Below, piece by piece: positions 1 to 64,000 of a DNA stretch of 64,000 nt. Where the stretch lies: the NCBI RefSeq assembly GCF_019670105.1, contig NZ_AP023032.1, forward strand, positions 4,348,001 to 4,412,000, read 5' to 3'. The translations under genes were made by a program, and so were the position numbers. The notes under the pieces were generated by a model. The model was given only the letters and a program-made list of their open reading frames with translations. It was not told where the DNA came from and did no database searches. This stretch comes from Agarivorans albus (GTDB taxonomy: Bacteria > Pseudomonadota > Gammaproteobacteria > Enterobacterales > Celerinatantimonadaceae). Numbering within the stretch: position 1 is the stretch's first letter; each line of letters begins with the position of its first letter.

Positions 1-1209
1 CTCATAAGAACTGTGGCCTTTTGGACTCCAGTTATTCGATACACCCATGTCGTGAGTGAATGAGATACCACCCTTATAGTTTTGCTCTGGCTTAGCCGGA
101 TCGAAGATCTCGTCATAAAAACTATATTGCTTAAGGAATTGTTCTAAGGTGTTTTTCACGGTCCACGGGTTTTGCTGCATCTCAAAAAACAGCATATCAA
201 CGGTTAGGTCGAGGGTATTCATCATCAAATACTCGCCTTCATTAACCACCCAGACTGGCTCGGTGCCATCAAATAACCACTGAGTAGAGCCGTAATAACT
301 GCGGGTAGCATGCGCTAACAAAAACTGCTGATGACTATTTAGCTTGCTCGCACGTAGCTGCTTGTCTGACGCCTCAGCGATAGCTGCATAGCTGTCAAAG
401 TGCTCTAGGCCGTAAGCAAGCACATCGGTTAAGCCAGTAAAATGCTGGGTGTAGTAATATTGCATAGCGCGGTTAAAAGTAACATTTCCGCCCAAGTAAA
501 AGCCTAGCGCTAAACGCAGCGTAACTGTTTCACCGGCTTTCACGTCAATCATTACCCCAGCAGTGGGGCCTAACATAAAGCAGTCATTATTTCCCATTTT
601 GCTCAAGGCACTTTGCACAGAAAAGTGGCTAAAAGCACGTGCGCCCGGGGTTTGTGTAGCAATACCGATGCTGTCACGACAGGTTACCCCTACCATGCCA
701 TTGGCATCGCCATCTAATAGTTTGTTCCAGCGTAATTCGTCACCTTGCAGGGCAAAAAAACCGGTCCAGTCTTTATCGGAAGCATTATTAAAACTCAGCT
801 CAACATATACTGCAGGACAGCTAGCTTGTTTAAGCTTTTTGTGTTCTGCCAAGCTCGGATCAGGCACTTCAAAAAACGGACTCAACACCTTAAAAGAAAT
901 ACCAGGTGCGGCAAACGTATCGCTAGCCCAAGCATAATCACGCTGGATATCGTCAAACAAGCGTTCCGTTAAGCTAGAAGTATCATCCTTTTGCACATAG
1001 CGTTCACTTTGATCGTTGGCACCTTTATAAAATGGAAACGCGTTAACTACACCTTCACCGTCTTGATAACCCACAAATACGTTACCGGCAAAAGGCGCTC
1101 CTAACTCCAGCCCCATTCCTCCATGCTCGCCAAACTCCCCTACTGTAAAACTCGCTAACGCGCCCATAGGCGAGTGGTGTGCATGAAAAAACTGCTGATT
1201 TTGTTCCAT
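1..1209 (-). CDS. GH52 beta-xylosidase (C-terminus beyond window edge)
   Basis: Glycoside hydrolase family 52 enzymes release xylose from the non-reducing end of xylo-oligosaccharides with retention. Translating the minus strand from the ATG at 1209, behind a GGGAG ribosome site, gives 403 codons open to the window edge. The N-terminus (AHHSPMGALASFTVGE) and the block ATRSYYGSTQ...WVVNEGEYLMMNTLDLTVD match GH52 as I remember it from Geobacillus XynB2. The first Glu of VNEGEY (about residue 324) corresponds to the catalytic nucleophile. The acid/base Asp lies in the missing part. No signal peptide is visible, so the enzyme is probably cytosolic and would act on imported xylo-oligosaccharides. 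It is divergent from the M4 protease, and a LacI-type palindrome lies about 100 bp upstream. Confidence 0.9.
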   Translation of the reverse strand, partial: MEQNQQFFHAHHSPMGALASFTVGEFGEHGGMGLELGAPFAGNVFVGYQDGEGVVNAFPFYKGANDQSERYVQKDDTSSLTERLFDDIQRDYAWASDTFAAPGISFKVLSPFFEVPDPSLAEHKKLKQASCPAVYVELSFNNASDKDWTGFFALQGDELRWNKLLDGDANGMVGVTCRDSIGIATQTPGARAFSHFSVQSALSKMGNNDCFMLGPTAGVMIDVKAGETVTLRLALGFYLGGNVTFNRAMQYYYTQHFTGLTDVLAYGLEHFDSYAAIAEASDKQLRASKLNSHQQFLLAHATRSYYGSTQWLFDGTEPVWVVNEGEYLMMNTLDLTVDMLFFEMQQNPWTVKNTLEQFLKQYSFYDEIFDPAKPEQNYKGGISFTHDMGVSNNWSPKGHSSYE

Positions 1210-1310
1210 AATAACTCCCAAGGAATTAAGGCGCCGGCAAGCTAAACCTCACCAATTACTTTAAATAATTAGCGAAATCCACGCATTTTAGCGACCAAGA
1301 TTAGTCAAAA

Positions 1311-1326
1311 CTGTTAGCGCTAACAG
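1311..1326. promoter_or_regulatory. LacI-family-type operator (CTGTTAGCGCTAACAG)
   Basis: This is a perfect 16-bp inverted repeat with a central CG pair, the typical shape of LacI/GalR-family operators. It differs at one position of its 14-bp core from the Xanthomonas xyl-box TGGTAGCGCTAACA, as I recall that site. It lies about 100 bp upstream of the GH52 xylosidase start. A near-identical core occurs at 7837-7850 ahead of the duplicated CBM cassette, suggesting one regulator for both. No LacI-family gene is in the window. Confidence 0.65.
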
Positions 1327-1339
1327 AGCTACAAAACAG

Positions 1340-1353
1340 TGTAAGCGCTTTCA
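1340..1353. promoter_or_regulatory. Second, imperfect LacI-type half-palindrome
   Basis: TGTAAGCGCTTTCA has the same central AGCGCT core and lies 13 bp from the perfect palindrome. The spacing could allow binding by two dimers. It could equally be the -35/-10 neighbourhood of the GH52 promoter. The call rests on pattern only. Confidence 0.4.
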
Positions 1354-1677
1354 TGAGATTTAATCTACCCAAGCTAGATAAGTGATTCAAAGAAATAAGC
1401 GGCAAGATTTGAGTTCTGTCATAAAAAGCTGGGGCTTTATGACATAAGGAAATAGCAGATTGAAAAAACGTAAAGGCATGTGGCAAAACAAACGCCGCAA
1501 GCGACTTCACCTTAGCTAGGAATAAGATGCTAAATAGTAGCTAGAGATTGCTAAGCACAGCTGACAAAGCCTTACAATAAAGCCTCTGAAGCCATAATCA
1601 AATTTCTATCAGTACTGTATATTGAAGACCCCAACCTTGCTCGGACGCATCAACAGGCTAAAAAGGATTCTGCGCCA

Positions 1678-3357
1678 ATGCCCCTATTCAATAAATACTT
1701 ATCGATAAAAATTACTGTTAGCCTGCTAAGCGCCATAGTACTCGCTGCCTGTGGCGGTGGAGGAAGCGAAGCTGCGGCCCCAGAGCCTGTGGCTCAAGTG
1801 CCGCAAAACAATATTGGCAATGCCTATATCCTTGATACTCACCCGGATGCAGGTTTGTTAACTGGCACTATAGCCATCACGCTAAACCAACAAACTGAAA
1901 ATCCTAATGCAGCTGCAGATTCGGTGTGGGTTTATTGGGCCGATGAAAATGGACAAGCCAGCGGTGAAGCATGGTTTAAAAGCAGCGCCAATAACCCCTA
2001 TTCTATTGCACTACCACCACAAAGCAGTATTCCAGCAAATACCAGCGCGCTAGTATTGCACCCAGCTAATGCTCAAGGTCTGTCTGAGCAAGGCACACTT
2101 GTTCAATTTCACGACTTTAAAGGTAATGCACAATTATCCGGACCAGGGGGGAGCTACTTAACCCCATGGCAATATGGCGACGACCGCCCACACATTGCCG
2201 TGCAACGCATTGATCATCAAGGCGGAGTATGTATTTTTGATAATGGCATAGTCAGTGTGGTTGATATGCAAAATCAAACCGACCCTCGTGCCCACGATGG
2301 CGCGCAAGCGGCGTTAACAGCCAACGAGCAAGCCTACCCTGCCTATGAGTTTTTGTGCAGCGACAACCCGGTTAATACTCACAAACCCTTAGCCGATGAT
2401 CAGGGCATATGGACTTACTCGGCCATTAATGACGCCATGTTCTACGGCACAGTTGTATACAAGGTATTCTTAGAGCAACTCAAAGAACCGCCTTTGGCAG
2501 ACAAATTGCGCATTAGAGTGCATTACGGTAGCCAATCCTCCCAGTATATTTTTTGGGATGGCGCTTACGCCAACTTTAGCGATGGAGTTCCTCTGTTTCT
2601 AAATTTAGCGACTCTCGATCATATCGCCCATGAAGTAGCCCACGGGGTGTTAAATAGAATTAGTCCGCTTGATGGATTTGAGCAGAACATTAGCGTAGAT
2701 GCGCAAACAGTGCATGAAGCCTTTGCCGACATATCTGGAGTCATGGTGAAACATGCCTTTAGCGGCGGTGATGATGTATGGGTTCATGGTGAAGAATCAG
2801 CCGGTTATACCCGCCAGTTAGATCAAATCGAAACAGAAGGTGGTGCTATTGCCAGTTATCTAGATTATGAGGATGCAGGAGACAACTACTACCTGCGTAT
2901 TGGCATGCTAAGTTACCCCTTCTACCTTCTGGCAAATAAGTGGGGAATTGCGCCAACTTACCAAGTTTATGTGAATGCTGCTAAACATTGCTGGCAACCA
3001 AACTTAAGCCTTGAAAGCGCCGCCCACTGTATCAAGCAACAAGCACTAGCGGCAGGTTATGCTGCTGATGATGTGAATCAAGCCTTTAAAACAGTGAAGA
3101 TAAAACTGTTTGATGAAGGTGTATTAAGCCACTATCGCTATCAAGCAAATGAGGAAGGCATTCAGTTTAGCGACAATAGCCGCAGCACCAGTGCGGTAGT
3201 GAGTTGGCATTGGGACTTTGGCGATGGCAGCAGCTCAAACTTGGCTAATCCTTCGCATGTGTTTGCTGAAGGCAGTTACCAAGTGGCTTTAACCGTCACG
3301 GATCAATCCAACGACCAAGACAGTTTTACCCGTACCATAGCGGTAAGTTCTAACTAG
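1678..3357 (+). CDS. Lipoprotein M4 (thermolysin/vibriolysin-like) metalloprotease with C-terminal PKD domain
   Basis: The 559-aa product begins with a lipoprotein signal (LAAC followed by GGGG), so it is probably anchored in the outer membrane. Residues about 45-150 form an Ig-like or spacer region without the usual FTP/PepSY propeptide motifs. The M4 core follows: IWTYSAINDAMFYG, then FWDGAYANFSDG, the zinc motif HEVAH at residues 318-322, and HEAFAD with the third zinc ligand Glu347. All key residues are present. The C-terminal 70 residues contain WDFGDGSSS and make a PKD domain, which often helps bind insoluble substrates. AAGGA lies 10 bases before the ATG. It presumably degrades extracellular protein. 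Confidence 0.85.
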   Translation: MPLFNKYLSIKITVSLLSAIVLAACGGGGSEAAAPEPVAQVPQNNIGNAYILDTHPDAGLLTGTIAITLNQQTENPNAAADSVWVYWADENGQASGEAWFKSSANNPYSIALPPQSSIPANTSALVLHPANAQGLSEQGTLVQFHDFKGNAQLSGPGGSYLTPWQYGDDRPHIAVQRIDHQGGVCIFDNGIVSVVDMQNQTDPRAHDGAQAALTANEQAYPAYEFLCSDNPVNTHKPLADDQGIWTYSAINDAMFYGTVVYKVFLEQLKEPPLADKLRIRVHYGSQSSQYIFWDGAYANFSDGVPLFLNLATLDHIAHEVAHGVLNRISPLDGFEQNISVDAQTVHEAFADISGVMVKHAFSGGDDVWVHGEESAGYTRQLDQIETEGGAIASYLDYEDAGDNYYLRIGMLSYPFYLLANKWGIAPTYQVYVNAAKHCWQPNLSLESAAHCIKQQALAAGYAADDVNQAFKTVKIKLFDEGVLSHYRYQANEEGIQFSDNSRSTSAVVSWHWDFGDGSSSNLANPSHVFAEGSYQVALTVTDQSNDQDSFTRTIAVSSN

Positions 3358-3379
3358 AAAAATGACCAAACGCTAATAG

Positions 3380-3410
3380 AAAAAACTCCCCGCAGGAAGG
3401 AGGCGGGGAG
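3380..3410 (-). terminator. Terminator of downstream CBM cassette
   Basis: CTCCCCGC and GCGGGGAG form an 8-bp stem, followed by TTTTTT when read on the minus strand. It ends the operon 5411-3515. A closely related hairpin (5703-5728) ends the other cassette copy, so the terminator was part of the duplicated unit. Confidence 0.8.
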
Positions 3411-3514
3411 GAAACAAAGTTGTAGGCTGAACCACTGATAGAGTCACACTAACAGCGGTTGTTGTCGGAGTTTGCTATGGGATTATGAGCAAGGCGCCTA
3501 CAGCTTGTTCAAAC

Positions 3515-4024
3515 TTAATTCACACTCGTTAAACGAATGTTCTTAAACGTATAACTCACGCCCGGCTCTGCTCCTCCAACAAAAAATGCAAAAGCCGTTT
3601 TAGGATCAGAGTGGTCTGCGGTAAAACTAATATCAATTTGTTTGGGTGTATTATTTACTGCAACATCTTCGGCAAAATATGTTGCGTAATCACCCGAATC
3701 TTTTTGCAACATAATAGTCAGTGGGCTTTGCTTGCTTGCGCTTACTTCAGCCACTATTTGATAAACCTGCCCTTTTGTCAGGTTTACTCTCGGACGCTTT
3801 AATTGGATCTGCCAAGGGTTACTGGCTTTGTCTTCTATGGTAATAGTGACGCTATTGCCGCTAAAATTAAAACGGCCAGAGCCATCGCCCCAACCATCGG
3901 TCCCGGCATTCACTGGCTCCCAACGTTTACCTCCATCTAAGGCAATGTCTAGGCTTGCGGCGTAGCCCGATGTGGCCACGGTTACTAAGCCAAACGCTAA
4001 AATAAAAGGCTTTAGAAAATTCAT
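3515..4024 (-). CDS. Secreted CBM4/9-like carbohydrate-binding protein (cassette B, gene 3)
   Basis: This is a small secreted protein of 169 aa from the preferred ATG at 4024, which has AAGGAACC in front of it. A longer start at 4051 lacks such a site. After a signal peptide ending near SGYAA comes one beta-sandwich domain: ASLDIALDGGKRW, GWGDGSG, WQIQLKRPRVNLTKGQVY, FAFFVGG and a closing YTFKNIRL. This resembles pfam02018 (CBM4/9) modules, which bind beta-glucans or xylan. There is no catalytic domain. It is clearly paralogous to 5841-6350 (same length) and more distantly to the lipoprotein just upstream. Its ligand cannot be told from the sequence. Confidence 0.7.
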   Translation of the reverse strand: MNFLKPFILAFGLVTVATSGYAASLDIALDGGKRWEPVNAGTDGWGDGSGRFNFSGNSVTITIEDKASNPWQIQLKRPRVNLTKGQVYQIVAEVSASKQSPLTIMLQKDSGDYATYFAEDVAVNNTPKQIDISFTADHSDPKTAFAFFVGGAEPGVSYTFKNIRLTSVN

Positions 4025-4055
4025 AATTGGTTCCTTAAGTTGGGTGCCCAACGCT

Positions 4056-4601
4056 CTAATAAGTTGAATTAAACTTAATATTGTTAAGGCTATAACTCAC
4101 ACCCGGTCGCCCTTCGCCAAACATAATTGCAAAAGCTGCATGTTTCTCATCGTTAGGCATGGTGAATTCATAGCTATATAGCTTTTTCTCTACACCAACT
4201 AATTCAGTGCGTTGGAAGTAAGTTGTGTACTCTCCGCCATCTTGCTGTACCGTAAAACTAAGGTTGCTAGGTTCACTGGCCGAAGCCTCCACAGAGATTT
4301 CGTACTTTGTATCTTCAAACAAATACAAAGGGCGTTTAAGCTGAATATGCCAAAGATTACTGGCTTGTTTCTTTATTCGAACATTGGCCTGTTCATTAGC
4401 GAGACTAAAATCTGCAACACCATCTCCCCAACCTTGCAGGCCTGCGCTTATTTTTTCCCAGTCTTTGCCATCATTGAGGGTGTAAGTCACCATGATTGAC
4501 GGAGAAATTTGTGCCTCTGGCTCCGAGGTGGTACTTGCACAAGCCGCTAAAAAAACAGCGCTAACAACAGCAATAAAAACATAAAAACCTTTCATCTTCA
4601 T
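4056..4601 (-). CDS. CBM4/9-like lipoprotein (cassette B, gene 2)
   Basis: The 181-aa product begins MKMKGFYVF and has a lipobox LAAC (cleavage before CAS), so it should be anchored in a membrane. The mature part is a single beta-sandwich of the same type as the neighbouring secreted proteins: GLQGWGDGVADFSL, WHIQLKRPLYLFED, YEFTMPNDE and YSLNNIKFNS. No catalytic residues are recognisable. AGAGGAA precedes the ATG. The gene lies 31 bp before cassette B gene 3. Its paralog is 6392-6949. A glycan-tethering role is inferred. Confidence 0.7.
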   Translation of the reverse strand: MKMKGFYVFIAVVSAVFLAACASTTSEPEAQISPSIMVTYTLNDGKDWEKISAGLQGWGDGVADFSLANEQANVRIKKQASNLWHIQLKRPLYLFEDTKYEISVEASASEPSNLSFTVQQDGGEYTTYFQRTELVGVEKKLYSYEFTMPNDEKHAAFAIMFGEGRPGVSYSLNNIKFNSTY

Positions 4602-4658
4602 ATTCCTCTTTGTTAAACCACGCTAGCACTTTAGCTCGCGTGGTTAACTAGCAATTAG

Positions 4659-5417
4659 TTACTCACAAGACCACTCAACCGCGCCAGCTGGCACTGTTAC
4701 TGTTTTCTCAAAAGCCACTTTTCCAATTTCGTAGCTAACGCTCTCGTTACCACGAATATCAAAGCTCATTAAATCGTTCACTTTTGTAATATCAAATGCA
4801 CCGGTGGCGTCCTGTATCGAGAAACAGCTCATAGGTACCGCTACAGTTGTCCAACCGTCGGCTTCAAGGTCGGCTAATTGCGCCTGGCTAAAGTAAAAAG
4901 CTTGGCGATTTTTGTAGTCTTCGCCGGCATCAGTATTGGTTTGCATGAAGATCTGGTGAGAAGTTTCGCTAGTGGTAGCCACCAATACCGACAGGTCAAT
5001 TAACAACAACCCATTTTGGTATTCGCTAAGATCTAGCTGGTTCTCTGCGCTACCCACAATAAAGTACACTTCAGCTGGGCCATCTTCGCCAGCCGAGAAA
5101 GTATCAACTTGCCAAGTTGCAATGCCGCCAGTCTCTTTTGCAGTTACCTGTAAAGAATCCGTTTTAGGGTAGCCTTCACCGCGTGCCAATACTTGGCGGT
5201 TATAGGAATCTGAGTTTGAGCCAACCATAACAGAGAAGTTGGTGGCTGCAGTTCCATCATTAAGAATAACTAAAGCTTCACTTACAGGTGGCTCTACCGG
5301 CGTCTCGTCTACTGGTGGCGCCACTGGTGTTTCTTCAATAGCATCCGTGCAACCAGCCAGTGCAACAGCACCCGCTAACATAGCTACTTTAAAAACTGTT
5401 TTTTTACTCATATTCAT
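4659..5417 (-). CDS. Exop_C-like galactose-binding-fold lipoprotein (cassette B, gene 1)
   Basis: This 252-aa lipoprotein (LAGC lipobox) has a Pro/Glu/Val-rich linker (ETPVAPPVDETPVEPP) and then one domain of about 200 aa. The segments GWTTVAVPMSCF and VSYEIGKVAFE resemble the galactose-binding-like C-terminal domain of marine GH3 exo-glucanases (Exop_C), but without any GH3 catalytic part. The linker suits a surface-exposed binding module on a stalk. The start is ambiguous: ATG codons at 5417 and 5411 are two codons apart, and the second has better spacing from AAAGGGA. It is first in its operon, and its paralog is 7020-7736. Confidence 0.6.
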   Translation of the reverse strand: MNMSKKTVFKVAMLAGAVALAGCTDAIEETPVAPPVDETPVEPPVSEALVILNDGTAATNFSVMVGSNSDSYNRQVLARGEGYPKTDSLQVTAKETGGIATWQVDTFSAGEDGPAEVYFIVGSAENQLDLSEYQNGLLLIDLSVLVATTSETSHQIFMQTNTDAGEDYKNRQAFYFSQAQLADLEADGWTTVAVPMSCFSIQDATGAFDITKVNDLMSFDIRGNESVSYEIGKVAFEKTVTVPAGAVEWSCE

Positions 5418-5840
5418 TTCCCTTTGAAATTGTTAAAGGTCAATTAGTGAATTCACCAATTGAGCCAGCGGGAGCCATGTTAACGAGGAAAATAAAATAA
5501 AAAACAGCCTAAACGCTATATGAAAAGGGATTCATAAAGAATCATAAAATAATACAAAGCGGGTCAAATAATCCGAAAAAATGTCGAGCAATAAACTCAA
5601 CAAGTACTTATAGAAGTGATGTTAACCTTACCAATAACCAATAAAACTAGGCTGCAAATAAAACCGTAAGCCTTTGTTATTAGGTGACTAAAACTGTTTC
5701 ATAAAAAATCCCCGCAGAAGGTGCGGGGAGTAAACAAAGATGCGAGCTAAGTAACAACATGTAGCTAATCAAGCTGTTACTTAAGTTGTCGGAGTTTGCT
5801 TTTGGGATTATTAGCAAGGTGCCCGCAGTTTTGTTAAAAA
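5418..5840. other. Intergenic region between the two cassette copies
   Basis: The half near 5418-5640 is AT-rich and should hold the promoter of cassette B, but I see no copy of the AGCGCT palindrome here. The half near 5700-5840 contains the terminator of cassette A and a tail (GTCGGAGTTTGC...) that is repeated at 3466-3510 after cassette B. This marks the extent of the duplicated unit. Confidence 0.6.
5703..5728 (-). terminator. Terminator of upstream CBM cassette
   Basis: CCCCGCA and TGCGGGG form a 7-bp stem with a 5-base loop, followed by ATTTTTT on the minus strand. It is related in sequence to the hairpin at 3380-3410. Confidence 0.8.
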
Positions 5841-6350
5841 CTAATTCGCACTCTTTAGGCGAATATTTTTAAAGCTATAAGTTACACCAGGTTTTCCGCC
5901 ACCTACAAAAAATGCAAAGGCCGCTTTGGAATCACTTTTAGGCGCTTTAAAAGTTAAATCAAATGTTTGAGCATTAGGGCTTACCGATAAATCTTCCGCA
6001 TAGTAAGTTGCATAATCGCCAGAGTCTTTTTGCACAATAATAGTTAATGGGCTTTTCTCAGTAGCGGTTACTTCAGCAGTAATATTATAAGTTTGGCCTT
6101 TCTCTAATTTCACTCGTGGGCGCTTAAGTTGAATATGCCAAGGGTTACTGGCTTTATCATTAACGGTTACCGTAGCGGTTTCACCATTAAAACTAAAAGC
6201 ACCAGAGCCATCACCCCATCCGTCGTCACCAGCATTAACCTGGTCCCATCGATTTCCACTATCCAAGCTAATATCTAAGCTTGCTGCTGTTACACCTGTT
6301 GCAACGGTAAACAAACCGGCTGCTAATGCTAAGGATTTAAGTAATGTCAT
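5841..6350 (-). CDS. Secreted CBM4/9-like carbohydrate-binding protein (cassette A, gene 3)
   Basis: A 169-aa protein with a signal peptide (MTLLKSLALAAGLF...VTAA) and one CBM4/9-like beta-sandwich: ASLDISLDSGNRWDQV, GWGDGSGAFSF, WHIQLKRPRVKLEKG, FAFFVGGGKPG and YSFKNIRLKS. It matches cassette B gene 3 along its whole length with the same motif order. No enzyme domain is attached. It should be released to the periplasm or outside as a free binding protein, and is third in the operon 7736-5841. Confidence 0.7.
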   Translation of the reverse strand: MTLLKSLALAAGLFTVATGVTAASLDISLDSGNRWDQVNAGDDGWGDGSGAFSFNGETATVTVNDKASNPWHIQLKRPRVKLEKGQTYNITAEVTATEKSPLTIIVQKDSGDYATYYAEDLSVSPNAQTFDLTFKAPKSDSKAAFAFFVGGGKPGVTYSFKNIRLKSAN

Positions 6351-6391
6351 GATTTATTCCTGTACTGTAAAAAGCTGTCTAATAAAAATGA

Positions 6392-6949
6392 CTAGTAGGT
6401 GGAATTCAGTTTGATATTACTTAGGCTGTAGCTCACCCCACGGTCAGCCTCGCCAAACATAATAGAAAAAGTTCCCTTCCTCTCGTCATTGGGCATGGTG
6501 AATTCGTAGGTATACAGTTTGCTATCGGTGCCAACCAATTCCGTACGATAGAAATAAGTAATGTACTCACCGTAATTTTGTTGAACAGCAATCACCATAT
6601 TGCTTGGCTCACTGGCAGAAGCCTCAACACTTAATTCATATTTCATATCTTCTAATAAAGCCACGGGACGCTTTATTTGAATATGCCAAGGATTACTCGC
6701 TTTCTTTTTAACTCTAATATTGGCTTGTTCATTCGCTAAACTGAAATCAGCAACACCATCTCCCCAACCTTGCAAACCGGCACTTACTTTGTCCCAGCCT
6801 TTACCATTGTTAAGGGTATAGGTGACCATCATTGGAATTGCGAATTGATCATCTTCGCTGCCGCTCCCGGAGTTTTCTGTATTGGCACACGCCACTAAAA
6901 AACAACTAGCAAGGGCAGTAAAAAAAACATAAAAACCTTTCATTTTCAT
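6392..6949 (-). CDS. CBM4/9-like lipoprotein (cassette A, gene 2)
   Basis: The start is placed at the ATG at 6949, preceded by AAGGAAT, giving MKMKGFYVFF, which lines up with the cassette B paralog. An in-frame start eight codons earlier is possible but unlikely. The product of about 185 aa has a lipobox (LVAC), a short Ser/Gly/Glu spacer and one beta-sandwich: GLQGWGDGVADFSL, WHIQIKRPVALLED, YEFTMPNDERKG and YSLSNIKLNS. Its function is inferred as cell-anchored glycan binding. Confidence 0.7.
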   Translation of the reverse strand: MKMKGFYVFFTALASCFLVACANTENSGSGSEDDQFAIPMMVTYTLNNGKGWDKVSAGLQGWGDGVADFSLANEQANIRVKKKASNPWHIQIKRPVALLEDMKYELSVEASASEPSNMVIAVQQNYGEYITYFYRTELVGTDSKLYTYEFTMPNDERKGTFSIMFGEADRGVSYSLSNIKLNSTY

Positions 6950-7019
6950 ATTCCTTATGAGCCATATATCCATAAAACGCGCACGGTAATGCTACTGTGC
7001 GCGCTCAGTCTAGCTGTGA

Positions 7020-7736
7020 TTAACTACAAGTCCACTCAACGGCGCCGTCTGGGATCATTGTTTCATCAGCTTCGTACTTCACTGTGCCTAGCTCATAGGT
7101 CACAGCTTCGTTTCGAATGTCTAAACGAAAGATTTCGTGAACGTTAGTAATATCGAAGTTACCTGCTGCATCTGGAGCAAAACAGCTCAGCTTAACAGCA
7201 AAGGTTTTCCAACCTGCAGATTCTTCAGTGGCTAGTAGATCTTGGCCAAAGAAAAATACGTTACGGTCTAAGTAGTCGGTTGCTCCGCCGTTAGTTTGCA
7301 TTACGATTTGGTGGCTAGTGCTACCAGTAGCGGTTGCGTTAGTTACTGACATGTCGAATAACAGTACGCCGTTCGCGTATTCGGTCATATCCATTGGCGT
7401 ATCTCCACCAACGATAAAGTATGACTCGCCGTGAGAACTGTTTGTGGTTACTTCCCAAACATATTCATCACCATTGGCAGCTGGGGCAACAGAGAAACCG
7501 TCATCAGTATAAGTTTCATCTTTTGCTAAAGCATTTTTGCTGTATGCAGGAGCGTGACCAACAAGTACGCCCATGCCAGATGCTGTAGCGCCATCATCGA
7601 TAACTACTAAGACATCACCTTCTGGTGGCTCTACTGGTGGCTCTACTGGATCTTCAATTGAATCGGTACAACCGGCTAATGCAACTGCGCCAGCTAACAT
7701 CGTGATTTTAAAAATTGCGTTTTTGCTCATGCTCAT
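7020..7736 (-). CDS. Exop_C-like galactose-binding-fold lipoprotein (cassette A, gene 1)
   Basis: This 238-aa lipoprotein (LAGC lipobox) has a short VEPPVEPP linker and one domain containing GWKTFAVKLSCF and VTYELGTVKYE, the same signature as the cassette B paralog. It heads the operon, and upstream lie LacI-type palindromes at 7837-7850 and 7968-7981. The GH3 Exop_C similarity is from memory of the family. The absence of a catalytic part is seen directly. The ATG at 7730 is an alternative start with better spacing to AGGGAG. Confidence 0.6.
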   Translation of the reverse strand: MSMSKNAIFKITMLAGAVALAGCTDSIEDPVEPPVEPPEGDVLVVIDDGATASGMGVLVGHAPAYSKNALAKDETYTDDGFSVAPAANGDEYVWEVTTNSSHGESYFIVGGDTPMDMTEYANGVLLFDMSVTNATATGSTSHQIVMQTNGGATDYLDRNVFFFGQDLLATEESAGWKTFAVKLSCFAPDAAGNFDITNVHEIFRLDIRNEAVTYELGTVKYEADETMIPDGAVEWTCS

Positions 7737-7836
7737 CTCCCTGTGAATTTGATAAGGCAGTAGGTCCGTGTTCCTTGTTGCCTATGGAAATTATCCTAGG
7801 GTTGGCCAGCAGCCAAAAAAACGATAATGATCACAA

Positions 7837-7850
7837 TGTAAGCGCTAACA
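7837..7850. promoter_or_regulatory. LacI-type operator ahead of CBM cassette
   Basis: TGTAAGCGCTAACA differs at one position from the core of the perfect palindrome ahead of GH52 (TGTTAGCGCTAACA). It lies about 100 bp upstream of cassette A gene 1, a distance similar to that of the GH52 site from its gene. Confidence 0.6.
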
Positions 7851-7967
7851 CGACATAAAATTCAATATCGATGATTACATCAACAAATAACTAAAAATAA
7901 TGAATCAAATTGCAAAGCTATTACTAAAAACATAACATGCTGTTTTTAAAAAGCTTTAATTCACTCA

Positions 7968-7981
7968 TGTAAGCGATTTCA
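7968..7981. promoter_or_regulatory. Weaker LacI-type site
   Basis: TGTAAGCGATTTCA resembles the secondary site near GH52 (TGTAAGCGCTTTCA) with one change in the core. It may be an auxiliary operator. Confidence 0.35.
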
Positions 7982-8136
7982 TTAACATGTTTGATATTTA
8001 ATCATCAAAAACCTTGAATAAAGTAAGCATATAAATTCACAACGCATTTACTAAAAATCACAGTATTCTAGAGGGTATATTTCGCAACTTTCATAGTGTG
8101 AAAGAATTTTCATAAGCCCAAAACAAAATCAAGAAA

Positions 8137-8165
8137 CAAAAAAGCAGAATTAATAGTTCTGCTTT
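8137..8165 (-). terminator. ubiK terminator
   Basis: AAAGCAGAA and TTCTGCTTT form a 9-bp stem with a 7-base loop. On the minus strand it runs into a T-rich tract, just downstream of ubiK. Confidence 0.75.
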
Positions 8166-8188
8166 ATCAAAGACTTAAAAATCGCTAT

Positions 8189-8443
8189 TTAATCTTTAGC
8201 GTTAAGTTTTTCTTCCATTTCCGCGACCTTTTGCTCCAATGCAGTTAGTTTTTCACGAGTACGTAATAACACCTGAGTCTGCACATCAAAGTCTTCGCGA
8301 TTAACCACATCAAGTTGACTCAACTTTGCTTGAATCACTTGTTTTACTTTACGCTCAAACTCATCGCCGGCATTTTTCAATCCTGGCGGCACCATATCGC
8401 TAACTTGCTTAGCTATCTCTTCAATTTTGGCCGGGTTAATCAT
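8189..8443 (-). CDS. ubiK: UbiK ubiquinone biosynthesis accessory factor
   Basis: This 84-aa protein has the usual length and layout of UbiK (formerly YqiC). The N-terminal amphipathic part is MINPAKIEEIAKQVSDMVPPGLKNA, and the C-terminal coiled coil (REKLTALEQKVAEMEEKL) is the trimerising helix. In Enterobacteria it binds the UbiJ lipid carrier and supports aerobic ubiquinone hydroxylation. GGAGAT precedes the ATG. It stands alone here with its own terminator. Confidence 0.9.
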   Translation of the reverse strand: MINPAKIEEIAKQVSDMVPPGLKNAGDEFERKVKQVIQAKLSQLDVVNREDFDVQTQVLLRTREKLTALEQKVAEMEEKLNAKD

Positions 8444-8511
8444 GGTTATCTCCTTTATTTGGCCTCATTGTATAGAAGCTGTTTTATTGGCTCAAGCTAG
8501 CAAGCTGACTA

Positions 8512-9249
8512 TTAGTTCTGTTTAGCCAGCACTGCATCTATAGCAAATATATCATCGAGTACGCCTTGCTCTCGCAGGCGATTAAGTGCTGTTTGCAAAC
8601 GCTTAGCTTGCTCCATTTGATTGGACGCCCGCGACCAGTACAAATTGCCGTAACGAGTAGCAAGGTGATACACCGGAGTAATACGTTCTGGCTCGATGTA
8701 GAGCTCTTGCAAAGAATGATTGATCGAGTAATTGGTGGCTACCATTACATCTATACGCTCCAGTAATAACATCTGAATACCTTGCGCAGTATCATTAAAG
8801 CTAACTCGTTCAATATTGGGATTGTCGTCAATATCAGGGCCATAAGCAGCGCCACGAATCACCCCCACCCTTTTGCCATTTAGCTGTTTAATGTTATTTA
8901 TTGGCTGCTCTCCGGCATTGGCAATAGCAACCACTTTCACTGTAACCACTTGACCTAAATCCACGGCAATTTGTTCAGCTTTAGGGCTAGCAAACATTAC
9001 CGCAAAGTCGGCGGTGCCAGATTTAATTTCTTTAATCACTCTTGGATAGGGCCGCATAACATTATTAAAGGGAAGCTCAGCTTCGCTGGCAAGCGCACGT
9101 GTAAACTGAACTAACAGGCCCTGTTCATGTAAGTCAGTGCTTTTGTAGCCCCAAGGCTTTACCAAGCTGGTCGAAAACTTGGCAGGTGCAAGATCTGTGG
9201 CCAGCACATTCCAATTCACTAACAGTAGTAAGCAACACAGTAGCCGCAT
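8512..9249 (-). CDS. Periplasmic solute-binding protein, family 3 type, orphan
   Basis: The preferred start is the ATG at 9249, preceded by AAGGG. It gives MRLLCCLLLLVNWNVLA, a plain signal peptide, whereas the longer frame to 9366 would run over the ybaK 3' end and hide that signal. The mature part (FSTSLVKPWGYK, RPYPRVIKEIKSGTADFAVMF, LNGKRVGVIRGAAYG) is a type II periplasmic binding fold like amino-acid-binding proteins (SBP_bac_3). No permease or ATPase is adjacent, so it may serve as a sensor or have an unknown role. The ligand is unknown. Confidence 0.7.
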   Translation of the reverse strand: MRLLCCLLLLVNWNVLATDLAPAKFSTSLVKPWGYKSTDLHEQGLLVQFTRALASEAELPFNNVMRPYPRVIKEIKSGTADFAVMFASPKAEQIAVDLGQVVTVKVVAIANAGEQPINNIKQLNGKRVGVIRGAAYGPDIDDNPNIERVSFNDTAQGIQMLLLERIDVMVATNYSINHSLQELYIEPERITPVYHLATRYGNLYWSRASNQMEQAKRLQTALNRLREQGVLDDIFAIDAVLAKQN

Positions 9250-9277
9250 CCAAACCCTTATATAGTTATATCGCCTG

Positions 9278-9751
9278 TTATTGGCTAAGTTTAGCAAACT
9301 GCGCACCCAACACGGTTTGCAACACACTGGCTTTAAGTTGCAAAGACAGTCCTCGCTTACCAGCACTTACCACTACTTCAGCAAATTGCTCGGCACTACT
9401 ATCAATAAACGTAGGCAATCGCTTTTTTTGACCAAAGGGGCTAATGCCCCCTTTAACGTAACCCGTGGTTCGCTCAGCAATTGGCACTTCTGCCATGCGC
9501 ATCTTCTTAATGCTAGCTGCTTTCGCCAGCGCCTTTAAATCAAGTTGGCCGCTTACCGGAACTATCGCCACCACCATGTTTTTGGGGTTGCTGTCGTCAC
9601 AGGCCACTAAGGTTTTAAATACCAGCTCTTCGGCTAAACCCAATTTTTCAGCGCTAGCTTGGCCAAAATTGGCTTGCTGCGGGTCACTCTTGTATTCCAG
9701 CAACTGAAAATCTTGTTTAGCTTTTTTAAGTTGTTGTACTGCGGGAGTCAT
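9278..9751 (-). CDS. ybaK: YbaK/EbsC family Cys-tRNA(Pro) deacylase
   Basis: A 157-aa single-domain protein. YbaK hydrolyses Cys-tRNA(Pro) made by mischarging prolyl-tRNA synthetase. Family features seen are the conserved Lys in ELVFKTLVA, VVAIVPVSGQLDLKALAK, and the GYVKGGISPFGQKKRLPTFID block that lines the active site. The length is as expected. AAGG lies nine bases before the ATG. It is close to ilvY (10 bp) and may be co-transcribed with it. Confidence 0.9.
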   Translation of the reverse strand: MTPAVQQLKKAKQDFQLLEYKSDPQQANFGQASAEKLGLAEELVFKTLVACDDSNPKNMVVAIVPVSGQLDLKALAKAASIKKMRMAEVPIAERTTGYVKGGISPFGQKKRLPTFIDSSAEQFAEVVVSAGKRGLSLQLKASVLQTVLGAQFAKLSQ

Positions 9752-9761
9752 CGCTACTACC

Positions 9762-10643
9762 TTAGTTTCGTGCGGCTATTTGCCAAAATCGCTGCATCAG
9801 CGGCTCGTGCAACCTTCTTGATAACATACAGATCCCCAAATCAAAAGGTTCAAGCTCTACCCCTACTGCAATACTTTGAATACGCTCTCGAACTGGGCTG
9901 TTATCTACCACTACCTCTGGCGCAATCCCCACTCCACTGCCCAAGGCCACCATGCTCACAATCGCTTCATGACCAGCAACCTTGGCATACACATTAGGCG
10001 TAATACGCATTGCCTTAAACCAATGATCAATACGTGCTCGTGCTGGGCCATGCTCCGGTAAAATAAAAGGGACTTGATCCCAAGCAATAGGGTTACGCTC
10101 TAACAACTTACGCACATTGCACGACACGGTAGGGCCAATAATCGATAAAGGAATTTTACTAATACTGGCAAAAGCCATGTTTAAGGGTAGCTGCTCGGGC
10201 CGCGCCGCAATAGCAATATCGACCTCACCATTGGCTACCTTATCTACCGCCATAGCAACATCACCCGTGGCCAACTTAATGTCGGCATTTGGGCAAGATA
10301 AACGGTACTTATCTAGAATATCTGGCAAGTGGCTATAACTGGCAGTAACCGAACAATATAAGGTGAGTTCACCAGCCAACTCGCTAGACTGCAAAGATAA
10401 ATCCATTTGCAACATACGCCATTGCTCTAACCAATTTTCGGCAAAGCTACGAAAGCGCTGCCCCGCTTGCGTGAGGTGCACACTACGTTTATCACGAGTA
10501 AACAAGGCACTGCCTAACTCATCCTCAAGCCGCTGAATCACACGGCTTAAAGTTGACGCACTCACATGCATAGACTGGCTAGTTTTAGCAAAGTGCAAGC
10601 TGTGGCTTAAATGCAAAAACAGCTCTACGCTTCGAACATCCAC
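9762..10643 (-). CDS. ilvY: IlvY, LysR-type activator of ilvC
   Basis: This 293-aa LysR-type regulator has an N-terminal winged helix (MDVRSVELFLHLSHSLHFAKTS, then STLSRVIQRLEDELGSALFTRD) and a C-terminal effector domain. It is divergent from ilvC, the classical arrangement in which IlvY senses acetohydroxy acids and activates ilvC from operators in the shared gap. AAGGAG lies 10 bases before the ATG at 10643. An in-frame ATG three codons earlier sits too close to that site. Confidence 0.92.
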   Translation of the reverse strand: MDVRSVELFLHLSHSLHFAKTSQSMHVSASTLSRVIQRLEDELGSALFTRDKRSVHLTQAGQRFRSFAENWLEQWRMLQMDLSLQSSELAGELTLYCSVTASYSHLPDILDKYRLSCPNADIKLATGDVAMAVDKVANGEVDIAIAARPEQLPLNMAFASISKIPLSIIGPTVSCNVRKLLERNPIAWDQVPFILPEHGPARARIDHWFKAMRITPNVYAKVAGHEAIVSMVALGSGVGIAPEVVVDNSPVRERIQSIAVGVELEPFDLGICMLSRRLHEPLMQRFWQIAARN

Positions 10644-10857
10644 GGCATACTCCTTAGCTAACTAATAAAATCACTATTTCACTTTCTGCAATACAATATC
10701 CCAAAATCATCATTTTACGCAATGCACCTTTCGGTTTATATTGAGCCCATCACGAGACAGGTATAAAGAAACGCGCTCATAAAAGAAGTGCATCGGGATC
10801 TCGTAAACACAACAAAACCATCATCATTTGATTAACGCTATTTTTACGGAGTCGAAC

Positions 10858-12339
10858 ATGGCTAATTATTTCAACACCCTAAGCCTACGCCAAAAGCTAG
10901 AGCAATTAGGTAAATGTCGTTTTATGGATCGCAGCGAATTTGCTGATGGTTGTAACTTTATTAAAGACTGGAACATCGTAGTTGTTGGTTGTGGTGCTCA
11001 AGGCCTAAACCAAGGTCTAAACATGCGTGATTCTGGCCTAAACATTTCTTACGCTTTACGCGATGCTGCTATTAAAGAGAAGCGTGCTTCTTTTGTTCAA
11101 GCTACCGACAACGGTTTTAAAGTAGGTACTTACGAAGAGCTTATCCCACAAGCGGATATGGTTCTTAACCTAACTCCAGACAAGCAGCACAGCAACGTTG
11201 TTGAAACTGTAATGCCACTTATGAAGCAAGGTTCTACCCTAGCATACTCGCACGGCTTCAACATTGTTGAAGAAGGCATGCAAGTACGTGAAGACATTAC
11301 CGTAGTAATGGTTGCACCTAAGTGTCCAGGTACTGAAGTACGTGAAGAATACAAACGTGGTTTTGGTGTTCCAACCCTAATCGCTGTTCACCCAGAAAAC
11401 GACCCTCAAGGTAACGGCCTTGCTATTGCTAAAGCTTACGCTTCTGCAACCGGTGGTGACCGCGCTGGTGTACTAGAGTCTTCTTTCGTAGCTGAAGTTA
11501 AATCTGACCTTATGGGTGAGCAAACCATCCTTTGTGGTGTGCTACAAACTGGTGCTATCTTAGGTTACGACAAAATGGTTGCCGAAGGCATTGAGCCAGG
11601 TTACGCCGCTAAACTTATCCAGTTTGGTTGGGAAACAGTAACCGAAGCACTTAAGCACGGTGGCATTACCAACATGGTAGATCGCCTATCTAACCCAGCT
11701 AAAATCAAATGTTTCGACCTAGCCGACGAACTTAAAGACCTAATGCGCCCATTGTTTGAAAAGCACATGGACGACATCATTGAAGGTGAGTTCTCATCAA
11801 CCATGATGAAAGACTGGGCGAACGACGACGTTAACTTGCTTAAGTGGCGCGAAGAAACTGGCGAAAGCGGTTTTGAAAACGCACCAGTATCTGACGTAGA
11901 AATCACTGAACAAGAATTCTTCGACAAAGGCATCATCTTAGTTGCCCTAGTTAAAGCCGGTGTTGAGCTAGCATTCGAAACTATGGTTGCTGCAGGCATC
12001 ATCGAAGAAAGTGCTTACTACGAGTCACTACACGAGACTCCGCTAATTGCTAACACCATTGCACGTAAGCGTTTATACGAAATGAACGTAGTTATCTCTG
12101 ATACTGCAGAATACGGTTGTTACCTATTCTCTCACGCTGCTGTGCCACTATTGCGCGACACCGTGAACAACATCAGCCTAGAGTACATCGGTAAAGGCTT
12201 TGAAGAGCAAAGCAACGGCGTTGATAACGCTCGCCTAATCGAAGTAAACGAAGCACTACGTAATCATCCTGTAGAAGTTGTAGGTAAGAAACTACGCGGC
12301 TACATGACTGACATGAAGAAAATCGCCGTAGGTGGTTAA
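10858..12339 (+). CDS. ilvC: Ketol-acid reductoisomerase, class II (IlvC)
   Basis: IlvC converts acetolactate or acetohydroxybutyrate to the dihydroxy acids of valine and isoleucine synthesis using NADPH. From the ATG at 10858 (GGAG upstream) the protein is 493 aa, starting [18 protein letters not shown]. This is the long class II enteric type, with a duplicated knotted C-terminal domain. The nucleotide-binding Gly motif is [19 protein letters not shown], and the catalytic acids lie in the KSDLMGEQT and ELAFETMV regions. The longer frame from 10828 lacks support. Codon use looks like that of a highly expressed gene. Confidence 0.97.
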
Positions 12340-12383
12340 TCTTCTCGCTTTTGGCCAGTGACGACTGGCTAAGCGTTGAAATT

Positions 12384-12418
12384 AAAAAGCCCTGAGCAAT
12401 GCTCAGGGCTTTTTGTTT
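12384..12418 (+). terminator. ilvC terminator
   Basis: AAAAAGCCCTGAGC and GCTCAGGGCTTTTT form a perfect 14-bp stem with a 3-base loop ending in a T tract. Its symmetry would let it work on both strands. Confidence 0.9.
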
Positions 12419-12470
12419 TATATTGATTGGCATTAGCTAAAATGCTTTCGCGTTCAGCCTATCTGCAGCC

Positions 12471-12574
12471 AAGGCGAAACCCGCACAACCAATACGCCAC
12501 GATGTGTAACCAGAGTTGCAATCTAAAAGCAGAGCTTTCGCCTGCGGCGACGTCATTTTTCTTTGACGAGCAAA
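12471..12574 (+). repeat. Dispersed intergenic repeat R1, copy a
   Basis: The block starts AAGGCGAAAC and ends TTTGACGAGCAAA, with GAGCTTTCGCCTGCGGCGAC inside. A direct copy lies at 13500-13603. AAGGCGAAA and TTTCGCCT form inverted arms, so the block can fold into a hairpin. Confidence 0.75.
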
Positions 12575-12606
12575 GAAAAACGAAGCAAAAAGAAAACTTG
12601 CCCTGC

Positions 12607-12716
12607 ATTATCATCTCCCTCCGTTGCTCGTATCCAAGTGCGTCGAAAAACTCGCTGCGCTCAAACAGGTTTCGACTTCATCACTTGGCCACTTGCGCTA
12701 CTCAGCGATAATGAAG
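12607..12716 (+). repeat. Dispersed intergenic repeat R2, copy a
   Basis: This is a long imperfect palindrome from ATTATC to GATAAT, containing ACTCGCTGCGCTCAAACAG near the centre. An inverted relative lies at 13328-13438. Confidence 0.65.
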
Positions 12717-12730
12717 GAACTAAAAACCTT

Positions 12731-13066
12731 TCAAAGATTTTTGAGATATTCCACTAAGTAATACCCCAATACGGCGACGACAAGTCCGCTGAATATCGCT
12801 ATGGTCCAATTACTATTTACAAACCGGCTAAATTTTGAAAAGTTACTAAAGCTTTCTAAGAACTCTTGGCCTTTAGGTAAAATTTGTAAGCGGTCAAATA
12901 CTGGCTCATCCCCGTGTCCCAATTCATTCGACTTAAATCCGCTAACAAATCCATGTGAAAACAGATCTTCGATCAAATAACCATTCAGTTTGGAAGTTTT
13001 CGAATAACATTGAGGATTCTCAGCTATATATTTAAGGGCTTCACATCGTTCTTTCTTAACGTTCAT
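12731..13066 (-). CDS. Hypothetical small protein with C-terminal membrane helix
   Basis: I do not recognise this protein. From the ATG at 13066, with GAGG six bases upstream, it is about 111 aa: a soluble N-terminal part (MNVKKERCEALKYIAENPQCY) and one C-terminal transmembrane helix (WTIAIFSGLVVAVLGYYLVEYL), a tail-anchored layout. The N-terminal part could be a small winged-helix-like domain (LNGYLIEDLFSHGFV), but that is a guess. The gene is flanked on both sides by dispersed repeats and may be a recent arrival. Confidence 0.55.
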   Translation of the reverse strand: MNVKKERCEALKYIAENPQCYSKTSKLNGYLIEDLFSHGFVSGFKSNELGHGDEPVFDRLQILPKGQEFLESFSNFSKFSRFVNSNWTIAIFSGLVVAVLGYYLVEYLKNL

Positions 13067-13327
13067 TAACAGCCTCAAAATGATCTATTTGAAGAAGAAT
13101 AGGTTATCATTTTTTTTAACGCCTATTACAAACTTCCCAATAAATAACAAAACCACCAATATAACTACTCAAGGATAATGAAGGAGCTAAAATGCAGCTC
13201 CGAGTTATGCTTTAAGTTCACATGAACAGTATTAATAAAAATAGTCTTTTAACTTGTAATTAATGACTAAATAAACGCCTCTCACACAAAATATAACCTT
13301 GAAAGTAACCAAGTGAACCAATCCCCA

Positions 13328-13438
13328 TCATCTTCGCCGAGTAGCGTAAATGAACAAGGGAGAAAGTTGAAGTCTGTTTGAGCGCAGCGAGTTACTTCAA
13401 CGCCCTTGTGAATGCGCAACGCAGGAAATAAGAAGATG
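13328..13438 (-). repeat. Dispersed intergenic repeat R2, copy b (inverted)
   Basis: Its reverse complement carries ACTCGCTGCGCTCAAACAG and the CTACTC-G end, in the same order as 12607-12716, with outer arms CATCTTC and GAAGATG. Confidence 0.65.
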
Positions 13439-13499
13439 CGGGGTGGCCTTTCTTTTGTGTACTTTTCTTTGGCCACGCAAAGAAAAGTACATCGCCGTC

Positions 13500-13603
13500 A
13501 AGGCGAAACCAGCACTACCAACACACTCTTATGTGCAATTAGGGTCACAATTGAAAAACAGAGCTTTCGCCTGCGGCGACATCATTTTTCTTTGACGAGC
13601 AAA
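13500..13603 (+). repeat. Dispersed intergenic repeat R1, copy b
   Basis: This is a direct copy of 12471-12574, sharing AAGGCGAAACC, GAGCTTTCGCCTGCGGCGAC and TTTTTCTTTGACGAGCAAA. It ends almost at the stop codon of the next lipoprotein gene. Confidence 0.75.
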
Positions 13604-13611
13604 AAGAAATG

Positions 13612-14025
13612 TTACGGCAGCACATTAATCCGCTCTCGCCCGTTCGACAAATTCTCCACCACTACTTTCGCGCCAATTGGCTGGCGTTTAGTTTTGGTTT
13701 CCAAAATGAATTTTTCACCGTCGTCCATATGAACAACATATTGATAATGCAACTCTTCGGTTTTTGATACTTGGTGCCCAGCAGCGCCCCCAGCTACCGC
13801 GCCAGCAACAGTGGCCACAGTTTTACCGCGCCCGCCGCCAACTTGATTGCCTAACAAACCGCCAATGGCTGCACCACCAACTGTCGCTAAACCGCTAGAT
13901 TTAGTTTTAGAAACCGTTTGTTCGCTAATCACTTCCCCGTAAGAGGTGCGTAATACGGTAATCGGCTCAGAGGCACAACCTGCAAGAACAAAGCTACAAA
14001 AAAGCGATAAGATTAAGTTTTTCAT
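13612..14025 (-). CDS. Glycine-zipper (2TM) lipoprotein, SlyB/PcP-like
   Basis: From the ATG at 14025 the protein is 137 aa, with a lipobox (LAGC) and a mature glycine-zipper region: GLATVGGAAIGGLLGNQVGGG followed by a second Gly/Ala helix (TVATVAGAVAGGAAG). The C-terminal part of about 50 aa (YQYVVHMDDGEKFILETK) is typical of SlyB/PcP outer-membrane lipoproteins. These are thought to stabilise the outer membrane under envelope stress. An in-frame start 21 codons earlier would bury the signal peptide. Confidence 0.75.
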   Translation of the reverse strand: MKNLILSLFCSFVLAGCASEPITVLRTSYGEVISEQTVSKTKSSGLATVGGAAIGGLLGNQVGGGRGKTVATVAGAVAGGAAGHQVSKTEELHYQYVVHMDDGEKFILETKTKRQPIGAKVVVENLSNGRERINVLP

Positions 14026-14308
14026 GATGTTAAGAGTCTCGTTTTTTTGCCGATTATACCCAAGCCAAAAACCAAGAAAGGCAAACAATAATCATATTTA
14101 GCTCACCTAAGCTCAAAACAATAGCAGGCTAGTTTTTACGGCCAATAAGCCTAGTGATTTAGCCGCTTTTTTCTGTTTAAACAAAGGCAAGTTCTATTTG
14201 GCTGCACGGCGATTACCTAGCCGTTATAAGTGCGCGTTTTGTTACTAAAACCTAGTTGACCCTAACTCAGTAATCACTGTCACAAATTCTGTATGACACA
14301 TAGAAATT

Positions 14309-16273
14309 ATGGGTTTATTGGTTATACCTAAAGTAAGGCTATTTAATAGCGAGACACCATTAGTGCGACTATTATCCAAACGGAAAACAATTCATCTACG
14401 CATTGCTTTGGTGTTTGTTCTCTTTAGTTTGTTAATAACATTTTTCTCATCGTTGGTTGGCTGGCATTACCAAAAACTAGCCATCTCATCACTGCTGGAT
14501 GAGCGCGAGCAACTGGAAGATTTGCACACCAGAGAAGCCATTGAAGATATTATCTCTAGCTTTGAAAATACCTTAATCGCTATTAGCTCAAGTGATGCCT
14601 TGGATGCAGTTTTAACGGCTAACCAAGCAACCACGCTTCCCCGCCTTAAACTGCGCCAGCTATTCATAGCCTTAGCCAAGGCGCGACCAGAGCTATTGCA
14701 ACTGCGTTATATCGACCAGCTTGGTCATGAGCAAGTAAGAGTTAATCATTCCCCGCAAAGTCGCGACTTTCAACTGGTGCTAGATGATCAATTACAAGAC
14801 AAATCTCAGCGCTATTACTTTCAAGAAACCAAGGCGCTGCAGCAAGGCGAGATTTGGCACTCTTATGTAGACCTAAATTTCGAAAACGGTGAACTACAGC
14901 GCCCTCTTCAACCAACTATGCGTGTAGCCACGCCGGTTTACGTAAACCAGATGTTTCGTGGCATCATCATCTTGAATATTGACGCCAGCCCACTTATTGA
15001 AGCCTTAAAATATTCATCGGTTTTTTTGGTTAGCCTAATCGACGCTCAAGGTGAGCTTTTAAGTCATCCCGACCCTAGCAAATCTTGGAGTGCTTATTTT
15101 CCCGAGCGTGGAGCATTAAGCGAAGTATACCCAGAGCTAATTGGCGAACTAAGCCCAGCCTTAATGGCAGCCAAACACAACTATCGTATGAACTTAGAAG
15201 ACAGCTTTAACAACCAACAGGGTTTGTGGGTGCTTAAACAACCAAAACAACATGCGCTTGAAGAACTCTATAAAAACAGCCGTTATGCGGTGTTAACCAG
15301 TACGTTGATTATATTGGTGATAGCTTTACCTTTGGCTTGGCTGGTCTCCATCTACCCTACCAATTTGCAAACCAAGCTGGTTGACACTCTGCATGCGCTG
15401 CGTGCTAGCCGCAAACTGTTAGACCAACACATTATGTCTAGTACCACAAACTCTAAAGGAGTTATCACCGAGTTTAGTAGCGCCGCAGCCAAAGCCTTTG
15501 AAGTAGATAGAAAATCGATGATTGGCAAAACTCACGCGGCGATTCGCCACCCTAGTACTTCAACCAAAGTACATCGAGACCTTTGGGACACCATATTAGC
15601 TGGCAAACCTTGGCAGGGAGAGCTAAAAAACCAAACCAGTTCAGGAAAAACCCTTTGGATAGATACCGTGATAACACCAAGAAAAGATAGCCACGGTGAG
15701 ATTTACGCGTTCACTCAAATCTCTCACGACATTACTTTGCACAAAGCCATGGAAGCCTTAAGCAGCACCGATAGCCTTACCGAGACCCACAACAGAAGAA
15801 AACTCGATCAACTGTTAGAGCAACAAGCTCAACGCTATAAGCGAGCAGATGAAGAATTTGCCATAATCATCATCGATATAGACCACTTCAAACAAATCAA
15901 TGACATTTATGGCCACCAAGCTGGCGACAAGGTGTTGATAGATGTTGCGGCGAGCCTAAAAGAAACGGTTCGGCAAATAGATGAAGTTGGCCGCTGGGGA
16001 GGCGAGGAGTTTTTGGTTATCTGCCCACTTACCGATCTTGAAGGCGCATACAAATTGGCAGAAAAACTACGCGCCGCTATCGCAACCAAATTGTTTTTAC
16101 CTGATAAGCAAATCACTGCCAGTTTTGGCGTAGCTCAATACCTCTGTGACGAAGCCACCAACCACTTAGTGCATCGAGCAGATTTAGCCTTATATGAAGC
16201 TAAAAGCCAAGGTCGAAATAGAGTGACTACCGCTCCACAAGAGCTTGCTGAACAAGCCCAAAACAACCGATAA
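14309..16273 (+). CDS. Membrane sensor with PAS and GGDEF domain (diguanylate cyclase)
   Basis: The 654-aa protein has a TM helix (about residues 30-52), a periplasmic Cache-like sensor region (about 55-325), a second TM helix (TLIILVIALPLAWLVSIY), a PAS domain (ITEFSSAAAKAFEVDRKSMIG, about 375-485) and a C-terminal GGDEF domain. The active-site motif is GGEEF, so synthesis of c-di-GMP is expected. RQID five residues before it fits an inhibitory I-site. The ATG at 14309 has no clear ribosome site, so a slightly later start is possible. The ligand is unknown. Confidence 0.85.
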   Translation: MGLLVIPKVRLFNSETPLVRLLSKRKTIHLRIALVFVLFSLLITFFSSLVGWHYQKLAISSLLDEREQLEDLHTREAIEDIISSFENTLIAISSSDALDAVLTANQATTLPRLKLRQLFIALAKARPELLQLRYIDQLGHEQVRVNHSPQSRDFQLVLDDQLQDKSQRYYFQETKALQQGEIWHSYVDLNFENGELQRPLQPTMRVATPVYVNQMFRGIIILNIDASPLIEALKYSSVFLVSLIDAQGELLSHPDPSKSWSAYFPERGALSEVYPELIGELSPALMAAKHNYRMNLEDSFNNQQGLWVLKQPKQHALEELYKNSRYAVLTSTLIILVIALPLAWLVSIYPTNLQTKLVDTLHALRASRKLLDQHIMSSTTNSKGVITEFSSAAAKAFEVDRKSMIGKTHAAIRHPSTSTKVHRDLWDTILAGKPWQGELKNQTSSGKTLWIDTVITPRKDSHGEIYAFTQISHDITLHKAMEALSSTDSLTETHNRRKLDQLLEQQAQRYKRADEEFAIIIIDIDHFKQINDIYGHQAGDKVLIDVAASLKETVRQIDEVGRWGGEEFLVICPLTDLEGAYKLAEKLRAAIATKLFLPDKQITASFGVAQYLCDEATNHLVHRADLALYEAKSQGRNRVTTAPQELAEQAQNNR

Positions 16274-16278
16274 ACCTG

Positions 16279-16833
16279 CTATTTTAGTAGTGCAGGATAT
16301 TGATCGGTATACAGCCAATCATTATCACGACGTGGAGCATGACAAGCTTGGCATTGAGCTCGACTTTCGCTCACGTTTACCGTTGGTGTCGCGTCAAACA
16401 TCGCCCATCCCCAACCTTCACCCCAATGAGGGTTATTAGCAAAGCGGCCTTGCGTGTCTTTTATCATGACAAAAAATACATCGTTGGCTTGCTGGTGATA
16501 TACCAAACCAGTGGTTAAACGCTCACTACTGACTAACTTCACGTCTTTCACAAATAAGGTGCCGTCGGGCCATTTTCCGGTACTGTTATATGCTTCGACA
16601 GCCGCGGCTTGGGTATAAATACCATTCAAATTTTGCACACGCATGGATTCACTCATTACCGCCGTTGTGCCTAAATGAACCAGGTTACGCTGAAAATCAG
16701 CTGGAAAAGCAATCTCACCCTGCGTACCAACTAACTCAGCGTACACCTGGTTTAATGCGTAACTATTGGCATTAGCCATTCCGCTAAAACTAATACTCAA
16801 ACCCAACAGCCCACTAACTAAATATTTAAACAT
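16279..16833 (-). CDS. Cytochrome P460 family protein
   Basis: The start is placed at the ATG at 16833, with GAGGAATAAGC before it. It yields a 184-aa protein with a signal peptide (MFKYLVSGLLGLSISFSGMANA). Family features are a single C-terminal haem-c site CQACH followed by APRRDNDWLYTDQYP, and upstream GKWPDGTLFVKDVKLV and WGEGWGWAMFDA. P460 proteins are periplasmic. Some oxidise hydroxylamine through a Lys-crosslinked haem, but in many marine heterotrophs the role is unknown. It is convergent with the GGDEF gene, with only a few bases between stops. Confidence 0.8.
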   Translation of the reverse strand: MFKYLVSGLLGLSISFSGMANANSYALNQVYAELVGTQGEIAFPADFQRNLVHLGTTAVMSESMRVQNLNGIYTQAAAVEAYNSTGKWPDGTLFVKDVKLVSSERLTTGLVYHQQANDVFFVMIKDTQGRFANNPHWGEGWGWAMFDATPTVNVSESRAQCQACHAPRRDNDWLYTDQYPALLK

Positions 16834-16993
16834 GCTTATTCCTCGGCAGTGACCAACACCACAACGCTTAACGATGGCGCTACTATTCCACACCTACCAA
16901 AGAAGCTGTAATTATCAGCTTTAAGTTTTACTTACAGGACTAAATTAAGCAGCCCCAAAACAACGGGGCCAGATAAAACCCTCACCAGCGCAT

Positions 16994-17009
16994 TCGTACC
17001 AAAGTACGA
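16994..17009. promoter_or_regulatory. Inverted repeat upstream of CBM21 gene
   Basis: TCGTAC and GTACGA are separated by 4 bases, about 120 bp before the CBM21 gene start. It is a possible operator. A GCCCC/GGGGC hairpin lies just before it at about 16952-16969. Confidence 0.3.
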
Positions 17010-17127
17010 GAAAAATGGTTAGTTAATGATGATTTAACCAGCAAGCCTGTTAGCCATTGCTATATTCAACGTGCTCGCAGCAGTATTAATGGCGAGTTCA
17101 TCTCAAAAACAATCCAAGGAAGGCAAT

Positions 17128-18162
17128 ATGAAAAATAAATCACTAAAAGTGATAGCTGGTTGGGTTTTGCTCTCGGTTTTCAGCTTCGCAGCGCAAGCCG
17201 CCGAAGAAGTAAGACTAAAGCATGCTCACTTCACCCCATACTTCGAAAATGGCTTTGATAGCGCCGAATTAGAGGGCGCCATTGAGGTAAAAAACATTGG
17301 CCCCAATAAACAGGTTTGGCTGCATTACCAATCATCCAACGGAGAGTGGTTAGATCACCCGGCCTTTTATGTGGGAGCAAGCCATAGCGGCTACGAAAAC
17401 TTTGCATTTAGGCTGCCACTCGCCGGATCGGTTGCCGCGACCCAATTTGCCATTAAGTATCAGGTAAATGGGCAAACCTACTGGGACAACAACCAGCAAC
17501 AGAACTACCAGTTTAACGACTACCTGCAAACAAACCTCAGTCATCAAGCAATAGCACTTGATGACGCCTACCGAGCCAGTAGCTTAATCTCAGTTACAGC
17601 GCGCGCAAAATCACGTAGCGAGCAAGATAAAGTGACCATGGTTTACTCTGACAACAACTGGAAAACCAGTTACCGCCGAGCGCTAAGCTTAAGTCACATT
17701 GTGGCCGACGAACATGGCCTTAGCGGAGTATGGAATGGCCAACAGTACATCGAATACTACCGACACCTTGAGTTTTATTTAGAGTATAACGATGGACAAA
17801 ATATCCATATTGATAACTACTACGGCAAAAATTATCGACTGTTTGATACCGGGGAACAAATTGGCCAGGGCCTGCTGTTACAGCGTTACCCACAGGTATA
17901 TTTTCGTGGTCAACCAAGCGGCTGGAATTCGATTCCAATGACCTTAATCGACGACTACACATGGTCTATAGTGGTGTATTTTGATGGTACCACCGACTTT
18001 AAGTTTGACGTCTATGATGACTGGTCACGTAACTTTGGAGACAACAATAACGATGGTATTGTCGACTTAAATGGCGCCAACCTAAAGGTAAACAGTGCAG
18101 GCTCTACCAGAATCACCTTTAATAGCCTCACCGGCGCTTACCAAGCAACATTGCTGTATTAA
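17128..18162 (+). CDS. Secreted starch/glycogen-binding protein with two CBM21-like domains and a C-terminal module
   Basis: From the ATG at 17128 (AAGGAAGG upstream) this is a 344-aa secreted protein with a signal peptide ending near AAQAA. Residues about 27-125 fit CBM21: EGAIEVKNIGPNKQVWLHY and the diagnostic YWDNNQQQNY end. A second copy spans about 145-240 (MVYSDNNWKTSYRRAL, IDNYYGKNY). A third module (VYFRGQPSGWNSIPMTL...FKFDVYDDW) resembles the starch-binding modules of the amylases in this window. There is no catalytic domain. It probably captures alpha-glucans outside the cell. CBM21 is best known from eukaryotic amylases and glycogen-targeting subunits, so this bacterial case is notable. 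Confidence 0.75.
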   Translation: MKNKSLKVIAGWVLLSVFSFAAQAAEEVRLKHAHFTPYFENGFDSAELEGAIEVKNIGPNKQVWLHYQSSNGEWLDHPAFYVGASHSGYENFAFRLPLAGSVAATQFAIKYQVNGQTYWDNNQQQNYQFNDYLQTNLSHQAIALDDAYRASSLISVTARAKSRSEQDKVTMVYSDNNWKTSYRRALSLSHIVADEHGLSGVWNGQQYIEYYRHLEFYLEYNDGQNIHIDNYYGKNYRLFDTGEQIGQGLLLQRYPQVYFRGQPSGWNSIPMTLIDDYTWSIVVYFDGTTDFKFDVYDDWSRNFGDNNNDGIVDLNGANLKVNSAGSTRITFNSLTGAYQATLLY

Positions 18163-18181
18163 TACATCGTAAGCACAAAAA

Positions 18182-18210
18182 AGCCTCGCTCTAAGGCGGG
18201 GCTCTATCAT
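18182..18210 (-). terminator. Terminator of CBM6 gene
   Basis: Read on the minus strand, AGCCCCGC and GCGAGGCT form a stem with one mismatch, followed by TTTTTT. It lies between two convergent genes and probably serves the CBM6 gene. Confidence 0.7.
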
Positions 18211-18232
18211 CACTGATTTACCTAGCTGCTAG

Positions 18233-18700
18233 TTATTTAGCGCTTAACTCAAACCAGTTAATGTTAAACAAATAGCCTGATGAACCTTTAAAGTTAAAGC
18301 GTAAGGTTTGCGCACCAGCTTCTAAATTAAGGGTATTTTCTAGGGTAACCCAGTTTTGCCAGCCGCCTGTTCCTTTTACTTTTACCGTGGCTTTTTCGGC
18401 GTTGTTAGCAAGCACAACAAAGCGCCCACCATTAGTATCACTGGCTACTCGCGCAGAAAACGTGTATTCGCCAGCTGCTGGAACATCGATGGCGTATTCC
18501 ACCCAGTCACCATTTTCAATATAACCAACATTGTTTCCGCCATCGGCATCGGCCGTAGGTTCTGTTTGTACCCCTTGCTGTTGGCTAAAGTTTTCGGCCT
18601 TTACTTTAATCGCCGCATTAGCCGCTGTGCTTAGGCTAGCCATAGCAACCAGGGCTGATGTCAGCAGTAGATTTTTAATATGCTTAGGTAATACGCTCAT
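18233..18700 (-). CDS. Secreted single-domain CBM6 protein
   Basis: A 155-aa protein with a signal peptide (to about ANAA), consisting almost entirely of a CBM6 domain: IKVKAENFSQQQGVQTEPT, NVGYIENGDWVEYAIDVP, YTFSARVAS, and GGWQNWVTLENTLNLEAGAQTLRF with the closing NINWFEL. CBM6 modules bind xylan, beta-glucans or agar-type chains and normally accompany an enzyme. Here none is attached, so the role is probably substrate capture. GGGAG precedes the ATG. It has its own terminator and an operator-like palindrome about 150 bp upstream. Confidence 0.85.
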   Translation of the reverse strand: MSVLPKHIKNLLLTSALVAMASLSTAANAAIKVKAENFSQQQGVQTEPTADADGGNNVGYIENGDWVEYAIDVPAAGEYTFSARVASDTNGGRFVVLANNAEKATVKVKGTGGWQNWVTLENTLNLEAGAQTLRFNFKGSSGYLFNINWFELSAK

Positions 18701-18851
18701 TGATTTGCTCCCTCATTATCTCTATCAAATTATGTTCTACGACCAAATATCGATATGGCTTGATACTGCGCTAAGCGGATGTTCAAAATTCGGCCTAAGG
18801 CCAAAACTACTCGCATTTATTTCATCAGTTAAATTTATTTAACAGAGATTA

Positions 18852-18865
18852 TGTGAACGCTCACA
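18852..18865. promoter_or_regulatory. LacI-type palindrome near CBM6 gene
   Basis: TGTGAACGCTCACA is one base from the symmetric ideal lac operator core TGTGAGCGCTCACA. It lies about 150 bp upstream of the CBM6 start and just beyond the terminator of the next gene. Both CRP-like half-sites are present, but with 4-base instead of 6-base spacing, so a LacI-family protein fits better. Confidence 0.4.
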
Positions 18866-18918
18866 CTAGTGGGTAATTTAGTTAAAGCTTATAAAAAAAC
18901 AGAACAGCTTAGCGGGAT

Positions 18919-18948
18919 CAAAAAAGCCCCAAGTAAACTTGAGGCTTT
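18919..18948 (-). terminator. Terminator of choice-of-anchor A gene
   Basis: Read on the minus strand, AAAGCCTCAAGT and ACTTGGGGCTTT form a 12-bp stem with one mismatch, ending in TTTTTT. Confidence 0.8.
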
Positions 18949-18972
18949 CAATCAGATTTAAGCGAGAGTAAC

Positions 18973-19932
18973 TTAGATGCGACGACGACGCGACACAATG
19001 ACTAAAGCTAAGCCTAAAATAAATAGCATAAAGCTTGAGCTTTCGCTTACCACTGCGGGTACTTGCGGGGGAGTCCAATCAAAACCATGGCTATGAAACT
19101 CTCTACCACCTGTATAACTCTTGGCTGCGACACTTCCGTCAAATACAGCGCCACCAGTAATATCAGCATCTAAGGCTAGCACCGAACCTACAGTTGCTAA
19201 GTTATTGAAGTTGATTGATTCCGCTTCATAGAAGTTCCACAAAATATTCTCTGCGCCAAGGTTGCCTAAACCCGCATCAATGGCAAAGCCATTCCCAGTA
19301 AGGTTTACCCCACCAGCAATATCTACAATGCTACCAGATACGTTAATGATCACGGTTTCAGCTAAACCAGCATCTAAAGACAAAGAATTGTTTTGGGCGA
19401 AGATACTAGAAAAATCAACATCAAACACCGCCACGCTATCGCTACCAGCGTAGGACAAATGGCTACCACTTAATACTGCGTTACTCGTTAAGCCAGCGAA
19501 GTAAGCAGAGTCTGCTCTTAGTTCCGCTTCTACGGCAGCAAAAATAGCCTGCATATCCAGTTGATTCTTAGCGCTGATGCTTTGAACTGCTGAGCCGCCA
19601 CCGTTAAGGTTAACATTGCCATTTACATTGTAGCTGCCGCCATAACTTAAGCTGCCAGCATTAAGGTTAATATTGGTAGCGTTAACGTCACCCACAACAG
19701 TCACGGTGTCTTTATTAATAACCGTGGTTTCTCGGGTTGCAAAAGTAGGCGAATGACCTGCAGCATTTAGATTGCCGCCAAGAAGAGTGCGACCTTCTAC
19801 TTCTCCACCTTGGTAGTTGTAATCACCGGTAAGAATTAAGTTGTAGTCACTTAATACGCTGGCTTGAGAAGCAACAGACAAGGCCAATGAAAAGGTCACA
19901 AGCGTAAATCGACTTAACTTTGCAAAATACAT
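18973..19932 (-). CDS. Choice-of-anchor A family surface protein with PEP-CTERM-like sorting tail
   Basis: A 319-aa protein with an N-terminal signal peptide. Its body is rich in Gly, Asn and beta strands (YNLILTGDYNYQGGEVEGRTLLGGNLNAAG), the hallmark of the choice-of-anchor A domain. The C-terminal tail has a short V-S-E-S motif, a hydrophobic helix (FMLFILGLALVIVS) and RRRR, which fits PEP-CTERM-type sorting by an exosortase. No exosortase is in the window. These proteins are usually exported together with exopolysaccharide or biofilm matrix. The tail motif is a variant, so sorting is inferred. Confidence 0.75.
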   Translation of the reverse strand: MYFAKLSRFTLVTFSLALSVASQASVLSDYNLILTGDYNYQGGEVEGRTLLGGNLNAAGHSPTFATRETTVINKDTVTVVGDVNATNINLNAGSLSYGGSYNVNGNVNLNGGGSAVQSISAKNQLDMQAIFAAVEAELRADSAYFAGLTSNAVLSGSHLSYAGSDSVAVFDVDFSSIFAQNNSLSLDAGLAETVIINVSGSIVDIAGGVNLTGNGFAIDAGLGNLGAENILWNFYEAESINFNNLATVGSVLALDADITGGAVFDGSVAAKSYTGGREFHSHGFDWTPPQVPAVVSESSSFMLFILGLALVIVSRRRRI

Positions 19933-20276
19933 AAAACATTTCCTACTACTACGGCAACGACCGAAAACTGATAACTATTTGACCAAGTTTATATTTTTCA
20001 AACACTTAGAAATACAAACTATTAAAACTGACAGCTTAAAAGCAGGAATTAGGCCAACTAAGTAAAAGCTATAATTTTCATGGCTTTATTCATGTGTATA
20101 TATTATTAAACAATACAATAAGAGTTTGGTTGTAAAAAAATTCGACAAGATTGAAAAAGCAGTCTAGCTAGCAACGATACTCAGCTGGAAACCTTGCTTA
20201 AAGCTAGGCGAGAACTACGCTTAATATACGCTTTAGCTTTTTAATCAGCTGTGTTTATTACCAATAGAGAGTAACC
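19933..20276. other. Divergent intergenic region, no gene seen
   Basis: This 344-bp AT-rich stretch should hold promoters for both flanking genes. I see no clear operator, hairpin or small gene. Confidence 0.5.
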
Positions 20277-21044
20277 ATTATTTATTTGTTCCGTACCCTT
20301 TTCTGTTTAAGCCTACTGATAGTCAGTAACCAGAGCGCTGCTGAAAGCATCACTATAGCCAGCGGTGAGCACCCACCCTTCACCTCTCAATACCGCGATG
20401 ATGAAGGTTTAATAAATGCCATTGTTAAAGCCTCGTTTGCTGCCGTAGAAACAGAGGTGAGTTTTCGTTATTTGCCCTGGCAACGCGCATTAAACTCCAG
20501 CCGAGTAGGTAGTTATGTAGCCACTTCTTATTGGGCGATTAAATCTGAGCGTCAAGAGCATTTCTTTCACTCCGAGCCACTTTGGTACGGTGGAAGCGTA
20601 TTAGTTAGCTTAAATTCAACAGGGGAGTTCACCAGCCTAGCCAGTTTAAAAGGCAAAGTCGTAGGCGCCGTGCGAGGTTACACCTATACCGAAGATTTTT
20701 GGCTAAATGGTGACAAAGGCCTATATGAAATCGAAGAAGTGAATTCAGACTTACAAAACCTAAAAAAGCTGTTTGCCAAACGCATCGATGCATTTTTAAT
20801 TGATAGAGTCGCCGCAACAACCCTTATAGACCGTTACTTAAGTCCTCAACAACGGGCAGTTTTGTGTATATCTAATAATGACGTAATGAGCAGTAGCGTG
20901 CATTTGCTCATATCACGTAAAACAGAAGGCGCCGCTAAGCTGCTTGAATCATTTAATCGTGGTTTAGCAACAATTGTTAACAACGGCCAATACCAACAAA
21001 TAGCCGATCGTTATCCAATGATCACCCATGGCTTTTTAAAATAG
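20277..21044 (+). CDS. Periplasmic solute-binding protein, family 3 type; probable ATT start
   Basis: The mature part (ESITIASGEHPPFTSQYRDDEG, FRYLPWQRALN, SLKGKVVGAVRGYTYTEDF, LFAKRIDAFLIDR) is a type II periplasmic binding fold of about 230 aa (SBP_bac_3) with a signal peptide. The start is odd. No ATG or GTG is available near the signal peptide. The only ribosome-like site, AGAGAG at 20266-20271, is correctly spaced for an ATT codon at 20277, whereas the TTG at 20286 is 14 bases away. Initiation at ATT, TTG, or a mutated ATG are all possible. No transporter partner is adjacent. Confidence 0.65.
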   Translation: MIYLFRTLFCLSLLIVSNQSAAESITIASGEHPPFTSQYRDDEGLINAIVKASFAAVETEVSFRYLPWQRALNSSRVGSYVATSYWAIKSERQEHFFHSEPLWYGGSVLVSLNSTGEFTSLASLKGKVVGAVRGYTYTEDFWLNGDKGLYEIEEVNSDLQNLKKLFAKRIDAFLIDRVAATTLIDRYLSPQQRAVLCISNNDVMSSSVHLLISRKTEGAAKLLESFNRGLATIVNNGQYQQIADRYPMITHGFLK

Positions 21045-21336
21045 TCCTTTCTCTGTTAGCTGTCGCTAATGAGCAACAGCTTAAACCCTGATTCTCAGCC
21101 CTTAAATAATATGAGATTAAAATTGATTAAAAAAATCAATTAAAACAATTAATTACAACTTTACATATTGATAATTAATTGCTCAAATCCTCGCTGACAA
21201 AAAACATTATAAAAAGTTAATCAATTTAAATACTCAACGCTAAGTACAAACGTTACAGACCAGACGACTGGTTTATCACTGATAAAGATAAGCCTTCTTT
21301 GCACTTTGTTGATCAAACAAACACAAGGAAAATCCA

Positions 21337-24300
21337 GTGAAACAACATAAACTCAAAGCGAGAAAGACCAAGGATTTAGTAGGCTTCTTATGCCTTGTCT
21401 TTTCTTTATTTGCCAACGCCGGAACAGGCAGCCAAGGCATCAACTTAAATCAATTGTTAGATAGCTTCAGCGCTCGGCCTGCGTCTATACAACTTACAGC
21501 GGTAAAAGGCGATGAATGTAATTTAACTTCTGAATGTAAAAGCCTTTATGGTGAAACCGCATATGACTGCGTTAACTCGCGCAGTAACCAAAGCTATTGT
21601 ATGTGTGAAGACGGGATATGTGCCGATCTTCAGTCTACTGCGCCGCCAGAACCCGAATATGGCGACGAATGTGATACTACTGCCCAGTGCAAAAACACCT
21701 ACGGTAACATTGCCAATGACTGTGTAAATTCACGTAGCGACCAAAGTTACTGTCAATGTGGCGGCGAAGTATGCCGGGAAATGGATGGTAACGGTGGTGA
21801 CAATGGCGGTGATAACGGAGGCAACAATGGCGGTGACAACGGCGGCAGTACTCCTTCGGTAAACACCCAATACCAAGAGCTGAATGGCCTAATTGTTATT
21901 GAGGCTGAAAATACTCAGTCAGAGTTGGGCGAGTGGCAACAAAAATCTGACCTCGCAGGTTACACCGGTAACGGCTACTTGGAATTTAACGGCAACAGCT
22001 ATATTTCAGGCCCGGTAAATTCACCTTTAGAGTATACCTTTACCGCTGCCCAAACCGGCACTTATCACCTACATATGTACGTGGCAAGAGAGACCATAGA
22101 CAACCGCAGCGATGTAGCCAACGACGGGTATGTGCGACTAGATGGTAACTATGAAGCTGTTGCTGGCGAAGGTAATGCCACTAAAGACATTTTAAGCTCA
22201 GATACTAAGTTTTATGGTGGTGCCGATCAGCAGTTTGTTTGGGCATCAGGTAAACGTTTAGATAAAAACCACGCTAAGCACAATGCGATATACAATCTGA
22301 AAGCAGGTGAAGAATATACCTTTACTCTGTCGGGGCGTTCTAAGTTTTTTAAAGTAGACCGCATCGTATTTCGTCATAGCACTGTAGCTAATGGCGAAGC
22401 TCAAAATTTAGAACTGCCAGAAACGCTCGCCACTACCACAGCAAAAACCTGTGAAGTTAGCGACCAAAACCAACAATGGCATCGCGTAGAGCTTACCTGT
22501 AAAGGCTATTTTGCTGATGAAAGTAACGACGCTACCTTCACTAATCATCGTTTTAACGTGACCTTTAGCCAAGGCAATCAACGCTTCGTTGTACCTGGGC
22601 ACTTTGCAGCCAACGGTAACGCAGCAGATTCTGGCGCTGGCCAAGGTGATATTTGGCGCGCTTACTTTATGCCACCAAGCACGGGTGATTGGAACTACCA
22701 AGTGTCTTTCCGCAAAGGTACTAACATCGCTGTAAGCGATCAGCTCAATGCTGGTCAGGCAATTGCTGATATTGATGGGCAACAAGGACAGTTCTCCGTT
22801 GCAGCGTCTACCGCCGATAGCCAAGACTTACGCAGCCAAGGTTTATTGCAACACTTAGACGGCGAACGTTACCAACGCTTTGCTGGTACAGGCAATATCT
22901 ACATTGAAGCCGGCTTAGGTAGCCCAGAAAACCTATTAGGTTATGCTGACTTTGACAATACCGTAAAAGGCAGTGGCGGCTCTTGTAAGGGCATTTTGCA
23001 CCAATTTTCTGAGCACGAAAGTGACTGGCAAAGCGGTGACCCTAGTTGGGCTGGCGGCAAAGGCAAAGGCTTAATTGGCCTAGTTAATTACCTGGGTTCA
23101 CGCAAGGTAAACAGCGCCTATATGATGCTTAACACGGTGAAAGGTGACGGTTGTGACGCTCATCCTTGGTTGGTTTACCAAGAAAATGGCAACAACAAAC
23201 GTACCTTTGACGTAAGTAAGTTAGACCAATGGGAGCGTGTATTTGCGCATATGACCAAGCAAGGTCTAATGCTGCATATGATGACTCAAGAAACTGAAAA
23301 CGAAACCTTACTAAACAATGCCACTCTAGGTTTAGAGCGTAAGTTATATTACCGTGAGTTAATATCACGCTTTGCTCACCACCCTGCAGTACAATGGAAC
23401 CTAGGCGAAGAGCAAGATGCCACTTCAATTGCAGCGTTAAAATCGTATTCGGATTATATTCAAAATCTCGACCCTTATAATCATGGAATTACCCTGCATA
23501 CCTACCCAGGCCAACACGATCGTTACGATGATATGTTAGGTCACGCTAGCTTCGGCGGGCCAACCATTCAATATGGCAGTATTCCCGAAAATGCGAGCGC
23601 TACAGCCACGCGTAATTCGGTATATGGCGAAACAATTAGTTGGCTAAACAAATCCGCTGCTGCCGGTAAGCAATGGTACGTTACGTATACCGAAGCCTCG
23701 GGTAGCCATGCGCCTAAACCTTATCAGGATGTAAGTTCTCGTCAGCGTATTTACTGGATGTGGGCAAGTGTTATGTCGGGCGGTGCGGGTTTCTCTTGGT
23801 ACTTAAAAAATGATGGTACCCACGCCTATGACTTAGCGGTAGAAGACTTACGCGAGTTTGACCAACTATGGCAACAAACAGGCCATGTTAACTACTTCTT
23901 TAGCAATATATTGCAACAGCAGTTGGGCTTAAATCTGCAAGATCTTCAAGTAGACAACGGTGCGACTTCAACCACTAACGATTGGGTACTATCCGACCTA
24001 CAACACAACTACATTATTAACCTGCGTAACGGCGGAACTACCGATATTCAGCTAAACAATAACCACGTTTACCAAGTGTATTGGTACAACCCTCGCAGTG
24101 GTGTATTAAGCAAAGGTTTAAGCCTGACCGGTGGTGCAAAACTCAACATTGGCACTGCGCCTAGCCAAACAAACCAAGACTGGGTTGTGCTTATTACAAA
24201 CCGAGAGCTAAACGAAGATGATCAAGGCGGCAATACACCCAACCTGCCGCCAACAAGCAAAATTAGCTTAGATATTAATAGCTTTGATATTTCACAAGTG

Positions 24301-24690
24301 AGCGGTTTTGTTCCTGCTTACAAAGACAATGCTAATAATGCGCTAGCGGTAAACGCAGGTGCCTACAAAGACAAGTACGCAGCGGCCCGCTATACCTTTA
24401 ATAACGAAAGTGGAAACTACAATATTACCATTACTACATTGACTGAAAATGATGGTGAAAGCAGCTACCGCTTAGTGGTAAATGGCCAGCAATTAGCTGA
24501 GTACACTAATCCTAAATCAGCCAATAACTATCAGGCTACTAAACATACTTGGAATAATATTTCTTTAACTCAAGGAGATGTGATTCAAATTGAGTTCAAC
24601 TCCACATCTAATGGTGAAGTAATCTCTAGCAACGGGCAGCCAGATTATGCTCGTGGGCGCTGGCGTTTACTTGAGCTAACAGCACAATAA
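21337..24690 (+). CDS. Large secreted multidomain glycoside hydrolase (DUF5060-type) with Cys-rich repeats and binding modules
   Basis: The 1117-aa secreted protein (signal peptide to about residue 28) has these parts in order. Two six-cysteine repeats at 61-95 and 112-146 have identical spacing (C-x5-C-x10-C-x9-C-x-C-x4-C). A Gly/Asn/Asp linker follows (149-170), then a CBM6-like module (about 182-345, LIVIEAENTQSELGEW), a DUF5060 beta-sandwich (about 375-470), a TIM-barrel-like catalytic region (about 530-880) and a C-terminal module (about 970-1117). WNLGEE (Glu691/692) and YTEASG (Glu786) are candidates for acid/base and nucleophile of a clan A fold. SGGAGFSWYL...DLREFDQLWQQT is typical of DUF5060/DUF4038-type hydrolases. 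The substrate is unknown; a marine galactan such as agar or carrageenan is a guess. Confidence 0.75.
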   Translation: MKQHKLKARKTKDLVGFLCLVFSLFANAGTGSQGINLNQLLDSFSARPASIQLTAVKGDECNLTSECKSLYGETAYDCVNSRSNQSYCMCEDGICADLQSTAPPEPEYGDECDTTAQCKNTYGNIANDCVNSRSDQSYCQCGGEVCREMDGNGGDNGGDNGGNNGGDNGGSTPSVNTQYQELNGLIVIEAENTQSELGEWQQKSDLAGYTGNGYLEFNGNSYISGPVNSPLEYTFTAAQTGTYHLHMYVARETIDNRSDVANDGYVRLDGNYEAVAGEGNATKDILSSDTKFYGGADQQFVWASGKRLDKNHAKHNAIYNLKAGEEYTFTLSGRSKFFKVDRIVFRHSTVANGEAQNLELPETLATTTAKTCEVSDQNQQWHRVELTCKGYFADESNDATFTNHRFNVTFSQGNQRFVVPGHFAANGNAADSGAGQGDIWRAYFMPPSTGDWNYQVSFRKGTNIAVSDQLNAGQAIADIDGQQGQFSVAASTADSQDLRSQGLLQHLDGERYQRFAGTGNIYIEAGLGSPENLLGYADFDNTVKGSGGSCKGILHQFSEHESDWQSGDPSWAGGKGKGLIGLVNYLGSRKVNSAYMMLNTVKGDGCDAHPWLVYQENGNNKRTFDVSKLDQWERVFAHMTKQGLMLHMMTQETENETLLNNATLGLERKLYYRELISRFAHHPAVQWNLGEEQDATSIAALKSYSDYIQNLDPYNHGITLHTYPGQHDRYDDMLGHASFGGPTIQYGSIPENASATATRNSVYGETISWLNKSAAAGKQWYVTYTEASGSHAPKPYQDVSSRQRIYWMWASVMSGGAGFSWYLKNDGTHAYDLAVEDLREFDQLWQQTGHVNYFFSNILQQQLGLNLQDLQVDNGATSTTNDWVLSDLQHNYIINLRNGGTTDIQLNNNHVYQVYWYNPRSGVLSKGLSLTGGAKLNIGTAPSQTNQDWVVLITNRELNEDDQGGNTPNLPPTSKISLDINSFDISQVSGFVPAYKDNANNALAVNAGAYKDKYAAARYTFNNESGNYNITITTLTENDGESSYRLVVNGQQLAEYTNPKSANNYQATKHTWNNISLTQGDVIQIEFNSTSNGEVISSNGQPDYARGRWRLLELTAQ

Positions 24691-24698
24691 AAGCCATC

Positions 24699-24724
24699 AA
24701 GGGTTAGCTTAGCTAACCCTTTTT
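24699..24724 (+). terminator. Terminator of the DUF5060-type hydrolase gene
   Basis: AAGGGTTAGC and GCTAACCCTT form a 10-bp stem with a 3-base loop, followed by a short T run. Confidence 0.8.
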
Positions 24725-24761
24725 CATGCCAACCTCAGCTAGCCTGAGCTCCAGTAAGTAT

Positions 24762-25859
24762 TTACTCTTTTAATGTAAAAGCTAAACGGTCAATTTCTTG
24801 CCCGTTCACATGCAAAGCCACAAAGTGCTCACCAGGGTAGTATTTGCGAGTAGAGATAGCTTTGAAAGAATGGCTCTTTTCTATCGCAAACATCTCTCCT
24901 TTGTTTAAGCTAAGGTTCTTTAATTTAAAGACTTTACTGGCGGTTTTACCGTTAGCTTTCATAAAGTGCACAGCGTAATCTAAAACAAACTTTTGCTGCA
25001 TTTTTTCAGCGCGCAGCGCTAACGCAAAAGTGAGCGAGTCACCCATTGTCACTTGCTGATCTAATACCGCAAATTCTTCAAGTTTTAGCTGAGGATCAGC
25101 GGTATAACCCAGCAACGGAAAGCTTTTAGGATGACCTTGTTTTACCAAACTACGCGTAGCATGTTTAATTAACCACTGTAGATCGGCGTTTGCACCTTGT
25201 TGCCACACTTGGCAAAGATCCAAAACTAACTCTGGATGGTCTTTAGCGATGTCATTTAGATTATTTGCCACTGAACGACGAACATACAAGCTACTATCAT
25301 TTTTAAGCGCTTCGAGGATCGGTAAAATTGGGGCAGGATCAGCGATCAACTCTTTTAGTTGTGCTCCCCAAGGGAGGCGCGGCCTACAACCTTCGCTCGC
25401 TAAGCGTCGCAAGTGTTCATCATCACTGGTTGTCCAAGCAAGTAGCTGCTCCCAACTTTGCTCAGGATACTTTTCAATAAATGGGCGAATCGCAAATTCC
25501 GCACTAAATAATGGGCTTAATGCAGCCAAAGCCTTAAAGGCATGCTGAGGATGCTCTATTCCTGCCACTGCCACAAAATCGGTTACTGGCCAAATAGCAA
25601 AACCACGTAAGCTGTCGTCTGGGTCACCACGATCCCAATGCTTAGGAAGCGCAACCAGTATCTTAGAAGTTTCGGTGAAGTCTGCTGGCAGGGTTTGTTG
25701 CAACACCGCAATCAAATGCATAACCCGCTGCTTTAGCTCTAAGGTCTCCAAACCATCAAGAGCTAAATCAACAAATCGCTCACGGTCAAACTGCGGATAA
25801 ACTGCCTCTATACCTTGAGCAATACGCTGCACTGCGGGTTCGGCTAAACCAGTTTTCAT
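24762..25859 (-). CDS. AlkC-like DNA alkylation-repair glycosylase with C-terminal Ig-like domain
   Basis: AlkC/AlkD proteins are HEAT-repeat DNA glycosylases that excise 3-methyladenine-type lesions. The start chosen at 25859 (MKTGLAEPAVQ, GGAA upstream) gives 365 aa, near the family length. Residues about 1-255 are helical repeats with the AlkC-like signature HLRRLASEGCRPRLPWG and YVRRSVANNLNDIAKDHP. The last 100 residues (VTMGDSLTFALALRA...FKLKNLSLNKGE) look like an Ig-like domain, matching the AlkC-beta architecture. The longer frame from 25925 lacks a good ribosome site. It is divergent from the protease lipoprotein. Confidence 0.8.
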   Translation of the reverse strand: MKTGLAEPAVQRIAQGIEAVYPQFDRERFVDLALDGLETLELKQRVMHLIAVLQQTLPADFTETSKILVALPKHWDRGDPDDSLRGFAIWPVTDFVAVAGIEHPQHAFKALAALSPLFSAEFAIRPFIEKYPEQSWEQLLAWTTSDDEHLRRLASEGCRPRLPWGAQLKELIADPAPILPILEALKNDSSLYVRRSVANNLNDIAKDHPELVLDLCQVWQQGANADLQWLIKHATRSLVKQGHPKSFPLLGYTADPQLKLEEFAVLDQQVTMGDSLTFALALRAEKMQQKFVLDYAVHFMKANGKTASKVFKLKNLSLNKGEMFAIEKSHSFKAISTRKYYPGEHFVALHVNGQEIDRLAFTLKE

Positions 25860-26065
25860 TAGTTCCACTCTATTCTCTCCAAGATTATTCTTCAGCAGGT
25901 ATAAACGATTCTTTGTTGATTTCAATAAATCAGTAAGTATTTAAATACTAATTAACAAAACCACTATTGACACAAATCACAATTAAGGCGTCACCAAGTA
26001 TTTATATAAGATAGAAAAGAATACATTGAACAAAAAATAACTCATCTCAAACTAGAAGGCTTTAA

Positions 26066-27349
26066 ATGGAATTATTACCCTCTAAGCAAATGCTTACAAT
26101 AGCGCTGCTATCTCTGTCGGTGATAGCTTGTGGCGGCGGTGGCTCGGCTAGCTCCCAATCGGATCAAGTAGAAGAACCAATACCAGAATTTCCTGAGATA
26201 TTTGGCGAACAAAAATCAAAAAAAGCCAGCGGCTTTATTTACCCAACCAACTCAATTTCAATGTATGACAGCAGTGTTTGTCGAAACTACGATGCTTACT
26301 ATGAAACAGAAAACGTATTGGTATTTGGTAATAGCGGGACAAGTACAGAGCTATTTGAACGCTTTGCCACTTGGACTGAATTTGGATTGCAGGAGCTGAA
26401 AAGGCAAATGGGGGTTGATTTAATTGCTTTTCAGCAGCGTTACCCATTTAGTTTAGAAACATACTTAGTTGCTACAGATTACTTGTATGAACGCTTAAAT
26501 GAAGGGGGTGGAGAAACACTGTTCATGCAAGTTACAGGCGATGAGCTCCCTACATCTTATCAAGACTTAACTACCGGCACTTCCAAACGTCATTATCTAT
26601 ATCAACAAATTCGCCATTTAAACCCAGAACAAATCAACAACTTAATTGCTTTAGTCCAAGCACACTATTTGCCCAGTGAGCTCTCCACCAGCTTTGGGCA
26701 AACCTTACCCGGAAAATCGTTGGTTTGCTTAAACACTGCCTTTAATAACAGTAACTTATGGGCAACAGGAAACTTAGTAGGCTATACAGCGAGAACCAAC
26801 GACTCAAGACCTAGCTCAGCTTACATAGTTACACACGAACTGATGCATACGCTACAACACCAATACCTAACTTACTTAAGTCAAGTAGATCGTTGGTTTT
26901 TAGAAGGTAGTGCTGAGTATGCCATGGGCCATATTGCTAGCCCATCGAATCACAACCAACGTTACCCCTTAGACGATAAGTGGGAAAGTACATTAGGTGC
27001 GGTGGCCTATGGCCACTACAACATAGCAGTATCCTACTTAGAAGCAACGTCTCCGGGATTTATCATTAACGTGCTCAAACATATTGCAGATAACGGTGTG
27101 TATCATATTGTTGATTACGCTGAATATCCTGAATATCAATACGACAGAATAAATCAACCTAACCCGGACTTTAGAAATGCTTTCAATGCTTATGCAAAAC
27201 GCCCTGATGGAAGCGCCTTAACTTACCAAGATTTTGAAAGTGAGTACCACCAACTAATAGACCAATGGATAGCACAGACACCAAGTTCATTAATGCGGAA
27301 AAGTACACAAAAATTAGAACAAAAAGACTGGTTCGAATTGCAGCGGTAA
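26066..27349 (+). CDS. Lipoprotein zinc metallopeptidase (gluzincin type, family unassigned)
   Basis: A 427-aa lipoprotein (lipobox IAC followed by GGGG, like the M4 protease at 1678). The zinc motif is HELMH at residues 257-261, with WFLEGSAEY placing the third ligand Glu280 19 residues later, which is gluzincin spacing. The rest (IYPTNSISMYDSSVCRNYDAYYE and SLVCLNTAFNNS) is unfamiliar to me. Two Cys (72 and about 226) could form a disulfide. It is probably cell-surface or periplasmic. AAGGC lies close to the ATG. Substrate and family number cannot be given from the sequence alone. Confidence 0.7.
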   Translation: MELLPSKQMLTIALLSLSVIACGGGGSASSQSDQVEEPIPEFPEIFGEQKSKKASGFIYPTNSISMYDSSVCRNYDAYYETENVLVFGNSGTSTELFERFATWTEFGLQELKRQMGVDLIAFQQRYPFSLETYLVATDYLYERLNEGGGETLFMQVTGDELPTSYQDLTTGTSKRHYLYQQIRHLNPEQINNLIALVQAHYLPSELSTSFGQTLPGKSLVCLNTAFNNSNLWATGNLVGYTARTNDSRPSSAYIVTHELMHTLQHQYLTYLSQVDRWFLEGSAEYAMGHIASPSNHNQRYPLDDKWESTLGAVAYGHYNIAVSYLEATSPGFIINVLKHIADNGVYHIVDYAEYPEYQYDRINQPNPDFRNAFNAYAKRPDGSALTYQDFESEYHQLIDQWIAQTPSSLMRKSTQKLEQKDWFELQR

Positions 27350-27356
27350 ACTGAGC

Positions 27357-27386
27357 GAAGTCAGCCCCTGGCTGACTTCTATTTTT
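27357..27386 (+). terminator. Terminator of metallopeptidase gene
   Basis: GAAGTCAGCC and GGCTGACTTC form a perfect 10-bp stem with a 3-base loop, followed by TATTTTT. Confidence 0.85.
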
Positions 27387-27389
27387 ACA

Positions 27390-28424
27390 TTAAGGCACCA
27401 ACCAGCGGGTTAGCGACGAGCGAGTCAGCAACCAACTCAGCACAAAGGCGAGCCCCAAGGCAGCAGCGCTAATCACAATGAGCGCAATGCTAGAGTGCCC
27501 AAACCACTGATAAATACCATAGTCGGGATTACGCACCGGAATTAGAAACAAAGGATGGACTAAATAAATCCCAAAGCTGTACTTAGAAATTGTTTTAATG
27601 AAAGGACGTACTCTTTGCGGTATCCGCTCAGCATAAGCTTTTATCAATACAAATAAGCTCATGGCGATTACCGCAGTGTTCAAGCTTTTATAGCCCATAA
27701 ATACGCTACTGTATTCCCCCTGCTGCCAAATATAAAAGGCACTGCCTAATACATTAAATGCCAGCATCGCTCCACCGGTTGCCAACCAAAACTTCAAGTG
27801 GGCTTGCTGGTCGTTATTAAACAAATACCAGCCCATTACTAGGTAACCGCTATACAAAATAATGTTTTGGCGAAGTGGCGTTTCTACCTTAAGCCAGTGC
27901 ATTAAAGTAAGCACTAACCAAGCCGCTAGTAGCAGCAAAATACGTTGTTTTTCCATCTTATAAAGTAAGGGAGCAAGCAAGGGAATCACAAAATAGAGAG
28001 GGATGAAGTCGTAAAAGAACCATAGGTGATACCAAGTATGCTCGTTAGGCGAATGCTCCAACAAAGTCGCGGTTGCCTCCCAAGACCAAGCCCCTTCTTG
28101 ATAACCGCCAACAAAGGCATAAATAACCGTCCAAGCCAAAAATGGCAATAGCACCTTGGCAAGTCGCCTTGGTAAATAATGGGCTGCATTAAATGGCCGC
28201 TGATCCGACATCAGCAACGCGCCACTAATCATGATAAAAATAGGCACTGCCCAGCGGCTAATAGCATTAAGAGAAATGGCTGGAAGCCACTCGTGCCAAG
28301 CCAGTTCGGGCACCAATTCGCGATAAGGGCCAAGTACGTGAATACCCACTACTGCTATGGCAGCGATAAAGCGTAAACACTCTATATAGAACAGCGACGG
28401 CTTAGCCACTTGATTATTAGCCAT
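27390..28424 (-). CDS. Acyltransferase family 3 membrane protein (WecH/OafA-like)
   Basis: This 344-aa integral membrane protein has about ten hydrophobic helices. The N-terminal helix carries the conserved His motif IECLRFIAAIAVVGIHVLG, followed by ISRWAVPIFIMISGALL and FGIYLVHPLFLIP. This family O-acetylates (or otherwise acylates) cell-surface polysaccharides. WecH of E. coli, which acetylates enterobacterial common antigen, is of similar size. The gene stands alone, so the acceptor is unknown. Confidence 0.85.
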   Translation of the reverse strand: MANNQVAKPSLFYIECLRFIAAIAVVGIHVLGPYRELVPELAWHEWLPAISLNAISRWAVPIFIMISGALLMSDQRPFNAAHYLPRRLAKVLLPFLAWTVIYAFVGGYQEGAWSWEATATLLEHSPNEHTWYHLWFFYDFIPLYFVIPLLAPLLYKMEKQRILLLLAAWLVLTLMHWLKVETPLRQNIILYSGYLVMGWYLFNNDQQAHLKFWLATGGAMLAFNVLGSAFYIWQQGEYSSVFMGYKSLNTAVIAMSLFVLIKAYAERIPQRVRPFIKTISKYSFGIYLVHPLFLIPVRNPDYGIYQWFGHSSIALIVISAAALGLAFVLSWLLTRSSLTRWLVP

Positions 28425-28539
28425 AGCAATATTAACCTTTTTATTATTAATGAGAAGACCAACAGCAGTTTGGTTGCCTAAGCCTTACATTAACTTTACA
28501 CTAAGATCTTGAATAAAGGCCAGTTTGCAAGGAGTGCAG

Positions 28540-30003
28540 GTGCCAATTTATAGCCCATGGAATGACAAACGAAAGTTTGTTTTCGGCTTATCTTTTATGC
28601 TGTTGTGTGCCTTTTGGCTAACCTCATGGTTAAGCTACCAAGTTGCGCATAACTCACTAAGAGACCAAATTGAATCGAATCACCTGCCTTTAACTAGCGA
28701 TACCGTTTATTCGGAAATTCAACGAGACTTATTGCAACCGATCTTTATTTCATCATTGATGGCACAAGATACTTTTGTTCGTGATTGGGCGATTTCCGGC
28801 GAAAAAGACGCCCAGCCAATCATTCGTTATCTGGATAACATTCAACAGCGCTACCAAACCATTACTAGCTTTTTTGTCTCTAGCCACAGTGGCCGTTACT
28901 ATCACCCCTCTGGCATCATTAAGACCATATCCAGTGATGAACCAGATGATGCTTGGTTTTATCGCGTCAGCCAATTACCGCCTTCCCAAGAGTACGAAAT
29001 CAACATCGATTACGACACTGCAGACCAAAGCAGAACCACGGTCTTTGTTAACTACAAAGTATTCGATTTTGAAGAAAAGTTGATTGGCGTAACCGGAGTT
29101 GGACTTAACATCGAGTTTGTAAAAGAGCTTATTCAAGTCTACCAAACACGTTATCAACGCAGCGTTTATTTCATCGATGCCTTAGGCAATGTCACCTTAA
29201 GTGGCGCTAACTTCCAAGGCCCCCGCAATATTAGTTTGCGTAAAGGTTTAGCCTCTCAAGCAGCTTCGTTGCTTAGCGCGGCCAAAAACAGCTATCGCTT
29301 TAGCGAAGACGGTCAACAACACTATTTGAATGCTCGCTATATCCCAGAGTTTAACTGGTACCTAATAGTTGAACAGCAAGATGTTCCAGAGATTCAAGAT
29401 CTAAAACACACGCTTTGGATAAACTTAAGCATTAGCCTGTTAGTTACAGTTTGCATGTTAATTGTGGCTAACTTTACCCTAGGCCGCTATCAACGCCGCT
29501 TAGAAACGCTGGCATCCACCGACAAATTAACCGGTATCTATAATCGTCAAACCTTTGAAGGTCGCTTAGAGCAAGTAATAGATATTCAACATAGGGCCAA
29601 TAGTCCCTGCTCCATCATCATTTTCGACATCGACCACTTTAAGCAAGTAAACGATAAGTATGGCCACTTAGTCGGTGATAAAGCCTTAAAAAAAGTGGCC
29701 GAAATAACCCGCCAATATATTCGCCAATCAGACATATTATGCCGTTGGGGCGGTGAGGAATTCATTGTTTTACTGCCTAACTGCGATGCGTTAGCGGCAC
29801 TAGAAGTAGCTGAAAAGATTCGTTTAGGCGTGAATCAAAGCGAACTCGATATTGATGGCAACTTACTTACCATGAGCATTAGCTGTGGCATTGCCCAAAT
29901 AAAAACCCATGAGATCCTTGCCAGCCTATTGGTCGATCGCGCCGATAAAGCAATGTATCGCGCCAAGCAAAATGGCCGAAATAGAAGTGTATTGGCGGAA
30001 TAA
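28540..30003 (+). CDS. Cache-domain GGDEF protein (diguanylate cyclase)
   Basis: The start is placed at the GTG at 28540, five bases after AAGGAG, giving 487 aa. Earlier TTG or GTG codons overlap that site. Layout: TM helix (FVFGLSFMLLCAFWLTSW), periplasmic dCache-like sensor region (about 40-290, with YYHPSGIIK and FVNYKVFDFEEKLIGVTGVGLN), second TM helix (WINLSISLLVTVCMLIVANF), and GGDEF domain with intact GGEEF. RQSD five residues before it is a likely I-site. It should make c-di-GMP in response to an extracellular small ligand. Confidence 0.88.
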   Translation: MPIYSPWNDKRKFVFGLSFMLLCAFWLTSWLSYQVAHNSLRDQIESNHLPLTSDTVYSEIQRDLLQPIFISSLMAQDTFVRDWAISGEKDAQPIIRYLDNIQQRYQTITSFFVSSHSGRYYHPSGIIKTISSDEPDDAWFYRVSQLPPSQEYEINIDYDTADQSRTTVFVNYKVFDFEEKLIGVTGVGLNIEFVKELIQVYQTRYQRSVYFIDALGNVTLSGANFQGPRNISLRKGLASQAASLLSAAKNSYRFSEDGQQHYLNARYIPEFNWYLIVEQQDVPEIQDLKHTLWINLSISLLVTVCMLIVANFTLGRYQRRLETLASTDKLTGIYNRQTFEGRLEQVIDIQHRANSPCSIIIFDIDHFKQVNDKYGHLVGDKALKKVAEITRQYIRQSDILCRWGGEEFIVLLPNCDALAALEVAEKIRLGVNQSELDIDGNLLTMSISCGIAQIKTHEILASLLVDRADKAMYRAKQNGRNRSVLAE

Positions 30004-30006
30004 GCT

Positions 30007-30035
30007 TACCCGCTAAATAAGCTATTTAGCGGGTA
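30007..30035. terminator. Bidirectional terminator, GGDEF / DUF4136 genes
   Basis: TACCCGCTAAATA and TATTTAGCGGGTA form a perfect 13-bp stem with a 3-base loop between two convergent genes. Confidence 0.8.
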
Positions 30036-30045
30036 GTTGAATCTA

Positions 30046-30573
30046 TTATTTAGCTTTTGGTGGGTAGTTTTCTAACATCAATGCTACTTGTTTATTGATG
30101 AACTCAGCGCGACTTTCTGGCCCCATGGTCTCACGCAGCTGGCTTTGTGAAATTGAGCGCCACACCAAGGCATTAGTTGCGGGGTCAAAAAACTCTACAA
30201 CTAACTTACCGTACTTACGTTCTTTATAGCGATCAGGTGAACTTACGCCAATTGCGCCGTGTTTGCGGCCTACGCCCACTGAGAACGAACCACCGTATGA
30301 TTCTAACTCCGTTGCTATATCAACCCGGTAGTCGACCAGCATATCGGCTTCTTCAACCGCTACCGCTGGTATACCTTTAGCCTGTAATTGGGCGGTTAAT
30401 TCACGTTCAATTCGTTGACCATCAATAGTTGCCACTGCATCTTCTGGCATTGGCACAAAGGCAAAATCTTTGAATTGAGAGAAGTCTTGATCAACATTGT
30501 AATCTAGTGCTGGTTTTACCGTGCATGCGGCGGCCATAAAAGACAAACACGCAATTGCAAAAATTCGAAACAT
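30046..30573 (-). CDS. DUF4136 lipoprotein
   Basis: A 175-aa lipoprotein (lipobox AAAC). The mature part follows the DUF4136 pattern: DYNVDQDFSQFKDFAFVP near the start, IERELTAQLQAKGIPAV, ADMLVDYRVDI, and a closing LVVEFFDPATNALVWRSISQ. These are outer-membrane or periplasmic lipoproteins of unknown function, common in gammaproteobacteria. It has its own promoter region and shares a terminator with the convergent GGDEF gene. Confidence 0.8.
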   Translation of the reverse strand: MFRIFAIACLSFMAAACTVKPALDYNVDQDFSQFKDFAFVPMPEDAVATIDGQRIERELTAQLQAKGIPAVAVEEADMLVDYRVDIATELESYGGSFSVGVGRKHGAIGVSSPDRYKERKYGKLVVEFFDPATNALVWRSISQSQLRETMGPESRAEFINKQVALMLENYPPKAK

Positions 30574-30991
30574 AGTTCACTCCAAGTGCTTATAAGCACA
30601 AATTTCAATACCTTAAATCTAACACAAGTACGCCAATTTACCCCACCCATTATTGCTGTGACTAGGAGCTGTTGATCTTTGGTGTTGAAATTTTGTTCGA
30701 GATAAGCGGGCTTTAATCGCGGCGAGCACTTAGAAGCCTAGTGGGCTAAGCAAGAAGCGCTTAACAAAGAGTAAAGTTCGCTTATCCGAACCCTTCGGGC
30801 AGCATTTCTTAGCCATTTATTCAGCGTTAGCGAGTGATTATTAAGCCCACTTATACTGCACACTCACTGCCTTGCCTAAATGGCTAATAAATTGCTGCCA
30901 AAACCATCAGAAAAGATCAACAGACCCTAATGCTTAACCAAGTACCAAGGCTTTGCTATAATCGCCACCGTTATTTTTATAGTGGTTTATC
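30574..30991. other. Intergenic region occupied by MITE-like element
   Basis: Most of this 418-bp gap is the repeat element at 30665-30927. The remaining 60 bp or so before tcdA should hold its promoter. Confidence 0.7.
30665..30927 (+). mobile_element. MITE-like element, copy 1 (263 bp, TA flanks)
   Basis: The element is bounded by TA on both sides. Its right end AAAGATCAACAGACCC mirrors the left end, GGAGCTGTTGATCTTT (two changes). It carries no gene. An inverted copy at 59875-60136 differs at only about a dozen positions by eye. TA flanks and short terminal repeats fit a non-autonomous element moved by an IS630/Tc1-mariner-type transposase, which is not in the window. Internal inverted arms (TTAGCCATTTA with TAAATGGCTAA) allow extensive folding. 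Confidence 0.75.
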
Positions 30992-31774
30992 ATGTCTCAA
31001 TTTGAACAACGCTTTGGCGGCATTGCGCGCCTTTATGGTCGCTCGGCGCTCAACACCTTCCAACAATCTCATGTATGTGTAATTGGCATTGGTGGCGTTG
31101 GCTCGTGGGCAGCAGAAGCTTTAGCTAGAAGTGGCATTGGTAAAATCACCCTGATAGATCTCGATGACATCTGCACCACTAATACCAATCGTCAGATCCA
31201 TGCTATTGCTAACACTGTTGGTCAGTCAAAAACCGGGGTAATGCGTCAGCGTATTTTGCAGATCAACCCAGAGTGCCAATGCCTAGAAATTGAAGATTTT
31301 GTCACTAAAGATAACCTTAGCGAATACATCACCAAAGACTTTGACTATGTGATTGATGCCATTGATAGCGTAAAAGCTAAATCAGCCTTAATTGCTTACT
31401 GTAAACGCAACAAAATCAAACTCATAACGGTAGGTGGTGCAGGCGGGCAAATAGATCCTACGCAAATCCAAATTACAGATTTGGCCAAAACCATTCAAGA
31501 TCCTCTAGCAGCTAAAGTCCGCAACGAGCTGCGTAGATTCTACAACTTCAGCAAAAACCCAAAACGTAAGTTTGGGGTAGATTGCGTATATTCTACCGAG
31601 CAACTCATTTACCCAAGCAGTGATGGTGAAACCTGTATGGCTAAACCCGATGCGGGCGGTACTATGCGTATGGATTGCAGCAGTGGCTTTGGTGCGGTCA
31701 CTCACCTAACCGCTAGTTTTGCCTTTGCAGCCGTGTCTCGAGTGCTGAAAAAACTCGCCGTTAAAAGTAACTAA
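30992..31774 (+). CDS. tcdA: TcdA tRNA threonylcarbamoyladenosine dehydratase
   Basis: TcdA (CsdL/YgdL) is an E1-like enzyme that cyclises t6A37 of tRNA to ct6A using ATP. The 260-aa protein shows the ThiF/MoeB fold: HVCVIGIGGVGSWAAEALARSGIG nucleotide-binding motif, LIDLDDICTTNTNRQIHA, and DYVIDAIDSVKAK. The length fits the family. The gene lies just after MITE copy 1 and stands alone, without the csdA/csdE partners. Confidence 0.93.
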   Translation: MSQFEQRFGGIARLYGRSALNTFQQSHVCVIGIGGVGSWAAEALARSGIGKITLIDLDDICTTNTNRQIHAIANTVGQSKTGVMRQRILQINPECQCLEIEDFVTKDNLSEYITKDFDYVIDAIDSVKAKSALIAYCKRNKIKLITVGGAGGQIDPTQIQITDLAKTIQDPLAAKVRNELRRFYNFSKNPKRKFGVDCVYSTEQLIYPSSDGETCMAKPDAGGTMRMDCSSGFGAVTHLTASFAFAAVSRVLKKLAVKSN

Positions 31775-31875
31775 AGCGTCTAATAAATATTCACTAAGCC
31801 TTAAAAAAATAAAGGATTACCTCGTTTTTTGAGCTTGCTGTTCTATGCTTAATTCAATAGCAAAGGAGAGCAAAA

Positions 31876-33510
31876 ATGTCTTGGGATAAAACCAGCCTAC
31901 GCTTCAAAATACTGTCGGTTCTTGTTGCTTCGTTAGTGCTGCTTATGGCGGTAGCCATATACACTGCGCTGCACCTAAGAGAAACCGCAAACAGCTTTGA
32001 TAAACTCACCCACAATGAAGTACATCTTGAAGAAGTGGCTCTGCTGTCCCACATCGCCTTTAAAACTCAGATCCAAGAATGGAAAAACGTGCTTCTGCGT
32101 GGTCACGACCCAGAGCAAAATAAAAAGTATTGGGATCGCTTCCAAGATAAGCAAAAAGAGGTTCAGCAACAGGTTGGCAAACTGGTCACAGAGCTAAGAC
32201 AAGCCAACTACCCAGAACTGGCAAAACTTGCAGAAGAATTTTTAGCTTCACATAAACAACTCGGCACCGCTTACGCTAAAGGCAAAGCCGAATATGAAGC
32301 AGCAGGCTTTGATTTTAAAGTTGGTGATAAAGCGGTAAAAGGCATTGATAGGGCCCCCTCTAAATCCATGGCGCAGCTTAGCGACCAACTTAAATCGATA
32401 ACCGCCGAGCAGGTCGAACTAAACACTGTGCGCGCCCACAAGGTGAGTAATATCAGCTTCATCATCATTGGTATTAGTGGCCTACTAGTGATTCTTGTTA
32501 GCTTCTTATTTATGGAGCGCCAATGCATTACGCCCATTAACTCTCTAGTAGAAGACATAGATGTGCTAGCCAATGGCAAACTCAATATTACCGTGCAGCT
32601 AGAGCGTGGCGATGAGTTAGGCAAGCTGGCCAATGCCACCCGCAAATTGCAGCAGTTTTTACTCAGCACCGTGTCTGATTTAAGCCAATCGGGTGAACAA
32701 CTGCATAACTCATCTAACATGTTAAACAACATGTCAGAAGATCTCGCGAAAGGAACTCACCAACAACGTGAAAGCTCTGATTTAGTGGCCACTGCCATTC
32801 AGGAGATGTCGCACTCGGCCAACGAAGTATCAACAAATGCAGCCAATACCGCCGATACCACCCACAATACCGACTTAACCGCACACAATGGCGCCGAAGC
32901 GATGAAGCAGGTTATCACCAGCATCAATACTCAAGTTGCTGATATTAGCCATGCTGGAGAAGTGGTTAAAGATTTAGCCGCCGATACCAATAATGTTGGC
33001 GCAGTATTGGATGTGATTAAAGGCATTGCCGAACAAACTAACTTGCTGGCGTTAAATGCCGCGATTGAGGCAGCGCGTGCCGGTGAACAAGGCCGAGGCT
33101 TTGCTGTGGTAGCTGATGAAGTAAGAACTTTGGCGCAAAAAACCCAACAAAGTACTAGCGAAATTCAAAACATTCTCGAGAAGATTCAAGGTGGCGCTAA
33201 CAATGCAGTAACAGCCATGGAGCAAAGCCAAAGCCGAACCGACGAAGTTGTAGAACAAGTAGAAACAGCAGAAAGCCTGCTATCAGAAATTGTTACCTCT
33301 ATTGGCAGCATTAATGAAATGAACTTACACATTGCCTCTGCCGCAAAAGAGCAAACCACTGTTGCTGGCGAGATTGCTTCACTGATCGAGCGCATTGCCG
33401 ATGTTGCCGCGCAAAACTCTCAGCAAGTGGATGAGTCTAATCAAATTAGTGCTCAGCTTAATCAATTAGCCGATGACTTTAATCAGCAACTTAAACGCTT
33501 TGTTTATTAA
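31876..33510 (+). CDS. Methyl-accepting chemotaxis protein
   Basis: This 544-aa chemoreceptor has a first TM helix (about residues 11-32), a periplasmic helical ligand domain of about 160 aa (likely four-helix-bundle type), a second TM helix ([19 protein letters not shown]), a HAMP domain ([22 protein letters not shown]) and a cytoplasmic signalling domain. The hairpin tip [20 protein letters not shown] is intact, so it should couple to CheA/CheW. AGGAGA precedes the ATG. The ligand is unknown. Confidence 0.92.
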
Positions 33511-33531
33511 GCCATTTGTATCGCGATTATA

Positions 33532-33561
33532 AAAAAGCCCAAGCAATTGCTTGGGCTTTTT
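33532..33561. terminator. Bidirectional terminator, MCP / RND genes
   Basis: AAAAAGCCCAAGC and GCTTGGGCTTTTT form a strong symmetric stem with T tracts on both strands, between convergent genes. Confidence 0.9.
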
Positions 33562-33579
33562 ACTAGCTGCAGTATTGGC

Positions 33580-36500
33580 TTAGTCGGCTACCGTATCACC
33601 TACCAAGTGATCAACACTAGGAACAGGTTTATGGTTTGCACCTAGGTAAGAGTAAATCACTGGTAATACAAACAATGTAAATATTGTACCAATAGATAGA
33701 CCCGCACAAATAACCATACCAATATCAAAGCGTGCTGCTGCACCTGGACCAACAGCGAGTAGCAATGGTACCAAGCCCGCAACCATAGAGATGGTGGTCA
33801 TCAAAATTGCACGCAAACGAATTCGGGCAGCATGACGAATCGCGGTGATCTTATCTTCACCTTTCAAGATTTGACGCTCTTTAGCCACTTCACACATCAA
33901 AATACCGTGTTTAGTAATCAAACCGACTAAGGTAATCATACCAATCTGGGTATAGATATTGAGTGAGGCTAAGCCCCAGCCCATCATCAGCAAGGCACCA
34001 CAAATCGCTAGCGGTACCGACACCATAATCACAATTGGGTCGCGTATGCTTTCGAACTGCGCTGCCAATACCAAGAAGATAATCGCCAATGCTAAACCAA
34101 AGGTGGCATACAAGGCCGAACCTTCTTGCACAAACTGACGAGATTCACCTTTGTACTCAAAACCATAACCCTTAGGTAAAATCTCAGCAGATTTTTGCTC
34201 TAGGAACTTAAGCGCGTCACCCATGGTTTGGCCAGGCATAAGGGCACCGTTTAAGGTGACCGAGTTGGTTTGGTTCATTTGCAATAACGAGCTTGGCTGG
34301 CCAGTTAAGTCCCATTCAATCAAGTTAACCAAAGGAACCGGGCTACCATCAACGGTTTTCACATAGAACTGACCAATTGCCTCAGGGCTTAAACGGTCTT
34401 CGCGCTTAACCTGAGGAATCACCTCGTAAGAGCGACCATCATAGTTAATATGGTTGATATAACCATCGCCCATTAAAGTGCCTAGTGTGCTGGCAATGTC
34501 TGCCATTTTCACCCCATAGGCACCAGCTTTATCACGGTTAACTTTAATGTCTAAGGTTGCCGTTTGGAACTTGGTGTCTAAGTCGGTAAAGACAAAGTAA
34601 CCGCTTTGCATAGCAGCTTGTTGTAGCTCCTGCGCTAGGCTCACCAAAGTGCGGTAATCACCGGTACCTTGCAATACAAACTGCACTGGGAAACCACCAC
34701 TGGCACCGGGTAAAACCGGCAGTGGGAACGAAGCGACCGATACACCAGCGATGTCGGCGGTTTCGGCTTGAATCGCTTTAACCAGCTCATCTTGGCTCAT
34801 GGTGCGATCTTCCCACAAAGTGGTGTTCAAGAAGCCTAAACCCTGGGTCGCACTAGGTATACCCGCTAAAGTAAATGCGCTGGCAATATCGTCTAAGGCC
34901 ATGCCGCGTCGACCCACTTCGGTGGTGTATTGATCCATGTAGTCAATGTTTGCCCCAGCCGGACCATTCGCCATAATCATTGCAGCGCCTTTATCTTCGG
35001 CAGGTGCAAGTTCAGTAGGAATAATCTTCAGTAGCGGGTACAAAGAGCCCATCACTATAATGGCGAAGATCACCACCACTGGGCGGTACTTTAATACCCC
35101 ACCAACCAGTTTGTCGTAGCCACTGTCTAAACTATCTAGAAATTTGTGAACGCCTACTTCAAAACGGCCCGGATTAGGGTTGTGCTTAAGCAGTACCGAA
35201 CACATCACCGGCGATAAGGTTAAGGCAACAAAACCCGATACCACAACCGCACCGGCAAGGGTAAGGGCAAACTCGGCAAACAATACGCCAGTTAAACCTT
35301 CAACCATAGCAATCGGCGAGTACACTGCTGCTAAGGTAATAGTCATCGAAATTACCGGCAAGGCAATTTCGCGGGTACCAACAATGGCAGCATCAAAGGG
35401 TTTCATCCCTTGGCGAATATGCCGGTCCACATTTTCCACCACAACAATGGCATCGTCCACCACCAAACCAATAGCCAGTACCATCGCCAGCAAGGTTAAT
35501 AGGTTTAGCGAGAAGCCTAAGGCTTGCATGGCCAAACACACACCAATCAGTGATAGCGGAATCGCGATAACTGGAATGAGTACTGCGCGCAAGTTACCCA
35601 TGAACAAGAAAATCACAACCACAACAATAATGGTGGCTTCCACAATGGTGGTAAGTACTTCATTAATCGACGATTCAATATATTCCGTTGAATCATAAAG
35701 TACTTGCATACCCATGCTATCTGGAAGGTTAGCTTCCAAGTCGGGTAGCATTTCGGTAATCAACTTGGCAACGGTTAGCGGGTTGGCAGTAGGAGTTGGG
35801 TCAATGGCTACCACAACCGCAGTTTGTGCATCAGCTTTCGCTCGCACGGTTTCACGTGCTGCATCCAGCTCCAGCTCAGCCACATCGTTTAAGCGCACAA
35901 TGCCACTTTCGCTGCGCGCAACAATCAACTGCTCAAACTCGGCACGGGTTTTAAGATCGGTATCAGCTTCTACGTTGTAGAGGAAGAAACGGCTTTTAGC
36001 TTGACCCGGTGCCGACCTAAAGTTGTTGTTTTGCAGAGCGTTAACCACTTCTGCAGCGGTAAGTTTATGGTTCGCCAGTTTTACTGGGTCTAACCATACA
36101 CGCATCGACAACTGAGGCCCGTAAACATTAGCCTTGGCAACGCCCGTTACTGTAACCATTTGCGGCTGCACGTTACGGTTTACATAATCCACAATTTGCG
36201 CCGCTTTTAGCTCATCACTGCTAAAGGCAATGTACATAATCGAAGTACTAGAACCGGTTGAGCGCGAAATGTTGGGATCTAAGGCTTCACTGGGTAACCG
36301 CGCACGTACAGCGTTTACTTTAGCCATAATCTCCGACAGTGCAGCATCTGGGTCGGCACCTGTTTTCATGTAAGCAGTAATGGTACTGCTGCCCATAGAA
36401 GAGTTAGATTCCAAGAAATCTAAATTATCCGCCTCGGCAATTGACTGCTGTAATGGCTGGGTAATAAAACCCTGAATAACTTCTGCAGGCGCACCATAAT

Positions 36501-36651
36501 AAGCGGTGCTTACTGTAATAACCGTGTTGGTTAGCTCTGGATACTCGCGAATTTGCAGCTTAAATACTGATTGAATACCAATAATCAGCAGCAGCAAACT
36601 TAAAGACAGCGCTAATATCGGTCGCCGAATAAAAATATCGGTAAATCTCAT
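33580..36651 (-). CDS. RND multidrug efflux permease (HAE1 type)
   Basis: A 1023-aa inner-membrane RND pump, the normal length of AcrB-type HAE1 proteins. It starts MRFTDIFIRRPILALSLSLLLL. The proton-relay acids are present in GLVVDDAIVVVENV (TM4), and the matching Lys in VGLITKHGILMCEV (TM10). Two large periplasmic loops are in the expected places. It is the last gene of a tetR-MFP-RND operon. No outer-membrane TolC-like gene is adjacent, so a shared TolC is assumed. The substrate range cannot be predicted. Confidence 0.93.
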   Translation of the reverse strand: MRFTDIFIRRPILALSLSLLLLIIGIQSVFKLQIREYPELTNTVITVSTAYYGAPAEVIQGFITQPLQQSIAEADNLDFLESNSSMGSSTITAYMKTGADPDAALSEIMAKVNAVRARLPSEALDPNISRSTGSSTSIMYIAFSSDELKAAQIVDYVNRNVQPQMVTVTGVAKANVYGPQLSMRVWLDPVKLANHKLTAAEVVNALQNNNFRSAPGQAKSRFFLYNVEADTDLKTRAEFEQLIVARSESGIVRLNDVAELELDAARETVRAKADAQTAVVVAIDPTPTANPLTVAKLITEMLPDLEANLPDSMGMQVLYDSTEYIESSINEVLTTIVEATIIVVVVIFLFMGNLRAVLIPVIAIPLSLIGVCLAMQALGFSLNLLTLLAMVLAIGLVVDDAIVVVENVDRHIRQGMKPFDAAIVGTREIALPVISMTITLAAVYSPIAMVEGLTGVLFAEFALTLAGAVVVSGFVALTLSPVMCSVLLKHNPNPGRFEVGVHKFLDSLDSGYDKLVGGVLKYRPVVVIFAIIVMGSLYPLLKIIPTELAPAEDKGAAMIMANGPAGANIDYMDQYTTEVGRRGMALDDIASAFTLAGIPSATQGLGFLNTTLWEDRTMSQDELVKAIQAETADIAGVSVASFPLPVLPGASGGFPVQFVLQGTGDYRTLVSLAQELQQAAMQSGYFVFTDLDTKFQTATLDIKVNRDKAGAYGVKMADIASTLGTLMGDGYINHINYDGRSYEVIPQVKREDRLSPEAIGQFYVKTVDGSPVPLVNLIEWDLTGQPSSLLQMNQTNSVTLNGALMPGQTMGDALKFLEQKSAEILPKGYGFEYKGESRQFVQEGSALYATFGLALAIIFLVLAAQFESIRDPIVIMVSVPLAICGALLMMGWGLASLNIYTQIGMITLVGLITKHGILMCEVAKERQILKGEDKITAIRHAARIRLRAILMTTISMVAGLVPLLLAVGPGAAARFDIGMVICAGLSIGTIFTLFVLPVIYSYLGANHKPVPSVDHLVGDTVAD

Positions 36652-36662
36652 GACCTACGCTC

Positions 36663-37784
36663 CTAATCTTTTGGCAAGTTTTGGTCGCGTTGTACGAAGC
36701 TATCTTCAACAATACGAACCACAGCCCCGTTACGTAAACGCACTTGACCAGAAACCACTACTTGCTCGCCGGCGTTCACGCCTTTATCGATTACAGCAAC
36801 ATCGCCGCGACGTTCACCCACCGTTACTGAACGTTGCTTAGCAATTAAGGTTTCGCTGCCGTCGTCTGCGGTTTCACTTTCTAGCACGTAAATAGATTCA
36901 CCGTATAAGGAAAACGAAATAGCCTGCTGTGGCACCACAATTTGATTAGGCTGCACCGCTTGCCAAATACGTACACTGGCGTACATGCCAGACCGTAAAA
37001 GCCCTTCAGCATTTGGAATGGTAGCCTGTACCTGAATCACACCACTTTGAGGGTCAACGGTAGGTTCAATGGTAGTGATTTTGCCTTTAAACCACTGCGC
37101 AGGATAAGCATCAGAGTTAAGCTCAATCTCGGTACCAACATTGATAAGCGATATGTCTTTTTGCGGCACAATAAAGCGCAGCAACATATGATCGAGGTTC
37201 TCTAAACGAGCAATGTCGTCACCCGCTTGCAAGTATTGACCAAGGTTGATTTGGCGAATGCCCATTACACCGTTAAACGGAGCGCGAATATCACGGCGCT
37301 CAATAGTGGCTTTAAGTGCTTCAATATCACTGACCAAGGCAAGGTAGTTTGCTTCCGAGTCGTCAAACTGGGTTTGCGAAACCGAACCACGATCCAGCAA
37401 GGTTTTATTGCGCTCCATTTGGCGCTTAACCGCTGGAAGCTTGGCCTTAGCACTAGCCAGGTTGGCTTTTTCAACGTCAGCTTCTAGGCTCACCAATAGT
37501 TCACCCGCTTTTACTGTGTCACCCGAAGTAAAGTGAATTTTAGTCACCAATCCAGCCACTGAGCTACTAATATTCACACCTTGGTAGGGCTCAATAAATC
37601 CAATTGATTCAATTGCTGGCTGCCAGTCTTCTGCATTAGCTGTAGCCACTTCCACAGGCATTTCTGGCACCGGACGATTAGCCATAAATTCGGCAATCAT
37701 CTTTTGTTTGAATAGGTAAAAACCAAACACGCTACCAAACAGAATCACTGTTATGACTAGCATGATTGCCATCCATTTTTTCAT
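36663..37784 (-). CDS. RND efflux periplasmic adaptor (MFP)
   Basis: The start is placed at the ATG at 37784, six bases after GGAG, giving 373 aa. The upstream TTG frame is less likely. There is an N-terminal membrane anchor (MAIMLVITVILFGSVFGFYLF), then the lipoyl-like segment (GLVTKIHFTSGDTVKAGELLV), a coiled-coil hairpin (ANLASAKAKLPAVKRQMERNK), and beta-barrel parts with NGVMGIRQINLGQYLQAG. It links the RND pump to the outer-membrane channel. It ends 11 bp before the pump gene. Confidence 0.92.
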   Translation of the reverse strand: MKKWMAIMLVITVILFGSVFGFYLFKQKMIAEFMANRPVPEMPVEVATANAEDWQPAIESIGFIEPYQGVNISSSVAGLVTKIHFTSGDTVKAGELLVSLEADVEKANLASAKAKLPAVKRQMERNKTLLDRGSVSQTQFDDSEANYLALVSDIEALKATIERRDIRAPFNGVMGIRQINLGQYLQAGDDIARLENLDHMLLRFIVPQKDISLINVGTEIELNSDAYPAQWFKGKITTIEPTVDPQSGVIQVQATIPNAEGLLRSGMYASVRIWQAVQPNQIVVPQQAISFSLYGESIYVLESETADDGSETLIAKQRSVTVGERRGDVAVIDKGVNAGEQVVVSGQVRLRNGAVVRIVEDSFVQRDQNLPKD

Positions 37785-37799
37785 TTCCCACTCCAATCA

Positions 37800-38366
37800 C
37801 TAAGGGTGTATGGTAATAGCATCCCAGCTAGCTAAAAGCGCGGCATCCATGTCTTGCTTTGTAAAATTCGCTTCTCGAAGTTGAGAAAAGCGACAAATTT
37901 CGAGTATTTGGCCAAAGGCCAAGGCGTATAACATTTCGCCTGGTAAAGGTTTAAAGCAGCCTTGTTCGACACCACGGCTAAAAAAAAGTTTTACCGGTTT
38001 AAATAATTCCTGGATAAGCGCTTTGTGACGAGCATTCTTAGGCAAGGTCTCTAAATGGACCCACAAGCGTTGCACATTCACATTTTCTTGATGGTAGTGT
38101 AGTGCATTTAGCCACAAACGACTGTGGCACTCTTGTAAGCTCTGTGCCGTATTAACATCTGCCAAAAAGGCCTCGGCAAACAAACGCAAATTACGCTCAT
38201 GAAGCTCCGCCATCAACTCGTCTTTATCTTTAAAATACAAATAGATGGTACCGGTCGCTACTTTTGCCTGCTTGGCCACGCGGTGAATAGACACAGCCTC
38301 AAGCCCTGATTTGTTAATCAGCGCCTCAGCTGCCATCAATATACGTACGCGTTTATCGGAAATCAT
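37800..38366 (-). CDS. TetR-family repressor of the efflux operon
   Basis: A TetR-family regulator with an N-terminal helix-turn-helix (RILMAAEALINKSGLEAVSIHRVAKQAKVATGTIYLYFKDKDEL) and a ligand-binding C-terminal part. The start is uncertain: ATG codons at 38366 and 38378 are possible and neither has a strong ribosome site. I chose the one just before the DNA-binding domain. It is followed 15 bp later by the MFP gene. Two palindromes in front of it (38372-38385 and 38426-38439) are natural autoregulatory operators. Confidence 0.85.
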   Translation of the reverse strand: MISDKRVRILMAAEALINKSGLEAVSIHRVAKQAKVATGTIYLYFKDKDELMAELHERNLRLFAEAFLADVNTAQSLQECHSRLWLNALHYHQENVNVQRLWVHLETLPKNARHKALIQELFKPVKLFFSRGVEQGCFKPLPGEMLYALAFGQILEICRFSQLREANFTKQDMDAALLASWDAITIHP

Positions 38367-38371
38367 AAAAA

Positions 38372-38385
38372 TGAACATTTGTTCA
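38372..38385. promoter_or_regulatory. Probable TetR operator 1
   Basis: TGAACATTTGTTCA is an inverted repeat directly in front of the tetR coding region. The left half-site overlaps one of the possible start codons. Confidence 0.6.
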
Positions 38386-38425
38386 GTATTTTTCGCGATT
38401 ATATTCCTCATCAAAAAACAATCAA

Positions 38426-38439
38426 TGAATAATTGTTCA
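38426..38439. promoter_or_regulatory. Probable TetR operator 2
   Basis: TGAATAATTGTTCA shares both half-sites with operator 1 except one base, and lies 40 bp further upstream. The pair is placed to control tetR and the efflux genes. Confidence 0.6.
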
Positions 38440-38545
38440 TTTTACGAATTCTTACCTTTGTTAAAGAATATGAAAGCGTTAAAGCGGCGTAGATCAGCCC
38501 TCTCTGATCGGCTAAAATGCACGGCCCGTTTAGAAGGAAAGCTCC

Positions 38546-40573
38546 GTGAAGTTAAATCCCGCACAAGATAAAGCCGTTAGTTATGTATCTGGCCCCTGCT
38601 TAGTATTAGCAGGCGCAGGCAGTGGTAAAACACGGGTTATTACCAACAAAATTGCTCATTTGATTCAAAACTGTGGCTATAAGGCAAAAAACATTGCCGC
38701 GGTAACCTTCACCAACAAAGCCGCCCGCGAGATGAAAGAACGTGTCGGCCAAACCATGGGGCGTAAAGAATCTCGGGGATTACGGGTATGTACCTTCCAT
38801 ACCTTGGGTTTAGACATTATTCGTCGTGAATACCGCAGCCTAAAGCTAAAACCTAACTTCTCGTTATTTGATGACCAAGACCAAATGGCCTTGCTTAAAG
38901 AGCTCACCGAAAAACAACTCGAAGGCGACAAAGACTTATTAAAGCAACTACTAAGCTGCATCTCTAACTGGAAAAATGATCTGGTGCTACCGGCACAAGC
39001 GGTGGCAAGAGCAACCGGCCAAAGCCAGCAAGAGCAATTGTTTGCCCACATGTACGAAGCCTATCAGCGTCAGCTTACCGCCTATAACGCACTAGACTTT
39101 GATGACCTAATTTTAATGCCTACGCTATTGCTCACGCACGACGCAGCAGTACGTAAACGTTGGCAAGATACCATTCAATATTTATTGGTAGATGAGTATC
39201 AAGATACCAATACCAGCCAGTATCAGCTGGTAAAATTAATTACCCAGGAGCGCGCATGCTTCACCGTGGTGGGTGACGATGACCAGAGCATTTACTCTTG
39301 GCGTGGTGCGCAGCCTAAAAACTTGATGCAGCTGCAAAAAGATTTCCCCGCTTTAGAAGTGATCATGCTGGAGCAAAACTATCGCTCAACCCAGCGGATA
39401 CTAAAGTGCGCCAACATTCTTATCGAAAACAATGAGCATATTTTCGAGAAATCTCTGTTCTCCGAGTTAGCCTACGGTGAACCGCTTAAGATTCTCTTTG
39501 CGAAAACCGAAGAACAAGAATCTGAGCGGGTAGTGGCCGAGTTAATTGGTCACCGCTTTATGAATAACGCCAATTACCAAGATTACGCCATTTTATACCG
39601 CGGCAATCACCAGTCTCGGCTGCTCGAAAAAACCTTAATGAACAACCGTGTTCCCTATAAAATTAGTGGCGGTACCTCGTTTTTTGCCCGCGCCGAAATC
39701 AAAGACATCATGGCCTATCTACGGGTATTGGTGAACCAAGACGACGACAACGCCTTGCTGCGTATCATCAATACGCCACGTCGAGAAATTGGCCCAACTA
39801 CCTTAGAAAAAGTGGGTACCTACGCCAACGAGCAACAAATCAGCTTGTTTGCAGCAACTACCCACATAGCTATGACCAGCATTTTGCCCACCCGAGCACT
39901 TAATGCGGTGAATGAGTTTAGTCAGTGGTTATTGGCATTAGCCGAGCGTGTTGAGCGAGGAGATGCTCAGCAAGCTGTACGCGACATGATCCGTGATATT
40001 CACTACGAAGACTTCCTTTACGAAACCAGCCCCAGCCCTAAAGCTGCAGAAATGCGCATGAAGAATGTCTCAGAGCTATTTCGCTGGGTAAGTGGCATGC
40101 TCGAAGGTGATAACGACAATGAGCCAATGACCTTGCCACAAGTGGTGAATCGGCTGATTTTACGCGACATGATGGAACGTGGCGAAGAAGACGAAGAAAG
40201 CGATCAGGTTCAATTAATGACCTTACACGCCTCAAAAGGTTTGGAGTTTCCTTACGTCTACCTCATCGGCATGGAAGAAGGTTTATTGCCGCACCAAAGC
40301 AGTATTGATGAAGACAATGTAGAAGAAGAACGTCGCCTTGCTTATGTTGGGATTACTCGGGCCCAGCGCGAACTCACCTTCACCTTAACTAAAGAGCGTC
40401 GCCAGTTTGGCGAGCTAATCAAACCAGAACCAAGCCGTTTTTTATACGAACTGCCACAAAACGATTTAGTGTGGGAGCAACGCCGTAAAAAGGAAACCGC
40501 TGAAGAACGCCAAGAAAAAGGCAACAAAGGCATTGCTGCGTTGCGAGCCGCGCTCAACAAAAACAACAGCTAA
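38546..40573 (+). CDS. rep: ATP-dependent DNA helicase Rep
   Basis: A 675-aa UvrD/Rep superfamily 1A helicase, 3'-5', which helps replication forks pass protein blocks. The start is GTG at 38546 with AAGGA upstream. Motifs: Q-motif region [16 protein letters not shown], Walker [27 protein letters not shown] (Ia), [10 protein letters not shown] (Walker B), [15 protein letters not shown] (III), LEQNYRST (IV), [19 protein letters not shown] (V) and [14 protein letters not shown] (VI). The length and the [17 protein letters not shown] segment fit Rep more than UvrD. Confidence 0.93.
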
Positions 40574-40611
40574 ATTACACCATCCTTAGTTAATTAACAT
40601 CATTTGGTCAT

Positions 40612-40634
40612 ATTTAAGATCAACGATCTTAAAT
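40612..40634. promoter_or_regulatory. Perfect 10-bp inverted repeat after rep
   Basis: ATTTAAGATC and GATCTTAAAT are separated by 3 bases, without a T tract. It lies between rep and the kinase-like gene, about 135 bp before the latter. It is more likely an operator than a terminator. Confidence 0.4.
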
Positions 40635-40769
40635 GTGATCCTGCGCTAATTACCTTCTAAAGGCACAACATATTTGTGACCGAAACGGTTTTCATCCCAT
40701 AAAAGCGCCTTACTCCAAGGTTTTATGAGAATAAACTCACAAAAAAGTAATCAAGGATGGAGAGTACTG

Positions 40770-41870
40770 ATGAATGCATTAGTTGAACAACGTCAACAAG
40801 CTCAACTGCATTTTCAACAAGGTGAGCAGAATATTATAGTGGGTGATGCCGCTGCCTGCCCCTTGCCGCCAGAACAATTGGCTGCGCTAGACGCAGACTC
40901 TCCCTACGTAGTAGAAGTATTCGAAGGTGGTTTAACCGCTGTTGTATATCATTTATGTATTAATGGTCGCCATTACAACCTCAAGAAACGTCGCGCTCAA
41001 GCCTTAGTGCACAATGTGGATGGTGAAACCTCTTTTCTCAACGAAGTACAACGCCGCCGAGATATTCAAGCACTTAAAGACAAACCAAGCACAGCTAAAG
41101 CCTACCAACATATCGTAACCACCTTGTATGCCAACTATCGCCTTGGTTTTATGTTGTCACCTTGGATTGAAGGTAAACCATTGTGTAGCTTTAGTCGTGA
41201 GATTTTTAGGCAGATCTTCGACACCCAATTTGCTTTAGAACAAGCAGGTTTAATGGAGTGGGATTTATCTCCTGGCAACATCATTTACGACGGCCGACAA
41301 ATCCACTTGTTCGACTTTGGTTACATGTATCCTTACGATCCATTAGAGCACTTTAATAGTGATGGCTTAGCAGCACCGGATTTTCACGCAGTAGAGCGCT
41401 TAGAAACGCGCAATGTATTTGGTTACCTGCTGCGCTATCAAGATGTAATGACCGCTGCCGACCAACTCGCGATTTATCGTGAGCTAAAAGAAGCCGCCTT
41501 AGATGTTTATACCCAAAAGCTCATTTGGCTAAAACAAAACTATGCTCAGCCTGCAATTATCCAATGGCAAACAGAAATTATTGAACGCTGGGAATATGCG
41601 TTAGACAACGAGCGTTCACTGAAAAATCTATTTATTGCAGAAAGCTTCCGCTCCCACTGTTTAGACATTGCCGACGACATTAGTGGCAAGAGCTGCACCC
41701 CAATGACCTTAAAGCGCATCGACAAAGTCATCACCATGGCTGCCACTGTTTATTTACAGCTTCAAAACAACGGCGCGCTGTTGTTTGACAACGCAGAGCT
41801 GGAGCAGGTCGACCTAATCAAAAAATACCAAGATTACCGTCAACTAGCGGCCCAGTACCAACAGAAATAA
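40770..41870 (+). CDS. Protein-kinase-like fold protein, function unknown
   Basis: From the ATG at 40770 (GGAG eight bases upstream) the product is 366 aa and cytosolic. It keeps the full set of kinase-fold landmarks: a Gly-containing loop (FEGGLTAVVY, 51-60), Lys72/73 in YNLKKRR, Glu92 in FLNEVQRR, the catalytic-loop-like WDLSPGNIIYD (Asp165, Asn170) and FDFGYM (Asp182). The last 150 residues are helical and unfamiliar. It could phosphorylate protein or a small molecule. No partner gene is adjacent. Confidence 0.7.
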   Translation: MNALVEQRQQAQLHFQQGEQNIIVGDAAACPLPPEQLAALDADSPYVVEVFEGGLTAVVYHLCINGRHYNLKKRRAQALVHNVDGETSFLNEVQRRRDIQALKDKPSTAKAYQHIVTTLYANYRLGFMLSPWIEGKPLCSFSREIFRQIFDTQFALEQAGLMEWDLSPGNIIYDGRQIHLFDFGYMYPYDPLEHFNSDGLAAPDFHAVERLETRNVFGYLLRYQDVMTAADQLAIYRELKEAALDVYTQKLIWLKQNYAQPAIIQWQTEIIERWEYALDNERSLKNLFIAESFRSHCLDIADDISGKSCTPMTLKRIDKVITMAATVYLQLQNNGALLFDNAELEQVDLIKKYQDYRQLAAQYQQK

Positions 41871-41902
41871 ATTCTACAATTCAAACCGTTAAGCTTTATT
41901 TA

Positions 41903-41932
41903 CAAAGGCATCAACTTATCTTGATGCCTTTG
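41903..41932 (+). terminator. Hairpin after kinase-like gene
   Basis: CAAAGGCATCAA and TTGATGCCTTTG form a perfect 12-bp stem with a 6-base loop. The T tract is short, so termination is probable but not certain. Confidence 0.65.
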
Positions 41933-42145
41933 TGATGACAGGCTCACATTTCTGTACATTTTTTATCCTTCCTTTATGTTTTTTCTCTAACATTGCTATA
42001 GCCATGGCCAGCAGAATGATCTGCGCTGTGGTCGAACAACTATAACAATGATTAAAAACCACTAGCGTTGAGCGAATTTACAAAATTTTCGCCATAACCG
42101 GGTGGTTAAAAATACAGCAAGAAAAACAGTATAAGGAAAGGATCC

Positions 42146-45100
42146 ATGAACAAGTTAACAATCGCTCTCGCGGGGGCGACGTTGCTGTCTGCGCCTGTGG
42201 CAGCCGAATGGAACTTTAGGGGTACGCCAAACCAATGGCAATCCACTCCCCTTGCGGTAGTTTCAGGAACCGAATACACCACTTGCCAAAGTTTTGGTAG
42301 CAATGACCCACGCTTTAAAATCGATCGCTTTGGCGACTGGAACGAAGCCTACCCTAGCGCCGATGTGCGGGTTGATGCTAACAAGAGCTATAACATTAGT
42401 TTTTTTAGCGACAGCAAAAATATAAGCACTACAGAAGTTGCAAGCTGTGGAGAGATAGAGCCACCAGAGGATAGCTGGTTCTATCGCGGTACTTCCAATG
42501 GTTGGACTGCCACAGCCATGACCAGCAGCGATAACCTAAACTTTTGTACTACCCAGAGTTTTGCTAACGATAACCCACGTTTCAAAATCGACCATTATGG
42601 CGATTGGAACGAAGCTTACCCAACAGCAGACTTTATAGTAACTGGCAATGCTAGCTACCAGATTTGTTTTAACGCCGATTCAAAACAAATCACTGCAACG
42701 CCAACCACCACAGAAGATACTCAAGCCCCTACAGTAAGCGCTAATCCTGCAGCGGGTTCTTACACCCAAGCTCAGCAAATCAGCTTAACTGTTAGCGATA
42801 ATCAAGACAGTGCGCCCAATATCTACTGCACTACCGATGGCTCAATACCTACTCAAGCTTCACCGCTATGTAACAATGCAAACTTCACTGCTAGCGATGT
42901 CGTGGCCAGCGGCGTTGATTTAAGCCTAAAAGTACTTGCGGTTGATGAAAGCGGTAACTCCGCAGTGAGTAGTTTTGATTACACCATTAGCGACGCCCCA
43001 GCAGATACTTGGTACTTCCGCGGCACACCTAATGGTTGGCAAACCACTGCAATGACCACCAGCGATGGCAACAACTATTGCACCACTCAAAGTTTTGGCA
43101 GCAATAACCCGCGCTTTAAAGTGGATCACTTTGGCGATTGGACCGAAAATTATCCAAGCGCTGATGTAACGGTTAATCCAGATACCACCTACGATATTTG
43201 TTTTGATGCCAGCAGCAAACAAATCACCACAACAGAGATTGAAGGTGAAGACACAAAAGCCCCTGTGGTTAGCGCCTCTCCATCAGGCGGCCGTTACGCC
43301 ACCGCGCAACAAATTAGCTTAAGTGTTAGCGACAACCAAGATCCAGCGCCTAAGCTTTATTGCACCACCGACGGCAGCATACCCACTACCACACTCAGTC
43401 AATGCAACCAACAGAGCTTTACCGCCGAAGATATCCTAGTTGATGGGATTGATTTGGTATTAAAAGTATTGGCTGTAGATGCCAGTGGTAATCAGGGTGT
43501 AACCACCTTTAACTACACCATTGACCCTAACATCACCAGCAGCGGCGACTTCCGTGAAGAAAATGTTTACTTCATCATGACCGACCGTTTTGCAGATGGT
43601 GATACGAGCAACAACAACATTTGGGGTGACGAGTACTTACCAAATGGTGAAGCTGATAAGTACAACACGAATACCAGCAAAACCGGTCCTTTGTCTTACT
43701 ACCACGGTGGTGATTTCCAAGGCATTATCGATAATCTCGATTACATCCAAGACATGGGCTTTACCGCCATTTGGATTACCCCAGTGGTTAAACAGCCTGA
43801 AGGCCGCCGCTTTAACGCCAACGACGACTACGAGGCTTCCGCCTTCCACGGTTACTGGGGTTACGACTTCGATAAAATCGATCCGCACCTACACTCTTTA
43901 GGTAAAGACAATGATGGCTGGGCAGGTTTTGACGCCTTAGTGGATGCATTGCATTCGCGCGGCATGAAGATCATGCTCGACATCGTGGTAAACCACGGTC
44001 AGCCGGGTCAATCGGTAGTGGGCTCGAAGAGTAAATGGGCCGACCGAGCGCTAGAGATTAAAATGGATGGTCAAACCTGGAATTGGGAAACCAATGACCC
44101 TTACATGGATGGCGCTAAAAATGGCTTCTTTAGCTACGCCAGTACTGGGAATACCTGGTTGATCGACTTGCTCGATTTTAACGAACATGGTGACGATGAC
44201 CAAAACGCGACTAAACATCTAATCAATGTGTATAAGCGCTTTATCGACCATGGCGTAGATGCTTTCCGTATTGATACGGTATCGTATATGACTGCCGATT
44301 TCTGGGAACGATTCACCCTAGAAATGGATGCTCATGCTCGTAGTTTAGGCAACGACAACTTCTACATGGCAGGCGAAGCATGGACAGGCGATCGCAAGTC
44401 GGCGGTTGATCTAATCTACAACGGCCAAGGCAAAAAATTCCATATGTTGGATTTACATGGTTCTTCCATGGACTTCCCAGGTTGGATGGGCAAAGCCTTT
44501 AGAGGGGAAGCAGGGTTTGACGACGGCAATGGCTACGCCCGTATTGCCGGTGCCGATGGCGATGCCTCTGGCATTTACGACCCAACCTATCTAGCTACCT
44601 TTGTAGATAACCACGATGTTACCCGCGCTAACGGTGTATTGAGTGAAACGCAATATCTCAATAATCTAAACTTTATCTACTTGTTCCGCGGTCTGCCGGT
44701 GGTGTTTTACGGCACCGAGGTGCTGTATTCAAGCTGGCCACACTACATTACCACCACCGAAAAAGATGATGTAGTAGCACGTTGGATGCTGGGCTCAGAA
44801 GGAATTAACTTCGCCAAAACTAACCAGCCAACGCTTTATAAGCACTTAAAAATGCTAAATAGCCTGCGCAGCTCTTCTGAAGCCATTCAAAAAGGTCAGC
44901 AAATCGACTTATTGCTAGATGGCGATCATGCTGCATTTGCTCGTGATAATGGGGCAGCTGTAGCTTACGTAGCTCTCACTAAAGGCAGTGGCTTTAGCTA
45001 CACCTTTAATAACATGGCGAATGGTAGCTATCGTTTAATAACGCCAAATACCAACGCCGCCAGCTACAACGAGCAAACCATTACTGTGAGCGGCGGCAGC

Positions 45101-45151
45101 CACTCAGTAACGGTGCCAGCAAACAGCTTTGTGATTTTAGACAAACTATAA
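42146..45151 (+). CDS. Secreted GH13 alpha-amylase-type enzyme with repeated starch-binding modules
   Basis: A 1001-aa secreted protein (signal peptide to about residue 20). Modules in order: two WxFRGTxNxW starch-binding modules (about 21-100 and 110-190), a chitobiase C-terminal-like (CHB_HEX) linker domain (about 205-285), a third starch-binding module (283-370), a second CHB_HEX domain (about 375-465) and a GH13 barrel (about 470-1001). Catalytic residues are visible: Asp710 in FRIDTVSY, Glu744 in AGEAWTG, Asp824 in VDNHDVTR. It cleaves alpha-1,4 glucan. GGAAAGGA precedes the ATG. It is followed 75 bp later by the pullulanase, which shares its N-terminal modules. Confidence 0.88.
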   Translation: MNKLTIALAGATLLSAPVAAEWNFRGTPNQWQSTPLAVVSGTEYTTCQSFGSNDPRFKIDRFGDWNEAYPSADVRVDANKSYNISFFSDSKNISTTEVASCGEIEPPEDSWFYRGTSNGWTATAMTSSDNLNFCTTQSFANDNPRFKIDHYGDWNEAYPTADFIVTGNASYQICFNADSKQITATPTTTEDTQAPTVSANPAAGSYTQAQQISLTVSDNQDSAPNIYCTTDGSIPTQASPLCNNANFTASDVVASGVDLSLKVLAVDESGNSAVSSFDYTISDAPADTWYFRGTPNGWQTTAMTTSDGNNYCTTQSFGSNNPRFKVDHFGDWTENYPSADVTVNPDTTYDICFDASSKQITTTEIEGEDTKAPVVSASPSGGRYATAQQISLSVSDNQDPAPKLYCTTDGSIPTTTLSQCNQQSFTAEDILVDGIDLVLKVLAVDASGNQGVTTFNYTIDPNITSSGDFREENVYFIMTDRFADGDTSNNNIWGDEYLPNGEADKYNTNTSKTGPLSYYHGGDFQGIIDNLDYIQDMGFTAIWITPVVKQPEGRRFNANDDYEASAFHGYWGYDFDKIDPHLHSLGKDNDGWAGFDALVDALHSRGMKIMLDIVVNHGQPGQSVVGSKSKWADRALEIKMDGQTWNWETNDPYMDGAKNGFFSYASTGNTWLIDLLDFNEHGDDDQNATKHLINVYKRFIDHGVDAFRIDTVSYMTADFWERFTLEMDAHARSLGNDNFYMAGEAWTGDRKSAVDLIYNGQGKKFHMLDLHGSSMDFPGWMGKAFRGEAGFDDGNGYARIAGADGDASGIYDPTYLATFVDNHDVTRANGVLSETQYLNNLNFIYLFRGLPVVFYGTEVLYSSWPHYITTTEKDDVVARWMLGSEGINFAKTNQPTLYKHLKMLNSLRSSSEAIQKGQQIDLLLDGDHAAFARDNGAAVAYVALTKGSGFSYTFNNMANGSYRLITPNTNAASYNEQTITVSGGSHSVTVPANSFVILDKL

Positions 45152-45163
45152 ATCTCAATATTC

Positions 45164-45202
45164 CCACCTAGCCATTTTGCTCTGTGCGGAATGGCTGGGT
45201 GG
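45164..45202 (+). other. Hairpin between amylase and pullulanase genes
   Basis: CCACCTAGCCATT and AATGGCTGGGTGG form a 13-bp stem with one G-T pair and a 13-base loop, without a T tract. It lies in the presumed operon mRNA, 25 bp before the pullulanase start, and may stabilise or segment the transcript. Confidence 0.5.
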
Positions 45203-45226
45203 ATTAACTATGGAACAGTTAATATC

Positions 45227-48200
45227 ATGAAAAAGACAGCATTAGTCATCAGCTTATTGGCAGCAAGCTCTGCCGCTCAAGCTGATTGGTTTTATCGAGG
45301 CACCAGCAACGGCTGGGCAACTAGCGCTTTAGAACTTGTTTCGGGCAGTGAATACCGAACTTGTCAAAGCTTTGGTGCTAACGATCCACGCTTTAAAATT
45401 GATCGCTTTGGCGACTGGAACGAAGCTTACCCAAGCGCAGATGTTCGGGTAGACGCCAACAAAAACTACGAAATTCGCTTCTTTAGCGACAGCAAAAACA
45501 TCACCACCACAGAAGTGGCTACTTGCGGAGATGTAGAGCCACCAAAAGATAGCTGGTTCTACCGCGGCACTTCTAATGGCTGGGCAACAACAGAAATGGC
45601 CAGCACCGATAACGTCAACTTCTGTACTACTCAGAGTTTTGCCAACGATGACCCTCGCTTCAAAATCGACCACTACGGCGACTGGAACGAAGCTTATCCA
45701 AGCGCAGATTACACCGTTACCGGCAATGCCAGCTACCAAATTTGCTTTAACGCTGGCTCAAAGGCAATTACGGTCACGCCAGACGACGTTACGGATACTC
45801 AAGCACCGGTGGTTACTGCTAACCCAGCAGCCGGCTCTTACACCGAAACTCAGCAAATCAGTTTGAGTGTGAGTGATAATCAAGACAGCTCACCGTTGAT
45901 TTACTGCACCACCGACGGCACTACACCAACAGCAGCTTCCAGCCCCTGTAACGATGCCAGCTTTACCGCCAGTGATGTAGTGAGCGATGGGGTAGATTTA
46001 AGCTTAAAGGTATTTGCCATCGATGCCAGCGGCAACTCTGCCTTAAGCACCTTTGACTACACCATTAGCGATGCACCGGCCGATACATGGTACTTCCGTG
46101 GAACCCCCAATGGCTGGCAAACCACCCTAATGACCAGCAGCGACGGTAATAACTACTGCACCACGCAAAGCTTTGGCAGCAACAATCCGCGTTTCAAAAT
46201 TGATCATTTTGGCGATTGGACTGAAAACTACCCAAGTGCAGACGTATTAGTAGACGCTAACTCTACTTACCAAATCTGTTTCAACGCCACCACCAAAGCA
46301 GTAAGCACGGTTAAACAAGGCTGCGAGCCTAACTGCGGTAGCAACAGTGAAACCTTAGGCGCGGTTTACTCCGCAGACAGCACCACCTTTTCAATATGGT
46401 CGCCAGAACATAGCAATGTAAAAGTGGTGGTTGATGGGGTTGAGCACACGCTGCAAGCAGTGCCTGACTTCGCCGGTTACAGCCAAGTTTACCAGGTAAC
46501 CGTTGCAGGCGACTTGCACTTAAAACCTTATACCTTCCTTATCAATGGCGTTCAGGTTCGCGACCCATATGGGAAGATGTCACAACCTGGTACTGGCGAT
46601 TACGAAGCCATTAACATTGTGATGGACATGTCGCGCACCGAACCTGTTGGCGGTTGGGCTGCACGCCCAAGCTTAGTTGAGCGTGAAGATGCCGTAATTT
46701 ACGAAGTGCATGTTCGTGACTTTACTATCGACCCAAGCTCGGGTGTAAGCGCTGGTAACAACGGTAAGTTCTTAGGCATGGTGGAAACGGGCACCACCAT
46801 TAATGGTGTAAAAACCGGTATTGACCACTTAAAAGAGCTAGGCGTTACCCACGTGCAGCTATTGCCAGTGTATGACTTTGCCACCTGTGATGGCCTGCCA
46901 GACAGCGACCCTTGTTACAACTGGGGCTATGACCCTCGAAACTTTAACATTCCAGAAGATCGCTACTCGGCCGTTCCAACTAACTATGAAGAGCGAGCGC
47001 GTGAGTTCAAAACCATGGTGAACGAGTTCCACAAAGCTGGAATTCGAGTCATCATGGATGTGGTATACAACCACACCTATGATGATGAAATGTTTGAGAA
47101 TATTTCTGGTCAATACTATACCGCCAGCGACTTATCTGGCACCGGTAACTCGATTAATGCTGATGTGCCAATGGTAAGCCGCATGATTCAAGACTCCTTA
47201 GAGTATTGGGTAGACGAATACGGCATCGATGGTTTCCGCTTCGACTTAATTGGTATTTTCTCTTATCAAGAAGTTGAAAAATGGGGTCGCCACTTAAACG
47301 ATACCTTTGCAGACCGTAAGCTATTGATTTATGGAGAACCTTGGAACGGTTACGCAACAGATCCTCTAGAAGGTCAGCGAGTTCGTTACGGTACCACTCA
47401 CCACTTAGCCGATGAAAACATTGGGGTATTTAATGGCGCTTTCCGCGAATCATTAAAAGGTTCAAATGACGATACTCGCACTGGTTACATGTTTAATAAT
47501 GTAGATGCTGCTGAATCTGGCTGGGCGATTTACGATGGCTTTCAAGGTTCGCCCTACAACCCAAATGATGGTCGTAACAGCACCTGGTTCCGCAATTACG
47601 CGGCCGACCCAGAGCAAAGCATCAATTACATTTCGGCCCACGATAACTTTGGCCTTTGGGATAAGGTTTATTTAAGTACTTCAAGCAATGTGCAGCAAAA
47701 TAGTTCGCATCAGGTGATTAGCTTTAATCCCCCTAGCGATTTAACCTACCCTAAACGAGTGGTTAATTTTGGCATGGGCATGATACTTACCAGCCAGGGC
47801 ATACCTTTTGTACATGCCGGTGACGAGTTCCTGCGCACCAAAACCAATAACCAGCAAATTAGTAACCCATCAGCTTGGAACTATAGCGCTCATGGAGGTA
47901 CGCATAATACCTACAACGCACCAGATAGTTTCAATGCAATTCGTTGGTCCAACAAAGCAGATAACATCGCTACCTTTAACTACTTTAAACAACTTATTGA
48001 GTTGCGCCGTAAACATGCGGGCTTGCGCATGAATACCAGCCAAGAAGTTGCACAGTACTTAAATGTTAGCCGCCCGGACCAATTTGGTGGACAGGTGATA
48101 ACAGGCCACATCACCGATCCTAGCGACAGCCATAACCTGTTTATTGTATATAACAGTGGTAATAACCAAACGGTAAGTTTACCTGCAGGCAGCTGGACTA

Positions 48201-48298
48201 AGGTAGCCGATGCCAATGGAGCCGTTAATGCTGGCAACGTATCTGGTAGCACCGTGGTAGAAGGCACCGCAGTTACCATGTTTACTCAAGCTAAATAA
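45227..48298 (+). CDS. Secreted type I pullulanase (GH13) with CBM48 and repeated starch-binding modules
   Basis: From the ATG at 45227 this is a 1023-aa secreted debranching enzyme (MKKTALVISLLAASSAAQA signal). It carries two WFYRGTSNGW modules, a CHB_HEX domain and a third such module, all closely related to the first 370 residues of the amylase before it. CBM48 follows (AVYSADSTTFSIWSPEHSNVK) and then the catalytic barrel. The type I pullulanase motif YNWGYDPRNFNIPE is present. Catalytic residues are Asp673 (FRFDLIG), Glu704 (YGEPWNG) and Asp806 (SAHDNFG). It hydrolyses alpha-1,6 branches. The ribosome site is weak (GGA), consistent with translation following the amylase. Confidence 0.9.
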   Translation: MKKTALVISLLAASSAAQADWFYRGTSNGWATSALELVSGSEYRTCQSFGANDPRFKIDRFGDWNEAYPSADVRVDANKNYEIRFFSDSKNITTTEVATCGDVEPPKDSWFYRGTSNGWATTEMASTDNVNFCTTQSFANDDPRFKIDHYGDWNEAYPSADYTVTGNASYQICFNAGSKAITVTPDDVTDTQAPVVTANPAAGSYTETQQISLSVSDNQDSSPLIYCTTDGTTPTAASSPCNDASFTASDVVSDGVDLSLKVFAIDASGNSALSTFDYTISDAPADTWYFRGTPNGWQTTLMTSSDGNNYCTTQSFGSNNPRFKIDHFGDWTENYPSADVLVDANSTYQICFNATTKAVSTVKQGCEPNCGSNSETLGAVYSADSTTFSIWSPEHSNVKVVVDGVEHTLQAVPDFAGYSQVYQVTVAGDLHLKPYTFLINGVQVRDPYGKMSQPGTGDYEAINIVMDMSRTEPVGGWAARPSLVEREDAVIYEVHVRDFTIDPSSGVSAGNNGKFLGMVETGTTINGVKTGIDHLKELGVTHVQLLPVYDFATCDGLPDSDPCYNWGYDPRNFNIPEDRYSAVPTNYEERAREFKTMVNEFHKAGIRVIMDVVYNHTYDDEMFENISGQYYTASDLSGTGNSINADVPMVSRMIQDSLEYWVDEYGIDGFRFDLIGIFSYQEVEKWGRHLNDTFADRKLLIYGEPWNGYATDPLEGQRVRYGTTHHLADENIGVFNGAFRESLKGSNDDTRTGYMFNNVDAAESGWAIYDGFQGSPYNPNDGRNSTWFRNYAADPEQSINYISAHDNFGLWDKVYLSTSSNVQQNSSHQVISFNPPSDLTYPKRVVNFGMGMILTSQGIPFVHAGDEFLRTKTNNQQISNPSAWNYSAHGGTHNTYNAPDSFNAIRWSNKADNIATFNYFKQLIELRRKHAGLRMNTSQEVAQYLNVSRPDQFGGQVITGHITDPSDSHNLFIVYNSGNNQTVSLPAGSWTKVADANGAVNAGNVSGSTVVEGTAVTMFTQAK

Positions 48299-48320
48299 AT
48301 AACACTAGCCCTTATAACTC

Positions 48321-48349
48321 AAAGCCCAAGTGATTCACTTGGGCTTTTT
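48321..48349 (+). terminator. Terminator of amylase-pullulanase operon
   Basis: AAAGCCCAAGTG and CACTTGGGCTTT form a 12-bp stem with a 3-base loop and a T run. Confidence 0.9.
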
Positions 48350-48383
48350 ACTTGCAACACTATTTGTAAAACAACGAGTCAAA

Positions 48384-49070
48384 CTACCTACAAACATCTA
48401 AAGCAGCGTTAAATCGTTGTAAAAAATCAGGCCGCTGTTCTAGCCATTCGGCAGAGAAATAACTCGATAGATTAGCTTGGCTTAGGTGGCGAGTTTCAAT
48501 GTTGCGAGTAACGTGCCCGTGGCTTTGTTCATGTGCATAAATTTCGTGGGGCGCCACTATCGCGTCGATACGTTCTAACTGCAATAATTCAAACAAAATA
48601 TGGTAGTCATAGCGGGTATGAATATTGGGGTATTCGTGCTTGGATAACCAACGGTGCATCGCCGAGCCATGCAATACACCTATTTTCAGCCCTTTCATTT
48701 CAGGGCTGTGCACTTCGGTATCAATCTTTTGCACACTAAAAAGACTGCGATAAGTAACAATCAAAGGCTCACTGGCAATGGCAAGCTGGTCTCTTTCTGC
48801 GGTACGGTTTAACACAAAAACACCATCAAATAATCCCGCCTGCAGCTCCTTAAATGCACGATTAATCGGCCTAACGTCAACCTGATAAGGCTGCCCCAAT
48901 TCAATTAAACTGCATTGCATCACATCAATCATTGAGCCACTTAAAGCATCACCATTCACCACTTGATAGGGAGGCAAGTGATGAGTAGCCAAACGCAGAG
49001 TATCCGCTTGGCTTAGCGCAGAGCCAGCTAGCAACAATCCTAAGCAACACCATCCTATGCACTTAACCAA
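48384..49070 (-). CDS. Periplasmic solute-binding protein, family 3 type; TTG start
   Basis: A protein of about 228 aa with a signal peptide (CIGWCCLGLLLAGSALSQA) and a type II binding fold (DTLRLATHHLPPYQVV, MIDVMQCSLIELGQPYQVDV, MKGLKIGVLHGSAMHRWL). AAGGA is seven bases before a TTG at 49070, the best start. No ATG is available near the signal peptide. No ABC transporter genes are adjacent. It is the third orphan protein of this fold in the window. The ligand is unknown. Confidence 0.65.
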   Translation of the reverse strand: MVKCIGWCCLGLLLAGSALSQADTLRLATHHLPPYQVVNGDALSGSMIDVMQCSLIELGQPYQVDVRPINRAFKELQAGLFDGVFVLNRTAERDQLAIASEPLIVTYRSLFSVQKIDTEVHSPEMKGLKIGVLHGSAMHRWLSKHEYPNIHTRYDYHILFELLQLERIDAIVAPHEIYAHEQSHGHVTRNIETRHLSQANLSSYFSAEWLEQRPDFLQRFNAALDVCR

Positions 49071-49133
49071 ACAATTATCCTTCAAAATCCAGTTGGTAGC
49101 TCTTAAATATTAGTCGTTTAAGTAAGCACCTAT

Positions 49134-49183
49134 GGCTTTTTTTTAAGCTCAAGGGCTTTTTTTTAAGCTCAAGGGCTTTTTTT
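49134..49183. repeat. 20-bp tandem repeat, 2.5 copies
   Basis: The unit GGCTTTTTTTTAAGCTCAAG occurs twice in full and once in part (10 bases). Each contains a run of seven or eight T, so copy number and run length may vary by slippage. Confidence 0.85.
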
Positions 49184-49314
49184 CAGAACGTGACCGCAGA
49201 CACGCTTAAAAAATCTGTTAATAGAACAACCAAGTTTCATAATTTCTTATAACAAATTTAACGAATAAGCTTTAAGCATCTTGAACATTTTTTCAGCAAA
49301 TGTGAGCTGTAGGG

Positions 49315-49446
49315 CTGATATGTTCAAGGTAGAAGTGAACGCCGTTCTCTTCAGGCCTAGTAATGTGTCAATGCATTACTAGTAGCATTTTCCTTTCCTT
49401 TCTGGATGAATTACCAAGACCCGCCTTTTACGGCGGGATTTTTTTG
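49315..49446 (+). ncRNA. Candidate small RNA with Rho-independent terminator
   Basis: No reading frame is credible here, yet the segment has the layout of an Hfq-type sRNA. A perfect 9-bp stem (CTAGTAATG 49357-49365 with CATTACTAG 49374-49382) is followed by a pyrimidine-rich unpaired stretch (ATTTTCCTTTCCTTTCTGG), then a CCCGCC/GGCGGG terminator with seven T. The 5' end is uncertain, as I see no clear promoter. It could instead be an attenuator leader for the ROK gene about 175 bp downstream. I do not recognise the sequence as a known sRNA. Confidence 0.45.
49420..49446 (+). terminator. Orphan terminator
   Basis: CCCGCC and GGCGGG form a 6-bp GC-only stem with a 6-base loop, then ATTTTTTT. 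No protein gene on the plus strand precedes it. Confidence 0.85.
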
Positions 49447-49622
49447 CTTGAAGCTCCGCCTTAATTACAATATTGTCATTATCATCTTTGAGACGCTTAA
49501 CTCAGCCTTTGACAAGGAATTTAGATAAGCGTGACAGAAATAACAAATCACCAAGAAAGAGATTCTTATTCCCTTTAAAACGCGTATTTTTGAAATGGAA
49601 GTAGTTACTTAGCCGATTCAGT

Positions 49623-50813
49623 ATGAAAAAAATCACCGATACCGAACTAATTAGAAGTGCCAATCGCCGAGACATTATTCAAACTCTGCGCCTCCATGGT
49701 GAACTGGCACGTGTAGAAATTGGCGACCACACCAAATTAAGTCCCGCAACCATCACTTCAATCACCTCTGAGCTGGTTCAACAAGGCTTAATTATTGAGC
49801 AGAATGTAGTGCTAGATCCCAGCGGTGGACGCGGTAGGCCAAAAGTAAAACTACAACTGAATAACCAAGCAGCCTTCTATCTAGCCATAAAGCTATCGAT
49901 TAACGAAGTGCGCTTTATGCTGGGAGATACCTCTGGCACCATCGTTGCGCAAGCGACTCAAGCAATGTTAACGGTCACGCTAAACCAAGAACAACTGGTT
50001 GATGCCCTGTCTAAAGCCATCGAAGAGTTTATTCAGCATAATGAGGTTAAACGCAGTAAACTGCGCGGCCTTGGCTTAGCAGTGCAAGGGGTTATAGAAA
50101 CACAAGGTAAGGGCATATTGTGGAGCCCGGCCATCAAGGGTAAGCAGCTGGAACTGGTTGAGCAACTGCAGCTCAAAAGTCAGCTACCGGTGTTTATTGC
50201 CAACGACGCTAATTGCCTCGCCGTTGCCTTAACTCAACTGCCTAAATACAGCAAACTGGATAATCTAGTTGCTATCCAATTAGGCTATGGGGTTGGCATG
50301 GGCTTAATTGTTAACGGCGAGCTTTATCAAGATGCCAGTGCTGCCACTACCGAATTTGGCCATACCAAATTTAGTTTAAATGGCCCGCAATGCCGTTGTG
50401 GCGGTCGAGGTTGTATCGAGGCCTATGTAGGTGATTACGCGATTTACCGCGACGCCAGTGCCATTTACAACTTGCCACCCACCGACATGCTGCACCCTTC
50501 AGAAAAACAGATGCTCGACTTAAACCAACTGACCGAGCAAGACAATCCAGCAATGGCGCAGATTTTCTCCCAAGCGGGTACCGTGTTAGGCATGGGTTTA
50601 GCCAACATAATGGCACTATTTAACCCACAAAAAATTGTTATATCTGGTCCGGGAATTCGCGCATACGAACACATGAAAGAGTCGATGCTGCGCACCTTAC
50701 ACGACAACTTGTTGCCTTACCACCAAGCTGAGAACGTGGTGGAAAAACACAATTGGGACGAAGATATGGCGGGCCTTGGCATGATAACCATCATGCAGCA
50801 ACATACCGACTAA
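49623..50813 (+). CDS. ROK-family transcriptional regulator (NagC/Mlc-like)
   Basis: A 396-aa regulator with an N-terminal winged helix (SANRRDIIQTLRLHGELARVEIG, TKLSPATITSITSELVQQGLI) and a ROK domain. The zinc motif CRCGGRGCIEAY and the preceding EFGHT are intact. IANDANCLAVALTQL and IQLGYGVGMGLIVNGELY form the sugar site. Such proteins sense sugars or sugar phosphates. Its position inside the alpha-glucan gene region suggests control of starch or maltodextrin genes, but that is inference. Confidence 0.85.
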   Translation: MKKITDTELIRSANRRDIIQTLRLHGELARVEIGDHTKLSPATITSITSELVQQGLIIEQNVVLDPSGGRGRPKVKLQLNNQAAFYLAIKLSINEVRFMLGDTSGTIVAQATQAMLTVTLNQEQLVDALSKAIEEFIQHNEVKRSKLRGLGLAVQGVIETQGKGILWSPAIKGKQLELVEQLQLKSQLPVFIANDANCLAVALTQLPKYSKLDNLVAIQLGYGVGMGLIVNGELYQDASAATTEFGHTKFSLNGPQCRCGGRGCIEAYVGDYAIYRDASAIYNLPPTDMLHPSEKQMLDLNQLTEQDNPAMAQIFSQAGTVLGMGLANIMALFNPQKIVISGPGIRAYEHMKESMLRTLHDNLLPYHQAENVVEKHNWDEDMAGLGMITIMQQHTD

Positions 50814-50824
50814 ACCACTAAGCA

Positions 50825-50849
50825 GAAAAAAGGGAGCGGCAAGCTCCCC
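50825..50849 (-). terminator. Terminator of YeeE/YedE operon
   Basis: GGGAGC and GCTCCC form a 6-bp stem with a 5-base loop, followed on the minus strand by TTTTTT. Confidence 0.75.
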
Positions 50850-50866
50850 TGTTAGTTGCGTTTCGT

Positions 50867-51286
50867 TTAAGCGCGAGAGAATAGGCGTTTGCTTAAGTAA
50901 TGCCCCAATAACATGCTCAACAAAAACCAATAAATAGCAGCTTCTCCACGCAGCAAACTGGCCACCGCAGGCCCAGGGCAAATTCCTACCATTCCCCAAC
51001 CAACACCAAAGATAATCGAGCCAATGATCAGTTTAGGGCTAATCGCTTTAAGCGTAGAGCATTGAATAGGCTCGCCATTTACCGCATGGCTTCTTGGTTT
51101 AATCAGAAAATGATAAAAAGGTACAAACACCAATAAGGCACCACCTATAACAAAGGCCAAGCTAGCATCCCAATTGCCGCTTACATCTAAGAAGTTAAGC
51201 ACTTTATAGGGGTTAACCATTTGCGATACATTCATGCCCAAACCAAATAATAAACCGGTGATTAAGCCAACCACTACTTTAAACAT
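50867..51286 (-). CDS. YeeE/YedE-type sulfur transport half-protein (second half)
   Basis: A 139-aa membrane protein. The start at 51286 has a perfect AGGAGG. There are about four hydrophobic helices. The motif GMVGICPGPAVASL carries the conserved Cys of YeeE/YedE proteins, which move thiosulfate or persulfide-type sulfur across the membrane. It overlaps the gene before it by 8 bp, so the two halves are translated together and probably assemble. It sits downstream of a BigR-like regulator. Confidence 0.82.
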   Translation of the reverse strand: MFKVVVGLITGLLFGLGMNVSQMVNPYKVLNFLDVSGNWDASLAFVIGGALLVFVPFYHFLIKPRSHAVNGEPIQCSTLKAISPKLIIGSIIFGVGWGMVGICPGPAVASLLRGEAAIYWFLLSMLLGHYLSKRLFSRA

Positions 51287-51698
51287 AAGCACCTCCTGCT
51301 AACCAAACCACAACCGCAGCACTAAGCATGAATACCATAGTGGCTACAATAGAGCGCAGCGAAAAACGGCCAATGCCGCAAATGCCGTGGCCACTGGTAC
51401 AGCCATTTGCTAGCTGGGTACCAACGCCAACCGCAAAACCACCAGCCAGCAGCCAAGTTAATGAATAGTTAGGTAAAGCGGCTTCGCTTAAACCCAGCAA
51501 GGGGTTAAACAATAAACTCGCAGCCATCGCAGCAATAAACGCTACTCGCCATGGCCATTCACTCTTTGATGCACCAAAAATCCCGCCTAATATGCCGCTA
51601 ATACCACCTGTACGGCCACTAAGCAGCAATAGCAATGATACCGACAGGCCTAACAACATTCCGCCAACTAAGGCGCTCCCAGGGCTAAATTCGGTCAT
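51279..51698 (-). CDS. YeeE/YedE-type sulfur transport half-protein (first half)
   Basis: A 139-aa membrane protein starting at the ATG at 51698 with GGAGAG upstream. It shows the YeeE/YedE Cys motif in GTQLANGCTSGHGICGIGR and the partner segment LSGRTGGISGILGG. Together with the next gene it forms a split transporter of the type seen in Serratia as PmpA/PmpB (from memory). It lies in a regulator-transporter operon opposite the persulfide reductase. Confidence 0.85.
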   Translation of the reverse strand: MTEFSPGSALVGGMLLGLSVSLLLLLSGRTGGISGILGGIFGASKSEWPWRVAFIAAMAASLLFNPLLGLSEAALPNYSLTWLLAGGFAVGVGTQLANGCTSGHGICGIGRFSLRSIVATMVFMLSAAVVVWLAGGAYV

Positions 51699-51717
51699 TA
51701 ATCTCTCCACTATTTAA

Positions 51718-52014
51718 TCAATTACAAAATTGCTGCTGCAAACTAGCTAACAAGCTTTTCACTCTAGTGTCAGCCAAGGAATAAAACACCGTTTGCGCCT
51801 GTTTACGCACTGCTACCAAGCCTTGTTCTCGCAGCACTTTTAAGTGCTGAGAAAAAGCAGATTGACTCTTGTTACTGTGAGCCAATAGCTCCCCTACACT
51901 CATTTCCCCATCGCACAATAAACACAACACAACTAAACGATCTGGATGAGCAATGGTTTTGAGATAGTCGCTAACCACACTAGCTTGCTCATGCAACACT
52001 TCATGACTTTGCAT
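51718..52014 (-). CDS. ArsR-family regulator, BigR/SqrR-like persulfide sensor
   Basis: From the ATG at 52014, five bases after AGGAGG, the protein is 98 aa. The winged helix includes MSVGELLAHSNKSQSAFSQHLKVLREQGLV. Cys residues at about 31 and 34 (LCLLC) and Cys97 near the end (QQFCN) match the Cys pair of BigR/SqrR, which forms a polysulfide bridge and releases DNA. It heads the operon with the two YeeE/YedE genes and is divergent from the reductase, so it probably represses both. Confidence 0.85.
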   Translation of the reverse strand: MQSHEVLHEQASVVSDYLKTIAHPDRLVVLCLLCDGEMSVGELLAHSNKSQSAFSQHLKVLREQGLVAVRKQAQTVFYSLADTRVKSLLASLQQQFCN

Positions 52015-52055
52015 ACACACCTCCTCGATAGGCTGAATTATACGAGCATCACTAA

Positions 52056-52115
52056 ATTAGTCAAATCTAATTTAAATAAAACTTAATTAGATAATTGCAA
52101 TTTAGATTTATCTAA
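52056..52115. promoter_or_regulatory. Probable operators of the BigR-like regulator
   Basis: Two AT-rich dyads lie in the divergent promoter: ATTAGTCAAATCTAAT (52056-52071) and TTAGATTTATCTAA (52102-52115, a near-perfect palindrome). They share the TTAGAT/ATCTAA half-site, as expected for ArsR-type operators. Confidence 0.55.
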
Positions 52116-52246
52116 TATAAATTAATCACCAATGACTAATGAGCAAATCTGTCACTAACGATCCACATCAATAGCTTAGTGAGAGAACTTGATTAAGCTT
52201 TTGCTCATTCTCTAACAGAAAAGAGTTTTTAATACTGGAGACAAGC

Positions 52247-53929
52247 ATGACAAAGATTTTGATCATAGGCGGAGTAGCAGGCGGTGCCTCGGCTGCAGCA
52301 CGTGCAAGACGTTTAAGTGAAGACGCAGAAATCATTATGTTTGAAAGAGGTCCCTACATCTCTTTTGCTAACTGTGGTTTGCCCTACCATATTGGCGGCG
52401 ACATTGAGCAACGTGATGCTTTGTTACTGCAAACTCCAGAGAGCTTTAAAGCACGATTTAATGTAGATGTGCGAGTAATGAACGAAGTGGTAAGCATTAA
52501 CCGCCAAGACAAAACCCTCACTATTCGCAATTTAAATACTCAAGAAAACTACCAGGAAAGTTACGACAAATTGGTATTAAGCCCAGGCGCCTCACCCATC
52601 GTTCCGCCAATTCCTGGTATTCAAAACTCACGCACCTTCTCGCTGCGTAACATACCTGATATGGATAAAATCATTGCTAGCATCGAACATAATCAGCCAA
52701 AACATGCCACGGTAGTTGGCGGTGGATTCATTGGTATCGAAATGGCTGAAGCCCTTATTCAACGTGGCATTAACACCAGTTTGGTTGAGTTATCACAACA
52801 AGTGATGGCGCCGGTAGACAGCGAAATGGCCGCGCCTCTTCACCAAGAGATGCAACACCATGGAGTAGATTTACGCCTTGGCGTAGCGTTAGAAGCCGTG
52901 TTTCCAAGCCAACAACAAGCCGCCGATGAGCTAGCCAGTGTTGACGAACAAGGTTTAGAACTGCGTTTGAGCAATGGCGACCTATTAGAAACAGAATTAC
53001 TGATTATGGCCATTGGTGTAAAACCAGAAACCAGCTTAGCCCGCCAAGCTAACTTAAACATCGGCGAACTAGGTGGAATACAGGTAAACAGCCAACTACA
53101 AACCTCTGATCCCGATATCTACGCAGTGGGCGATGCCATTGAAGATCCAGAATTTGTTACTGGTGATGCGGCACTTATTCCTTTAGCAGGCCCGGCAAAC
53201 CGCCAAGGCCGCATGGTGGCTAACAACATTTTTGGCGCAGGCGAGCATTATAAACGCAGCCAAGGTACCGCCATTTGCAAAATCTTTGATTTAGCTGTGG
53301 CCTCTACAGGTCTTAATGAGAAAACCTTGCAGCGCAAAGGCTTAGCTTATGAAAAAGTGTATGTACACGCAGCCAGTCATGCGGGCTACTACCCTGGCGC
53401 GCATCCCATCAATTTAAAGCTACTATTCAATCCAGCTAATGGTGCAATTTTGGGCGCACAAGCAGTCGGTAAAGATGGCGTAGATAAACGCATCGACGTA
53501 ATCGCTGTGGCCCAGCGCGCCGGTCTTACAGTATTTGACTTGCAAGATTTAGAGCTCACTTATGCTCCTCCGTTTGGCAGTGCCAAAGATGTCGTCAATC
53601 AAGCTGGTTTTGTCGCAGCCAATAGCATTCAAGGAGATACTCGCCTTTGCCACAGCGACGAAATCAACCAACCAAGCGCAGAGCAGCTAGTGCTTGATGT
53701 ACGAAATCCTGAAGAGTTAGAAAAGCTAGGAGCAATTCCTGGTGCGGTTAATATTCCCGTAGATCAACTTAGAGAGCGTATTAACGAGCTGCCTAAAGAT
53801 AAAGAGATCTTGGTGTATTGCATGGTAGGTTTGCGCGGCAACGTAGCTTATCGCCAATTGGTTAATCACGGTTTTAAAGCTAAGAACCTTACCGGTGGCT
53901 ATAAAACCTGGTTAGCCGCCAAGGCATAA
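52247..53929 (+). CDS. CoA-disulfide / persulfide reductase with C-terminal rhodanese domain
   Basis: A 560-aa FAD- and NAD(P)H-dependent enzyme of the CoADR-RHD (Npsr/Nsr) type. FAD site: ILIIGGVAGGASAAARARR. Active-site Cys43 lies in SFANCGLPYH. The NAD site is ATVVGGGFIGIEMAEAL, and VGDAIE binds FAD. The C-terminal rhodanese domain (about 465-560) has its own Cys525 in VYCMVGLRG. It reduces CoA persulfide or polysulfide, releasing sulfide. Its divergent BigR-like neighbour supports a role in reactive-sulfur handling. Confidence 0.93.
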   Translation: MTKILIIGGVAGGASAAARARRLSEDAEIIMFERGPYISFANCGLPYHIGGDIEQRDALLLQTPESFKARFNVDVRVMNEVVSINRQDKTLTIRNLNTQENYQESYDKLVLSPGASPIVPPIPGIQNSRTFSLRNIPDMDKIIASIEHNQPKHATVVGGGFIGIEMAEALIQRGINTSLVELSQQVMAPVDSEMAAPLHQEMQHHGVDLRLGVALEAVFPSQQQAADELASVDEQGLELRLSNGDLLETELLIMAIGVKPETSLARQANLNIGELGGIQVNSQLQTSDPDIYAVGDAIEDPEFVTGDAALIPLAGPANRQGRMVANNIFGAGEHYKRSQGTAICKIFDLAVASTGLNEKTLQRKGLAYEKVYVHAASHAGYYPGAHPINLKLLFNPANGAILGAQAVGKDGVDKRIDVIAVAQRAGLTVFDLQDLELTYAPPFGSAKDVVNQAGFVAANSIQGDTRLCHSDEINQPSAEQLVLDVRNPEELEKLGAIPGAVNIPVDQLRERINELPKDKEILVYCMVGLRGNVAYRQLVNHGFKAKNLTGGYKTWLAAKA

Positions 53930-53947
53930 AACCGAGTCAACAGGTAC

Positions 53948-53971
53948 AAAAAAGCCCGGTGTAAACCGGGC
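53948..53971 (-). terminator. Terminator of alpha-amylase gene
   Basis: GCCCGGT and ACCGGGC form a 7-bp stem with a 4-base loop, followed on the minus strand by TTTTTT. Confidence 0.85.
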
Positions 53972-53997
53972 AAAAAGCTGAGACGCATAAAAACAAT

Positions 53998-56322
53998 TTA
54001 CTGCGCGTTTACCGTAATATCTTTGGTAGCGCTATTGAAGTTGATGCGATAAGTAGTGTTATCAGACACTTGGTAATCCGCATTTGGATACGCTTCTGTC
54101 CAGTTACCACTATCTATCTTAAAGCGCGCTGGTGCTTCTTCACCATTAAAGCTTTGAACGGTGTAGTACAAGCCACTAGCACTATCGTAATCAAGTTGAG
54201 TTGTTCCCCAAGCATTTGGCGTACCGCGGAAGTACCATACTTCGTCGCCGCCGTTGTCAGGGTTTCCACCAACACAGTTCGTTGCAGCTACCCAGCTACC
54301 TTGGGCATAACACAATACATCACCCGTAGTATTTAGGTCTGCCGTTTGATTAGCGCCGCTATCATTAAAGATAATGTTTAAGCTGCTTAGCTTAGTGCCA
54401 AAGTCGTGGCAGTAGTAGCCACCTTTTTGCACCATTGCCACACCTGGCCATTGCGCATTGGCAACCGAGGTTTCAGCGGAAACAGACCAGTAGTAAAGTG
54501 TTGGATTGCTAAAGCCAGCTTGGTTGTCGTAGCAAACTTCTGTGCCACCTACAGGATCTGGAATCGAGCCGCTAATTTCAAAGCCACAAGCCTCTAAACT
54601 GCTCCAGCTACCGTCTTTGTAACAACCGGCACCCGCTGCAGTTAAGTCAGCCGTTTTATTAGCACCGTTGTTGCTGAAGATAGCATTGATGCTGGTAAGT
54701 GTGACACCGAGATCATGACAATAGAAATCGCCGTTCTTCTGCATGGCGACACCAGGCCAAGTTGCATTGGCAAGGCTGCCAGCAGGCTGTGCTCCCCAGT
54801 AGTACAGAGTAGGTAGGTTTTCTGATGTACAAATAGAGCTAGCCGCCACTGGCGTAGCGGGTTGTGGGTCAGTTCCACAGTTAGAAGTACATGGGCAATC
54901 TGCACCAGTACAAACATCACCAATTTTTGCACCAACATGAATTGCTGCAGCTTGGTCGCCGCCCACAGTAAAGTTAGCTTGACCACCACTCACCGTAATC
55001 ACCGACTGACCACTTGAATCAGCAGCAGCGTTACATTGACCAGTACTTTCATCAAAGTTAGCTTCGATAATGTTACAGTACTGCCCGTCTGGCATGCCTG
55101 TATCAAAGCTTTGATTAATTGAGCTACCGTAACGTTTGTTGATAACAACAAAACCTAAGCCGCCACGCCCGAAGGCAATTTGGTCGTTACCACCCTGCCA
55201 CCAATTGGTAATACTCCACTCACCAGCAGTATGGTTACGGAAGCCCACCATGTTAGCAATGCCGCGCCACTTGTGCTCACACACCCAGTTGCCACCGTCA
55301 AAACCACAGGCATTACCAGTATGTACGCCGCTACTAGGTGGACCTGCATCAAAGTCACCGTTGAAGTAGTAACCAGACATAATTTTTGGGTAACCATAAG
55401 GGTAGGCTAGCGCAAAAACGTTCGCTAAGAAGTAGCCGTCACCTTGAACACCATGCCAGATTGGGCCACCTGGATTATGCCGTTCTTCATCGTGGTTGGT
55501 CACAAAGGTCACCGCATCGGCGCTAGATAGCTCCATTTGGTTGCCTAAATCACGTAACCACGCGATATTGCTATCACGAAAAGCAGGGCCTAACTTACGG
55601 GCAAATTCAAACTCAGTAACATCACCAATGTAAGTATATTCGGTTGGACGAACAGGTTCTCCAGGAGCCCCAATCACTTCTTGGAAGATGTAAGGGTTAC
55701 CGTTTAACTTGCCTTTAATCGCAGCAATATCACCTGCCGGAATGTGCTTGGCTGCATCAATACGAAAACCTGCTACACCCATACTTATCGCATCATTCAT
55801 ATAATCTGCGATTTTTTGGCGAACATACTCTGAGCCAGTTTTAAGGTCATTTAGCCCCACCAAATCACAGTTTTGTACCTGCCAGCGATTTCCGTAATCG
55901 ATATCACTGGTACAAGAGTTAAAGTCATTTGGTCCGTAAGGTACTTCAGGGAAGTTTCTATCGTAGGCTGCCATGTGGTTAATTACGGCATCTACGTAGA
56001 TATCTACCCCAACGTTTTTACAACGCTGTACCATATCTTGGAACTGACCGCGGCTACCACTGCGTCCTTCAAAGGAATAGCTAACCGGTTGGTAGCGGCT
56101 CCACCACGCGCCAGCGTTGTGAGACTTAGTTGGAGGTGAGACTTGCACGGCGGCAAATCCTTTAGGTCCTAGAAAGGTTTCACACTCTTGTGCAATGTCT
56201 TCCCATTTCCATTCGAAGAGGTGTACAAAGGCGGTTCTTGGTGCCGCCGTGACGCTGGACGCATAGCCCAACGCCGCACCAGCTAGCAGAGCGCTAGTGG
56301 CGAGTTTGCTGAATTTTCTCAT
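53998..56322 (-). CDS. Secreted GH13 alpha-amylase (animal-type/AHA-like) with two CBM26 modules and a C-terminal starch-binding module
   Basis: A 774-aa secreted enzyme (signal to about AAP). The barrel starts TAFVHLFEWKWEDIAQEC and is of the animal-type group that includes the Pseudoalteromonas haloplanktis amylase. Catalytic residues are Asp189 (GFRIDAAKH), Glu215 (FQEVIG) and Asp278 (TNHDEERH). After the C domain come two CBM26-like modules (LYYWGAQPAG..ATWPGVAM and LYYWSVSAE..AQWPGVAM) and a final WYFRGTPNAW module like those of the amylase at 42146. It degrades starch outside the cell. Palindromes upstream suggest regulation together with the divergent glucosidase. Confidence 0.92.
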   Translation of the reverse strand: MRKFSKLATSALLAGAALGYASSVTAAPRTAFVHLFEWKWEDIAQECETFLGPKGFAAVQVSPPTKSHNAGAWWSRYQPVSYSFEGRSGSRGQFQDMVQRCKNVGVDIYVDAVINHMAAYDRNFPEVPYGPNDFNSCTSDIDYGNRWQVQNCDLVGLNDLKTGSEYVRQKIADYMNDAISMGVAGFRIDAAKHIPAGDIAAIKGKLNGNPYIFQEVIGAPGEPVRPTEYTYIGDVTEFEFARKLGPAFRDSNIAWLRDLGNQMELSSADAVTFVTNHDEERHNPGGPIWHGVQGDGYFLANVFALAYPYGYPKIMSGYYFNGDFDAGPPSSGVHTGNACGFDGGNWVCEHKWRGIANMVGFRNHTAGEWSITNWWQGGNDQIAFGRGGLGFVVINKRYGSSINQSFDTGMPDGQYCNIIEANFDESTGQCNAAADSSGQSVITVSGGQANFTVGGDQAAAIHVGAKIGDVCTGADCPCTSNCGTDPQPATPVAASSICTSENLPTLYYWGAQPAGSLANATWPGVAMQKNGDFYCHDLGVTLTSINAIFSNNGANKTADLTAAGAGCYKDGSWSSLEACGFEISGSIPDPVGGTEVCYDNQAGFSNPTLYYWSVSAETSVANAQWPGVAMVQKGGYYCHDFGTKLSSLNIIFNDSGANQTADLNTTGDVLCYAQGSWVAATNCVGGNPDNGGDEVWYFRGTPNAWGTTQLDYDSASGLYYTVQSFNGEEAPARFKIDSGNWTEAYPNADYQVSDNTTYRINFNSATKDITVNAQ

Positions 56323-56786
56323 TGTTACTTTCCCATGTAATCTTAGAGCGTCTCTTTAAGACTCAACTCATCACCACTCTTTGGTGTTTTGCGATGAGGG
56401 GCAGACTAACCACTGGAAAGAACCACAAGTAAAACACAACCTTAACTATCCATAGTTAATTTACCGCTTTTTTAATCTACGCTTAATTTTTGAACGATGA
56501 AGACAAGCGCTCACTTATTGAGCATTAGCTCACAAAGATCTTTGTTTTTGGTTAATGATGTTTGACAGCGATCAAAATTCGAACAAATACCCTGATATTT
56601 AAGCCAAGAAACTCCAAACACAAATTATTTAACTGCAAACTTTAAGTTCCAGCTTTTGCTAAAACAGCCCTGAAAGGCCTATAAACAGTAGGGTTTGTAA
56701 AATTTCATGACAGTAATTACTAACTACTCTAAGCACCAAAGAGCTATTACAATGACCTTAATTCATAGCAGTAAAAGAATTTAATC
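56323..56786. other. Divergent promoter region of amylase and glucosidase
   Basis: This 464-bp AT-rich gap has dyads TGAGCATTAGCTCA (56519-56532) and ACAAAGATCTTTGT (56532-56545), and an AGCGCTCAC segment just before them. No gene is seen. Confidence 0.5.
56519..56545. promoter_or_regulatory. Pair of abutting palindromes, possible operators
   Basis: A 5-bp inverted repeat with a 4-base spacer (TGAGC ATTA GCTCA) directly abuts a perfect 14-bp palindrome (ACAAAGATCTTTGT). They lie about 200 bp upstream of the amylase and 240 bp upstream of the glucosidase. Confidence 0.4.
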
Positions 56787-58427
56787 ATGAACCAACAATG
56801 GTGGCATTCGGCAGTTGTTTATCAGGTTTACCCGCGTAGTTTTTGTGATAGTAGCGGCGATGGCAACGGCGATTTAAAAGGTATTATTAGCAAGCTAGAT
56901 TATCTGGAAAAGCTGGGCATTGATCTTATTTGGCTATCGCCTGTTTATCTTTCTCCAATGAAAGACAATGGTTACGACATTGCCGACTACCAGGCCATAG
57001 ACCCGCGCTTTGGCGACATGAACGATATGCGCCAGTTAATCCATCAAGCTAAACAGCGTAACATCGGCATAATGATGGACTTGGTACTTAACCATACCTC
57101 CGACCAGCATCATTGGTTTAAGCAAGCAAAACAAAGCCGAGATAACCCCTACCGCGATTATTATATTTGGCGAGACCAAACTAATCAGATCCGCTCCATT
57201 TTTAGTGGCCCTGCCTGGCAATATGATCCCGTCACTAGCCAGTATTACTTCCACCTGTTTGCCGATGCTCAGCCCGATCTCAACTGGGAAAATCCAGCCG
57301 TAGCAAAAGAAATTCATCAAATGATTTCTTGGTGGGTAGAGCAAGGCGTGGCTGGCTTCCGTTTAGATGTGATTGATTTAATTGGCAAACAAATTGACCA
57401 AGGTATTACCGAGAATGGTCCGCGTTTACACCCGCTATTACAGCAAATGCATCAAGCTTGTTTCAAAGGTAAAAAGCTGGTGACCGTGGGCGAAACTTGG
57501 GGAGCCACACCCGAGATAGCCAAGTTGTATTCCGATCCGCGTCGCGAAGAGCTGTCGATGGTATTTCAGTTCGAACACGCCGCCTTAGACTGGCACCCCG
57601 AACATGGAAAGTGGCAAGTACAAGATTTTGATTTAATTGCCTTAAAAAAGGTGCTTAGCAAATGGCAAACCGCCTTTGATGGCGATGGCTGGAACGCCCT
57701 ATTCTGGAACAATCACGACTTACCACGCATTGTTAGTCGCTGGGGTAATGATGGCGAATACCGCGAAGCCAGTGCCAAGTTGTTTGCTACGCTGCTGCAT
57801 GGCATGCAAGGCACCCCTTACATTTATCAAGGCGAAGAAATCGCCATGACCAACGTACAATTTGCCGAGCTAAGTGATTACGATGACATAGAAATTAAAA
57901 ACAGTTACCAAGAAAAAGTGGTAGAGCAACAAAGCTTAAGTCATCAGCAATTTATGCAAGGTGTGTATCAAAGCGCCCGTGATAATGCCCGCACTCCCAT
58001 GCAGTGGGATAACTCTGACAACGCTGGCTTTAGTTGTGGGCAGCCGTGGCTCAAGCTTAATCCTAACTATCAGCAAATAAATGTTGCTAATGCGCTTGCC
58101 AATCAACACTCGGTGTTTTATCACTACCAACGCTTAATCGCACTGCGAAAATCCAGCAAATTTGGCGATACCTTGGTCTATGGCAGCTACCAATTATTAT
58201 TGGAAGAGCACCCTCATATATTCGCTTATATTCGCCAATATAAGGAGCAAAGCTTGCTAATTGTTGCCAATGTCAGCCAACAGACTCAAACCTTGAGTTT
58301 AGATTATAAGCTTGCAGAAGTGGTGCTGGATAACCTTCAGCCGGAGGATGAATCGGAAGTCGGAGTAGATTTAGCTCAGCTTAACTTAGCGCCCTACCAA
58401 GCCATTATCTATTTGCTAGCGGATTAA
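56787..58427 (+). CDS. Cytosolic GH13 oligo-1,6-glucosidase/alpha-glucosidase
   Basis: A 546-aa enzyme without signal peptide, so it is cytosolic. It starts WWHSAVVYQVYPRSFCDSSGDGNGD, typical of GH13 oligo-1,6-glucosidase, dextran glucosidase and trehalose-6-phosphate hydrolase relatives. Catalytic residues are Asp194 (GFRLDVIDLIG), Glu236 (VGETWG) and Asp311 (NNHDLPR). The Val after Asp194 is known in isomaltase-type enzymes and favours alpha-1,6 links. It would finish the branched oligosaccharides released by the secreted enzymes. TreC-like activity cannot be excluded. Confidence 0.88.
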   Translation: MNQQWWHSAVVYQVYPRSFCDSSGDGNGDLKGIISKLDYLEKLGIDLIWLSPVYLSPMKDNGYDIADYQAIDPRFGDMNDMRQLIHQAKQRNIGIMMDLVLNHTSDQHHWFKQAKQSRDNPYRDYYIWRDQTNQIRSIFSGPAWQYDPVTSQYYFHLFADAQPDLNWENPAVAKEIHQMISWWVEQGVAGFRLDVIDLIGKQIDQGITENGPRLHPLLQQMHQACFKGKKLVTVGETWGATPEIAKLYSDPRREELSMVFQFEHAALDWHPEHGKWQVQDFDLIALKKVLSKWQTAFDGDGWNALFWNNHDLPRIVSRWGNDGEYREASAKLFATLLHGMQGTPYIYQGEEIAMTNVQFAELSDYDDIEIKNSYQEKVVEQQSLSHQQFMQGVYQSARDNARTPMQWDNSDNAGFSCGQPWLKLNPNYQQINVANALANQHSVFYHYQRLIALRKSSKFGDTLVYGSYQLLLEEHPHIFAYIRQYKEQSLLIVANVSQQTQTLSLDYKLAEVVLDNLQPEDESEVGVDLAQLNLAPYQAIIYLLAD

Positions 58428-58516
58428 TTAGCGATACAAAAAACCAGCTAAGCGATTGCCTTAACAATACTTAGCGCCTTACTAGGCGGTAATCTATGCG
58501 CTAAGTAGCTACAAGC

Positions 58517-58762
58517 TTATTCGCTAAGGGTGTATTGCTCGGATAGGCGATGACACAGCCATTTGTACAAGTTAAAAGCTTTTGGGCTATTACTTGTAGG
58601 TAATAAGTCATCGTCTAAAAAGGCTTCACCCTTAAAGGTAAGCACATCACGCTGTTGTGATACTTCGCGAACTTCTATTCCAGGAATATAGTCTTCGTGC
58701 TCGCGCAGTAGCTGATTGGCCAGATCAATCAAATCTTGTTGGCTTATTGCTTGTTTAGTCAT
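58517..58762 (-). CDS. yciN: YciN family (DUF2498) small protein
   Basis: From the ATG at 58762 the product is 81 aa, the usual YciN size. It resembles E. coli YciN along its length: DLIDLANQLLREHEDYIPGIEV, VLTFKGEAFLDDDLLPT and FNLYKWLCHRLSEQYTL. The cellular role is unknown. The frame opens 18 codons earlier (58816), but that part does not belong to the family. Confidence 0.85.
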   Translation of the reverse strand: MTKQAISQQDLIDLANQLLREHEDYIPGIEVREVSQQRDVLTFKGEAFLDDDLLPTSNSPKAFNLYKWLCHRLSEQYTLSE

Positions 58763-58895
58763 CACACCATGAGTAATTGGGTAAATATGAATTTTAGCAT
58801 ACACAGATGTAGCCACTTACCCTAGCGTCAAGATCAAAACTTGTGGCGCTTTTCTCAGCTTAAAAAACTGAGATAAAACGCAATAAGCCAAGCAA

Positions 58896-59786
58896 CTAAG
58901 TTGCCTTTTTCTTACCACGCCATTGCTGTATCAATAAGCCACTAATAATTAACACTAAACCCAAGTATGTTGCAGGTTCTATCACTTCGTTCAAAAAATA
59001 GCTGATAAAAAACAGCGACAAAAACGGGGAAATAAAAATAAGGTTACTAATACGCGCGGTGTTGTTAGTAAATTTTAATGCTAATACCCAGCATACAAAG
59101 GCAATGCCCATTTCAAACAAACCTACATAAGCCGCGCCTAACCAAGCTTTAGCGTTAAAGCTGGGTAAGCCATCACTCCACCAACAGTAAGCTAGTACCA
59201 TTGGCAGGCTAAAACAGAAGGCCACCAGCAAACTCGCCACCGGATCGCCAGAGTTACGGGTATTAATAATCCAATAGCCTGCCCACAACAAGGTGCTAAA
59301 CAGTGCCAGCAGAACGCCTAGCACACTGTCAAATTGCATGCTGAGCAAATCACCTCGCGTTGCAATCACCAACACCCCAAAATAGCCTAAGGCCATGGCA
59401 AGCAGATCTTGCTTACGCAACTGCTGCTTTAAAAAGGGGACTGCCAGCAAAGCCAAGGTAATTGCCCAGGTATAATTAAGTGACTGAGCTTGCTGGGCCG
59501 GCAATAAGTCATAGGCTTTGAACAGTACTAAATAATAAAGGAAGGGATTTATAGCACCTACCAGCAAAAAGAAGCCGGGCCGCTGCTTAGCGTAGCTTAA
59601 CGCTAAAGGCAGTTTGCGTTGCCATAACAACACACCACTTAACAGCAAAATTGAAGTGACTGAAGCCAGCAATACCAATTGAATGGGGCTTAACCACTGC
59701 AGTGCTAATTTAAAAGCAGTGGCCACCGTAGACCACATTAACACTGCACTTATGCCAAATGCATAGGCTTTAGTTTGTGAATTCAT
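58896..59786 (-). CDS. EamA/DMT-family transporter
   Basis: This inner-membrane protein has about ten TM helices in two EamA repeats. The first starts AYAFGISAVLMWSTVATAFKLAL, and the second spans about residues 150-290. From the ATG at 59786 it is 296 aa, a normal size. An ATG at 59831 would add 15 residues, and neither start has a clear ribosome site. The family exports amino acids, purines or other metabolites. The substrate is unknown. Confidence 0.85.
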   Translation of the reverse strand: MNSQTKAYAFGISAVLMWSTVATAFKLALQWLSPIQLVLLASVTSILLLSGVLLWQRKLPLALSYAKQRPGFFLLVGAINPFLYYLVLFKAYDLLPAQQAQSLNYTWAITLALLAVPFLKQQLRKQDLLAMALGYFGVLVIATRGDLLSMQFDSVLGVLLALFSTLLWAGYWIINTRNSGDPVASLLVAFCFSLPMVLAYCWWSDGLPSFNAKAWLGAAYVGLFEMGIAFVCWVLALKFTNNTARISNLIFISPFLSLFFISYFLNEVIEPATYLGLVLIISGLLIQQWRGKKKAT

Positions 59787-60251
59787 TATTACTATACTAT
59801 TTCCGACCAAGGGGCTCAGTGTATTCGGCATAACTGGCTAGAACAAGCCTTTAAAGTTTCAAGGTCTGTGACTAGGGTCTGGTGATCTTTGCTGATGGTT
59901 TTTGCAGCAATTAATTAGCCATTTAGTCAAGGCAGTGAGTGTGCAGTTAAGTGGGCTTAATAATCACTCGCTAACGCTGAATAAATGACTAAGAAATGCT
60001 GCCCGAAGGGATCGGATAAGCGAACTTTACTCTTTGTTAAGCACTTCTTGCTTAGCCCACTAGGCTTCAAAGTGCTCGCCGCGATTAAAGCCCGCTTATC
60101 TCGAACAAAATTTCAACACCAAAGATCAACAGACCCTAGTAAGGCATCTATAAGTGCTTGAAGAATTTAGCTTAAGCAATGCGCAAGAATGGAAAAGAAA
60201 ATAACTCACAAACTGGCTAAACTGATTTGAAGTCAAATAATTGAGTCAAAT
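59787..60251. other. Intergenic region occupied by MITE-like element copy 2
   Basis: Over half of this 465-bp gap is the repeat at 59875-60136. The rest is AT-rich and should hold promoters for the two divergent genes. Confidence 0.7.
59875..60136 (-). mobile_element. MITE-like element, copy 2 (262 bp, TA flanks, inverted relative to copy 1)
   Basis: This is the reverse complement of the element at 30665-30927, with about a dozen differences. Ends are GGGTCTGGTGATCTTT and AAAGATCAACAGACCC, flanked by TA on both sides. It is non-coding. Confidence 0.75.
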
Positions 60252-61127
60252 ATGGCAAGCCAACAACAGCGAATCAATACGGTCAAAAGACAAGTAGAGC
60301 AAACTCTTGATAGCCAGCTGGATATTGATCAGCTGGCTGCTTTAGCCTGTGTTTCGCGCTTTCATTTTTGTCGGCTATTTCATGCCTATGTGGGTGAAAG
60401 CATTTATGCTTATCGCAAGCGTTTGTTGCTAGAGCGTTCGTTAAATCACCTTAGGTTTAGTCAACAAAGCTTAGTCGATATCGCCAATCAAAGCGGCTAT
60501 CAAAACCAAGCATCCTTTAACAAAGCGTTTAAACAACAGTTTGAGCAAACACCACTTCAAGTAAGAAATCAGGGCTGGCTTCCACTTTCTCCAGAACAAT
60601 CTAACAAGCTTACCCCTCAAGCAGTCAGCCAAGTTGAGGTAATAGATCTCGCGCCACAAGCGGTATTATGTTCACGAGAACGAGGTCCTTATACACTAGC
60701 TGCCCCCAAAGCCTGGCGACAGCTATTTAGGGCTTGCAATAAAGTGGGTTTAGATACTCAGCAAAGCACTATGATTGGTGTCTCCTACGATGATCCTAAA
60801 GTTACCCATCCGGAGCAAGTGCGTTTTGATGCGTGCTTAAGTTTGCCAATGGAGCAAACAAACCACGCCCGCTTGCCCTGCACTTCACAACTTGCCGAAC
60901 TGGGCATTCAACAACTAACTTTGCCTGGCGGTAAGTTCGCCAAGCTGCGCCACCACGGAGGTTACGCCAGCATACCCAACAGCTATCAAGTGCTGCTGCG
61001 CGACTGGCTGCCGCAGTCAAGCTATCAGCTTCGAGACGCCAATTGCTTAGAGATCTACCACAATAAAACAGCCGATAGCATCCCTGAGCAATCCCTAATA
61101 ACAGACCTTCTATTGCCCATTAACTAG
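60252..61127 (+). CDS. AraC-family regulator with GyrI-like ligand domain (Rob/SoxS-type)
   Basis: The 291-aa protein has an N-terminal AraC double helix-turn-helix (QLAALACVSRFHFCRLFHAYVGESIYAYRKRLLLERS, then LVDIANQSGYQNQASFNKAFKQ) and a C-terminal GyrI-like domain (VEVIDLAPQAVLCSRERGPY, GGKFAKLRHHGGYASIP, CLEIYHN). The same order is found in E. coli Rob, which binds amphipathic ligands and controls stress and efflux genes. It is followed 16 bp later by the transglutaminase-like gene, so the two may form an operon. Confidence 0.88.
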   Translation: MASQQQRINTVKRQVEQTLDSQLDIDQLAALACVSRFHFCRLFHAYVGESIYAYRKRLLLERSLNHLRFSQQSLVDIANQSGYQNQASFNKAFKQQFEQTPLQVRNQGWLPLSPEQSNKLTPQAVSQVEVIDLAPQAVLCSRERGPYTLAAPKAWRQLFRACNKVGLDTQQSTMIGVSYDDPKVTHPEQVRFDACLSLPMEQTNHARLPCTSQLAELGIQQLTLPGGKFAKLRHHGGYASIPNSYQVLLRDWLPQSSYQLRDANCLEIYHNKTADSIPEQSLITDLLLPIN

Positions 61128-61143
61128 CCAAAGGCAAGCACCC

Positions 61144-62043
61144 ATGAGCCCTTCAATTAATTACGCCAGTTTTAGTGAGTTTAGTGACCCCAAAAACTAT
61201 TTGCCGCAACTGCCAGATTGCCAAGCAGATATCGCAGAACTGGTTAAGTGCGTGCAAAACAACTTAGTTCATCCCTATTGGTTACAACACTACCAACTCG
61301 ACCCAGATTTCACCCAGCGCCTAGATGAAATGCAAACTCGCAGCGTGCAGCAAAAGCTAAAGCGCTTAAGCAATAACGAAGGGCCGCTGCTTGCGGACAA
61401 ACCAGCTAACCAAAGAATGCTCGGAAATTGCCGAGATTTCGCCTTGTTGCTCTGCACATTATTACGCGCTCAAGGTATTGCAGCGCGCTTGCGCTGTGGT
61501 TTTGCCGCCTACCTCGGCATGCACCCTTACGAAGACCATTGGATATGTGAATATTGGCACAAGCAGCAACAACGTTGGATAAAAGTAGACGCCCAGCTTG
61601 ATGCCAAGCAACAAGCGCTATTGAACATTACGTTTGATCCACTAGACCTGCCAAATGAGCAATTTATTTACGCAGGCTCTGCCTGGCAACTATGCCGACG
61701 AGAACCAGAGCGCGCCCAGCAGTTTGGCATTTTGAGCATCACTGGCTGGCCGTTGCTGCAGGGCAACTTACTGCGCGACATATTTGCCCTAAGTAAAATC
61801 GAGTTACTTGCCTGGGACAGCGGTTGGGGACTCAACAAACACTATTTTGAATACAGCCAAGCTAAGCAAGAACTACAGCTACTAGATACACTGGCAGAGC
61901 TAAGCGCTAAGTCCTTAGCCGAGCAAGCTTTAGCACAATCGAAAGGCCAAGAGCTGGCTTTTCCCGCTAACTGGCAATGGCAGCTTGCCCCAAGCATTGA
62001 AGACTTGTTGCAACAACACAACAGCATTGTGGAGACCGACTAA
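61144..62043 (+). CDS. Transglutaminase-like (papain-fold) protein
   Basis: A 299-aa cytosolic protein whose middle part has the transglutaminase core triad: Cys96 in GNCRDFALLLCTLL, His132 in PYEDHWICEYW and Asp149 in WIKVDAQLD. The remainder (FGILSITGWPLLQGNLLRDIFAL) is unfamiliar. Bacterial members of this type are usually peptidases or amidases, not crosslinkers. It follows an AraC-type regulator closely. The function is unknown. Confidence 0.78.
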   Translation: MSPSINYASFSEFSDPKNYLPQLPDCQADIAELVKCVQNNLVHPYWLQHYQLDPDFTQRLDEMQTRSVQQKLKRLSNNEGPLLADKPANQRMLGNCRDFALLLCTLLRAQGIAARLRCGFAAYLGMHPYEDHWICEYWHKQQQRWIKVDAQLDAKQQALLNITFDPLDLPNEQFIYAGSAWQLCRREPERAQQFGILSITGWPLLQGNLLRDIFALSKIELLAWDSGWGLNKHYFEYSQAKQELQLLDTLAELSAKSLAEQALAQSKGQELAFPANWQWQLAPSIEDLLQQHNSIVETD

Positions 62044-62113
62044 ACTCTCATTGACAAACAACACTATTAAGCTATATTTCGCGCTATTAATAGAATACAA
62101 AGTAACTGCAATA

Positions 62114-62539
62114 ATGCTCCACCACCGCAAAGCTCTTAGCCTAGTGCTGTTGTTTAGCCTTAACGCTTGTAACAGCAATAAGCCACTTACGAGCGAAGAT
62201 TACTCCCTCTATAGCCGCTACACCCTAGATAACCAAAGCAATTACAATCTCAGCTTCAGCAGTGAGCTAAGCTCGCAAATAGAGGCGGTAGACAAGCAAT
62301 TGCTCCAAGGCCAAATCGTCTCAGGTGAACGCAAACAAATACTGGCTTTCTTTGACCTTAGCCAGGCCACTAATCCCCCTTCAAGTAGTTTTAAGCAGCT
62401 ACAGCTATATGCTGATTCTGGCCACGGTGAACAGCTGGTTTATCAACAAGTCGATGACGAGCACTGGCAATTGCAGCGCAGCGACAGCAATCAAGAAAAC
62501 TACGTACTGACTATTATTGACGCCGATTTAAACTGGTAA
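62114..62539 (+). CDS. Small hypothetical lipoprotein
   Basis: From the ATG at 62114 the product is 141 aa with a lipobox (LNAC). I do not recognise the mature part (SEDYSLYSRYTLDNQSNYNLSF...VLTIIDADLNW). The frame stays open upstream to 61985 inside the transglutaminase gene, but that would remove the signal peptide from the N-terminus. No repeats or metal sites are seen. Confidence 0.6.
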   Translation: MLHHRKALSLVLLFSLNACNSNKPLTSEDYSLYSRYTLDNQSNYNLSFSSELSSQIEAVDKQLLQGQIVSGERKQILAFFDLSQATNPPSSSFKQLQLYADSGHGEQLVYQQVDDEHWQLQRSDSNQENYVLTIIDADLNW

Positions 62540-62630
62540 ATTCGCTAAAACTGAAGCTCTGAAACGCTATACTCAGGACGGTAATTTTGCTACTCTGCGC
62601 GACCTTTTTTGCAGGTATAAGGCCTTGGTT

Positions 62631-63998
62631 ATGAGTCATTCAATTGCGGGTTTCGATTTTGGAACGTCCAACTGTGCGGTTGGTGTAATGCAAGGTAAAC
62701 AAGCGCAATTAGTCAGGCTTCCCGAGCACGGCAATTATATGCCCTCTACCTTATTTGCCCCCCAATCAGAGATGATTTGTGCGTGGTTATATCAGCAATT
62801 AGACGCTCAAGGTAAGGCCCAGGCTTATCAGCAAGCACGTGGTAACCAGCTAAGTGCCAGTTTACGCGCCTTAAAAGAACTCAAACTTGACGGTTACGAC
62901 GAGCACCTAAGCTTTGGCCAACAAGCGCTAAAAGAATACCTCGTCGACCCCGCCGATTGTTATTACGTGCGCTCCCCCAAGTCATTTTTGGGTGCTAGCG
63001 GTATTCGCGAGCGTCAACAGCAACAGTTTGAAGATATTGCCGCCGCCATGATGTGGCACATAAGCCAGCAAGTGAAACAAAGTGGTCAAGCCGAACTGGC
63101 TAAGGTGGTAATCGGTCGCCCAGTTAACTTCCAAGGTTTAAACAGCGAAGTAAGCAACCAACAAGCCATCACTATACTTAGCAATGCAGCCCGTTTTGTT
63201 GGCTTTAAGCAGGTAGAGTTTTTGTATGAGCCGATGGCAGCTGGTTTAAGCTATCAACAGCAATTACAGCGAGAACAACGTGTATTAGTGATAGATATTG
63301 GCGGTGGTACCAGCGATGTATCGATGCTAATTATGGGGCCAAACTACCTTGCCGAGCGAGATCATCAAGACTTAGTACTAGGTTACAACGGCGAGCGCAT
63401 TGGCGGTAACGACTTCGATATAGCTTTAAATTTTGAAACCCTAATGCCCAGCCTAGGCGCCAAGCTTAACTTGGCCAGTGGCCAGCCAATGCCAATTAAG
63501 CCTTTTTGGGATGCAGCTGCAATTAATGACTTCCCAGCGCAAACCCGTTTCTACGAAAAAGATACCCGCCTGTTATTGCAGCGCTTACTGAAAGAGCCGC
63601 AATTAAGCCCACTTAAAGGTTTGCTACGCCTAAGCACAGAGCGACAAACCTACCAGCTAAGTGCCTGTGCAGAGCAAGCAAAAATTGCGTTAAGCGAAGC
63701 GAGTACGACCACTGTGGATTTGTCTTACTTACTGGAGCAACTAGAAGTAAACGTCACTCAAGAGGCTTACCAGCAGGCAGCTGAACGACTGCTTAACAGT
63801 ATTGCTGCACTTAGTGACGATGTTATCGCGCAAGCAGGTTGCCAACCCGAGGCGATATTCTTAACTGGCGGTAGCGCCAATTCACCCATGGTTAAAAACT
63901 TTTTAGCCAAACGCTATCAAGCACCTTTAATTAGCGGGGATAACTTTGGTAGCGTAACCAGCGGCTTAACCTTGTGGGCCGACCATATCTTTGAATAA
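62631..63998 (+). CDS. yegD: YegD, Hsp70-like (DnaK-family) protein
   Basis: The start is placed at the ATG at 62631, with AAGG eight bases upstream. A TTG two codons earlier is not needed. The 455-aa protein keeps only the actin-like ATPase part of Hsp70: phosphate 1 loop IAGFDFGTSNCAVGV, phosphate 2 loop VLVIDIGGGTSDVSML, and adenosine motif IFLTGGSANSPMV. There is no substrate-binding domain. The role of YegD is not established. The stop is two bases from the window end. Confidence 0.9.
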   Translation: MSHSIAGFDFGTSNCAVGVMQGKQAQLVRLPEHGNYMPSTLFAPQSEMICAWLYQQLDAQGKAQAYQQARGNQLSASLRALKELKLDGYDEHLSFGQQALKEYLVDPADCYYVRSPKSFLGASGIRERQQQQFEDIAAAMMWHISQQVKQSGQAELAKVVIGRPVNFQGLNSEVSNQQAITILSNAARFVGFKQVEFLYEPMAAGLSYQQQLQREQRVLVIDIGGGTSDVSMLIMGPNYLAERDHQDLVLGYNGERIGGNDFDIALNFETLMPSLGAKLNLASGQPMPIKPFWDAAAINDFPAQTRFYEKDTRLLLQRLLKEPQLSPLKGLLRLSTERQTYQLSACAEQAKIALSEASTTTVDLSYLLEQLEVNVTQEAYQQAAERLLNSIAALSDDVIAQAGCQPEAIFLTGGSANSPMVKNFLAKRYQAPLISGDNFGSVTSGLTLWADHIFE

Positions 63999-64000
63999 AT

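Follow-up and report, generated by a model that had tools for sequence, protein, structure and literature searches.

A partly doubled cassette of putative enzyme-free carbohydrate-binding proteins in a xylan-related operator network of Agarivorans albus

Introduction

Enzyme-free capture of glycans at the cell surface has been studied mostly in Bacteroidota, and a locus of the marine gammaproteobacterium Agarivorans albus raises the question of whether small binding proteins of another kind could do similar work there. The locus lies in a stretch of 64,000 nucleotides (contig NZ_AP023032.1, positions 4,348,001 to 4,412,000, hereafter the window) of a genome assembled as a 4.79-Mb single contig. 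An earlier note, made from the letters of this stretch, proposed a tandemly duplicated three-gene cassette of carbohydrate-binding lipoproteins dedicated to glycan capture. The context is competition for algal and plant xylan. If the proposal is true, this marine gammaproteobacterium would have a small, co-regulated, enzyme-free system of glycan capture whose class of ligand is predicted.

Organisation of the cassette

Six open reading frames on the minus strand between positions 3515 and 7736 form two A-B-C triplets (Table 1). All of them were found unbroken and in identical order in both copies, which bears out the tandem doubling of a three-gene unit. The most likely start of C1 is the ATG at 4024, rather than the TTG at 4051, and that of B2 is 6949, rather than 6973. 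Between the copies, the C proteins are 64% identical, the B proteins 67–69% and the A proteins 47–52%, the last two values varying with the alignment. B and C proteins are also mutually related (41% identity). Elsewhere in the genome, C2 has a single relative at E 0.001, namely the CBM4 portion of a GH9 protein, and no relative of the A1 protein besides A2 was found in its own genome.

The related terminators of the earlier note were recovered as terminator-like hairpins behind each C gene, alike in both copies and in most relatives, with 7 terminator-like sites in the region in total, a count only modestly higher than the mean for shuffled sequence (4.5, sd 2.0). The stretch between C gene and hairpin (3435–3514 and 5760–5840) is conserved in both copies and in most congeners; as the Rfam search of positions 1–12000 gave nothing at the gathering score, this pre-terminator stretch has no family there.

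Table 1. Features of the cassette and its surroundings (window positions)
Feature	Position	Strand	Evidence
GH52 gene (runs off the window)	1..1209	-	Pfam Glyco_hydro_52, E 2.1e-131; synteny; regulon common with cassette
Operator between GH52 and M4-like peptidase gene	1312..1325		motif search
Second operator between GH52 and M4-like peptidase gene	1340..1353		motif search
Terminator-like hairpin 3' of C1	3386..3402	-	
C1 (proximal copy), exported CBM4 protein without lipobox	3515..4024	-	CBM_4_9, 38.6 bits
B1, CBM4 lipoprotein	4056..4601	-	CBM_4_9, 37.9 bits
A1, lipoprotein with Pro-rich stalk and ExoP-C-like domain	4659..5417	-	
Terminator-like hairpin 3' of C2	5709..5729	-	
C2 (distal copy), exported CBM4 protein without lipobox	5841..6350	-	
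B2, CBM4 lipoprotein	6392..6949	-	CBM_4_9, 42.8 bits; lipobox Cys conserved
A2, lipoprotein with Pro-rich stalk and ExoP-C-like domain	7020..7736	-	Exop_C, 22.5 bits (below cut-off)
LacI-type operator about 100 bases before A2	7837..7850		exact motif match
Second operator-like site before A2	7968..7981	+	one mismatch

Domains, folds and export signals

All four B and C proteins, read as CBM4/9-like from the start, exceed the Pfam cut-off of CBM_4_9 (37.9–42.8 bits against 25.9), and they have the beta-sandwich fold of CBM family 4. The Exop_C-like designation of the A proteins held in the Pfam search for A1, which is just above the cut-off (26.5 against 26.1 bits), but not for A2, which is below it; by fold, the A proteins have the extra domain of ExoP. 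In none of the six proteins was any enzyme family found above its Pfam cut-off, in agreement with their description as enzyme-free. Structure prediction, which had been suggested as a check, returned carbohydrate-binding folds (CBM4 and ExoP-C/CBM11/CBM30-like) in models of C and A1.

The top matches of the CBM4 proteins, in sequence and in fold, are the CBM4s of laminarinase and cellulases, and BtSGBP-B of Bacteroidota is among both kinds of matches; A matches the ExoP domain of an exo-1,3/1,4-beta-glucanase in fold. At two positions aligned with Trp residues of the 1gui CBM4, aromatic residues are present throughout: at position 71, Trp in 21 of the 23 rows and Tyr in the other 2, and at position 113, Tyr in all 23. 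The closest solved CBM4s bind beta-1,3-glucan or cellulose, a point against xylan as the ligand.

The lipobox Cys of the A and B proteins is invariant (10/10 A rows, 10/10 B rows). It is followed by a Pro-rich stretch in A; the B lipoproteins are short. The signal peptide of C, read by eye, is plain and hydrophobic, with Ala residues at its end and without Cys.

Genomic neighbourhood and copy number

In all seven genomes of the genus, own included (G000, with congeners G001–G006), the cassette is located between SBP9-YbaK-LysR-IlvC and GH52-XylR-ABC importer genes, so that its position beside GH52 is constant and extends to XylR and the importer. The XylR label was given by Pfam; the labels YbaK, IlvC and SBP9 are those that we presume. 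Beyond the importer genes, there is a LacI-family gene (L008:10402-11448, family read from its first residues). Two cassettes are present in the own genome, G004 and G005, and a single one in G001, G002 and G003; G006 has A and B without C. Transposase-like ORFs, also read from first residues, occur near the cassette in G003 and G006.

In four of the seven genomes, own included, a gene (1678–3357) lies between the cassette and GH52; it encodes an M4-like metallopeptidase with a PKD domain and is divergent from GH52 across two operators. Farther along the window (42146–48298), there are two consecutive large alpha-amylase-family genes of similar domain order, a possible further tandem duplication.

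Operators and the regulon

The motif TGTWAGCGCTWWCA, with at most one mismatch, occurs at 4 sites in the window, giving 7 strand matches where 0.42 were expected, and the largest count in 100 shuffles was 4. Genome-wide, 17 exact strand hits at 11 sites were obtained, and the backwards control gave 0; 4 of the 11 sites fall within the opening codons of LamB or GH11 genes, where coding sequence may account for part of the match, and the GH10 site is inside the longest ORF, yet before a likelier start. A survey of the seven genomes with a slightly looser form of the motif (at most one mismatch) found the operator before GH52 and before the ABC ATPase gene in 7/7 and before the distal A in 6/7, G006 being the exception; in the alignment of those six genomes, it falls within a conserved block. 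The second site before A2 was seen in the own genome only among the seven surveyed. The proximal copy has no operator within 3 mismatches in any of the three genomes having it, and thus it would be read through or under another promoter. Of the two consecutive operons that had been proposed, the doubled gene set stands, but an operator precedes the distal copy only.

The remaining exact sites of the own genome are at GH116/LamB genes, a chemoreceptor gene, GH10 with two LamB-like genes, GH8 and GH11. One LamB-like gene was labelled through its similarity to the other two, and no such operator was found before one of the two GH10 genes. Among 24 stretches with exact sites outside the cassette locus in G001–G006, 20 have the same genes as the own genome, and 4 have others (L087, L091, L099, L101). 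The site is present at GH116/LamB in 6/6 congeners, at the chemoreceptor in 5/6, at the GH10/LamB place in 4/6 (in G003, at the LamB-like gene), at GH11 in 3/6 and at GH8 in 2/6. Two genomes of the sister genus have four sites each, three of which are at the starts of LamB-like genes. The tie of the cassette to glycan genes is constant, through synteny and operators in common, and the operator found at xylan genes is xyl-box-like.

The chemoreceptor-like gene (L045:8405-10473, genome position about 535,405; labelled by its resemblance to the MCP-signal protein of the window, with 32% identity across 332 residues) carries the operator motif of the cassette, and xylan-linked chemotaxis is possible. 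The same motif in a chemoreceptor gene, along with binding modules free of enzymes, would suit proteins that mainly attach cells to algal or plant surfaces (attachment, biofilm) and have little role in uptake; we consider this highly improbable, given the constant linkage and the operators in common with catabolic genes.

The presence of LamB-like porins and an ABC importer in the regulon also allows the lipoproteins to be imagined as facing the periplasm, with C periplasmic, so that they would buffer oligosaccharides from the LamB-type porins or hand them to the importer. In Gammaproteobacteria, lipoproteins of the outer membrane can be turned towards the periplasm and commonly are. Against this, the polymers on which CBM4 modules of solved enzymes act are extracellular, the importer already has its own binding protein, and a Pro-rich stalk is suited to outward display. 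These counterpoints are not decisive, and we regard a periplasmic role as quite unlikely. Three secretin genes are present in the genome.

Relatives beyond the genus

The genome sets searched for a wider range of the cassette were samples. Of 394 genomes of the order, 12 had a match to the A profile (7 of the genus, 2 of the sister genus and 3 weaker others); the C2 protein found a counterpart in 9 of 60 relatives (7 and 2, respectively), and the B profile matched 2 of 369 genomes of the class, namely the own genome and one with a weak short match. Over genome contigs, the B profile found one locus (Agarivorans sp. Toyoura001, NZ_BJEQ01000007) in a search that possibly excluded records near the window. 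A range wider than these matches was searched for with A, B and C and was not found.

G009 and G011 each have, next to GH8 and GH10-CBM9 genes, a lipoprotein containing two A-like domains (the Pfam search covered the G009 genes, and G011 ORFs were matched by alike beginnings); the sister-genus relative of A in G009 scores 47 bits with Exop_C. In G338, a GH3 enzyme adjoining GH43 ends in the A-type domain as its tail. G156 gave a weak match to the A profile, and G005 has a further A-like protein with no Pfam match and no recognised glycan gene adjoining. The sister genus has a C-like protein standing alone, about 165 residues long and likewise with no recognised glycan gene adjoining (L042:9336-9833, L043:9021-9518).

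In G351, the neighbours of the A-like protein are GH16, GH9-CBM4 and GH5 genes. Together with the operator at the GH116 gene and with best matches to the CBM4s of laminarinase and cellulases and to the ExoP domain of an exo-1,3/1,4-beta-glucanase, this setting would be in line with capture proteins acting as proposed on a beta-glucan (laminarin, mixed-linkage glucan or cellulose) instead of xylan, an alternative that we hold to be unlikely.

Evolution of the copies

In the trees of B and C, one branch (100/99) has all six distal rows on one side and the three proximal rows on the other; therefore, the doubling of the cassette probably predates these species, with subsequent loss in some of them. 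Transfer could also have produced the pattern of copies. The A tree, by contrast, places the distal A of G003 and G004 on the proximal-copy side (supports 92/99 and 84/88, not starred). Between G000 and G001, dS is 1.21 for A2, 0.21 for B2 and 0.14 for C2, and dN/dS of A2 is 0.08. The combination of high dS with low dN/dS points to allele replacement, and an allele swap is likely for the distal A gene (relatives in L036, L038 and L039). Positive selection on A2 was considered and rejected, because dN/dS is only 0.08 despite dS of 1.21.

Proposed function

Folds, lipoboxes, gene order and operators in common were established by computation. The glycan-capture reading of the earlier note gains from the binding folds, the absence of enzymes, the duplication and the tie to glycan genes, and from the two-domain A-like lipoprotein near GH8 and GH10-CBM9 genes in the sister genus. 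Points against a place in a xylan regulon are the proximal copy without an operator, the GH10 gene without a site, G006 with neither C nor the operator before A, and the 4 of 24 site stretches that have other genes. In our opinion, the cassette is somewhat more probably than otherwise the non-catalytic, glycan-capturing part of a xylan regulon, with A and B directed outward and xylan-type chains as the ligand.

We infer the following sequence of events. Xylo-oligosaccharides would release a putative LacI-type repressor from the common operator, and the derepressed cell would make endo-xylanases (GH10, GH8, GH11), LamB-type porins, the ABC importer, GH52 and the A, B and C proteins. A, on its Pro-rich stalk, and B would be lipid-anchored, most likely in the outer membrane and facing outward, and C would be exported free. 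All three would bind xylan-type beta-1,4 chains and keep the polymer and its fragments close to enzymes and porins.

A bolder version, possible but doubtful, is a Sus-free capture apparatus, in which two lipoproteins, one stalked and one short, and a free soluble module jointly pass xylan from outside to xylanases and LamB-type porins, and the outermost A is swapped among strains by recombination, altering the catch. Relatives with one copy, with two copies and without C make up a natural set for asking what capture proteins add to enzymes and porins.

Comparison with known systems

The analogy with surface glycan-binding proteins (SGBPs) of Bacteroidota, drawn in the earlier note, is fair, since the CBM4 proteins have BtSGBP-B among their matches, both in sequence and in fold. 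According to passages of PMC7157763, SGBP-B proteins (BtSGBP-B, 7kwb/7kwc) are likewise enzyme-free, lipid-anchored and CBM4-like and lie beside glycan enzymes and an importer, and SGBPs of divergent specificity occur in Bacteroidota. In contrast to SGBP-B, the cassette consists of three separate small proteins instead of one multi-domain protein, with the lipid anchor in A and B and not in C, and ABC/LamB-type genes take the place of a SusCD transporter. Membership in a Sus-type system was rejected because no match to SusD_RagB (PF07980) was found in the genome, with Bacteroides ihuae matched as a control. By analogy, the cassette would function like an SGBP set, outside the Sus-type family.

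Enzyme-free exported CBM proteins are known from marine Gammaproteobacteria, namely the 'CBM only' proteins of Saccharophagus degradans and the carbohydrase-free CBM proteins of Teredinibacter turnerae, some of which were detected in the culture fluid of cells supplied with xylan or cellulose, as stated in parts of PMC2386152 and PMC2699552. Those described there differ in being larger and in carrying CBM2, CBM5, CBM10, CBM13 or CBM32, and no fixed triplet is described in the available text of these two papers (PMC2386152, PMC2699552). The C-terminal domain of ExoP (Exop_C, PF18559), known from GH3 exo-glucanases, stands in A alone on a lipid anchor, without GH3.

XylR of the xyl-box regulon of Xanthomonas is LacI-type. 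That regulon is also xylan-related, and the xyl-box of X. campestris, TGGTAGCGCTAACA, as given in part of PMC7748154, differs from the operator at 1312 at 1 of 14 bases and from that before A2 at 2 of 14. Compared with all these systems, the cassette, in a genome without a SusD_RagB match, is distinctive as a fixed, partly doubled and co-regulated triplet of small modules.
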